Shown: positions 1-37,630 of the stretch, piece after piece
How positions within the stretch are numbered: position 1 is the first letter of the stretch
Layout of the letters: every line of letters begins with the position of its first letter
From: Chloroflexota bacterium
GTDB lineage: Bacteria > Chloroflexota > Dormibacteria > Dormibacterales > Dormibacteraceae
NCBI GenBank assembly: GCA_005880945.1
Contig: VBIU01000012.1
Location: forward strand, 1 to 37,630
DNA length: 37,630 bases
Direction: 5' to 3'
Program-made: the position numbers and the translations under genes
Notes under the pieces: generated by a model
What the model saw: only the letters and a program-made list of their open reading frames with translations
Told to the model about the DNA's origin: nothing
The model's database searches: none

Positions 1-130
1 CGCCCGTCAACGGAGGAAGTGTCGCTAGGCGACGATTCATCGCCGCATCCAGTCCCCGCATCGAGGCCGGGTCACGTCGAGGCTGTGCGACCACCACATG
101 ATCGAAGAGGCGCTGGCGCCCTAGGCGCGC
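1..130. other. Window edge, no assignable gene
   Basis: No gene can be supported here. Short open stretches exist on the plus strand, including one ending in TAG at 122-124, but it already has an in-frame TAG at 26-28 and resembles nothing I recognise. It may hold the 3' end of a gene lying mostly outside the window, or plain spacer downstream of the minus-strand luciferase-like gene. Confidence 0.4.
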
Positions 131-1120
131 TCAGGCCTTCCCGCTCCCCCTGAGCTCCTCGATCACCGGGGCGAAGGCGCGCACACCTGCCGTCCCCCCC
201 ATCGTCAACGCCACCTGAACCTCGGAAATGCCAAGCCGCGCATGCCCACGAAGCGTCTCCGCCATTTCATGCGGTGGCCCTGAGAGCGGTCGCTCGTCAG
301 GCCTTGGGACATAGTCCGAACCCGGCATGGCCCCCCGCACCGCTGTCGTCGCGACCAGCGTCAGCGGATCTCGACCGAGCTCGCGGCAGGCGTCGTCGAC
401 GATCCGAAGCTGGGCCGCTGCCGAAGCGGGACTGGCATCGGTGTAGCCGAGCCAGCCGTTCCAGATGTCCGCGTACTGGGCGACGAGGCGGCGCATCCGC
501 GACTGAGGATTGAGCGTCCCGATCAGGATGGGCGGTCCGCCCGGCCGTGGGCCTTTGGGAAGCAGCCGCGCGCCGCGCAGCCGGTGGTGCGTTCCGTCAA
601 AGTCCGTGGACTCTTCTTTAAACAGGCCCTTAGTGATCTGCAGCGCCTCCTCGAAGCGCCCGACCCGCTGCTCGTGGGGGAAACCGAAGGTCAGGTGCTC
701 ACCCTCCGAGTCGCCGGAGCCCAGCCCCAGCACCAGCCGGCCGCCGCTGATGTCGTCGATCGTGACCGCCATCTTGGCCATCAGGCCCGGGTTGCGGTAG
801 CCGGTGCTGGCGACCATTGAGCCGAGCGCGACCCTCGGGATCGCCACGGCGAGGGCCGCGAGCACGGTGAAGCACTCCATGTAGCCTTCCAGCTCCACAT
901 GAGGGTCGTCCGGAAAGTCCACGCCGGCGCGACGTTTCATCTCCGCGTTGTTGCTCGGCAGCAGGAGATGGTCGCTGACGTAGAGCGCGTCGAATCCCAC
1001 CTCCGCAGCAATCGCGCCGATCTCCATGATCTCCGACCAACGCACGTCGTTCGTCGTCCAGGTCGGAAGCATGAGGCCCAGCTTCAACCGCTCGGGGGCG
1101 ATCGGTGGACGCTGCGGCAT
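131..1120 (-). CDS. LLM-class F420-dependent oxidoreductase (luciferase-like)
   Basis: A 329-aa luciferase-like monooxygenase-fold protein, the usual length for this family. These TIM-barrel enzymes use reduced F420 (some use FMNH2) to reduce or oxygenate small organic substrates in the cytosol. Visible hallmarks are LKLGLMLPTW near residue 12, the YVSDHLLLP segment at 47-55 (Asp50-His51), a GYRNP...MAVTIDDISGGRL stretch at 107-129, and LGLGSGDSEGEHLTFGFP at 131-148, typical of the F420-binding LLM subgroup. It diverges from a PPOX-family gene across about 59 bp, so the two may share control. The ATG at 1120 is the first start and gives a normal N-terminus. The substrate cannot be predicted. 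It is a distant paralogue of the gene at 6303-7238. The family call is firm; F420 rather than FMN is inferred from subgroup resemblance. Confidence 0.9.
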   Translation of the reverse strand: MPQRPPIAPERLKLGLMLPTWTTNDVRWSEIMEIGAIAAEVGFDALYVSDHLLLPSNNAEMKRRAGVDFPDDPHVELEGYMECFTVLAALAVAIPRVALGSMVASTGYRNPGLMAKMAVTIDDISGGRLVLGLGSGDSEGEHLTFGFPHEQRVGRFEEALQITKGLFKEESTDFDGTHHRLRGARLLPKGPRPGGPPILIGTLNPQSRMRRLVAQYADIWNGWLGYTDASPASAAAQLRIVDDACRELGRDPLTLVATTAVRGAMPGSDYVPRPDERPLSGPPHEMAETLRGHARLGISEVQVALTMGGTAGVRAFAPVIEELRGSGKA

Positions 1121-1179
1121 GGTTCAACAAGTATGCGAGCCAATGCCGACAGACCCGTGACGGGCTAGGCTTCACTGCC

Positions 1180-1611
1180 ATGTCGAACGCAAAGTCGAAG
1201 GCGCCAACTCCCCACATTCCAACCGCGCTCATCGACCTGCTCGAGAGCGATGCGCTCGGCCATCTGGCGACGATCCGCGCCAACGGCACGCCGCACGTCA
1301 CACCGCTGTGGGTCGACCACGACGGCGAAGCGGTGCTCGTGAATGTGCGCCTCGACCGCGTCAAGGCGGCCAACATGCGCGAGCGCCCTGAAGTCGCCAT
1401 CTCCATCGTCGACCCGAGGAATCCGTACCGCTACCTGGCGATCACTGGGCGGGTGGTCTCGTGGTCGGAGGACGGGTGGCGGGAACACATGAACAAGCTC
1501 GCCCGCCGCTACATGAGGGTCGAGCGCTACCCATGGTTCTTCCCCGGCGAGCAAAGGGCCATCTTCCGGATCGTGGCCACGCACGTCTATTACGAAATGG
1601 GCGACGCCTGA
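1180..1611 (+). CDS. PPOX-class F420-binding split-barrel protein
   Basis: A 143-aa pyridoxamine-5'-phosphate-oxidase-like split-barrel protein. The opening ALIDLLESDALGHLATIR, followed by GTPHVTPLWVDHDGE, is the standard start of PPOX-class proteins that bind F420 or FMN. RLDRVKAANMRERPEVAISI is the usual second conserved block. The open frame runs back to 1105, but ATG 1180 was chosen because it places the conserved block about ten residues in and avoids overlap with the divergent gene. A TAGGCT hexamer at 1166-1171 sits only 8 nt upstream of this ATG, so the transcript may be nearly leaderless; this is inference. Members reduce quinones, biliverdin or xenobiotics with F420H2, or simply carry the cofactor. 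It is convergent with the next gene, with 4 nt between the stops. Confidence 0.88.
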   Translation: MSNAKSKAPTPHIPTALIDLLESDALGHLATIRANGTPHVTPLWVDHDGEAVLVNVRLDRVKAANMRERPEVAISIVDPRNPYRYLAITGRVVSWSEDGWREHMNKLARRYMRVERYPWFFPGEQRAIFRIVATHVYYEMGDA

Positions 1612-1615
1612 CGGA

Positions 1616-2752
1616 TCAGGATTTCTTCGCCGCCACCATCCATTCGGCGCCGGAGCCGGGTCGTCGCCAGGGACTGAGCGGAGCCAGGTCGATCGTCGGG
1701 TCTGGACGGCCGGCGATCATTTTCGCAAGAAGCTCCGCCACCGGCGGACCGTGCATGACGCCGTGGCCGCCAAAGCCGGCGAGCATCCACAGGCCGTCCT
1801 CGACGAGGCCGACATACGGATGGCCGTCGCCGCCCATATCCACGTTGGCGACGACTTGCCTTGCGATGCGCAGGTCGACGAGCGAAGGGGCGCGGACCCG
1901 CGCCAGCTCGGCGAACTGCTCGAGAAACTGTGTGTGACCGTATCCTGGCGGGTTCTCTTCGAAAAGGATGGCCACCAGCAGTCCCTTGCCTTCCCGCTCG
2001 ACGACGAAACCGGTGTCCATGTCAAGGGTCAGCGGCACCCGCCTGCCGGCGAGCGCCGGGCCGGTGATGGCGCTGTAGAGCGGCTGCGGCCGGATCGTCA
2101 GCTCCAGGCCCAACGAGCGCATGAGATCGGTGGTCCAGTAGCCGGTGCAGACGACCACTCGCCCTGCTTCCACCACGCCAGGCCCGGTGATCCGCCACAC
2201 GGAGCCGGCCCGCTCGAGTGAGCGGACCTGCCAGTGCTCGTGGTAGCGGACGCCGTGAGCTCTCGCGGCTTTGATCAGGGCGGCGACCCCCTCGGTGGGG
2301 GTCACCTTCCCGTCGTTCGGGGTGTACGTGCCGCCGAGCAGGCCCGCGGTGTCGATCCAAGCCACAACTTCGCGGATCTCCGCGGGGTCCACCACATGGA
2401 CATCGGTCAGGCCCATCGACTGCTGCAGCGCGGCGGCGTCGGCGAGCTTGGCCATGATGTCGGGCCGGCCGGTCATGAACAGGTAGCCGTTCGGATGCCA
2501 GGAGACCGCCGAGTCGAACACGCGCGCCGCAGTGCGCCAGAACTCCAACCCGCGGCGTGAGAACTCGATCTCGAGCGGGGTGCTGAACTGCTGCCGCACG
2601 CCGCCGAATGAGCCGCCGGTCGAGCCGCTGCCCAACTCGTCGGCCTCGAGCAGAAGGATGTCCGACTCGCCCTGTTCGGCCAGGTAGTAAGCGACCGCGC
2701 TGCCGGCGATGCCGCCGCCGATGATCGCCGTCCCGACCCGCTCCGAATCCAT
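1616..2752 (-). CDS. DAO-family FAD-dependent amino acid/amine oxidoreductase
   Basis: A 378-aa protein of the D-amino-acid-oxidase fold, resembling glycine oxidase and the sarcosine oxidase beta subunit. The N-terminal dinucleotide-binding motif IIGGGIAGSAVAYYLAEQG lies at residues 10-28. It is followed by an ELGSGSTGGSFGGVRQQ segment typical of the family's flavin loop. The C-terminus has PYVGLVEDGLWMLAGFGGHG, where these enzymes close the FAD pocket. It should oxidise an amino or N-methyl-amino acid in the cytosol, giving an imino acid; whether O2 is the acceptor cannot be told. The open frame continues upstream to 3055, but ATG 2752 was chosen because it has a GGAGGGAGG stretch just before it and starts seven codons before the beta-alpha-beta motif. 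It diverges from the SDR gene. Confidence 0.85.
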   Translation of the reverse strand: MDSERVGTAIIGGGIAGSAVAYYLAEQGESDILLLEADELGSGSTGGSFGGVRQQFSTPLEIEFSRRGLEFWRTAARVFDSAVSWHPNGYLFMTGRPDIMAKLADAAALQQSMGLTDVHVVDPAEIREVVAWIDTAGLLGGTYTPNDGKVTPTEGVAALIKAARAHGVRYHEHWQVRSLERAGSVWRITGPGVVEAGRVVVCTGYWTTDLMRSLGLELTIRPQPLYSAITGPALAGRRVPLTLDMDTGFVVEREGKGLLVAILFEENPPGYGHTQFLEQFAELARVRAPSLVDLRIARQVVANVDMGGDGHPYVGLVEDGLWMLAGFGGHGVMHGPPVAELLAKMIAGRPDPTIDLAPLSPWRRPGSGAEWMVAAKKS

Positions 2753-2857
2753 CCTCCCTCCGATCGGCGCTGTCCGAAGGCTAGCAGAGGGCCGCGCCCA
2801 CGAATAAGACGGATCCGTACGATGGGCGGGTTTCTCAAAGTCGCGAAGGAGGTTGGG

Positions 2858-3685
2858 ATGTTCTCTTACAAAGGCAAGAAGGCGCTGGTGACTGGCGGCG
2901 GCCGGGGGATCGGGAGGGCGATCGCGCTCGCCTTTGCGCGCCAGGGGGCGGATGTCGCCATCGCGGCGCGCAGCCAGGAAGAGCTGGACAGCGTCGCCAG
3001 GGAAATCCGGAACCTCGGGCGCAAGGCGGTCGTGCTTCGAATCGACATGGAACACACGGATCAGGTCGGCGACATGGTGAACAAGGCGGCCAGCGAGCTT
3101 GACGGCCTTGACGTCCTCGTGAACAACGCTGGTGGCATGGTCGACGTGCCGGGCGCGAAGGGACAGCTGTCGGAGACCACCGTCGAAGCTTTCGATGCGA
3201 TGTACGCGGTCAACGTCCGATCGCCCCTGTTCGCGGCGCTGGCCGCATGCAAGCTGATGTCGCAGCAGGGGCGGGGCGGCGCGATTCTGAATATCGTCTC
3301 GATCGACGCCGTCTTCCCCGCGCCCACCGAGGGCATCTACGGTTCTGCGAAGGCGGCGCTCGCCAACCTGACCAAGGTGCTCGGCTACGAAGCCGGGAAG
3401 GACCGCATCCGCGTCAACGCCATCGCGCCCGGCGTCATCGAGACACGGCTCACCGAGAAGTGGTTGGCCGGCGATGAGCAGAGGGCGGACCGCGCCTCGT
3501 TTTACCCGATCAACCGCGTGGGGGTCCCCGACGACGTCGCGGCAGCCGCGGTGTATCTGTGCTCAGACGAGGCAGGCTGGGTTTCGGGCAACGTGCTCTA
3601 CGTGACCGGCGGGCAGCTTGCCACCAGCGACGTGTTCAGATGGGTGCGCGCCCACAACCCGGTCCCCGACTCGTCCCGCATCTAA
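2858..3685 (+). CDS. SDR-family NAD(P)-dependent oxidoreductase
   Basis: A 275-aa classical short-chain dehydrogenase/reductase. The cofactor motif TGGGRGIG is at residues 12-19, NNAG at 89-92, and the catalytic set is Ser148, Tyr161 and Lys165 (YGSAK). IRVNAIAPGVIETRL follows, as in the family. ATG 2858 is preferred over the upstream in-frame ATG at 2822 because GAAGGAGG at 2845-2852 lies 5 nt before it. The enzyme would interconvert an alcohol and a ketone with NAD(P)H. The substrate is unknown; the genes that follow (transporter, BBE-type oxidase) give no clear hint. A large stem-loop overlaps its stop codon and probably ends the transcript. Confidence 0.9.
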   Translation: MFSYKGKKALVTGGGRGIGRAIALAFARQGADVAIAARSQEELDSVAREIRNLGRKAVVLRIDMEHTDQVGDMVNKAASELDGLDVLVNNAGGMVDVPGAKGQLSETTVEAFDAMYAVNVRSPLFAALAACKLMSQQGRGGAILNIVSIDAVFPAPTEGIYGSAKAALANLTKVLGYEAGKDRIRVNAIAPGVIETRLTEKWLAGDEQRADRASFYPINRVGVPDDVAAAAVYLCSDEAGWVSGNVLYVTGGQLATSDVFRWVRAHNPVPDSSRI

Positions 3686-3741
3686 GGGCGCGTCTCAGGC
3701 CGAGGCCCCAGCCTAGCCCACGAAGCTCGGCCCGCGCCCTT
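3684..3741 (+). terminator. Large two-part stem-loop after the SDR gene
   Basis: An outer perfect 9-bp stem pairs 3684-3692 (AAGGGCGCG) with 3733-3741. An inner 7-bp stem pairs 3698-3704 (GGCCGAG) with 3726-3732. On the 3' side the two stems abut directly; on the 5' side a 5-nt bulge separates them. The loop is 21 nt. The structure starts inside the SDR stop codon and ends 15 nt before the TTG start of the MFS gene. There is no long T-run afterwards (only CTTTA), so it may be a weak intrinsic terminator, an attenuator or an mRNA-stabilising hairpin. Pairing was read directly; function is inferred. Confidence 0.6.
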
Positions 3742-3756
3742 TAGGATGATTGCCCT

Positions 3757-4917
3757 TTGCGGCGGAATTTCATCTCGCTCGGACTCGTCTGGCTAACGGC
3801 ATTCAACCTGCGCGTAATCCTCTTCGCGATTCCGCCTTCGCTGCCGGCGATCCGCTCGGATCTCGGCCTCAGCTACTCCGCGACCGGCACGATCACATCG
3901 CTGGCCATCCTCGTGCTGGGAGCGGCGTCTATCCCCGGCGCCCTGCTCGCAACCAGGTACGGCGCGCGGCGACTGGTCGCCATCTGCGTCGCGGGCCTCG
4001 GCGTCTTCACCATTTCGCTGACCCTTCCGCCGGCGGTTTTCTGGGTCTTCGCCGGCAGCGCTCTGCTCACCCTGTCGATCGCGCTGGCCCAGCCTCCGCT
4101 CGCCGTGCTTATCAGGCGCTGGTTTCCAGACGGCATCGCGCGAGCCAGCAGCCTGTACGGCAACGGCCTGCTGATGGGGAACGTCGTCGGGGCATCGCTC
4201 TCGCCTTACATGTCCCGGGCGCTCGGGTGGCGCGGGATGTTCCTCGCCTGGGCGGCGGTCGCATTGATCGGCGTGGTGCTCTGGATCCGGTTCACGCCCC
4301 GCGACCAGGCCGCCGCCCCGCCGGCGAACCTGGGTGCGATCGCGCGAGACCCCAGGGTCTGGCTGGTGGCCGCGCTGTTCACGTTTCAGAACCTCGTTTA
4401 CTACACAGTCGCCACCTGGCTGCCATTCCTGATCGACGACCGGGGACCCGCCTACGTGGCGACAACGTTCCTCTTCCTCAACTTCATCCCGATTGTGCCG
4501 CTGTTTGCGCTGTCGTTCGTCCGCTGGCAGTACGCGCTGTCCACCACCTACTACGTGGTCGCGGGCGGGCTCGCGGCGGCGGGCTCGCTCGGCCTGCTGC
4601 TCGGCCTCAGCGACCTCGTCCGGCCGCTGGCTTTCATGGTCGGACTGGGGACGGCGGCCGCATTCGTTGCCTCGATAGCGCTGCCGCCGCTGATCGCTCG
4701 CAACGAGAGCGAGGCCTCGACGTACTCGGCGGTGATGTACACCGTCGGCTACCTGCTTGCATTCACGGGACCGATCTCGGCCGGCATGCTCGTCGACGCG
4801 ACCGGGACGATCAGCATGGCCTTCTGGCCGCCACTCGCCGGCGGGATACTGATGGCCGTGGTCGGATCACTCGCGCCTCGCCTTCTGACCAGGTCGCAAG
4901 CGGCGGCTGCCCGGTGA
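3757..4917 (+). CDS. MFS transporter (CynX/NimT-like)
   Basis: A 386-aa major facilitator superfamily protein, with hydrophobic stretches along its whole length consistent with 12 membrane helices (by eye only). The start NLRVILFAIPPSLPAIRSDL is typical of the CynX/NimT-like branch, in which an early helix carries an Asn/Arg pair. TRYGARRL near residues 67-74 is the conserved loop between helices 2 and 3. It sits in the inner membrane and would move a small solute, possibly an anion or nitro/cyanate-type compound. The start is TTG 3757, because an in-frame TAG at 3742-3744 excludes anything earlier and no ATG or GTG gives a full first helix. The stop TGA overlaps the GTG start of the next gene, so the two are translationally coupled and the transporter may serve the oxidase. 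Confidence 0.85.
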   Translation: MRRNFISLGLVWLTAFNLRVILFAIPPSLPAIRSDLGLSYSATGTITSLAILVLGAASIPGALLATRYGARRLVAICVAGLGVFTISLTLPPAVFWVFAGSALLTLSIALAQPPLAVLIRRWFPDGIARASSLYGNGLLMGNVVGASLSPYMSRALGWRGMFLAWAAVALIGVVLWIRFTPRDQAAAPPANLGAIARDPRVWLVAALFTFQNLVYYTVATWLPFLIDDRGPAYVATTFLFLNFIPIVPLFALSFVRWQYALSTTYYVVAGGLAAAGSLGLLLGLSDLVRPLAFMVGLGTAAAFVASIALPPLIARNESEASTYSAVMYTVGYLLAFTGPISAGMLVDATGTISMAFWPPLAGGILMAVVGSLAPRLLTRSQAAAAR

Positions 4918-6275
4918 GCGCCCTGGACCCCAGGGAAATCCAGCTCATGGCGCGCGAGCTTCGTGGCTCGGTGCTTCGCCCAGGCGACGCCGGCTATGAC
5001 GAGGCGCGGCGTGTCTTCAACGGCATGATCGACCGCCGTCCAGCGCTGATCGTCCGCTGCGAGAACGAGGCCGACGTGGCCACGGCCATCGCCTTCGCAC
5101 GTGAGCAGCGCCTGCCTGCTGCGGTTCGCGGCGGCGGGCACAACGTCGCTGGCAACGCGATGTGCGACGGCGGCCTCGTCATCGATCTGTCGCTGCTGCG
5201 CCGCGTCGACGTCGACGCCGAGAATCGCCGCGCCCGAGCCCAGGGCGGCGCCACCTGGGGCGAGTTCGACGTTGCGACCCAGGCCCATGCGCTCGCCACC
5301 CCGGGAGGAATCGTCTCCAGCACCGGCGTCGCCGGCCTGACGCTGGGCGGCGGGATCGGCGTCTTGCGCGGGCTTTATGGACTCACGTGCGACAACCTGC
5401 TGCGGGCCGAGCTGATCACGGCAGCCGGCGATCGGGTCGAAGCCTCCTCCGAGAGCAACCCCGAGCTGCTGTGGGGCCTTCGGGGAGGCGGCGGCAACTT
5501 CGGCGTGGTCACCACGTTCGAGTTCGCACTCCATCCTGTGGCCGGAGTTGTCTCGGGACCAATCGACTTTCAATACTCGCGCGATTTCCTCGCGTTCTAT
5601 GACGAGTTCGCCGACACCATTCCGGACGAGGCTTCGTGCGACCTGATCCTCCGGCGCACGCCAGAGGGCGAGCCGCTGGCCACCGTGCTCGCCAGCTTCT
5701 GCGGGCCGGTCGAAGCGGCGGCGCCGATCTATGAGCGCCTGCGGTCACGCTTCCAGCCGATTCGCGACGGGGTCGCGCCAAGGACCTACGCCGACTCACA
5801 GCGCCTCTACGACCAGATCTCGCCGTGGGGATTGCGAAACTACTGGAAGACCAATGCGCTGGGCCCGCTGGTGGCCGGTGCGATCACGGCCGCGGCCGAG
5901 GTCTTCGAGGCGGCGCCTTCACCACTCAGCCAGTTGCAGCTCGAGCACCTCCACGGCGCGATGCACCGAACCCCGGCGGGCACCAACGCTCTGCGGTTTG
6001 GCGGCGCCAAGTTCGACCTTCTGGTCAACGCCAAATGGACTGGCCCGGCCCTCGACCAGGAAAACATTCGCTGGGCGCGGGACGGCTACGCGTCGCTCGT
6101 GCCTTTCACCCGTGCCGGCGCTTACCCCAACTACTTGTTCCAGGAGAGCGGCGAGCGCGTGCGCGAGGCATACGGAGAGCAGGCCTACGCGCGCCTGGTT
6201 GCGCTGAAGGGTCGCTACGACCCGACCAACTTCTTCCGGCTGAACCAGAACATCCAGCCCGCGATTCGCGTCTGA
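4914..6275 (+). CDS. FAD-binding oxidase, berberine-bridge (BBE) type
   Basis: A 453-aa PCMH-fold flavoprotein with a C-terminal BBE domain. RGGGHNVAG at residues 72-80 carries His76, the residue that bonds covalently to FAD in this family. GIVSSTGVAGLTLGGGIG at 132-149 is the second flavin segment; where bicovalent BBE enzymes have the cysteine of a CPTVG motif, this protein has Val-Ser, so FAD is probably held by His only. The C-terminal YDPTNFFRLNQNI is the BBE signature. Such enzymes oxidise alcohols, sugars or amines with O2, giving H2O2. The start GTG 4914 overlaps the preceding TGA by 4 nt. A longer open frame runs in from 3750, but its first part is only a shadow of the MFS gene. Substrate unknown. 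Confidence 0.9.
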   Translation: MSALDPREIQLMARELRGSVLRPGDAGYDEARRVFNGMIDRRPALIVRCENEADVATAIAFAREQRLPAAVRGGGHNVAGNAMCDGGLVIDLSLLRRVDVDAENRRARAQGGATWGEFDVATQAHALATPGGIVSSTGVAGLTLGGGIGVLRGLYGLTCDNLLRAELITAAGDRVEASSESNPELLWGLRGGGGNFGVVTTFEFALHPVAGVVSGPIDFQYSRDFLAFYDEFADTIPDEASCDLILRRTPEGEPLATVLASFCGPVEAAAPIYERLRSRFQPIRDGVAPRTYADSQRLYDQISPWGLRNYWKTNALGPLVAGAITAAAEVFEAAPSPLSQLQLEHLHGAMHRTPAGTNALRFGGAKFDLLVNAKWTGPALDQENIRWARDGYASLVPFTRAGAYPNYLFQESGERVREAYGEQAYARLVALKGRYDPTNFFRLNQNIQPAIRV

Positions 6276-6302
6276 CCCGAGTATCGAGCCGCGATTCAAG
6301 GC

Positions 6303-7238
6303 TCACAGGTGGTCTTGCGGCTTCTTCCAGTCCGTCGTGTCGATCTGCTTGGCGGCGGCAGGTTCGAGACTGCGAGGCGTCTCGCGCGCGTACCGCGGCA
6401 AGGCCTCGGCGGCCGCCCACTCCAGCATGTCGAGCTGCTCGTCGCGAGGCTGGTCCAGGATGAATTGATTGACGCCCGCCTCGATGTAGGGGTTGATCAC
6501 ATCGTAAAAAGCCTGCTTGGACGCCCACGGATCGGCGTCTGATTTCGGCACCCAGTAATAGAGCGAGCGGTCGAGCGTATCGGGATCACGCCCGAGCTCG
6601 CGGCAGTAGTCATCGAGCATCTGGTTGCGCTCGCGCATCTCCGAAGGCGTCCCGAACGCGTTCCAGGTGTCCGCGTACGTGGCGACGATCTTGAGCATCC
6701 GCGGCCCGAATGCGCCGATGACGAGTGGCGGGCGCGGCTTCTGGACGCTGGCCGGACGCGACTGCGCGTTCTTCAGTTGGTAATAGGTCCCGTCGAAAGA
6801 GCTGGTGTCCTCGCGAGTCAGGAGGTCGACCACCTGGACCGCCTCGCGGAAGCGGCCGACCAGCTCCTTTGTCTCCGGGAAAGGGATTCCGAACATCGTG
6901 TGCTCGGGCTCATACCACCCCGCCCCGAGCCCCACCTCGAGCCGTCCGTTGGAGATGTGGTCGACGGTGACCGCCATCTTCGCGACGATCTGCGGGAACC
7001 GGAAGGTGTTGGAAGTGACCAGCACCCCGATTCGAATCTTTTCAGTGCGCGCCGCCAGCCCAGCGAGCAGCGACCACGCCTCGAGGTAAGGACCGTTGGG
7101 GCGGCTTGGCTGGACGAGGTGATCGCAGACCCAGGCGCTCTCGTAGCCGAGCCGCTCGAACAGCTGCCAGCGCTCGACGTTCTTGTCCCAGGGCATGTTC
7201 TGGTCGGTGCAGATCCCGAAACGGAATCGACGGGCCAT
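6303..7238 (-). CDS. LLM-class F420-dependent oxidoreductase
   Basis: A 311-aa luciferase-like protein, the second of this class in the window. FRFGICTDQN opens the barrel, WVCDHLVQPS near residue 36 carries the Asp-His pair, and MAVTVDHISNGRLEVGLGAG with WYEPEHTMFGIPFP is the F420-LLM core. The gene ends in a QIDTTDWKKPQDHL tail outside the fold. The ATG at 7238 has AGGAGGGG five nt before it, a strong ribosome binding site. The partner substrate is unknown. It diverges from the E2 acyltransferase over 110 bp and is convergent with the BBE oxidase (27 nt apart). The C-terminal tail region is less conserved and may be lineage-specific. Confidence 0.9.
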   Translation of the reverse strand: MARRFRFGICTDQNMPWDKNVERWQLFERLGYESAWVCDHLVQPSRPNGPYLEAWSLLAGLAARTEKIRIGVLVTSNTFRFPQIVAKMAVTVDHISNGRLEVGLGAGWYEPEHTMFGIPFPETKELVGRFREAVQVVDLLTREDTSSFDGTYYQLKNAQSRPASVQKPRPPLVIGAFGPRMLKIVATYADTWNAFGTPSEMRERNQMLDDYCRELGRDPDTLDRSLYYWVPKSDADPWASKQAFYDVINPYIEAGVNQFILDQPRDEQLDMLEWAAAEALPRYARETPRSLEPAAAKQIDTTDWKKPQDHL

Positions 7239-7332
7239 TCGCTCCCCTCCTGTCTTCTGGGCGACCGCGCTAATCGAATCGTAGGGCGCGTCGGGGCTCG
7301 CTGCGTCGCCCGAGTTCCCCGCTTCCCGCCAC

Positions 7333-7338
7333 TACAAT
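7333..7338 (+). promoter_or_regulatory. Possible -10 element of the E2 gene
   Basis: TACAAT, five of six matches to the sigma-70 -10 consensus, lies 10 nt before the E2 start codon and would give a very short leader. No convincing -35 box is seen at the expected spacing, so this is tentative. Confidence 0.35.
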
Positions 7339-7348
7339 CCTGAGCGGG

Positions 7349-8578
7349 ATGGGCCGGACGACGCTGAAGATGCCACAGCTCGGCGAGTCGGTCACCGAAG
7401 GCACTGTCGACCGCTGGCTCAAGCAGGAAGGCGACATGGTTCGCCTCGACGAGCCGATCGTCGAGGTCGTCACCGACAAGGTCAACGCTGAGATCCCGTC
7501 GCCGTTCGAAGGCCGGTTGGTGCGCATCAAGGTCGGCGCGGGAGAGACCGTGGCGATCGGGACCGCGTTGGCCGAGCTCGAAGTGGAGGGCACAACGGAT
7601 GTGGCGGCCGAGCCCGCCCAGCCCGAGGCCGATAAACGCGATGAGCTTGCACCGAGCACTCCGGCGCTGCCTACGGCGTCGCCTGCCGCCTCCTCCGCCG
7701 AAGGCGACAGAGTCAGCCCGGCCGTGCGGCGGCTCCTCGAGGACAACGGTCTCGAGCTGTCGCAGATCACCGGCACCGGCGGCGGCGGCCGCGTCCGGCG
7801 CGAGGACGTGATCGCATACCTGGCGGAACACCGCACCCCCACGCCCGCCAAAGCTCAACCGGCCGCGGCTTCATCCGATCCTCGCGATGAGCTCGTCCGG
7901 ATCTCCGCCGTGCGCCGGCAGATCGCCGAGCACATGGTGCGCAGCGTGAGCACCTCCCCCCACGCATGGGCCCTGCGCGAGGTGGACGTAACGAACCTGG
8001 TCGAATACCGGGTGGCACAGAAAGACCAGTTCGAGGCACGCCACGGCTTTTCGCTTTCCTATGTGCCTTTCTTCATCCAGATCGTCTGCGACGCATTGCT
8101 GAAGAACCCCTACCTCAACTCGACCTGGACTGAGGAGGGCATCATCCTCAAGCCCTACGTGAACATGGGGATCGCGGTGGCGCTGCCGGACAGCCTCATC
8201 GTCCCCGTCATCAAGGACGCCGACCAGATGGGCTTCATCGACCTGGCGCACGCCCTCAACGATCTCGCCACGAGGGCCCGCAATAAGACGCTCCGTCCGG
8301 ATGACGTGCGCGGCGGCACCTTCACACTCAACAACACAGGTGCCCTCGGATCGGTGGCCGGGCAGTCGATCATCAACCAGCCGCAGGCCGCGATCCTCAG
8401 CACCGAGTCGATTCGAAAGCGCCCGGTCGCGGTCGACGACGCGGTCGCGATCCGCCCGATGATGAACCTCACGATGTCGTTCGACCATCGCATCATCGAC
8501 GGGCTCGCGGCATCTCGATTCCTCAATGCGGTGCAGAGCGGCATCGAGGACTGGACGCCGGCCAGCCTGAAGATCTAG
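7349..8578 (+). CDS. Lipoyl dihydrolipoamide acyltransferase (E2) of a 2-oxoacid dehydrogenase
   Basis: A 409-aa E2 core protein. The lipoyl domain occupies about residues 1-80 with the lipoyl-lysine in VTDKVNAEIPS (Lys44). An Ala/Pro/Glu-rich linker follows, then the peripheral-subunit-binding domain at 122-160 (VSPAVRRLLEDNGLEL to AYLAEH), a second linker, and the catalytic acyltransferase domain from about 183. The active site DHRIIDG is at 379-385 (His380, Asp384). One lipoyl domain and this core are typical of branched-chain 2-oxoacid dehydrogenase E2. It transfers the acyl group from E1-bound TPP to CoA. The matching E1 alpha and beta genes lie 8 kb away on the opposite strand, and no E3 is present in the window. 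Its TAG stop shares the palindrome CTAG with the stop of the convergent aminotransferase. Confidence 0.93.
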   Translation: MGRTTLKMPQLGESVTEGTVDRWLKQEGDMVRLDEPIVEVVTDKVNAEIPSPFEGRLVRIKVGAGETVAIGTALAELEVEGTTDVAAEPAQPEADKRDELAPSTPALPTASPAASSAEGDRVSPAVRRLLEDNGLELSQITGTGGGGRVRREDVIAYLAEHRTPTPAKAQPAAASSDPRDELVRISAVRRQIAEHMVRSVSTSPHAWALREVDVTNLVEYRVAQKDQFEARHGFSLSYVPFFIQIVCDALLKNPYLNSTWTEEGIILKPYVNMGIAVALPDSLIVPVIKDADQMGFIDLAHALNDLATRARNKTLRPDDVRGGTFTLNNTGALGSVAGQSIINQPQAAILSTESIRKRPVAVDDAVAIRPMMNLTMSFDHRIIDGLAASRFLNAVQSGIEDWTPASLKI

Positions 8579-9672
8579 CGCGTCTTCGGCGGCATCCGCT
8601 CCACGTAGGCCGCCGTCGCTCTCAGGAAGCGATCGATGGCCTCCGGTTCGGCGGCTCGGCCCATGTGGCCGACCCGGAAGATCCGCCCCCTGAGCTCGCC
8701 GAGGCCACCGCCGATGCGTATGCGGTGCTCGCTCAGCAACCAGCCGAGGTAATCCGCGACGTCCATCCCCTCCAGGCCGTACGCCGCGGTGGTCACCGGA
8801 GAAGCGGTGGCAAGGGGCGACAGCATCTCAAAACCGATCTCTTGCAGCCCTTCGCGAACCCGGTCCCTCGCCGCGGCCAATCGCCGGCAACGGGCTTCCA
8901 CGCCCTCCTCCAGCAGGCGGGTGAGCGCCAGCTCGAACGCCTCAATGACGCTGGTGGGCATGGTGGTCGGGTGCGGATGCCACCCGCTCCAGAGCTCGGA
9001 GTACCTCCGCCACGTGGCCAGGTTCAGATACCAGCCGGCAGCCTTTGGCCGGCCGTCGTCGAGGGCTGCGAGCGCACGCGGGCCGGCCGCGACCGGGGCC
9101 ACCCCGATCGGCCCCCCGATGCACTTGTTGGCCACGGTGACGCAAAGGTCGGCGCCCCACGCGTCCATGTCGAAAGGCACTCCGCCGATGGCCGAGATGC
9201 CGTCGACGATCGCCAGAGCCCCGTGCTCCCGTGCCGCGCGACATATCCCCTCGACCTCGTTGAGGACCCCGATCGACGTCTCGTGATGGACCACGCACAC
9301 GGCCCGGACGCCGGGGTGAGCCGCGAGCTCGTCCCGAACCTGGGCGGCGGTGATCGCGCCACGACCGGCGCTGAAGCTGTGCACCTGCAGCCTGTTGGCC
9401 GTCGCCACCTCGGCCATGCGATCGCCAAAGAGGCCGTTGGTGGGAATCAACACCTCGTCGCCGGGTGAGAGCACGCTTGCGATGCACATCTCCACACCGG
9501 CCATGCCGGACCCGAAGACCAGGTGGACTTCGCCGGCCGTCTTGAAAACGTCGCGCATGCCTGCGGCGGCGCGCTTGTAGAGCGCGGTCCACCTGTCGCC
9601 GTAATGCGCCTGCACCGGCCGCGCCAACGCTTCGAGGATCTCGTCCTCGACCGACACCGGTCCCGGGATCAT
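8575..9672 (-). CDS. Class V PLP-dependent aminotransferase (alanine/serine-glyoxylate type)
   Basis: A 365-aa fold-type I PLP enzyme resembling alanine-glyoxylate and serine-pyruvate aminotransferases. MIPGPVSVEDEIL is the conserved opening. VFGSGMAGVE at 52-61 is the phosphate-binding loop, HHETSIGV at 129-136 and VDGISAIGG with Asp157 bind the cofactor, and Lys183 in VANKCIGG should form the Schiff base. It would move an amino group between a small amino acid and a 2-oxo acid such as glyoxylate or pyruvate. An in-frame stop at 9721-9723 leaves ATG 9672 (or the adjacent CTG) as the only sensible start; an AAAGGAG lies 30 nt upstream. It follows the oxidase operon on the same strand and could dispose of the glycine or glyoxylate made there, which is inference. 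Confidence 0.88.
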   Translation of the reverse strand: MIPGPVSVEDEILEALARPVQAHYGDRWTALYKRAAAGMRDVFKTAGEVHLVFGSGMAGVEMCIASVLSPGDEVLIPTNGLFGDRMAEVATANRLQVHSFSAGRGAITAAQVRDELAAHPGVRAVCVVHHETSIGVLNEVEGICRAAREHGALAIVDGISAIGGVPFDMDAWGADLCVTVANKCIGGPIGVAPVAAGPRALAALDDGRPKAAGWYLNLATWRRYSELWSGWHPHPTTMPTSVIEAFELALTRLLEEGVEARCRRLAAARDRVREGLQEIGFEMLSPLATASPVTTAAYGLEGMDVADYLGWLLSEHRIRIGGGLGELRGRIFRVGHMGRAAEPEAIDRFLRATAAYVERMPPKTR

Positions 9673-9698
9673 CAGGAACTCTCGATCTTCGATCGCCT

Positions 9699-9779
9699 CT
9701 ACTCCTTTGCCGTGCCGCTTTCACCGGCCATGCCCGCCGCGATGCCGGCGCCGATGACCTGGACGTCACACGTCGTCAC
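9699..9779 (-). pseudogene. 26-codon remnant of a flavoprotein N-terminus
   Basis: A GTG-started frame of 26 codons begins 9 nt after the stop of the amine oxidase gene, in the same frame, and ends in TAG. It reads as a beta strand plus glycine-rich loop, DVQVIGAGIAAGMAGESG, which is the GxGxxx start of an FAD/NAD(P)-binding Rossmann fold placed exactly where such proteins carry it, and then stops. I interpret it as the surviving 5' end of a deleted oxidoreductase gene. It could also be a translated coupling peptide for the following aminotransferase, or chance. Too short to be an enzyme. Confidence 0.5.
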
Positions 9780-9788
9780 GCGTGCGCC

Positions 9789-11021
9789 TCAGGCCTCCGC
9801 CAGGACTTCGCGCGCCACGCGGTAGCCAGACTTGATCGCACCTTCCATCCCACCTGGACCCACGCGGTTGTCAGTGTGCTCACCCGCGAAGAACACACGA
9901 CCATCGAGCGGCGCGGCAATAAGCGGCAGCACCGTATCTCGCTGGTCCCCGATCGGGGCTCTCACCACGGCACGTGACCAGGGGTCCCACGTCCAGCTCT
10001 TGACATGCCCGAAGATGCGCTTGATCGGCCGCCCGACCACCGCGCTCATGGTGGCATCGACCTGGTCCAGGATCTGGTCGTCCGTGAGGCCGGAGGGCTC
10101 GATGTCGCCCGCAGCCAGGCCCGCGATGACGATCTGGTCGCCACCCTGGTGCACGGACTGCTCCATCACGAACCCCGGCATCCGATCCGTGAAGCATCCC
10201 GATCCGATGGCCGTTTTGACGAGCTCCCGCTCGGCGTACTGAACCACCAGCCTGGTCGCGTTCCCATAGCGGAGCGACAGGAGCGCTTTGACCTTGTCCA
10301 CTGGAAGCACAGGGTCGAAGCCCAGCTCGGACACGAGCGGCCCGGGGACCGTGACCACGACACGGTCGGCGTGATGGGTCTCGCGCTCTGACTCGAGGGT
10401 CACCCCGGTCGCGCTCCAGCCGACAACACGCACCGGCTGCTCGAGACGCACGTCGACCTTCTCGGCCATGGAGCGCGGCAGCGTGTCGTTGCCGCCCTTG
10501 ATCTTTCGGTAGCCCTCGCCCCACGAGAGCTCCACGTTGAGCTCTTCCGCGTCCGCGACCCGAAGCGGGGAGGCTGGCGTGGACTGCGCGATCGCGGCCA
10601 GGAGAAGCTCGGCCTGCTCGGAGATGCGAGCGCGGCGAAGCCATTGCGCCACCGACTCGAAGTGACCGGGACGGGTGTGGCGAATTGCCGCGCGCAGCTC
10701 GTTCACGACCTCGGCGGCGGCGGCGCGATCGAGGCGCTGGCCGCCGAAGATCAGGTCCGGGACCTCGGTCCCGAGGCTGAAGCGGTCGCTGAGCTCGACC
10801 CCGTTCTTCTGGCAGAGGTCGGCGATGTTCTGCTGCCCGTGGTAGATGATCTCGGCTCCGATGTCGGCGAACTGGCCGCCGGCAAAGCCCTCACGCAGCG
10901 TGAAGACGCGGCCACCGACGCGGTTTCGCGCTTCGACGACCACAACGTCGTGGCCCGCCGCCTGGATCTCGGTCGCAGCGACGAGGCCGGACAGTCCGGC
11001 GCCAACGACCAGCACCTTCAT
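9789..11021 (-). CDS. Flavin-containing amine oxidase
   Basis: A 410-aa monoamine-oxidase-like flavoprotein. LVVGAGLSGLVAATEI at residues 4-19 is the FAD-binding beta-alpha-beta unit, VVVEARNRVGGRVFTLR the GG-doublet motif that follows it, and VFFAGEHTDNRVGPGGMEGA near the C-terminus closes the flavin site as in MAO and polyamine oxidases. It oxidises a primary or secondary amine, or an L-amino acid, to an imine with H2O2 as by-product. I cannot identify the conserved C-terminal Cys that tethers FAD in animal MAO, so the flavin is probably non-covalent. The ATG overlaps the stop of the sarcosine-oxidase-like gene by 4 nt, so it belongs to the same operon. Substrate not predictable. Confidence 0.9.
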   Translation of the reverse strand: MKVLVVGAGLSGLVAATEIQAAGHDVVVVEARNRVGGRVFTLREGFAGGQFADIGAEIIYHGQQNIADLCQKNGVELSDRFSLGTEVPDLIFGGQRLDRAAAAEVVNELRAAIRHTRPGHFESVAQWLRRARISEQAELLLAAIAQSTPASPLRVADAEELNVELSWGEGYRKIKGGNDTLPRSMAEKVDVRLEQPVRVVGWSATGVTLESERETHHADRVVVTVPGPLVSELGFDPVLPVDKVKALLSLRYGNATRLVVQYAERELVKTAIGSGCFTDRMPGFVMEQSVHQGGDQIVIAGLAAGDIEPSGLTDDQILDQVDATMSAVVGRPIKRIFGHVKSWTWDPWSRAVVRAPIGDQRDTVLPLIAAPLDGRVFFAGEHTDNRVGPGGMEGAIKSGYRVAREVLAEA

Positions 11022-12205
11022 GCGCGACTCCCGTGCAGCTTGTGCGCGAAGCGCTGGGGCGAGAACGGCGCGATCGACCGCGTGGTCATGCCCTGCAGCG
11101 CGAGGTCGGCCGCGATGTCGCCGATGACCGGGGCGAATTTGAACCCGTGGCCGGAAAAACCCGCGAGCACGGTGATGCCAGGTGTGATCGGGCCGATGAC
11201 GAAGTGGCGGTCCGGCGAGTTCTCCTGCAGGCAGACGACGGCGCGGACCGGCGTCGGGTCGAGGTCGGGCAGGGCCATCCGGACGTACTGCGCCGCCGCC
11301 TCGAGGTCTGCCGGATGGATCTTCCGGTCAATCGCTTCGGGATCCTGCGGTGCGGTCTTGGCGGCGACCCCGATCTTGACGGTCTCACCGTCGACCGACG
11401 GGAAGCCGTAGCCAAACAGTGCAGGCGATCCGCCAATGTCGTGCACGAACACCGGCGCCCGGTTGGGCGCGTGGAGGGCCGGCGTGCGCGGGCGGAACCA
11501 GACCATGCACTGCCTGGTCACCTCCAGCTTCACATTCAGGCCGGCGACCAGACCGGCACCGTTCCAAGCTCCCGCGCAGACGACCGCATGCCGACCCCGC
11601 CACGTCCGGCCGGCGGCCCGCACCTCCACCCCACCCGGTACCGGTTCCACGCGGTCGACGGCCTGCCCCGTGAAGGTGCGAGCGCCGAGCGCTCGAGCTC
11701 GTGCCAGGGCTGCGGCGATCCCCGCCTCGGGGCGGACGAACCCGGCTGCAGCCTCGTACATCGCGACCTCGTGATCGAGGAGGCGGTGCCGTGCGAAGCG
11801 GCGCCGGACCCCGGCGCCGTCCAGGACCTCGTGCTCCAAACGATGCTCTTTGGCGCTGGCCAGGGCGCCCGCGACCACGTCTGAGGTCGGGTCCCCGATC
11901 ATCAGCGCGCCGGTCATGGTCAGTATGGAGGCGCCGGACTCGCCCTCCAGCTCGCGCCAGAGGCCGAACGCCTCCAGCACCAAGGGGACATAGCCAGGAC
12001 CCTCGTAGTACGCGGTCCTGATGATCCGCGACTCGCCGTGCGACGACCCCATCGCGTGGGGCGGCTCGAACCGGTCGAAGCCGATCACCGTTGCACCCCG
12101 GCGGGCGAGCCGCCACAGCGCCATGCTGCCCATCGCCCCCAGGCCGACAACAAGGACGTCGGCGTCCATGCCGCCATCCATCTGCGATGCCACTGGCTTG
12201 CTCAC
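11018..12205 (-). CDS. Monomeric sarcosine oxidase / N-methyl amino acid oxidase-like
   Basis: A 395-aa enzyme, the length of monomeric sarcosine oxidase (MSOX) and N-methyl-tryptophan oxidase. GLGAMGSM at residues 21-28 binds FAD, GSSHGESRIIR at 53-63 is a family signature, Cys325 in VVCLQENSPDRHFVIG matches the covalent flavin cysteine, and Lys356 in GFSGHGFKFAP matches the substrate-carboxylate lysine. Lys277 (ETVKIGV) fits the O2-activating lysine, but the His that follows it four residues on in MSOX is Ala281 here, so substrate choice may differ. It would demethylate an N-methyl amino acid or oxidise a cyclic imino acid, giving H2O2. The GTG start overlaps the SDR stop by 4 nt (GTGA), which decides the start over later in-frame ATGs. 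Confidence 0.9.
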   Translation of the reverse strand: MSKPVASQMDGGMDADVLVVGLGAMGSMALWRLARRGATVIGFDRFEPPHAMGSSHGESRIIRTAYYEGPGYVPLVLEAFGLWRELEGESGASILTMTGALMIGDPTSDVVAGALASAKEHRLEHEVLDGAGVRRRFARHRLLDHEVAMYEAAAGFVRPEAGIAAALARARALGARTFTGQAVDRVEPVPGGVEVRAAGRTWRGRHAVVCAGAWNGAGLVAGLNVKLEVTRQCMVWFRPRTPALHAPNRAPVFVHDIGGSPALFGYGFPSVDGETVKIGVAAKTAPQDPEAIDRKIHPADLEAAAQYVRMALPDLDPTPVRAVVCLQENSPDRHFVIGPITPGITVLAGFSGHGFKFAPVIGDIAADLALQGMTTRSIAPFSPQRFAHKLHGSRA

Positions 12206-12933
12206 ATGATTCGCCCGCCGTCGAGGAGGACGACGATTCCGGACGCGTCGGGCCAGGAGCTGATGTCGAGGCCGGCCCGGGCGATGTCCTCGGGCTGTGC
12301 GATCCGCTTGAGCGGCATCTCACGCTCCATCACGCGCTCCTGGACCGCCGGGTCGATGGCAGCCCACATGTCGGTCGCCACCGGGCCGGGCGCGATCGCG
12401 TTGACCCGGACGTGCGGAGCCAGCTCGCGCGCGAGGGTTTTCGTGAGGCCGATGAGGCCGGCCTTGGTCGCGCCGTAAGGAGCGCCGTGCAGCGAGCCCG
12501 CGACACCGCCGTCGCTGCTCACGTTGAGGATCGCGCCCCGCAGCGAAACAAGATCCGCGCGCAGCTCCTTGGCCAGGAAGGTCGGGGCGGTGAGGTTGAT
12601 AGCAACGGCGCGCTCCCACGCTTCTCGGGTCAGCTCCTCGAGGGTGTACTCCTCGCCGATGCCGGCGTTGTTGACCAGCAGGCTCACCTGGCCCTGGGCG
12701 CGGGCTGCCTCGGCCACCGCCTTGACGCCTTCGAATGCCCCGAGGTCGGCCTGGACCCTCACCGCCTCGCCTCCAATGCCGGCGGCCTGCTCAACTGTCT
12801 CGACCGCCTGCGCCTCCTGCCTTCGATAGCTGAACACGACACGATAGCCGCGCCGGACGGCCTCGAGGACGAACGCGCGTCCGATCCCGCGCGAGCCTCC
12901 CGTGACCACGGCCAAAGGCGCCACGCCGGTCAT
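12202..12933 (-). CDS. SDR-family oxidoreductase in the oxidase operon
   Basis: A 243-aa short-chain dehydrogenase. TGGSRGIG at residues 11-18, NNAG at 88-91, catalytic Ser140 (NVSS), Tyr153 and Lys157 (YGATK), then VRVNAIAPGPVATDM. The end of the first strand pair (FSYRRQ) has no acidic residue, suggesting NADP(H) rather than NAD(H). It starts 3 nt after the stop of the M24 gene and overlaps the next gene by 4 nt, so it is in the middle of the operon and should act on a carbonyl or imine made by its neighbours. The exact substrate is unknown. Confidence 0.9.
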   Translation of the reverse strand: MTGVAPLAVVTGGSRGIGRAFVLEAVRRGYRVVFSYRRQEAQAVETVEQAAGIGGEAVRVQADLGAFEGVKAVAEAARAQGQVSLLVNNAGIGEEYTLEELTREAWERAVAINLTAPTFLAKELRADLVSLRGAILNVSSDGGVAGSLHGAPYGATKAGLIGLTKTLARELAPHVRVNAIAPGPVATDMWAAIDPAVQERVMEREMPLKRIAQPEDIARAGLDISSWPDASGIVVLLDGGRIM

Positions 12934-12936
12934 CGA

Positions 12937-14109
12937 TCAGTCTTTGACAAAGAGCTGACGCGGGAAGTCGGCGAGGACCTCATGGCCTGTGTCGGTGACG
13001 CGAAACGTGTCGCTGAGCTCGAATCCCCAGCCCTCCATCCACATGCCGAGCATGAGGTGGAAGGTCATGTTCGGCTCGAGCACCGTCATGTCACCTTCGC
13101 GAATGCTGGCCGTGTGATCGGCCCAGTTCGGCGGATAGTTCACACCGATCGAGTAACCGATGCGCGAGGGCTTGTTGAACCCGGCGCGGTTGATCGTCTG
13201 CCGCCAGGCCAGCTCGATGTCCTGGCAGAGGTTGCCCGGCTTGACCGTCGCGAGCGCCGCCTCCATGCCATCGGCCGTGGCTGCCGCCAGCCGCCTCATC
13301 TCGTCGGGCGGCTTGCCGAGGTAGACGGTCCTCGACATCGCGCAGTGATATCGGAGGCGGCAGCCGCTCAGCTCGAGGCACGTGGCCGTGTCTGTGCGAA
13401 AAGGCTGGTCGGACCATGACGCATGCGGCGTCGCCGCATTCTCTGCGCTCAGGATGGAAGGCGGGTTGGCCGGCGCGTCACCGCCGAAATCTTTTGTGCC
13501 GCGGATCTGCGCCTCTGAGATGAGCGCCGCGGCGTCGCACTGGCGGGTGCCGACCGACACCGCTTCGATCGCGACACGCATCACGCTCTCTACGATGCGC
13601 GCCGCCTGCCGCATGACATCGATCTCGCGATCCGATTTCACGGTCCGCACCCAATTGACCAGCAGGTCGGCGTCCACGAATCGGGCTTGGGGCAGCGTGT
13701 CCGTGAGTACCTGCAGGTTGCGAGCGGTGAAGAAGTACGCGTTGCCTTCGTAACCGATGCGCCCACGCGCGAATCCATGCTCGTCGAGCACACCGGCGAT
13801 GTGCTGCATGGCGTGCTTGACGGGCGACTCGATGTAGTCGTCCGCGTAGCCGAGGATTTTGTCTTTCGGCAGCACGGTCGTCAGGATCGCGCTCTGCGCG
13901 TCCATGCCCCGTCCGATCCAGATTGGCGGCTCGGCCGTCATCGGCACGATCACGGCCTGGGGCACATAGAAGGACCAGGCGTCGTAGCCGGTCAGGTAGT
14001 TCATGTTCGCCGGATCGGTGACCAGCAGCACGTCGAGGGCGGCCTCCGCCATGCGCACCCGCGTCTTTTCCAGCCTCTGCGCGTACTCGTCATCGGGGAA
14101 CGCCGCCAT
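12937..14109 (-). CDS. M24-fold hydrolase, DoeA (ectoine hydrolase)/creatinase-like
   Basis: A 390-aa pita-bread-fold protein with an N-terminal creatinase domain (DPANMNYLTGYDAWSFYV at 32-49) and a C-terminal M24 domain from about 165. True M24 metallopeptidases have an Asp-Asp-His-Glu-Glu metal set; here the DxG...D segment is replaced by LELSGCRLRYHCAMSRT (245-261) and the GHG loop by GYSIGVNYPPNW (318-329), so it is probably metal-free, like creatinase and ectoine hydrolase. The block order, VLEPNMTFHLM (343-353) and the terminal FPRQLFVKD recall DoeA/EutD from memory. His229 in TPHASW fits the catalytic His. It would hydrolyse a C-N bond of ectoine, creatine or a similar solute. ATG 14109 has GGAGGT 5 nt before it and overlaps the M20 gene by 20 nt. 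Confidence 0.8.
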   Translation of the reverse strand: MAAFPDDEYAQRLEKTRVRMAEAALDVLLVTDPANMNYLTGYDAWSFYVPQAVIVPMTAEPPIWIGRGMDAQSAILTTVLPKDKILGYADDYIESPVKHAMQHIAGVLDEHGFARGRIGYEGNAYFFTARNLQVLTDTLPQARFVDADLLVNWVRTVKSDREIDVMRQAARIVESVMRVAIEAVSVGTRQCDAAALISEAQIRGTKDFGGDAPANPPSILSAENAATPHASWSDQPFRTDTATCLELSGCRLRYHCAMSRTVYLGKPPDEMRRLAAATADGMEAALATVKPGNLCQDIELAWRQTINRAGFNKPSRIGYSIGVNYPPNWADHTASIREGDMTVLEPNMTFHLMLGMWMEGWGFELSDTFRVTDTGHEVLADFPRQLFVKD

Positions 14110-15253
14110 CCACCACCTCCACAGCCTGTTCTCGGCCGAGCAGCAGGCGCTCGAACACACGCTGGGCAACCTCGAGATCTTTGAGGTCGATCCACTCGTC
14201 CGGCCGGTGCGCCCCCTGCTCGATATCCCCCGGTCCGAACAGAACGCATGGTATCCCGGCCGTATGGACGAGGAAGCCCGCGTCACTGGCTGCTCGCCAC
14301 GCCGCGATCCGGCGCGGGAGCTGCGCCGAGGCCATCGCGGCGCTCATCGACCGGATCAGGTCGTGCTCCTCGGGTATTTCGAACGCCAGGTAGTCCGGAC
14401 CGGCCTGCACCTCGACTTCTAGCCACGGATGGTGAGCCCGCGTCCTCGCGATGGCCGCCTGCAGCTCGTCAACAACCTGCTCGCGGGTCTCGCCGGGGTT
14501 GACGCGCCGATCCACCTCGACCTCGCAGCGGTCCGGCACGACGTATGGGCGCGTGCCGCCGTGGATCGTGCCAACCGTGAGATTTGGAGGGCCGAACAGG
14601 CGATGGCGCCGAGTCGCCAATCCGTCGCCGAGAGCCTCCAGCTCGAGCACGAGCCGCGCCGCAGCAGTCACGGCGTTGTGCCCCAGCTCGGGTGATGAAG
14701 CGTGCACTGACGAGCCCTTCGCGACCAGGCGGTAATTCATCAGCCCGCGGTTGGCGACCACCAGGGCCATCGCGGTGGGCTCCGCCAGCACCGCCCAATC
14801 CGCCTCGACACCTCGCGCGATGAGCGCGCGCGTGCCCGCCGAGTCCTCCTCCTCGCCGACGACTGCCGCCAGCACCACGTCGCCCGCAGGTTTGGCGCCG
14901 CGAGCTCGCAGATCGAGGATCGCCCCGAGCATCGCGGCGAGACCGCCTTTCATGTCGCACGCTCCGCGGCCGTAGAGGCGACCACCGGCGACCTCGGCGC
15001 CGAAGGGATCACGCGACCAGCCCTCCCCCACCGGGACGGTGTCCAGGTGACCTGTGAGCAGCAGCCGCGGGCCCCGGCCGACCATCCAGCGTGCGATGAC
15101 GTTGGGCCGTCCGGGCTCGACTTCTTGCATGTCCACCTCGAGGCCCGCAGCCTCGCACCGGCCGGCGAACGCTTGCGCGACAGCCTGCTCGTGGCCGGTG
15201 GCGGAGGGAATTCGAACGAGCAGCTCGAGGATCGATTGCGCTGAACCCGGCAT
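14090..15253 (-). CDS. M20-family zinc hydrolase, ArgE/DapE-like deacylase
   Basis: A 387-aa di-zinc M20 amidohydrolase. LLLTGHLDTVP places metal ligand His69 and Asp71, GRGACDMKGG the bridging Asp100, GEEEDSAGT the catalytic Glu134 and ligand Glu135, and SDAGFL plus GPGDIEQGAHRPDEW the C-terminal ligands. Residues about 170-280 form the dimerisation lid. The overall look is acetylornithine deacetylase/succinyl-diaminopimelate desuccinylase, so it removes an acyl group from an N-acyl amino acid. ATG 15253 is used although AGGAG touches it directly; an in-frame TTG at 15274 is an alternative start and lies in a palindrome. It is the first gene of the operon, and coupling to the M24 gene suggests it deacylates that enzyme's product. 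Confidence 0.88.
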   Translation of the reverse strand: MPGSAQSILELLVRIPSATGHEQAVAQAFAGRCEAAGLEVDMQEVEPGRPNVIARWMVGRGPRLLLTGHLDTVPVGEGWSRDPFGAEVAGGRLYGRGACDMKGGLAAMLGAILDLRARGAKPAGDVVLAAVVGEEEDSAGTRALIARGVEADWAVLAEPTAMALVVANRGLMNYRLVAKGSSVHASSPELGHNAVTAAARLVLELEALGDGLATRRHRLFGPPNLTVGTIHGGTRPYVVPDRCEVEVDRRVNPGETREQVVDELQAAIARTRAHHPWLEVEVQAGPDYLAFEIPEEHDLIRSMSAAMASAQLPRRIAAWRAASDAGFLVHTAGIPCVLFGPGDIEQGAHRPDEWIDLKDLEVAQRVFERLLLGREQAVEVVDGGVPR

Positions 15254-15269
15254 CTCCTGCCGAGAGTGC

Positions 15270-15281
15270 CACAAGCTTGTG
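15270..15281. promoter_or_regulatory. 12-bp perfect palindrome, candidate operator
   Basis: CACAAGCTTGTG is a perfect 12-bp palindrome in the 60-bp divergent space between the M20-led operon and the OCD-family gene. Its position suits a dimeric regulator controlling both sides. No regulator gene is adjacent in the window, so the binder is unknown. Confidence 0.45.
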
Positions 15282-15313
15282 CTTCGAGGCTCAGGCGGCG
15301 TTAACGTCAGCGC

Positions 15314-16264
15314 ATGCGCGTGCTGATGCTCAGCCAGGCCGACGTGGTCGAGCTGCTCGACCTGGGCCGGCTGTTGGACGCTCTCGAGCAGGGGTTTCGC
15401 GCGCTGAGCTCCGGCCGCGTCGAGGTGCCGGCCCGAACCTCCGTCAACGCGGAGCGGGATGGTTGGCTGGCGTCGATGCCGGGGTACGGAGCGGGCCTCG
15501 GTCTGGGTGTCAAGCTCGTGTCGGTGTTTCCGCAGAACCATTCGGCCGGATTGCCTTCGCACCAGGCGCTCATCACGCTCTTCGACCCGGCCACCGGTTC
15601 GCCGGTGGCGGTGATGGACGGCACACGCATCACCGCGATCCGTACTGCCGGCACGGCGGCGGTCTCAGTCAGGCACCTGGCCAGGAACGACGCCAGGGTT
15701 CTCGCGATCCTCGGCGCCGGGGTGCAGGGCCATGCTCACCTCGAGATCCTGCCCCTGGTGCGCAGGTTCGAGGAGATCCGCATTGCCTCGCGGACGATGG
15801 AGAGCGCCCAGCGCCTGGCGGAGCACGACCCGAAAGCCCACGCCGTCGAAAGCTACGAGGCCGCGGTGCGCGGCGCCGACGTCGTGGCCATGTGCACCCA
15901 CTCGGGCACGCCAGTGATCAAGCGCGAGTGGGTCGGGCCAGGAACGCACGTCTCGTCGGTCGGCTTCTCGGCGCCCCATGGCGAGCTCGACCGCGGCTTG
16001 GCCGCGACGGCCAACCTCTTCGTCGAGTCGAGGGCGGCGGCCTTCCAGCCGCCTCCGGTCGGCTGCATGGAGCTGGTGGGGATGGATCTCGATCGAGCGA
16101 CCGAGATAGGCGAGGTGCTTTTGCACGCCAGGCCAGGACGCCAGTCGGCCGAGGAGATCACCGTCTACAAGTCGATGGGCCACGCCGTCGAGGACCTTGC
16201 CGCATCGGGCCTCGTCTACAGGGAGGCGCTGGCAAAAGGAGCAGGGACTTTCGTCGAGCTCTGA
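15314..16264 (+). CDS. Ornithine cyclodeaminase/mu-crystallin family protein
   Basis: A 316-aa OCD-family protein. LGVKLVSVFPQN carries Lys67, TAIRTAGTAAV carries Arg110, and ILGAGVQG at 132-139 is the NAD(P) loop. These match residues that bind substrate and cofactor in ornithine cyclodeaminase. The catalytic Asp of the VGAD segment appears to be Ser219 (SSVGFSAPHGELD), which argues against true ornithine cyclisation and for a ketimine reductase, amino-acid dehydrogenase or EutC-like role. It diverges from the M20-M24 operon across a 12-bp palindrome and is convergent with E1 beta (5 nt apart). EutC, an OCD-family protein, accompanies ectoine hydrolase in some bacteria, so the pairing here may be functional; that is inference. 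Confidence 0.87.
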   Translation: MRVLMLSQADVVELLDLGRLLDALEQGFRALSSGRVEVPARTSVNAERDGWLASMPGYGAGLGLGVKLVSVFPQNHSAGLPSHQALITLFDPATGSPVAVMDGTRITAIRTAGTAAVSVRHLARNDARVLAILGAGVQGHAHLEILPLVRRFEEIRIASRTMESAQRLAEHDPKAHAVESYEAAVRGADVVAMCTHSGTPVIKREWVGPGTHVSSVGFSAPHGELDRGLAATANLFVESRAAAFQPPPVGCMELVGMDLDRATEIGEVLLHARPGRQSAEEITVYKSMGHAVEDLAASGLVYREALAKGAGTFVEL

Positions 16265-16269
16265 GCGTC

Positions 16270-17244
16270 TTACTGCAGCGTCTTGCGAACTGCATCGACG
16301 ACCCTCTGCAGAGAGGGCAGGTAGTAGTCCTCCAGAGAGGCGGCTGGAAACGGCACATCGAAAGCCCCGACCCGGGCCACGGGCGCGTCCAGGTCATAAA
16401 AGATCTGCTCCATCAGGGTCGCGGAGACTTCCGCACCGAAGCCCGCTGAAAGCGGCGCCTCGTGGACGATCACGCAGCGGCCCGTCTTCGCCACCTGGCT
16501 GCATAGGGTCTCGATGTCAAGCGGCACCAGCGTTCGCAAGTCGAGCACCGTCGCCGACACGCCTTCCTCGGCCAGCTTGTCGGCCGCCCGGAGGCAGAGC
16601 TCGACCGCGGCGCTCCAGGCGACCAGCGTGATGTGCTGACCCTCCCGAACCACCGCAGCTTTTCCGAACGGCACCGTGTAGGGGCCGTCCGGAACCTCAG
16701 CCCTTCCGGACCGGTACAGGCGGTCTGGCTCGCAGAAAAGAACCGGGTCAGGATCCCGGATCGCTTCAAGAAGGAGGCCTTTGGCGTCGTAAGGATTCGA
16801 GGGCATGACGATCTTGATCCCGGGGGTCTGCACGAACTGCGCCTCAATCGCGTCGGAATGGAACTCGGGGCTGCGAATGCCTCCCCCGAAGGGCGCCCGG
16901 ATGGTGACCTGGCAGTTGTATCGCCCGCGCGAGCGCTGGCGGAACTTCCCGAGCTGAGGACCGATCTGATGGAAACCCTGGGCGGTGAAGCCAAGGAACT
17001 GAATCTCGGCCACCGGCACCATGCCCGCCAGGGCAAGGCCGAGCGACGCGCCGATGATGCTGGCCTCGGCGAGCGGAGTATCGACGACACGCTCCGCCCC
17101 GAAGCGTTCGACCAGCCCGCTCGTTGTCCGGAATACGCCGCCCAACTTGCCGACATCCAACCCGAGCAGCATCACCCGAGGATCGCTCTCCATCTCCTCG
17201 GCGAGGGCGTTGTTGATCGCCTCGACGATCGTGCGCTGCGGCAT
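16270..17244 (-). CDS. 2-oxoacid dehydrogenase E1 component, beta subunit
   Basis: A 324-aa transketolase-like beta subunit, the normal length. TIVEAINNALAEEM opens the pyrimidine-binding domain, VVDTPLAEASIIG and GMVPVAEIQFLGF follow, and the C-terminal domain has VLDLRTLVPLDIETL with CVIVHEAPLSAGFGAE. This pattern is shared by branched-chain and pyruvate E1 beta; the E1 alpha partner points to the branched-chain type. With E1 alpha it binds TPP and decarboxylates a 2-oxo acid onto the lipoyl arm of E2. ATG 17244 lies 1 nt after the E1 alpha stop (TGAGATG), so expression is coupled; an upstream extension of the frame is shadow of E1 alpha. Confidence 0.93.
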   Translation of the reverse strand: MPQRTIVEAINNALAEEMESDPRVMLLGLDVGKLGGVFRTTSGLVERFGAERVVDTPLAEASIIGASLGLALAGMVPVAEIQFLGFTAQGFHQIGPQLGKFRQRSRGRYNCQVTIRAPFGGGIRSPEFHSDAIEAQFVQTPGIKIVMPSNPYDAKGLLLEAIRDPDPVLFCEPDRLYRSGRAEVPDGPYTVPFGKAAVVREGQHITLVAWSAAVELCLRAADKLAEEGVSATVLDLRTLVPLDIETLCSQVAKTGRCVIVHEAPLSAGFGAEVSATLMEQIFYDLDAPVARVGAFDVPFPAASLEDYYLPSLQRVVDAVRKTLQ

Positions 17245-17245
17245 C

Positions 17246-18295
17246 TCAGCCGCGCCTTCCGTCAAGCAGCTCAGCTTTTTGCTGCACGACGCGCTCGGGC
17301 GGGTGCTCGTAGACGTTGGCGAAGACATCCTCCGGAGTCGGCGCCGGCGCCGCGAAGGCCATCTGCAGCGCCACCTCATTCTCACGTGTCAGCTCCTCCG
17401 TGAGCTCTGTCTCGCGCTTCTTATCCCAGAGGCCCAGGCCTGTCAGATACTTCTGGACGCGCTCGATCGGGTCCCGCTTTCGCGCCTCCTCGTGCTCCTT
17501 CGGGTCCTCGTAGCGCGATGGGTTGTCCGTGGTGTTGTGGAAGCTCATGCGATAGGTCACCGACTCGATGAGAGTGGGGCCTTCGCCTTTTCGCGCCCGC
17601 TCCACGGCGGCGACCGCGACGTCGTAGACGGCCATCACGTCATTGCCATCGACCTGGACGCCGGGGAACCCGTACCCGGCCGCTCGAAACGCAAAGCTCG
17701 TCGTCGCCGACTGGACGCGTCGCGATGTCGAGATCGCCCATTGGTTGTTCTGCAGGAAGAACACGATCGGCGATTTCGTGACGCCGGCCAGGTTGAGGGC
17801 CTCGTGAAAGTCACCCTCGGACGAGCCGCCTTCGCCGATGTACGCCATCACGACCGCGTCCTCGCCTCGGAGGCGCAGCCCCCAGGCGAGCCCCGTGGCC
17901 TGGGGCAGCTGGGCCGCGATCGAGACCTGCGTCGGCAGCACCCTGACACCGTCAGGTATGCGGGCGGGTGCGATCTTGCCCAGGTACTGCGCCGTGATGA
18001 TCTCGAGCGGCAGGCCGTGATGGACGGTCGCCATCAGCTCGCGGTACTGAGGCACGATCCAGTCTCGGGTGGGATCCAGAGCCATGGCGGAGCCAACGAT
18101 CGAAGCCTCCTGCCCCATCCCCGGAGAGAAAACACCGAACTGGCCCTGACGCTGCAGAGCGATGACCCTCGTGTCGTAGAGGCGGGACTTCATCATCCAG
18201 CGCAGCGCTTCCAGGAGGAATTCCTCTTCCATCCGCGGCTGCGCGCCGGCAGCGATCGTCCCGTCGGCCTGGAGAACGGAGTGTCGTTCCTGCAC
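17246..18295 (-). CDS. 2-oxoacid dehydrogenase E1 component, alpha subunit (branched-chain type)
   Basis: A 349-aa TPP-binding subunit. The thiamine motif runs from GEGGSSEGDFHEALN (154-168) to LQNN (181-184). DWIVPQYRELMATVHHG and TYRMSFHNTTDNPSRY are typical of branched-chain E1 alpha, the second being the loop that carries the regulatory serines in mitochondrial homologues. It decarboxylates 2-oxo acids from valine, leucine and isoleucine. The annotated start is GTG 18295 with a poor Shine-Dalgarno; an in-frame ATG 21 codons later (MEEEFLLEALRWM) is possible. It lies 43 bp after an amine oxidase gene on the same strand and 1 nt before E1 beta. E2 is 8 kb away and E3 must be encoded elsewhere. 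Confidence 0.93.
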   Translation of the reverse strand: MQERHSVLQADGTIAAGAQPRMEEEFLLEALRWMMKSRLYDTRVIALQRQGQFGVFSPGMGQEASIVGSAMALDPTRDWIVPQYRELMATVHHGLPLEIITAQYLGKIAPARIPDGVRVLPTQVSIAAQLPQATGLAWGLRLRGEDAVVMAYIGEGGSSEGDFHEALNLAGVTKSPIVFFLQNNQWAISTSRRVQSATTSFAFRAAGYGFPGVQVDGNDVMAVYDVAVAAVERARKGEGPTLIESVTYRMSFHNTTDNPSRYEDPKEHEEARKRDPIERVQKYLTGLGLWDKKRETELTEELTRENEVALQMAFAAPAPTPEDVFANVYEHPPERVVQQKAELLDGRRG

Positions 18296-18338
18296 GGTCT
18301 TATTCTTGCTCAGCGCAAAGGCGGTCTCCGGTGCCCGC

Positions 18339-19616
18339 TCACCCGAACGCGAGGCGCGCCTGAGCCGCCGCGCGCTCTCCGCTCAGTGCCGCACCCTCCA
18401 TGTTCGAGGCGAAGCTGTAGTCACCGCAGAAGTAGATGCCACCGACCGGCTCCGCCAGCTGATCGAACGTCTTCATCCGGCCGACGCTGTACAAGGGCAT
18501 GCCCAGCGGCCAGCGCTGAACCTCCACTCGGACGACCCGATCGCGATACTCCGGGTGGAATCGGAAAAGGGCGCGCAGCGTGCCGGTCTTGATGGTGTGG
18601 TCCGGATCGTCCCAGACCACCCGGGCGGTCGGGTCGCCGACGATGTTGTGGAAGCAGCCGCCAACCTCGTCGAAGTCGCCGGGCGTCCTGATCACGAAGG
18701 CGTCCAGGTTGTACATGACGTCCGACCTGGCGCTGGTGAGCGGGTAACGGCTGGGCTGGGAGTCTTTCGGGCTCACGACGATGTTCGTTGTCATGAAGCG
18801 GCCATAGCGGACGGCGCCAAGCGCCTGCTGCTTCCAACCCGGGAGGTCTTCGATGACCCCTGCCGCCTGCGGCGCAGGCAGAGCCGAAATCACCTGCCGT
18901 GCCCAGACGCGGCGGCGACCACGATCGTCGTCGACGTCAACCTCGTAGCCATCCTGCGCGGGACGAACTGAAACCACTCGAGAGCGAAGTGAAAGCCGGC
19001 CGCCGATCGCGCGCGCGAGCGCTTTCGTGAACTCGTTCGTGCCCCCATCGAAAACGCAATCGCCACGGTCGTGCCTCCGCACCGGAACGTCGATCCACGG
19101 AGTGCTTCGCTGGTCGCCCCACAGCCAGAGCGCACCGTAGAGCGAAATTTCGACTGCCGAGCCCGAGTTCATGATCTGGCACCAGCGATCGAAGAACCGA
19201 TGTGTGTCCGCGGACACGTCCCCCAGCCACTGGTCGAAGGGTTGGTCGTCGAGCTCGGGAAGCGTCGCGGGTCGGCGGTGCATCTGCTCGGCCGTGATCC
19301 TCTCGATGCACGACTCGATCTCTGTCCGGGTGTCGGGGTGGTCGGGATAGAGACCGCGCCAGTACTCGCCCAGGTTGTCGTCTCGGAGAAGCCTGGCGCC
19401 TACGGCGTCGGCCAGCTCGACCACCTTGACACGGTCCGTGGATACGTACTGAGCGCCGGTGTTGAGCCAGATGCCATCAGCTTGTTGAAGCGAGCGCGTC
19501 CGCCCTCCGACATAGTCGGCGGAGTCGAACACCTCCAGGTCCAGATCACGAAGGAGATAGGCCGCTGACAGGCCGGCCACCCCGCCGCCCAGCACCGCAA
19601 GATCGAGCCGCTCCAT
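18339..19616 (-). CDS. FAD-dependent amine oxidase/desaturase-like protein
   Basis: A 425-aa flavoprotein of the amine oxidase/protoporphyrinogen oxidase superfamily. AVLGGGVAGLSAAYLL at residues 7-22 and VGGRTRSL form the FAD site, LNTGAQYV follows, and GGIYFCGDYSFASNMEGAALSG near the end is the C-terminal flavin signature. The middle (residues about 120-330) is divergent, so the substrate is open: amine, amino acid or an isoprenoid. The ATG has a GGAGGGGGGG ribosome site 6 nt upstream. It heads the E1 alpha-E1 beta transcript, and an amine oxidase could supply that complex with 2-oxo acids or aldehydes; this is inference from gene order. It diverges from livH over 159 bp. Confidence 0.85.
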   Translation of the reverse strand: MERLDLAVLGGGVAGLSAAYLLRDLDLEVFDSADYVGGRTRSLQQADGIWLNTGAQYVSTDRVKVVELADAVGARLLRDDNLGEYWRGLYPDHPDTRTEIESCIERITAEQMHRRPATLPELDDQPFDQWLGDVSADTHRFFDRWCQIMNSGSAVEISLYGALWLWGDQRSTPWIDVPVRRHDRGDCVFDGGTNEFTKALARAIGGRLSLRSRVVSVRPAQDGYEVDVDDDRGRRRVWARQVISALPAPQAAGVIEDLPGWKQQALGAVRYGRFMTTNIVVSPKDSQPSRYPLTSARSDVMYNLDAFVIRTPGDFDEVGGCFHNIVGDPTARVVWDDPDHTIKTGTLRALFRFHPEYRDRVVRVEVQRWPLGMPLYSVGRMKTFDQLAEPVGGIYFCGDYSFASNMEGAALSGERAAAQARLAFG

Positions 19617-19775
19617 CAGCTACCCCCCCTCCTCTCTATCGCGCCGGCGCCGCGATTTCGGTGAGTCACGTGCGCCGTGGAGGCCACCTGTACGATACCC
19701 GCATCCGGGCATGGATTGAGCCTGGGCTGGAGCCACAAGCACCGTATCGCGGAAGCAAAGGGTGGCAAGAAAGGG

Positions 19776-20678
19776 ATGGGAGAGTTTCTCCAGTACACGG
19801 TGATCGGGCTCACGGTTGGGTCCTTCTATGCCCTGGTGGCGCTCGGCTACACGATCGTCTACGGCATCATCCGGCTGATCAACTTCGCCCAGGGAGACCT
19901 GTCGATGGTGGGCGCCTTCCTCGGGTGGACCCTGCTGGTGTCCTTCGGCCTCGACCGACTGCCCCTGTACCTGGCCCTCATCATCGCGTTCGTCGTGCCG
20001 ATGCTCGGGACGGCGGTTGTCAACCTCGGTATCCTCCAGTTCGCATACAAGCCGCTGCTTAAGCGATCGCTGCTGGCGATCCTGATCACGGCGCTCGGCA
20101 TGTCCCTTCTTCTGCAAAACACTGCGGAGTTGATCTGGGGTCCCCGTATCGAGGCCTACCCGCCCAACCTGCTGCCCTCAACCGGCTTCTTCATGGGCCC
20201 CGTACACGTCACATACGTCCAGATTGCCCTCGCCTTCGTGAGCCTCCTTCTGATGGGAGCCATGGTCCTTTTCATCCAGGGCACGACGGTCGGCACCGCC
20301 ATGCGCGCGCTGGCGGTGGACCACGACGCCGCCCGCCTCATGGGCATCAACGTCGACGGCGTCATCCGACTCGCCTTCGTGCTCGGCGCCATGCTAGCGG
20401 CGGCCTCGGGCGTGATGCTCGGCCTCTATTACGTCCAGATTCAGTTCACGCTGGGCTTCCTGCTTGGACTCAGGGCCTTCACCGCCGCCGTCATTGGCGG
20501 CATCGGGAACATTCCCGGGGCGATGGCGGGCGGCATGTTGATCGGCCTACTGGAGTCCTACACGACCGGCTACCTCTCGGGCAAGTGGAAAGACGTGATC
20601 GTGTTCGGCGTCCTGATCACGGTTCTGATCGTCAAGCCCACGGGCCTGTTCGGCGAGCGCGTGGCGGAACGAATGTGA
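19776..20678 (+). CDS. livH: Branched-chain amino acid ABC transporter permease LivH
   Basis: A 300-aa inner-membrane permease with hydrophobic helices throughout. GLTVGSFYALVALGYTIVYG and RLINFAQGDLSMVGAF at the start, and RAFTAAVIGGIGNIPGAMAGG near residue 235, are LivH hallmarks; the last is the coupling loop that meets the ATPase. With the LivM part of the next gene it forms the membrane channel of a high-affinity importer for Leu/Ile/Val or related amino acids or amides. ATG 19776 was chosen over earlier in-frame starts because it begins directly before the first helix and follows AAGAAAGGG. A TACGAT hexamer at 19691-19696 could be a -10 box. The stop overlaps the GTG of the LivM-LivG gene. 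Confidence 0.93.
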   Translation: MGEFLQYTVIGLTVGSFYALVALGYTIVYGIIRLINFAQGDLSMVGAFLGWTLLVSFGLDRLPLYLALIIAFVVPMLGTAVVNLGILQFAYKPLLKRSLLAILITALGMSLLLQNTAELIWGPRIEAYPPNLLPSTGFFMGPVHVTYVQIALAFVSLLLMGAMVLFIQGTTVGTAMRALAVDHDAARLMGINVDGVIRLAFVLGAMLAAASGVMLGLYYVQIQFTLGFLLGLRAFTAAVIGGIGNIPGAMAGGMLIGLLESYTTGYLSGKWKDVIVFGVLITVLIVKPTGLFGERVAERM

Positions 20679-22579
20679 TCGACCGGCTGGCCAACCATCG
20701 CGTGGCTCGCACGTACGTCGCGACCCGCGATCAGCTGGCCCGGCTCCCGTTCTGGGTGCGAGTCATCGTGATCCTCGGCGCGGTGGGTGGCTCCGTGCTG
20801 GCGAACGGCGACGACTACGTGACGGCCGTCGGCGTCTCGGTTGCAACGTACGCGATGCTCGGGCTGGGCCTCAACATCGTGGTCGGCTACGCGGGCCTTC
20901 TGGACCTCGGCTACGCCGCCTTCTTCGCGATCGGCGCTTACACGAGCGCGCTGCTGATGACGCAGGCCCACTGGAACTTCTTCGCCACTCTGCCGCTGGC
21001 GGTGCTCTTCACCGGCACGGCCGGAGCGATCCTCGGGTATCCGACGCTGCGCCTCCGCAGCGACTACCTCGCCATCGTGACGCTGGGCTTCGGCGAGATG
21101 ACCCGCATCACCTTTAACAACTGGGACTACGCGGGCGGTCCGAACGGCATCCTGCAGATTCCCTGGCCCAATTTTTTCGGGTACGAGCTGAACACGCAGG
21201 GCGATTTCTTCATCGTCGGCCTCGCCCTCCTTGCCGTCGCGATGATCTTCGCCCAGAACCTCGACCATTCGAGGCTCGGACGAGGCTGGGTCGCCATCAG
21301 GGAAGACGAATTTGCGGCCGAATCGGTCGGCGTCCCCTCGCTGCGGCTGAAGCTCTTCGCCTACGTGATGGGCGGGATGTGGGGCGGTCTCGCGGGTGCC
21401 TTCTTCGCCACCCGCATCGGCGCCATCGACCCGACGAGCTTCACGTTCCAGCTATCGGTGCTGGTCCTGATCGTCATCGTCCTCGGTGGCATCGGCAGCC
21501 TGCCCGGGGTGATCGTGGGGGCGTTGGTGGTGGTGGCGATGCCCGAGGTCCTGCGCGAGTTCGCCGACCGGCGGCTGCTCATCTTCGCGGTGCTCCTGAT
21601 CGGCATGATGCTCGTGCGGCCGCAGGGCCTGTGGCCCCGCATCCGGCGTAAGCCGAAACCTTTCTACGGCCTGGAGGAAGAGGAGTCGGAAGACGTCGCC
21701 GACAAGATCTTGCGGGAGCACCAGGTCCAGATGGAAGAGAGGGATCGCCGGCACGCGGCGGCCGGCCGGCAGGTGCCCCAGAGAGGCGAGGCGCTGCTCG
21801 AGGTCGAGGGTGTGGTCCAGCAGTTCGGCGGCCTGCGCGCGGTCGACAACGTCACTTTCGAGGTTTATCGCGGAGAGATCTTCAGCATCATCGGCCCCAA
21901 TGGCGGCGGCAAAACCACCCTCTTCAACTGCATCACCGGTGTACAGAAGCCAAAGCGCGGAAAGATTCGATTTGACGGCCGGTCGGTAGTCGGCCTCCGC
22001 CCGCACGTGATCGTCTCGCGCGGCATCGGCCGCACGTTCCAGGGCATCCGGCTCTTCAAGCAAATGGCGGTGTTCGAGAACGTGATGGTCGGTCTGTACC
22101 CGCGCCACCGCACGATGACGTGGCAGGCGATGCTCCACACGCCCGGCGAGCGAAACGATGAGGTTCGCACGCTGCAGGAATCGCGCCGCTGGCTTGGGTT
22201 TGTGGGCCTGGAGTCGGTCGCCGGCCGGCTGGCGACCGAGCTGTCCTACGCAGACCAGCGCCGGGTCGAGATCGCGCGCGCTCTCGCCGCGCACCCGCAT
22301 CTCGTGCTCTTCGACGAGCCTGCGGCCGGCATGAACCCGACCGAGAAGCTGGAGCTCGTCGGCATCATCCGAAAGATCCGAGACCTTGGGATCACCGTGG
22401 TCCTGATCGACCACGACATGTCGCTCGTGATGCGGGTCTCGGACCGTATCGCGGTGCTCGACCACGGAGTTCTGATCGCGATCGGCAAGCCGGCCGAGAT
22501 CCAGCAGAACCCTTTGGTCATCGAGGCTTACCTCGGCCGTGAGGAGGACCTGGTCGAAGAGCAGGCCGAGGGAGCTTAG
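20675..22579 (+). CDS. livM-livG: Fused LivM permease-LivG ATPase
   Basis: A 634-aa fusion of two normally separate Liv subunits. Residues 1-320 are LivM: NIVVGYAGLLDLGYAAFFAIG at 67-87, RLRSDYLAIVTLGFGEM, and GGIGSLPGVIVGA at 271-283. A highly charged linker (about 322-372, with EEEESED) leads to LivG: Walker A GPNGGGKTT 407-415 (Gly where Ala is usual), Q-loop Gln456, signature LSYADQRR 523-530, Walker B LVLFDEP 543-549 and switch His580. All ATPase residues are present, so it should be active. One polypeptide thus supplies membrane and ATPase halves. Start GTG 20675 overlaps the livH stop by 4 nt; LivF begins 2 nt after this gene. Confidence 0.93.
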   Translation: MIDRLANHRVARTYVATRDQLARLPFWVRVIVILGAVGGSVLANGDDYVTAVGVSVATYAMLGLGLNIVVGYAGLLDLGYAAFFAIGAYTSALLMTQAHWNFFATLPLAVLFTGTAGAILGYPTLRLRSDYLAIVTLGFGEMTRITFNNWDYAGGPNGILQIPWPNFFGYELNTQGDFFIVGLALLAVAMIFAQNLDHSRLGRGWVAIREDEFAAESVGVPSLRLKLFAYVMGGMWGGLAGAFFATRIGAIDPTSFTFQLSVLVLIVIVLGGIGSLPGVIVGALVVVAMPEVLREFADRRLLIFAVLLIGMMLVRPQGLWPRIRRKPKPFYGLEEEESEDVADKILREHQVQMEERDRRHAAAGRQVPQRGEALLEVEGVVQQFGGLRAVDNVTFEVYRGEIFSIIGPNGGGKTTLFNCITGVQKPKRGKIRFDGRSVVGLRPHVIVSRGIGRTFQGIRLFKQMAVFENVMVGLYPRHRTMTWQAMLHTPGERNDEVRTLQESRRWLGFVGLESVAGRLATELSYADQRRVEIARALAAHPHLVLFDEPAAGMNPTEKLELVGIIRKIRDLGITVVLIDHDMSLVMRVSDRIAVLDHGVLIAIGKPAEIQQNPLVIEAYLGREEDLVEEQAEGA

Positions 22580-22581
22580 CC

Positions 22582-23316
22582 TTGGCGCTTCTCGAGATCA
22601 ACGACCTCCATGTCTTTTACGGCAACATCGAAGCCCTGAAGGGCATCTCCCTGGCGGCCGAACCCGGCCAGATCGTGGCCATCCTCGGGGGCAACGGCGC
22701 CGGCAAGACCACGACGCTGCGGACCATATCCGGGCTGCTCCGGCCGCGCACCGGCTCCATCACATACCGCGGCAAGAGCCTGATCGGCATCCAGGCGCAC
22801 CTCATCGTTGGGCTCGGCTTGAGCCATGTCCCCGAGGGCCGGCGCATCTTCAGCATCCTTACCGTCGAGGAAAACCTCAACCTCGGTGGCTACCTGATCC
22901 GATCCGACCGAAAGCTGGTCGGTGAGCGCAAGGCCTCGATCTACACATTGTTCCCAAGGCTGGCCGAGCGGCGGACGCAGCTGGCGGGGACCTTGTCCGG
23001 AGGCGAGCAGCAGATGCTGGCGATCGGCCGGGCGTTGATGTCGGGCCCCAAGGTGCTGATGCTCGACGAGCCGTCCCTCGGGCTTTCGCCGATCCTGGCT
23101 CGAAGCGTGTTGAAGACAGTGCGCGAGATCGCGAACCGAGGCACAGCGGTGCTGCTCGTGGAGCAGAACGCGCGCCAGGCTCTTGCCATCGCCGACCGGG
23201 CCTACGTAATCGAGGTCGGGCGGGTCGTGCTCGAAGGCGAAGCGGCGATCCTCGCCGGGGACGAGAGGGTGCAGAAGGCATACCTCGGCGGCTTCGAGGC
23301 GGTCGGCGCAGGCTGA
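22582..23316 (+). CDS. livF: Branched-chain amino acid ABC transporter ATPase LivF
   Basis: A 244-aa ATPase of normal LivF length. Walker A GGNGAGKTT at 36-44, VPEGRRIFSILTVEENL at 83-99 (a LivF hallmark), signature LSGGEQQML at 138-146, Walker B VLMLDEPSLGL at 158-168 and VEQNARQAL as switch region. It pairs with the LivG half of the fused subunit to drive import. The start is TTG, 2 nt after the previous stop, with GAGGGAG upstream inside that gene. It is the last gene of the operon and is followed by a strong hairpin. Confidence 0.94.
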   Translation: MALLEINDLHVFYGNIEALKGISLAAEPGQIVAILGGNGAGKTTTLRTISGLLRPRTGSITYRGKSLIGIQAHLIVGLGLSHVPEGRRIFSILTVEENLNLGGYLIRSDRKLVGERKASIYTLFPRLAERRTQLAGTLSGGEQQMLAIGRALMSGPKVLMLDEPSLGLSPILARSVLKTVREIANRGTAVLLVEQNARQALAIADRAYVIEVGRVVLEGEAAILAGDERVQKAYLGGFEAVGAG

Positions 23317-23334
23317 GGTGCCGCCGAGACGAAA

Positions 23335-23359
23335 TGAGGGGCGCTCGAAGCGCCCCTCA
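23335..23359. terminator. Bidirectional terminator hairpin
   Basis: A perfect 11-bp GC-rich stem (TGAGGGGCGCT) with a 3-nt CGA loop sits 18 nt after livF and 26 nt before the end of the convergent binding-protein gene. There is no U-tract on the plus side (CCAAAG) and only a short TTTC on the minus side, so it is likely a compact two-way terminator. Confidence 0.75.
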
Positions 23360-23385
23360 CCAAAGTTCGAGTCAGCTGACCGAGA

Positions 23386-24576
23386 TTAGGTCGACGCGAC
23401 CCAGTTCCCGTTCTGGCGGATCGCGATCGGAGCGAAGGCCGGGGGGTTCCCTTTGGCCTGCACGGCCAGGAATTCCGGCGCGGGCCGATCCCCCTTGTTG
23501 TCGAAGTGGATCGTGCCGGTGATGCCGTCGGCGATGTTGACAGCGTGGAGCGCGGTGTTCAGGGACTTCGCGTCGGTCTTGCCGCCGTTGTCCTTCAGCG
23601 CCTGCGCGAGCGCCATCATGCCGTCGTACTCGTAAGACGAGTAGTCGCCGGGCGCGCCCCCGTACTTGGCCTTGTAGGACGCCGTGAAAGCGTCGTTCTT
23701 GGCGTTGTGGATGAACTCGGTCGTGGGCAGCGTATTGATGGTGATCCCGGGGTTGGTGATGGCCGCACCGGCGACCTTCAGTACGCTGGGGTCGGCGTCA
23801 GCGGAGTCGCCGTTCAGCTTGTACGCGGGCGCCAGGGAGACATACTCCTTGGCGAGCAACCCGAACTCCGGGTAGTAGCCGGTGTAGAACAGGACGTCCG
23901 GGTGGGTGCTGCCGATCCTGACGAGGGCGGCGGTGTAGTCCTTCTCACCCGGCGTGATGGCGTCGAAGTAGGTGACCGTCATCCCGGCGCCGGTGGCCGA
24001 GGACTTGGCGGAGTCCGCCACGCCCTTGGCGTACGTCGTGTTGTCGTGGAGGATCGCGATCTTCGAAGCCTTGAGCCACTGCTGCATGAAGCTCACGTCC
24101 GCGGGCGCTTCGGCATCGTCACGGCTGACCATGCGGAACACGTTGTCGTAGCCCTGGTCCGTGAACTTCGGGTTGCTTGACGCTGCGGTGATGAACGGCA
24201 GGTCGCCACTCCGGCGCAGGATGTCGCTTTCGGGAATCGACGCTCCGGAGCAGTAGCCGCCGACGATGGCGATGATGCCCTGCGTGAGGAGCTTCGACGC
24301 TGCCTGGGTGCCCTGCTGCGCGTCGCACGCGTCATCCTCCGAGAACCCCTGCAGCTTGCGGCCGTTGATGCCGCCCGCCGCGTTGATGTCCGCGATCGCG
24401 AGCTCGCCGGCATTACGGATGGCGGTGCCGGGGTCGGCGTAAGCGCCGGTGAACGGACCTGTGATGCCGACCTTGATCGGCCCGGAAGAACCGTTGTTGG
24501 AACTGGTACCGCATGCGGCAAGCAGCAGCGCGCCGCACGCGGCAATGCTGGCTGCCAGGAATCGCCCTTTTACCAT
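23386..24576 (-). CDS. Liv-type substrate-binding lipoprotein
   Basis: A 396-aa periplasmic-binding-protein-like receptor (type 1 fold, Peripla_BP_6). Residues 1-21 are a lipoprotein signal peptide ending in LLLAAC, so Cys22 should be lipidated and the protein anchored outside the membrane. IKVGITGPFTGAYADPG and LAIADINAAGGINGRKL are typical of LivJ/K receptors; VGGYCSGASIPES is the ligand-contact loop. It would deliver an amino acid or amide to LivH/LivM-LivG. ATG 24576 has GGGAGG 7 nt earlier. The gene is convergent with the importer operon and read from its own promoter, divergent from the ELFV dehydrogenase. Ligand identity is open. Confidence 0.92.
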   Translation of the reverse strand: MVKGRFLAASIAACGALLLAACGTSSNNGSSGPIKVGITGPFTGAYADPGTAIRNAGELAIADINAAGGINGRKLQGFSEDDACDAQQGTQAASKLLTQGIIAIVGGYCSGASIPESDILRRSGDLPFITAASSNPKFTDQGYDNVFRMVSRDDAEAPADVSFMQQWLKASKIAILHDNTTYAKGVADSAKSSATGAGMTVTYFDAITPGEKDYTAALVRIGSTHPDVLFYTGYYPEFGLLAKEYVSLAPAYKLNGDSADADPSVLKVAGAAITNPGITINTLPTTEFIHNAKNDAFTASYKAKYGGAPGDYSSYEYDGMMALAQALKDNGGKTDAKSLNTALHAVNIADGITGTIHFDNKGDRPAPEFLAVQAKGNPPAFAPIAIRQNGNWVAST

Positions 24577-24654
24577 CGGTTGCCCTCCCAACTCGATACC
24601 TGCCCAGGCAATGCTTGGAACTGCTTCACGCCCAAGCCGATCCCGGGGCACCTT

Positions 24655-24679
24655 GCCTGCCGCCATCTTCCCGGCAGGC
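24655..24679 (-). promoter_or_regulatory. Hairpin in the binding-protein mRNA leader
   Basis: An 8-bp perfect stem (GCCTGCCG with CGGCAGGC on the transcript) and a 9-nt loop lie about 80 nt upstream of the binding-protein ATG, inside the predicted 150-nt leader. It could be an attenuator or stability element; no known riboswitch fold was recognised. Confidence 0.35.
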
Positions 24680-24731
24680 CGGGGCGAGAGTGCGCCGGCG
24701 GCACGCGACTACTCCATCGCCAGACACGGCA

Positions 24732-24760
24732 AGTATCGGTACCCCTCATGTGACTGTCAA
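24732..24760 (-). promoter_or_regulatory. Sigma-70-type promoter of the binding-protein gene
   Basis: On the minus strand TTGACA (24760-24755, a perfect -35), a 17-bp spacer and GATACT (24737-24732, -10). Transcription should start near 24725, giving a leader of about 150 nt. It is the best promoter match noticed in the window and overlaps a promoter on the other strand. Confidence 0.7.
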
Positions 24761-24778
24761 GCAAGCTCAATCTAGACT
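24750..24778 (+). promoter_or_regulatory. Probable promoter of the ELFV dehydrogenase gene
   Basis: GTGACT (24750-24755) and TAGACT (24773-24778) are separated by 17 bp, each matching four of six consensus bases. The start would be near 24785, followed by GGAGGG at 24810-24815, 5 nt before the ATG. Its -35 box touches the -35 box of the opposing promoter. Confidence 0.5.
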
Positions 24779-24820
24779 TTGCCCCAGGCGGGTCGGCAAC
24801 AGCGAGCGAGGAGGGTTTGA

Positions 24821-26020
24821 ATGACGCCCGGACCGGAACCAAGGCTGCGTGTCATCTGGACCGACCCGGTTACCGGTCGAAAGGGATATGCCGTCATCGA
24901 CAGGATGGTCAACGGGCTGGCTGGAGGCGGAACGCGCATGCGCTCGGGCGTTTCGCTCGAGGAAGTTGAGCGTCTCGCGCGCACGATGTCGTACAAGAAC
25001 GGCGCTTTCAATCTCCCGGGCGGGGGTGCCAAGGGCGGGCTCGACATCGACCCCCATGACCCCCAAGCTCGCGGAATGCTGTCGCGCTACGTGCGCGCCA
25101 TGCGGCCTCTGTACCTGAGCGGCTGGGGCACGGCGGAGGACCTCGGCGTGACACAGGACCTGCTGGGCGAGGTGTTCGCGGAGCAGGGCTTGGGTCTGAC
25201 CGTGCAGGCGATGCTCGACCGATCGGGAAATTCGCAAGCAGCCGGTCGCCGGATCAGCCAGGGCCTGGCCATCCAGGTGGACGGTATCGGGCTTGCCGAT
25301 TGCATCGGCGGCTACGGTGTCGCCGAGGCGGCGGCAGCCTGCGTCGATTACAAGGGCTGGGACATGTCCGAAATGCGGGTCGTCGTGCAGGGGTTCGGCT
25401 CGATGGGGGGCTCCAGCGCCCGTTACCTGGCTAAGCTCGGGGCGAAGGTGGTGGGCGTGGTCGATGTCAACGGCGCTGTCACCAATCCGGACGCGCTCGA
25501 CGTCGAGAGGTTGCTCAAGTCGCGCAACGCGTTGGGAGAGATCGACCGCTCAGCGCTGGGATCTGGAGACCGCGAGAGCCCGGGCGAGAGGTGGCTCGAG
25601 ATCGACACAGACATCATCGTGCCGGCCGCGGTTGCCGATGTCATCACGGCGGACAACGCAGCCCAGGTCAAAGCACGAATGGTCGTGGAAGCGGCCAACA
25701 TTCCGACGACCGACGACGCCCAGCGCCGGCTCTACGAGCGGGGCGTTGTCGTCATCCCCGACTACGTTGCCAATGGCGGCGCGAATGCGTGGTGGTGGTG
25801 GACGCTCCTGGGTGTCATCGAGGCGGACGCCGACCAGGCTTTCAAGCACGTCTCAGAGGTGATGCGCGACACAGTTAAAGGCATGCTCGAACGGGCGGAC
25901 GCCAGTGGCGTATCTCCACGGGAGGCCGCCGACCAGCTCTCGATGCAAAATCTCGACGATCTGGCCGAGAAGCTTGGCGAGGACGCCTCGGAGGTCCCGC
26001 TCGAGCCGGTCAAGGCCTAG
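24821..26020 (+). CDS. Glu/Leu/Phe/Val (ELFV) dehydrogenase
   Basis: A 399-aa amino-acid dehydrogenase. SYKNGAFNLPGGGAKGG holds substrate Lys59 and catalytic Lys71, GTAEDLGV the catalytic Asp107, and GFGSMGG (191-197) the nucleotide loop, with Asp215 in VVDVNG suggesting NAD+. VEAANIPTT and PDYVANGGANAWWWW complete the family pattern. It deaminates an amino acid to the 2-oxo acid with NH3 release, or the reverse. Glutamate versus leucine/valine/phenylalanine cannot be settled by eye, but its promoter lies back-to-back with that of the Liv binding protein and the E1 complex is nearby, which favours a role in catabolism of imported amino acids. Strong GGAGGG site before the ATG. Convergent with the cupin gene (4 nt). 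Confidence 0.9.
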   Translation: MTPGPEPRLRVIWTDPVTGRKGYAVIDRMVNGLAGGGTRMRSGVSLEEVERLARTMSYKNGAFNLPGGGAKGGLDIDPHDPQARGMLSRYVRAMRPLYLSGWGTAEDLGVTQDLLGEVFAEQGLGLTVQAMLDRSGNSQAAGRRISQGLAIQVDGIGLADCIGGYGVAEAAAACVDYKGWDMSEMRVVVQGFGSMGGSSARYLAKLGAKVVGVVDVNGAVTNPDALDVERLLKSRNALGEIDRSALGSGDRESPGERWLEIDTDIIVPAAVADVITADNAAQVKARMVVEAANIPTTDDAQRRLYERGVVVIPDYVANGGANAWWWWTLLGVIEADADQAFKHVSEVMRDTVKGMLERADASGVSPREAADQLSMQNLDDLAEKLGEDASEVPLEPVKA

Positions 26021-26024
26021 CCGG

Positions 26025-26384
26025 CTAGCCTTCGGTCTTCCTGTCCCAGTCGAAAGGCCACAGCACGAAGAAGCCGACGGTGCCCGCGCGTCCCCGGTAC
26101 GTGACCTTGGCCCCGTTGGGGATCAGGACGGCCTCCCCCACGCCGGCCTTGACGCTTCCCCCTTCACCAACGATCTCCAGCTCGCCTGATTGCACGAACA
26201 GCACCTCGTCGTAGCTCAGCGTCCAGTCGGCGAACTCCGCATCCTTCTCGAACCGCATATACCCGCCGCCGAGCTGCGTGGTGCCGGCATGCGTGATCGC
26301 ACGCGACAGCTCGAGGCCTGGCACCAGCTCGGAGAACGGAAGATCGCCGTCGGTCAGCAGTTTCGCCGTCTTGTGTCCAGCCAC
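26025..26384 (-). CDS. Small cupin-domain protein (EutQ-like)
   Basis: A 119-aa single cupin barrel. TLSYDEVLFVQSGELEIVG (residues 54-72) and GEAVLIPNGAKVTYRG are the two cupin motifs, and the pattern resembles the C-terminal half of ethanolamine-utilisation protein EutQ. The His residues that hold a metal in most cupins are absent from motif 1, so enzyme activity is doubtful; a binding or regulatory role is possible. No ethanolamine genes are present in the window. Diverges from the PPOX gene across an inverted repeat. Confidence 0.8.
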   Translation of the reverse strand: MAGHKTAKLLTDGDLPFSELVPGLELSRAITHAGTTQLGGGYMRFEKDAEFADWTLSYDEVLFVQSGELEIVGEGGSVKAGVGEAVLIPNGAKVTYRGRAGTVGFFVLWPFDWDRKTEG

Positions 26385-26411
26385 CGCGCCCTCCCACCGT
26401 CATCGGATCGC

Positions 26412-26435
26412 AACGCCTCGCGAGTGCTAGGCGTT
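26412..26435. promoter_or_regulatory. Inverted repeat, candidate operator
   Basis: AACGCCT and AGGCGTT form a perfect 7-bp inverted repeat with a 10-bp spacer, in the 90-bp divergent space between the cupin and PPOX genes. TAGGCG recurs at 26446-26451, 18 bp after its first copy at 26428-26433. The layout suits a dimeric repressor; the regulator is unknown. Confidence 0.4.
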
Positions 26436-26474
26436 CACCAAACGTTAGGCGGATCGAGCCATGAAAATAGCGAC

Positions 26475-26891
26475 ATGGACCCCCGCGCGGCTGAGCTCCT
26501 CGGGCGGCCGATCATCGGGCAGCTCGGATTCCACGGCCTCGACGGCTACCCGCACGTACTTCCGGTCTGGTTTGAGTACCGCGACGACGAGCTCCTGATC
26601 GCGAGCCCTCCCGCCGCATATAAAGGACGCGCGATGGCGAAGGACGGCCGCGCCGCGCTGTCGGTCTCGACAGTTGAAAGGCCCTATCACATAGTCAGCG
26701 TCGTCGGTGACGCCACAGTCGAACGGCTGTCCGAAGCGGAGCGAATCGAGTTCGTGACCGCGATCGCCGCCCGCTACCTCGGCCCCGAAGGGGGCCGCCA
26801 GTACGTTCAGGCCTGGATCCGCGGTGGCCATCCGGGCGACGGCGAGCTCATCCGCCTCCGGCCGCTGAAAATCAACTTCTACCTGAGCTAG
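26475..26891 (+). CDS. PPOX-class split-barrel protein
   Basis: A 138-aa PPOX-family protein, the second in the window. AAELLGRPIIGQLGF and GYPHVLPVWFEYRDDELLI start the split barrel, and SPPAAYKGRAMAKDGRAALSV is the second strand block; VVGDATVERL follows. It should bind F420 or FMN. ATG 26475 gives the normal N-terminus; the frame is open back to 26190 but that part shadows the cupin gene. It ends 2 nt before the DadA-like gene, so the two form an operon, and may assist redox transfer from it; that is inference. Confidence 0.85.
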   Translation: MDPRAAELLGRPIIGQLGFHGLDGYPHVLPVWFEYRDDELLIASPPAAYKGRAMAKDGRAALSVSTVERPYHIVSVVGDATVERLSEAERIEFVTAIAARYLGPEGGRQYVQAWIRGGHPGDGELIRLRPLKINFYLS

Positions 26892-26893
26892 CC

Positions 26894-28153
26894 ATGAAAG
26901 CTATGGTGATCGGCGCCGGCGTCGTCGGCGTCACGACCGCGTATTACCTCGTGAAATCGGGCCACGAGGTGACAGTGGTCGAGAAGGAGTCCGAGGTGGC
27001 GACCCTCGCCAGCGCCGGCAATGCCGGCCTGATCGCGCCGGGGCATTCTTTCGGTTGGGCGTCGCCATCGGCGCCCAAAGAGCTGCTGCGCTCGCTGACC
27101 ATCGAGGACACCGCGCTCCGAGTCAACCCGTTCAAGGCTCCAGGCATGGGCATGTGGGGTATCAAATTTCTGCGGGAGTGCACCGCCGAGCGGGCGGTCA
27201 AGAACACTCTGGTCAAGCTGCGGCTCGCGCAGTACAGCCAGCGCATGCTGGACCAGATCGCAGCCGATGAGCACATCGACTATGACGACATCCACGAGGG
27301 GCTCCTCTACATCTACCGAGACCCCAAGCGTTTCGAGGCGGGCATCGAGAAGATGAAGCTCGTCCAGATGCACGGCCAGAAGCAGGATGTTCTCGACGCG
27401 GACGGTGTCGTCGAGGCCGAACCAACCCTCGCTCCTGTTAAGCACAAGCTGGCCGGCGCGATCTACGGGGTCACCGACTCGAGCGGCGACAGCGTGAAGT
27501 TCACGCGTGCGGTGCAGGCTTCGTGTGAACGTATGGGCTCTCGATTCCTCTTCGGCCGAGGCGTGCGGAAGCTGATCGCCGGCAACGGCAAGGTGCATTC
27601 CGCGGTGATGGAGGATGGCGACTCCCTCGCCGCCGACGTGTTCGTGCTTGCCGCCGGGGTCCAGAGCCCGAGGATCGCGCGCACCGTCGGGATCGGCCTC
27701 CCGATCGCGCCGGCGAAGGGCTACAGCGCAACGTTCCCGGTGAAGGACAACGGCGGGCGATTGATGCGGGTCGGCGCAGTCGACGAGCAGCTGCTCGTCG
27801 CGTGGTGCCGCATGGGAGACCGGCTGCGGATGACGTCGAGCGCCGAATTCACAGGCTATGAGACGACTTACACGGAACGCGACCTGCGGATGATCCGCAA
27901 GTTGGCAGCCGACCTGCTGCCGGATGCCGCCGACTACGACAAAGGCACGTACACCGCCTGCAACCGGCCGATGACGCCCGACGGGCCTCCGATTCTGGGC
28001 ACAGCCAAGCATGACAACCTGTACTTCAACAGCGGTCACGGCCACATGGGCTTCACCATGGCCTGCGGATCGAGCCGGATCGTCGCCGACCTGATCGACG
28101 GCAAGAGTCCCGAGATCCCGGTCGAGGGGATGACGCTGACCTCGCGGCCTTAG
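26894..28153 (+). CDS. DadA-like D-amino acid dehydrogenase (FAD)
   Basis: A 419-aa DAO-superfamily protein of DadA length and look. MVIGAGVVGVTTAYYLVKSG at residues 4-23 binds FAD, followed by VATLASAGNAGLIAPGHSF, and the C-terminus has RPMTPDGPPILG and NSGHGHMGFTMACGS, both DadA signatures. It oxidises D-amino acids to 2-oxo acids and ammonia, passing electrons to the membrane quinone pool rather than O2. It lies 2 nt after the PPOX gene and downstream of the ELFV dehydrogenase, so both D- and L-amino acids can be deaminated from this region. No alanine racemase is seen nearby. Convergent with the VOC gene (6 nt). Confidence 0.9.
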   Translation: MKAMVIGAGVVGVTTAYYLVKSGHEVTVVEKESEVATLASAGNAGLIAPGHSFGWASPSAPKELLRSLTIEDTALRVNPFKAPGMGMWGIKFLRECTAERAVKNTLVKLRLAQYSQRMLDQIAADEHIDYDDIHEGLLYIYRDPKRFEAGIEKMKLVQMHGQKQDVLDADGVVEAEPTLAPVKHKLAGAIYGVTDSSGDSVKFTRAVQASCERMGSRFLFGRGVRKLIAGNGKVHSAVMEDGDSLAADVFVLAAGVQSPRIARTVGIGLPIAPAKGYSATFPVKDNGGRLMRVGAVDEQLLVAWCRMGDRLRMTSSAEFTGYETTYTERDLRMIRKLAADLLPDAADYDKGTYTACNRPMTPDGPPILGTAKHDNLYFNSGHGHMGFTMACGSSRIVADLIDGKSPEIPVEGMTLTSRP

Positions 28154-28159
28154 CCTCGC

Positions 28160-28855
28160 TCAGCCGATCACGAGCTCCCCGTTGTCGTCCGCGAGCACCA
28201 GCTCGGCGACGCCGTCGACCGCGGCCTCGCGCACCTCATAGAGATCCGAATCCCCAAGCAGCACCTCGAGCTGCCGGCGGATCCGGCCCGGATCGCGGGC
28301 GCCGACCACGACGCGGCGCAAGGCGGTCGTGCCACCCCTGTGCCCCGCCTCGGCCTCACCCGGATGCAGGCCGTCGGGGATTCGCCATTCGATGACGAAT
28401 GGGATGGCGCTCGGCTCCCCACCCGTCTCGACGTCCTGCGTCCGCCAGCTCAGCACCCGGCCGTCGGGACGGTTCCGCGAGCCTTCGATCACGGGCGGCA
28501 GATTCCAGCCGGCCGCCCGAAGCTTACCCCCCAACCCCTCCAGGCTCTGTGTCCTCAGCGCCCAGGCGACAAACGTCCTGCCATCTTTCAGCGCATCCGC
28601 CAGCCGCCGGCCGAGCCGGCTTCCCTCAGCCTCATGGGGATCGACGATCGCGATCAGCTCCAGGTACTGCGAACCAAGCGGCACGATCATGTTGGCGGTG
28701 CCCACATTCGGGTGGCGCCCGCCGGAGACGCTTTGCAGACCGAAGCGCTGGTGCAGCCTCCTCGCGCCTTCCTCCAGGTCGGCGACCGGGAGCAAGACGT
28801 GGTCCACGACGGTCGGCGGATCGAGGCCCTTCGTGGACTGGGAGAAGTCAGGCAT
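28160..28855 (-). CDS. VOC/glyoxalase-like domain protein
   Basis: A 231-aa protein of the glyoxalase-like (Glyoxalase_3 type) group. VVDHVLLPVADLEEGARRL at residues 16-34 is the first beta-alpha-beta unit with His19, and GSQYLELIAIVDPHEAEGSR carries Glu66, positions used for metal binding in vicinal-oxygen-chelate enzymes. The second half has ALRRVVVGARDPGRI, a likely repeat of the unit. Function unknown; members are often dioxygenase- or isomerase-like. ATG 28855 has GGGAGGGG 5 nt before it and overlaps the end of the GNAT gene by 8 nt, so they are coupled. The longer open frame upstream shadows the GNAT gene. Confidence 0.8.
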   Translation of the reverse strand: MPDFSQSTKGLDPPTVVDHVLLPVADLEEGARRLHQRFGLQSVSGGRHPNVGTANMIVPLGSQYLELIAIVDPHEAEGSRLGRRLADALKDGRTFVAWALRTQSLEGLGGKLRAAGWNLPPVIEGSRNRPDGRVLSWRTQDVETGGEPSAIPFVIEWRIPDGLHPGEAEAGHRGGTTALRRVVVGARDPGRIRRQLEVLLGDSDLYEVREAAVDGVAELVLADDNGELVIG

Positions 28856-29444
28856 TCGATTCCCCTCCCGGTTCCCACTTGCGGACGGCCGACGCCGGCA
28901 TGTGCGGCCCGTGAATCCCCGCGCCCGGCCAGGGCCCCGGTGTCTCGTCCGGTAGATCGAACGGCTCGCCTTCCTCCTTGAAGATTCGCATGCCCCGCGA
29001 CTGGTAGTTCGCGAGCGCGTTCGGTGAGTCGAGAGTGCACGTGTGCACCCAGACCCGAGCCGCCCCCATCGCAAAGGCGCGCTGGATGGCTGTGGTAAGC
29101 ACCCACCCGCCAAGCCGCCTGCCGATGAACGCCGGCAGCACCCCGAGATAGGCGATCTCAACTTCGGGCTCGGTGATGCCGTCGAGCTCGAAGTAGCCGG
29201 CAGGCGTGCCCTCCTCGTACAGCACCCAGGTCTCTACACGCGGGTGGCTCAGCCTCGCGAGCCATTGTTCGTACGTCCACCCGAGTCGCATGGTCCAGAA
29301 CCAGTTGCCGCCGGCGGCGGTGTACAAGAACCGCCCGAGCTCCGGTGATGGCCTAACAGCCCGGCGAAACTCGAGCGGTCCAGGCGGCATGGCAGCAGGC
29401 TGGAGCTCGGCGGGGTTGGTCATCTCGAGGCTCCACGTCGTCAT
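28848..29444 (-). CDS. GNAT-family N-acetyltransferase
   Basis: A 198-aa acetyltransferase. EIAYLGVLPAFIGRRLGGWV at residues 96-115 is the acetyl-CoA-binding motif A, with the pyrophosphate loop in GRRLGG, and YFELDG precedes it as strand 4. NALANYQSRGMRIFKEE is the C-terminal helix pattern. It would acetylate an amine of a small molecule or protein. The residues EFRRAVRPSPELGRFLY form an N-terminal arm. Start is taken at ATG 29444 (MTTWSLEM); ATG 29423 or an upstream GTG at 29456 are alternatives. Divergent from the DUF1989 gene, coupled to VOC. Confidence 0.85.
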   Translation of the reverse strand: MTTWSLEMTNPAELQPAAMPPGPLEFRRAVRPSPELGRFLYTAAGGNWFWTMRLGWTYEQWLARLSHPRVETWVLYEEGTPAGYFELDGITEPEVEIAYLGVLPAFIGRRLGGWVLTTAIQRAFAMGAARVWVHTCTLDSPNALANYQSRGMRIFKEEGEPFDLPDETPGPWPGAGIHGPHMPASAVRKWEPGGESNA

Positions 29445-29486
29445 GTGCGCGCGCACCGTCGCAGCATGCCACTGTCGTGGGTCAGA

Positions 29487-30314
29487 ATGACAGCGATGCG
29501 GTTGTACCGCGACCCGGAAGTTCCCGGGCGCCTCGACTTCGATCGTGGCTTCTACCGCCGCATCGCCGAGGCCGTCGACGGCAGGCGGCGCGTGCACGAC
29601 CACATCGTTCCGATCCGCAGCGGCTACGCCTGGCCTGTCAAGGCCGGATCGGTGGTGCGCATCGTCGCTGTCGAGGGACCCCAGGTGTGCGACCTCAACC
29701 TGTGGCATCGGGACAACCCACGCGAGCGCTTTTGGGCCGCGCGGACGCGTCAGCTGCAGGGCGCGCATGTCACGACGTTCGACCGGTTGTGGTCCTGCCT
29801 GCCCTATCTGCGCCCGATGGTCACAATCACCAACGACACGCTGTCGACCGAACCGACCGCGAACGGCGGCCGCTGCCACGACTTGCTGGGCAGTCGCTGC
29901 GACCCATACCTCTACAAGCTCCTCGACGACCGCGACTACGACGTCACGTGCCACGCCAACCTTTCGCGAGCGATCGCCCCGTACCACCTGAACGAGCTCG
30001 ACGTGCATGACGTCCTGAACGTGTTCCAGGTCACCGGCCTCGATCCAGTTCACGAGATCTACTTCATGGAGCCCAGCCCAGCGATCAAAGGCGACTTCTT
30101 CGAGTTCTTTGCCGAGATCGATCTCCTGTGCGCGATCTCGACGTGCCCGAGCGGCGATCTATCCGAGTGGGGCTGGGGCCCCGAAGGCGCGGACCCCGTC
30201 GCAAACTGCCGGCCGCTCGGCGTGGAGGTTTACGAGCTGGAGGGCGAAATGCTCAAGGGCTGGACGCCGCCTGAGCCAGTGCGTGTGAAGTCGGTCTATC
30301 AAACCTCTGGCTAG
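29487..30314 (+). CDS. DUF1989 (urea-carboxylase-associated) family protein
   Basis: A 275-aa DUF1989 protein. AGSVVRIVAVEGPQVCDLN near residue 53 is the family opening, followed by QLQGAHVTTFDRLWSCLPYL, RPMVTITNDTLS and GGRCHDLLGSRCDPY, whose Cys/His/Asp residues suggest a metal site. NVFQVTGLD and CPSGDLSE are further conserved blocks. Relatives accompany urea carboxylase, and two such proteins form carboxyguanidine deiminase in guanidine breakdown. No carboxylase gene is in the window, so this is a solo member. The neighbouring transporter, ureohydrolase and aminotransferase fit guanidino-compound metabolism, as inference. Start is ATG 29487 or 29496; no clear ribosome site decides. Confidence 0.82.
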   Translation: MTAMRLYRDPEVPGRLDFDRGFYRRIAEAVDGRRRVHDHIVPIRSGYAWPVKAGSVVRIVAVEGPQVCDLNLWHRDNPRERFWAARTRQLQGAHVTTFDRLWSCLPYLRPMVTITNDTLSTEPTANGGRCHDLLGSRCDPYLYKLLDDRDYDVTCHANLSRAIAPYHLNELDVHDVLNVFQVTGLDPVHEIYFMEPSPAIKGDFFEFFAEIDLLCAISTCPSGDLSEWGWGPEGADPVANCRPLGVEVYELEGEMLKGWTPPEPVRVKSVYQTSG

Positions 30315-30538
30315 GGCCAGAGATCCGAGCGCACCTGCCGGCTCCTCGGTTTCGTCGGTCGACTCCACCATTGACGACGCTCGAGTAAGTGCGCGCTCGG
30401 CCGGTCGCTGCGCAGTGAGAGCCTGGCAGCAAATCGACGATTATCATTCCCGGAGCTATCACAGCCTCGCCCCGGCCGCCTGCGACTCGTGTTCTCGGCG
30501 GCCCGACCCTGGTTCTGCTGGCCGCGGCTGGTTGTTTC
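30315..30538 (+). other. Spacer before the MFS gene, with an open upstream frame
   Basis: This 224-bp stretch contains a less GC-rich patch near 30430-30450, a plausible promoter area. From 30419 to 30538 the MFS frame is open after an in-frame TGA at 30416-30418 and reads as a plausible N-terminus with part of a first helix (LGGPTLVLLAAAGCF), but has no ATG, GTG or TTG. No RNA gene, riboswitch or clear terminator was seen. Confidence 0.5.
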
Positions 30539-31648
30539 ATGATCAGCTTCCAAACACTGCTCCCCGTGGTTCCGGTGTTGCTGGAACGGAGCGGACCGCA
30601 CGGAGCCGCCGGCGCCGGCACCGCGGCCCTGTTTATCGGCACCGTCGCCGGCGAGCTCTTAACGCCATGGGTGATGTCTTTTTGGAGTCCTAGGCGCCTT
30701 CTGATCGGCGGAAACCTGCTGATCGCGGTGCCGAGCCTCGTGTACCTGTTTCCGGATGCACCCGCGGCGCCGATGCTCGCGGCCGCAGCAGTCCGAGGCT
30801 TCGGCACTGGCGTTGCCATCGTCATCTGCATCGCACTGCTGGCTGAGCTGGCACCCTCGAATCGGCGCGGGAGGTCGATCGGGTACTTTGGATTGGCGAC
30901 AGGCATTCCCAGCATCGTTGTTCCATCGATCGGGGTCACGTTGCTGGCCACCGGTCATGGCGGTGTGGCTGCTGTCATTGCTTTCATGAGTGCCTTGGGA
31001 GCGGCTTTGCTCGCGCTCCGCCTGCCGAGCCACAAGGCGGCCGAGAGCGGAGTCGCGACCAACATGCTTGCCGAGATTCGCCGACCGCGACTGCTGGCCA
31101 TGTTCGTCGGGTTCGCCCTGGTCAGCTGCACCTTCGGGGGCGTCATTACCTACACGCCGGTAGCGCTGCCTTCGACGGGTGTTGGATCGGCTGCTGTCTT
31201 TCTCATCGTCTCAGGAGCCGCACGTGCAGGCGGCCGGTGGGTCTCGGGCGTCGTCGGGGATCATCGGCCCATCCGGCTTGTGCTGATAGGCGGCTTGGGG
31301 CTGATGGCCGTAGGCTTGATCGCGCTCGCGGTTCGCAGCAGTCCGATCGCGGTCTTGATCGCCGCTACCACGTACGGAATGGGGTATGGGGCGATACAGA
31401 CCGGTTCGTACCTTGCATTGGTGGCACGCAGCGGCCGCTCTGACTGGGCAGTGACCAGCGCACTTTGGAACAGCGCCATAGACATCGGCGCCTCGGCCGG
31501 GGGGATCATGGTTGGCGTGTCGGCGGCGGTCTACGGGTATGCGACCGCCGTCTGGGTCATGCCAATCGTGCTGTTGATGTCGTTACCACTTCTCTGGTCT
31601 GCGGGGAGATCGAACGCGAGCGCTGCGGGCGCTCACGCAGCCGTGTAG
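30539..31648 (+). CDS. MFS transporter with unclear start
   Basis: A 369-aa (from ATG) major facilitator protein with hydrophobic segments throughout. MISFQTLLPVVPVLLER is the second half of helix 1, AALFIGTVAGELLTPWVM helix 2, and LAELAPSNRRGRSIGYFGLA the loop with the conserved RG motif; VSGVVGDHRP is the second-domain equivalent. It resembles drug/proton antiporters or setC-like exporters. Taking ATG 30539 would cut helix 1; the in-frame sequence upstream completes the helix but lacks a standard start codon, so translation may begin at a CTG (30509, 30515 or 30518) or ATT codon, or there is a sequence error. It overlaps the convergent SDR gene by 16 nt at the stops. Substrate unknown. Confidence 0.82.
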   Translation: MISFQTLLPVVPVLLERSGPHGAAGAGTAALFIGTVAGELLTPWVMSFWSPRRLLIGGNLLIAVPSLVYLFPDAPAAPMLAAAAVRGFGTGVAIVICIALLAELAPSNRRGRSIGYFGLATGIPSIVVPSIGVTLLATGHGGVAAVIAFMSALGAALLALRLPSHKAAESGVATNMLAEIRRPRLLAMFVGFALVSCTFGGVITYTPVALPSTGVGSAAVFLIVSGAARAGGRWVSGVVGDHRPIRLVLIGGLGLMAVGLIALAVRSSPIAVLIAATTYGMGYGAIQTGSYLALVARSGRSDWAVTSALWNSAIDIGASAGGIMVGVSAAVYGYATAVWVMPIVLLMSLPLLWSAGRSNASAAGAHAAV

Positions 31649-32391
31649 CCGCCGTCCACTGCAAGCGTGATGCCGGTTATGTGCTGAGACTCGTCGCTCG
31701 CCAAGAACAGGATCGCGTTGGCGACATCGATTGGTTGGGCCATCCGGCCCTGAGGTATTGCAGCCACAACCCCTTTCTCGAACGTGACCGGATCGTCGTG
31801 ATCATCGATCCAGGTGCGCACCAGCGGCGTGGCTGTAAGGCCAGGCGCCACAGCGTTGACCCGTATGCCCTGGTCCGCCCACTCGATTGCCGATGCCCTT
31901 GTCAGCGACAGAAGTGCTCCCTTTGCCGCCGCGTAGAGACCCATTGTCGGCACTCCGACGGAGGCATTGCGCGACGTCAGATTGATGATGGATCCGCGAC
32001 GCCTCTCGAGCATCCTGCGGGCGGCCTCACGTTGCATCAGAAACGCCCCGATGAAGTTCGTGTCAAGCACGCGCCGCACGTCCGCTTCTGATGTGTCCAG
32101 GATCGGGCTCACCCAATCCATCGCTGCGTTGTTCACCAAGACATCCAGCCCGCCCCAACTCTCCGCCAGATCGATCGCCGTCCTGGCCGTCGCTTCGCTC
32201 GCGACGTCTCCGGATATGAACCTGGTCGCATCCGGACCAAGCTCGGCCACCAGTTGTTCTCCAGGTCCTGCACGGCGGGCGACGATGACCACCCGTGCAC
32301 CTTCGCTGACGAATAGCCGGACGGTGGTTTCCCCGATGCCGCTTGTCCCGCCGGTAACGATGGCAATCTTGCCTGTGAGCCGGCCGCTCAC
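31633..32391 (-). CDS. SDR-family oxidoreductase next to ureohydrolase
   Basis: A 252-aa short-chain dehydrogenase. TGGTSGIG at residues 13-20, NNAA at 87-90, Ser140 in NLTS, Tyr153 and Lys157 (YAAAK), then IRVNAVAPGLTATPL and the C-terminal ITGITLAVDGGYTAA, as in 3-oxoacyl reductase-like SDRs. No acidic residue ends strand 2 (IVARRAG), suggesting NADP(H). The GTG start overlaps the ureohydrolase stop by 4 nt, so both are made from one transcript. It could reduce or oxidise an aldehyde or ketone derived from the ureohydrolase/aminotransferase route, but direct evidence is lacking. Confidence 0.9.
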   Translation of the reverse strand: MSGRLTGKIAIVTGGTSGIGETTVRLFVSEGARVVIVARRAGPGEQLVAELGPDATRFISGDVASEATARTAIDLAESWGGLDVLVNNAAMDWVSPILDTSEADVRRVLDTNFIGAFLMQREAARRMLERRRGSIINLTSRNASVGVPTMGLYAAAKGALLSLTRASAIEWADQGIRVNAVAPGLTATPLVRTWIDDHDDPVTFEKGVVAAIPQGRMAQPIDVANAILFLASDESQHITGITLAVDGGYTAA

Positions 32392-33413
32392 CCTCGTACT
32401 GCACCATCTCGCCGATTCCGGGCGAGCAGGGCAAGAAACTCGTACACGATGTTGGCTGCGACGAAGGATGTGTTTTCGGCCACATCGTATTCCGGGATGA
32501 CTTCGACAACGTCGAAGCCGACGTAATTGATTCCCGCCAAGCGGCGTAGCAGCGATTGGGCCTCCCAGGTGGTGAAGCCCCCGATTTCCGGAGTCCCTGT
32601 AGCCGGCGCAAATGCGGGATCGATGAAGTCGATGTCAAACGAGAAAAACACCTTGCTATCGGCGACGCGCGCTGCGATCCGATCGGCGACTGCAGCCATC
32701 CCCAGCTCGTGCGCCTCGACGGCGGTGACTACCTCCATCCCCATCTCGCGAGGAATCTCATAGTCGCGTTCTGAGTAGACCGGGCCGCGCAGGCCGACCT
32801 GAATCGAGTGCGACGGGTCGATCAACCCTTCCTTGACCGCGTGATGGAACGGGGTGCCGTGCGTGTGAGGCATGCCGAAATACGCTTCCGAGGTGTCGCT
32901 GTGGGAGTCCAGTTGAATCAGGCCCACTCTTCCTTTCACCTCAGCCAGCGCTCGCAGTTCCGGCAGGGCGATTGAATGGTCCCCTCCGAGGCCGATAGGT
33001 ATGACACCGGCCCGCAGCACTTCCAAGAGGCCGGCGGTTATGCGGCGCTGGGATTCATCGGCGTAGCCCGGCACAACAGGCAGATCACCGTAATCAACCA
33101 CTGACAAATGCTCAAAGACGGCCACGTTGCTTCCGCTGTGGTACGGGCGCATAAGAGCTGAGGCACTGCGGATGTGCTCCGGGCCGAATCGAGCCCCTAC
33201 GCGGTAGGTCCCTCCGGTGTCAAATGGGATGCCAACCACTGCAACGTCGACATCCTGAAGATCTATCACGTGGGGAAGCCGGGCGTAAGTTCGGACCCCA
33301 GAAAATCGCGGCGAAATCTTCGAGTCGGCCGGACCGTATTTCGGCAACCCTTGACGCCTTGTCTTTCGAGCTTTCGTCACGTGGACATTTTCTGTACAGG
33401 CACGGTCAGACAA
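32388..33413 (-). CDS. Agmatinase/guanidinobutyrase-family ureohydrolase
   Basis: A 341-aa arginase-fold enzyme. The dinuclear metal ligands are all present: His146 in GGDHS, Asp169, His171 and Asp173 in LDSHSDT, Asp260 and Asp262 in SFDIDFIDP. The usual DAHxD motif is DSHSD here. YGPADSKISPRFSGVRTYARLP is the family's N-terminal arm and GIPFDTGGTYRVGARFGP the active-site rim. It releases urea from a guanidino compound such as agmatine, guanidinobutyrate or guanidine itself; specificity cannot be read off. The start may be TTG 33413 or GTG 33380 (330 aa); neither has a good ribosome site. It diverges from the class III aminotransferase over about 60 bp and is coupled to the SDR. Confidence 0.88.
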   Translation of the reverse strand: MSDRACTENVHVTKARKTRRQGLPKYGPADSKISPRFSGVRTYARLPHVIDLQDVDVAVVGIPFDTGGTYRVGARFGPEHIRSASALMRPYHSGSNVAVFEHLSVVDYGDLPVVPGYADESQRRITAGLLEVLRAGVIPIGLGGDHSIALPELRALAEVKGRVGLIQLDSHSDTSEAYFGMPHTHGTPFHHAVKEGLIDPSHSIQVGLRGPVYSERDYEIPREMGMEVVTAVEAHELGMAAVADRIAARVADSKVFFSFDIDFIDPAFAPATGTPEIGGFTTWEAQSLLRRLAGINYVGFDVVEVIPEYDVAENTSFVAANIVYEFLALLARNRRDGAVRG

Positions 33414-33473
33414 TAGCGGTTCAGGATGAGGTTGCCGCCTCGTTCCTGCGAAGCGGGCGACTATCCTTGGCTG

Positions 33474-34853
33474 ATGGAATCCGACGGGCTAAAACGTAGC
33501 GAAGCGAGCCGGCTGTACGAGCTGGATAGGACCCACTGGCTCCATCCGCAAGGCGACCTGGACGCGCCCGCGGGCAGCGTACCGCAACTGATCTTCGCCG
33601 GCGGTCGAGGCGCAACCCTCACTGATATCGACGGACGCGATTACATCGACGGCATGGCGTCGCTGTGGAACGTGAACGTTGGCTACGGCCGAACCGTGCT
33701 TGCCGACGCCGCCGCCGAGCAGATGAAAGCTCTTGCGTTCAGCTCCGCATATGGCGGCTTCGGCACCGCACCGGCGATCCAGCTGGCCACCAAGCTGGCA
33801 GAGCTGGCTCCCGGCGACCTGGAGGTGACGTATTTCGCGTCTGGCGGCGCCGAGGCAAACGACACGGCCTACAAGATTGCCCGGCTTTACTGGAAGCTGC
33901 GCGGGGAGCCTGGTCGCGTGAACATCGTCTCCCGGATTCGCGACTACCATGGCCTCACTTACGGCGCCACCAGCGCGACAGGCCTTGCCAACTTCTGGAA
34001 GGGTTTCGAGCCGCTCGCGCCAGGCTTCCTTCACGCTCCTTCACCCGACCCATACAGGTATTCGGGAGAAGGTTCTGCCGGCGCGGGTTATGTACAGGCG
34101 CTGGAGCAGGTCGTGTTGGACGCCGGCCCGCAGACCGTGGCCGCGGTCGTCGTGGAACCGGTGCAGGGCGCTGGTGGCGTGATCGTGCCTCCGAACGATT
34201 ACTTTCCACTGCTGCGCAAGCTTTGTGACAAGTACGGATTGCTTTTGATCGCAGACGAGGTGATCACAGGGTTCGGACGAACTGGCCGCTGGTTTGGAAT
34301 GGAGAACTGGAACGTCAATGCGGACTTGATGATCTTCGCCAAGGGAGTGACAAGCGGCTACCTGCCGCTCTCGGGCGTGATGCTCACTCACGCGATCCAC
34401 GACACGTTGAAGTCGGTCAAGGGACCGTTCGCCCACGGGTTCACTTACAGCGGCCATCCCACCGCGTGCGCGGTCGGGCTCCGGAACTTGCAGATCATCG
34501 AAGAGGAGCGCCTGGTCGAGCGTGTTGCCGAAAACGGAGCGCACCTCCAGCGGCGGCTGCAGGAGCTCCGGTCCCACGAGATCGTCGGCGACGTGCGAGG
34601 GCTTGGGCTGATTGCCGGTGTCGAGTTCGTTCGTGACAGGGAGTCGAAGCAGCTGTTCGACCCTGTCTCAGGCGTTGCTCGCCGGGTCTGGCTGGCGGCT
34701 ATGGAGAGCGGCGTCATATTTCGCCCACTCGGGGGCGACGTCATTGCGACTTCACCGCCCTTCGTGATCACCATCAAGGAGATCGACCGCCTTGTCGAGG
34801 TGCTCGATGCAGCTATCAGCACCGTATCGAAACAGCTCAAGTCGCACGCTTAG
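33474..34853 (+). CDS. Class III omega-aminotransferase
   Basis: A 459-aa PLP enzyme of the omega-amino acid:pyruvate/putrescine aminotransferase type. SGGAEANDTAYKIAR at 123-137 binds the cofactor phosphate, IADEVITGFGRTGRWFG with Asp261 follows, and Lys290 in FAKGVTSGYLPLSG forms the Schiff base; TYSGHPTACAVGL completes the pattern. It moves the terminal amino group of a diamine or omega-amino acid (putrescine, GABA, beta-alanine, diaminobutyrate) to pyruvate or 2-oxoglutarate. ATG 33474 is chosen over the open extension to 33426 because it begins just before the usual N-terminal helix. It diverges from the ureohydrolase: agmatine to putrescine to aminobutyraldehyde, or guanidinobutyrate to GABA to succinic semialdehyde, are natural two-step routes (inference). 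Confidence 0.9.
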   Translation: MESDGLKRSEASRLYELDRTHWLHPQGDLDAPAGSVPQLIFAGGRGATLTDIDGRDYIDGMASLWNVNVGYGRTVLADAAAEQMKALAFSSAYGGFGTAPAIQLATKLAELAPGDLEVTYFASGGAEANDTAYKIARLYWKLRGEPGRVNIVSRIRDYHGLTYGATSATGLANFWKGFEPLAPGFLHAPSPDPYRYSGEGSAGAGYVQALEQVVLDAGPQTVAAVVVEPVQGAGGVIVPPNDYFPLLRKLCDKYGLLLIADEVITGFGRTGRWFGMENWNVNADLMIFAKGVTSGYLPLSGVMLTHAIHDTLKSVKGPFAHGFTYSGHPTACAVGLRNLQIIEEERLVERVAENGAHLQRRLQELRSHEIVGDVRGLGLIAGVEFVRDRESKQLFDPVSGVARRVWLAAMESGVIFRPLGGDVIATSPPFVITIKEIDRLVEVLDAAISTVSKQLKSHA

Positions 34854-34983
34854 GGGGCTCTTGAACGCGGGGGCCACATCGACGATGCCTTTGAGGTGCA
34901 CTCACATCGAGAGGGGTTCACGGTTTGCTACATGAACTACTACAAGCCAGCGTGATTCTTGTCCCGTCCGACAGTATTGCGCT

Positions 34984-35550
34984 GTGCGCACGATCGTCCT
35001 TGTTGAGGGGGTGACCGACGAGCTCGCTTTGACGCTGGCCGCCCGGCGATTGGGACGCGACCTCAAAGCCGAAGGCGTGTCCGTCGTTCCGATCAATGGC
35101 GCCCACGCCATCAGCCGGTTCTTGCGGCAGCTGGCTGCCGAGGAACCTGCAGCCAAGCTCGGCGGCCTCTATGACGAGGGCGAAGAGGAAGTCATCCGAG
35201 CGGCGCTGGAGCGGGCCGGCTACGGTCCAAACCTTGATCGCAGCCGGCTGGAAGGGGTTGGGTTCTTCGCCTGCATAGCCGACCTGGAGGACGAGCTGAT
35301 TCGAGCCGCGAGCGAAACCAGCCTATCAAGGCTCATCGAGCTCGAGGGCGACGCGCAGCCATGGCGTACCTTCCGGAACCAGCGCGCGTGGCACGGCCGC
35401 CCGGTGGATCAGCAATTCCGCCGCTTCATTCGGAGCGTGTCGGAGCGCAACAGCCGATATGTCCGGGCCATCGTCGAGACCATCGATCCATCCCGGCTGC
35501 CTCGGCCTTTACGACTGCTCCTGGATTACGTTGAGCCCCGACGAGCTTGA
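34984..35550 (+). CDS. Stand-alone TOPRIM (OLD-nuclease-like) protein
   Basis: A 188-aa protein that consists mainly of a TOPRIM domain. IVLVEGVTDELAL at residues 4-16 gives the catalytic Glu8, followed by VSVVPINGAH, and GGLYDEGEEEVI (60-71) provides the acidic pair Asp64-Glu65 where TOPRIM nucleases have DxD/E. It resembles the C-terminal TOPRIM of OLD-family ATP-dependent nucleases but has no ATPase domain and no ATPase gene beside it. A nuclease or nucleotidyl-transfer role on DNA or RNA is possible; the true function is unknown. GTG 34984 is the start; no clear ribosome site. It lies 130 bp after the aminotransferase. Confidence 0.75.
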   Translation: MRTIVLVEGVTDELALTLAARRLGRDLKAEGVSVVPINGAHAISRFLRQLAAEEPAAKLGGLYDEGEEEVIRAALERAGYGPNLDRSRLEGVGFFACIADLEDELIRAASETSLSRLIELEGDAQPWRTFRNQRAWHGRPVDQQFRRFIRSVSERNSRYVRAIVETIDPSRLPRPLRLLLDYVEPRRA

Positions 35551-35566
35551 GAGTAGAAATTGCCGA

Positions 35567-35586
35567 AGCGAGCCGATTAACTCGCT
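35567..35586. promoter_or_regulatory. Inverted repeat before flavoprotein gene
   Basis: AGCGAG, an 8-bp spacer and CTCGCT form a perfect 6-bp inverted repeat, 27 bp before the flavoprotein ATG. It may be an operator or a weak terminator for the TOPRIM gene. Low certainty. Confidence 0.3.
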
Positions 35587-35612
35587 ACCATTCGACGCCC
35601 TAAGGAGGGCTC

Positions 35613-37019
35613 ATGCGAGAGATCGACACCGACTATCTGGTGGTGGGCGGCGGAGCGTCGGCCATGGCGTTCACGGACGCCTTGCTCGCCGCTTCGGACG
35701 CGCGAGTGGTGCTCGTGGACCGGCGGCACCGGCCGGGCGGACACTGGCTCGACGCGTATCCGTTCGTCCGGCTCCACCAACCGTCGGCGGTCTACGGGGT
35801 CAGCTCGCGGCCTCTGGGCCACGACCAAATCGACGAGTCGGGATCCAATGCGGGTTTCTATGAGCGCGCCAACGCAAACGAAATCTGCGATTACTTCGGC
35901 CGGGTGCTGGACGAGCAGTTCCTCCCTTCGGGCCGCGTGCGTTTCCTCGGCCTGCACGACTACCGCGGCGAGGACGGCGACGGCCACCACGCGATGTCCC
36001 TTCTGACAGGTGAACAGACGACGATCCGAGCGCGCAAGCTGGTCGACGCGACCTACATCGAGTCGGAGATCCCTTCCCGCCACACGCCCTCTTACTCAGT
36101 CGCCGACGGCGTGCACCTCGTGGCGCCCAACCAGCTCGTCGACCTCGACGCACCTCCGGGCGGCTTCACGGTGATTGGCGCCGGCAAGACGGCAATGGAT
36201 ACCTGCAACTGGCTCCTGGACGCGGGCGTTGATCCAGACCGGATGCAGTGGATTCGGCCACGCGACCCGTGGCTCTTCGACCGAGGATCGTTCCAGCCGC
36301 TGCGGCTGGTCGGCTCTTACATGCAGCTTCAGGCACACTGGGTGGAAGCCGCGGCCGAAGCTGAAGATGGCATGGATTTCGCGCGTCGCCTGGAGGGAGC
36401 GGGCATCTTCCTGCGGATCGACCCGGATGTCGAACCTGAGGTGTACCGCGGGCCGATCATCAGCACACCTGAGCTGGATGCGCTGCGGACGGTTGAGCGC
36501 GTCGTGCGACTGGGCAGAGTCCGCGGCATCGAAAGCCGGCGAATCGAGCTCGAGCAGGGCGAGGTAGCGACCCAGCCCGACACCGTGCACGTGGACTGCA
36601 CGGCGGCCGGGGTGCGGCCGGCGACGCCTCGTCCGATCTTCGCGGGTGAACGGATCACGATCCAGCACGTAGCGATCACGGGCGCTACCTGGAGCGCAGC
36701 GACGCTTGGGCTCATCGAGGCCACCCGTGACAACGACGCCGACAAGAACCGGCTCACTCCGCCGGTCATGTTCAGCGGCAACGCCGCCGACCTGCTGCGG
36801 TTCTCCTACGCCGCCATGTCCGGGCAGTACGCCCGCACAGCGGAATCCGACCTCGCGAGATGGTCGGAGAGCTGTCGTCTGAACCCCGCTAGCGGGGCGG
36901 TCGAGCGCGTGGGCGAGCCCGAGATTGCGGCCGCGTTCACGTCCCTGATGACGAATTTCGGGCCGGCCATGCGGAACCTCGCGGCCCGTGTCGGCAAGGG
37001 CGCGGCTACACCAGAGTAG
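35613..37019 (+). CDS. FAD/NAD(P)-binding flavoprotein, monooxygenase-like
   Basis: A 468-aa two-Rossmann-fold flavoprotein. YLVVGGGASAMAFTDALL at residues 8-25 should bind FAD, RRHRPGGHWLDAYPFVRLHQ (37-56) is like the segment after the first fold in flavin-containing and Baeyer-Villiger monooxygenases, and FTVIGAGKTAMDTCNWL (185-201) is the second, NAD(P)-binding motif. The C-terminal third (from about 330) is not recognised. An NADPH-dependent oxygenase or dehydrogenase is likely; the substrate is unknown. It has a strong ribosome site, AAGGAGGG, 4 nt before the ATG. It seems to be transcribed alone. Confidence 0.83.
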   Translation: MREIDTDYLVVGGGASAMAFTDALLAASDARVVLVDRRHRPGGHWLDAYPFVRLHQPSAVYGVSSRPLGHDQIDESGSNAGFYERANANEICDYFGRVLDEQFLPSGRVRFLGLHDYRGEDGDGHHAMSLLTGEQTTIRARKLVDATYIESEIPSRHTPSYSVADGVHLVAPNQLVDLDAPPGGFTVIGAGKTAMDTCNWLLDAGVDPDRMQWIRPRDPWLFDRGSFQPLRLVGSYMQLQAHWVEAAAEAEDGMDFARRLEGAGIFLRIDPDVEPEVYRGPIISTPELDALRTVERVVRLGRVRGIESRRIELEQGEVATQPDTVHVDCTAAGVRPATPRPIFAGERITIQHVAITGATWSAATLGLIEATRDNDADKNRLTPPVMFSGNAADLLRFSYAAMSGQYARTAESDLARWSESCRLNPASGAVERVGEPEIAAAFTSLMTNFGPAMRNLAARVGKGAATPE

Positions 37020-37270
37020 GCGCCGCCGGGGTTGGTCGCGCGCGTACTCTCCACGCGGGCGAACAGCGTCAGCTGGTCGGCGCTCGGCTTGCCGCCGGAT
37101 CCCGGCTCGACGTAACGACACAACACGACACAGAGAACCTGTGGGTTGGGATCCTGGTGCCCCGTCGCACTTGCCGCCGCGCACGTCGCTTCCGACAAGA
37201 CGCCCCGCCTGCGGCTTGCTATTCTCGCCTTATGAGGCACCCGGCGTGCACATGAGGAGGTGACGGCGAC
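37020..37270. other. Intergenic region with a coding-like minus-strand patch
   Basis: No complete gene is seen. On the minus strand about 37120-37020 reads as a protein-like segment (RYVEPGSGGKPSADQLTLFA and a few more residues) with GC-rich third positions, but the frame then continues antisense through the flavoprotein gene without a sensible stop or start. It may be a decayed gene fragment or chance. A ribosome site AGGAGG at 37255-37260 belongs to the next gene. Confidence 0.3.
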
Positions 37271-37630
37271 ATGAAGTTGACGACCACGACCAACGTCTCG
37301 GTGGACGGCGTGATGCAGGGGTTGGGCGGACCTGACGAGGATCGCAGTGGCGGCTTCGAGCGCGGCGGATGGGCCATACCACTTCTCGACACCGAAACCG
37401 GGGACTATCTCAACCAGGTCTACGGCGGCGCGGCCGCGTTCCTCTTTGGCCGGCGGACGTACGAGATCTTCGCCGCCTCCTGGGGAGCGATGGCCGATCC
37501 GAGCACGAGCCCGATCGCCGCCGCGCTGAACAGCCGGCCCAAGTACGTGGCATCGACCAGCCTCGCCGATCCGCAGTGGGCGGGCACGACCGTCCTGCAC
37601 GGCGACGTGGCCACGGCCGTCGGTGATCTG
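37271..37630 (+). CDS. DHFR/RibD-like reductase family protein (partial)
   Basis: The first 120 codons of a protein cut by the window edge. It opens KLTTTTNVSVDGVMQGLGGP, then has AAAFLFGRRTYEIFAASWG and LNSRPKYVASTSLADPQW, the pattern of the small dihydrofolate-reductase-like (RibD C-terminal) proteins common in Actinomycetota and Chloroflexota. Family members reduce an unknown substrate with NADPH and usually span about 190 residues, so roughly a third is missing. AGGAGG at 37255-37260 lies 10 nt before the ATG. No link to the neighbours is evident. Confidence 0.85.
   Translation, partial: MKLTTTTNVSVDGVMQGLGGPDEDRSGGFERGGWAIPLLDTETGDYLNQVYGGAAAFLFGRRTYEIFAASWGAMADPSTSPIAAALNSRPKYVASTSLADPQWAGTTVLHGDVATAVGDL

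Follow-up and report, generated by a model that had tools for sequence, protein, structure and literature searches.

A gene for a DoeA-like M24 hydrolase and a gene for an M20 deacylase form a conserved pair in a soil bacterium from the uncultured phylum Dormibacterota. The pairing is a real variant of an arrangement that is already on record, and ectoine is its putative substrate. We favor, with a probability of roughly 60%, the reading that a DoeA-type enzyme hydrolyzes the ring of the stress protectant ectoine, or of a closely related cyclic amidine, and that an M20 enzyme then carries out the deacylation, replacing DoeB. Provided that this ring-opening and deacylation reading holds, we lean slightly toward ectoine or hydroxyectoine as the substrate. 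We built the reading on family membership, the conservation of catalytic residues, the gene pairing and the absence of doeB, and from these we infer the chemistry, the order of the steps and the substrate.

The window (the whole stretch of DNA analyzed here, 37,630 bases) is contig C21 of a 3.3-Mb genome (G000). A sequence-only reading had described M24, M20 and ornithine cyclodeaminase (OCD) family genes at this locus, and the ORF coordinates agree: the M24 and M20 ORFs lie on the same strand and share 20 nt, and the OCD-family ORF diverges from both. The features of the window are as follows.

7349-8578, +: 2-oxoacid dehydrogenase E2, conserved (PF00198, synteny)
8575-9672, -: class V aminotransferase, conserved (profiles, synteny)
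9789-11021, -: flavin amine oxidase, conserved (PF01593, synteny)
11018-12205, -: N-methyltryptophan/sarcosine oxidase-type FAD oxidase, seen in no other genus (NF008425, 392 bits against a cut-off of 257; synteny)
12202-12933, -: SDR oxidoreductase of the same operon, also adjacent to M24 in relatives G296, G207 and G247 (profiles, synteny)
12937-14109, -: M24 protein of the DoeA/EutD family, 390 aa (profile, structure-database sequence search, alignments, tree, fold)
14090-15253, -: predicted M20 deacylase of the ArgE/DapE subfamily, 387 aa, overlapping the M24 start by 20 nt (TIGR01910, PF01546, PF07687; nearest solved structures DapE/ArgE)
15270-15281, no strand: palindrome CACAAGCTTGTG in the M20-OCD interval (palindrome count, comparison with relatives)
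15314-16264, +: OCD/mu-crystallin family reductase (profile models, nearest solved structures)
16270-18295, -: 2-oxoacid dehydrogenase E1 beta and E1 alpha, conserved (profiles, synteny)
18339-19616, -: second flavin amine oxidase, conserved (profiles, synteny)
19677-24666, no strand: branched-chain amino acid (LIV)-type ABC transporter with binding protein (neighborhood comparison)
29445-30314, +: DUF1989 protein, with an 81% relative inside the M24-M20-EctC cluster of G376 (neighborhood comparison)

The operon contains no DoeC/DoeD-type genes; the neighbors of the M24-M20 pair are FAD oxidases, a LIV-type transporter and a 2-oxoacid dehydrogenase. LivH is linked to M24 in same-family loci on long enough contigs, including those of relatives G376 and G360. 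One ORF (20585-22579) fuses a LivM-type permease to a LivG-type ATPase. We saw no promoter or terminator signals of note.

We compared the M24 protein to solved structures and family models. Its best solved match by sequence was DoeA from H. elongata (6twk, E=1e-108, about 45% identity), followed by prolidase at 4e-21 and creatinase at 1e-13. An AlphaFold2 model (mean pLDDT 89) matched the DoeA fold with a TM score of 0.94, and the next fold reached about 0.82-0.83 (creatinase 0.83). In a tree, the protein fell inside the DoeA family and apart from the prolidase-type M24 proteins of its own genome. Its score against the DoeA equivalog model TIGR02993 was 445 bits, below the cut-off of 613. DoeA-like members from Bacillota, delta-proteobacteria and haloarchaea scored 485-534 bits and were likewise below the cut-off, which only two canonical proteobacterial proteins passed among the proteins we tested. 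Because DoeA is closest by sequence, fold and tree, yet the model score is under the cut-off, we assign the M24 protein by homology to the DoeA family, but not as a curated DoeA. The E-value of the DoeA match, together with synteny kept in several genomes of the same family, places this finding beyond chance. The nearest named relative is a 93% identical protein on PLJM01000020.1 (Candidatus Dormiibacterota isolate palsa_842). Outside the phylum, the closest M24 on the tree is from Ancylobacter sonchi (L102, 9059-12152); it sits between genes for a luciferase-like monooxygenase and a CofD-family protein; a LIV transporter lies close by, and M20 is missing.

The active site points the same way. 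An alignment with prolidase (5cdl) showed that four of five metal ligands are replaced in the M24 protein (E246 for Asp, A257 for Asp, Y319 for His and M353 for Glu) and that E364 is retained. The protein is therefore no prolidase, and DoeA shows a similar replacement. E246, H229 and R316 of M24 correspond to E255, H238 and R326 of DoeA and are invariant in alignments of 12 and 23 sequences. In DoeA, we take E255 to be catalytic and R326 to lie within the active site. DoeA/EutD proteins (TIGR02993; PDB 6TWJ, 6TWK, 6YO9) resemble the window protein in fold, in the lost metal site and in the catalytic Glu and His, and the two share the blocks GYDxWSFYV, GGD, YPPxW and FHxM. They differ in that Pro replaces the His of FYVHQ (FYVPQ in the window), in that NYPPNWADH replaces SYPPDWGER, and in their operon partners. 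The sequence-only reading had called the protein DoeA-like from the lost ligands and from blocks including FPRQLFVKD. These blocks are present, and profiles, structure matches and the tree all placed the protein with DoeA rather than with prolidases or creatinases.

The partner had been described as an ArgE/DapE-like M20 enzyme, and it scored 260 bits against TIGR01910 (cut-off 217.6), with DapE and ArgE as its nearest solved relatives. Metal and catalytic residues were identified by eye in TGHLDTVP, CDMKGG, GEEED, AEPT and AHRPDE. The M20-type N-acetyl-diaminobutyrate deacetylase DoeB2 (NF038260) also belongs to the M20 superfamily and adjoins a DoeA-family gene, but it is of the TIGR01891 amidohydrolase type. 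NF038260 was not among the best 25 models matching the window M20, which therefore scores below 92 bits to DoeB2. We regard the window M20 as a further variant from a different subfamily. The only candidate for a DoeB2-type M20 elsewhere in the genome was a 34% relative on a different contig, which we rejected. The DoeB model had no match in our searches of this genome, which is 93% complete, nor did a scan of 400 genomes from the phylum yield any score above the cut-off.

Canonical doeAB/eutDE loci in Proteobacteria likewise place a DoeA-family gene co-oriented with a deacylase gene. Unlike the window locus, they have a deacylase of the DoeB (M14/AstE) type, Ehu or Ueh transport and the regulator EnuR; the window locus has neither doeB/eutE nor EhuB. 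AbgB is an M20 enzyme. The M20-type DoeB2 is already in NCBIfam, and putative ectoine clusters of Bacillota in which eutD is accompanied by abgB, an amidohydrolase gene, and eutE is absent were described in 2026 (PMC13188858), so an M20 substitute is not new in kind. Like the window, those Bacillota clusters combine a DoeA-like gene with an M20 gene and lack DoeB, but they have EutB/EutC, an aminotransferase (atf) and ectoine-type transporters, which are missing from the window operon (PMC13188858). In the methanotroph Mm. alcaliphilum, DoeB shares just 22% identity with its H. elongata counterpart, and a mutant in which N-alpha-acetyl-DAB accumulates supports its role (PMC7192451); this protein is probably of the DoeB2 type. 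What is new here is the ArgE/DapE subfamily of the M20 partner and the phylum.

We surveyed 86 DoeA-like loci (80 from genomes and 6 from plasmids), scoring M20 genes within 8 kb. M20 without DoeB occurred in 50 loci (counting L062, which holds only an M20 remnant), DoeB without M20 in 20, neither in 16 and both in none. DoeB was found in Pseudomonadota, and M20 in Bacillota, haloarchaea, Myxococcota, Thermodesulfobacteriota and Atribacterota. This split tracks phylogeny; the independent events are therefore few, and a Fisher test overstates their number. EutB/EutC-type genes or BCCT/Ehu-type transporters were present in 26 of the 50 M20 loci, and haloarchaeal and Bacillota loci combine a DoeA-like M24, an M20, EutB/EutC-type genes and BCCT or Ehu-type transporters. 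The sequence-only reading had suggested a search for M20-M24 pairs lacking doeB and had proposed that M20 stands in for DoeB. The absence of doeB from the genome and the mutual exclusion of M20 and DoeB in the survey support the proposed substitution, but its supposed novelty falls to the DoeB2 and abgB precedents.

The M24-M20 pair is conserved in four relatives (G296, G207, G095 and G376). The whole block, comprising an oxidase, SDR, M24 and M20 on one side and OCD, E1, a second oxidase and the LIV transporter on the other, is kept in G296 and G207, and in G095 as far as its short contig reaches. In G376, whose M24 is 72% identical, one strand carries in order DUF1989, a second M20, the ArgE/DapE M20, M24 and EctC, and genes for E1, a PLP dehydratase, SDR and LIV lie on the opposite strand. 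Against DoeB2 (NF038260), the second M20 of this cluster scored 317 bits, below the cut-off of 550. In G360, M24 faces an M20 of a third subfamily (PRK07906 type) 25 nt away. A different outcome is seen in G247, a member of the same genus, in which a deletion of about 1 kb at the OCD-M24 junction (L062/L035; L035, 9326-9514) has left only the last 56 residues of M20. The G247 M24 gene has a dN/dS near 0.1 against the window gene, indicating purifying selection, and no close M20 replacement was found in G247 (best other match 37%). Because M20 is mostly deleted and M24 is under purifying selection, at least one relative either does without M20 or replaces it in trans, provided that the G247 contig is correctly assembled.

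These data suggest a pathway. The LIV-type transporter would import ectoine or a close cyclic-amidine amino acid. M24, acting as a metal-independent amidine hydrolase, would open the ring to yield an N-acyl diamino acid, and the M20 metallo-hydrolase of the ArgE/DapE type would then cleave the acyl group, replacing the absent DoeB. The free diamino acid might be oxidized by the flavin oxidases, aminotransferase and reductases of the operon. Ectoine as the substrate is favored by the family of M24, its active-site residues, an EctC gene beside M24 in G376 and the two solitary EctC genes that G000 carries. It is disfavored by the M24 score of 445 bits against 613, an M20 that is not of the DoeB2 type, the loss of M20 in G247, the lack of EctA above cut-off, of EhuB and of DoeC/DoeD-type genes, and the occurrence of solitary EctC in amidase clusters elsewhere.

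The ectoine synthase (EctC) gene of G376 (contig C36, 11478-11852; L039, 8779-9153, minus strand) lies directly downstream of M24, after the two M20 genes, and neither EctA nor EctB was seen in this cluster. The solitary EctC genes of G000 are at C30:2531-2908 and C196:20588-20965. No EctA scored over cut-off, so there is no ectoine biosynthesis cluster, and the ectoine-specific binding protein EhuB was not found. EutB candidates in the genome were only general PLP dehydratases below the cut-off. We considered whether EctC could serve as proof of ectoine. On plasmids, solitary EctC genes either have amidase genes as neighbors or belong to clusters of a polyketide- or fatty-acid-like kind, and the regions read around them contain no annotated M24. 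Since solitary EctC also occurs in such M24-less amidase clusters, the EctC link is no proof of ectoine.

It is possible, though we think it unlikely, that M24 acts on another cyclic amidine or guanidine, such as a putative ornithine-derived homoectoine-like ring, with the ArgE-like M20 deacylating an N-acyl amino acid and the OCD protein reducing an oxidase-made cyclic ketimine. The ArgE/DapE type of the M20 fits this alternative, as does a LIV transporter in place of Ehu/Ueh. So does the OCD protein, which had been proposed as a member of the EutC family. This kinship holds at the family level only: the protein scored 149 bits against the EutC model TIGR02992 (cut-off 472), which rules out EutC itself, and it matched archaeal alanine dehydrogenase (207 bits) and pyrroline-2-carboxylate reductase models better. 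Among solved proteins, delta1-pyrroline-2-carboxylate and ketimine reductases come closest to it. DUF1989 and agmatinase-family genes within the window also favor this alternative, and carboxyguanidine deiminases are found among DUF1989 proteins. A further point in its favor is that EctC can hydrolyze homoectoine and turn glutamine into ADPC; what solitary EctC proteins do is described as unresolved (PMC5924519). Against this alternative, M24 retains every residue of the ectoine site that we could name.

We advance only tentatively the idea that Dormibacterota have a separate cyclic-amidine catabolic pathway consisting of a DoeA-like hydrolase, an ArgE-type M20 and, in one lineage, a solitary EctC. 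Such a pathway, if real, would give solitary EctC proteins a metabolic role, and the G376 cluster, in which a solitary EctC is joined to a DoeA-like hydrolase, makes that role directly testable. If the favored ring-opening and deacylation reading holds, ectoine-type catabolism would reach into an uncultured phylum of soil bacteria, and several M20 subfamilies, in addition to DoeB, would have come to serve the deacylation that follows DoeA.

The DoeA-type ring-opening reading also assumes that M24 and M20 act in sequence. We judge it improbable that they are instead unrelated peptide or amino-acid hydrolases in a general amine and amino-acid catabolic island. The retention of M24 without M20 in G247, the different M20 subfamilies among relatives and the many nearby oxidases of unrelated kinds would fit two independent enzymes, but the 20-nt overlap, the repeated pairing (including the different M20 beside M24 in G360) and the recurrence of M20 beside DoeA-like genes in several phyla argue for a joint function. 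That M24 is a prolidase or creatinase in a locus unconnected with cyclic amidines is very hard to credit: the M24 fold would allow it, as would an operon gene of the sarcosine oxidase type, which creatine breakdown also involves, but creatinase is far more distant than DoeA by sequence and fold, and relatives from other genera that have the operon lack the sarcosine-type oxidase.

The palindrome CACAAGCTTGTG noted between M20 and OCD is present, but it does not stand as an operator. The window has 18 palindromes of 12 bp against about 17 expected, and CACAAGCTTGTG is not palindromic in three relatives; most relatives preserve just the half around GAGTGCCACAAG. The motif GAGAGTGCCACAAG occurs once in the window.

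Divergent GNAT and DUF1989 genes (28977-30314) form a pair that also adjoins the G376 M24-M20-EctC cluster, and an agmatinase-family gene diverges from a class III aminotransferase gene at 32388-34853, possibly part of a route for guanidino compounds. The C196 EctC copy adjoins nitrilase-, DUF1989- and amidase-like genes (nitrilase and amidase named by eye). On Caballeronia and Rhizobium plasmids (L187, L189 and L190), solitary EctC adjoins genes for amidases and for transport of the amino-acid or Ehu type. A DUF2817 gene is a neighbor both of EctC (L187) and of a DoeA-like M24 (L050).
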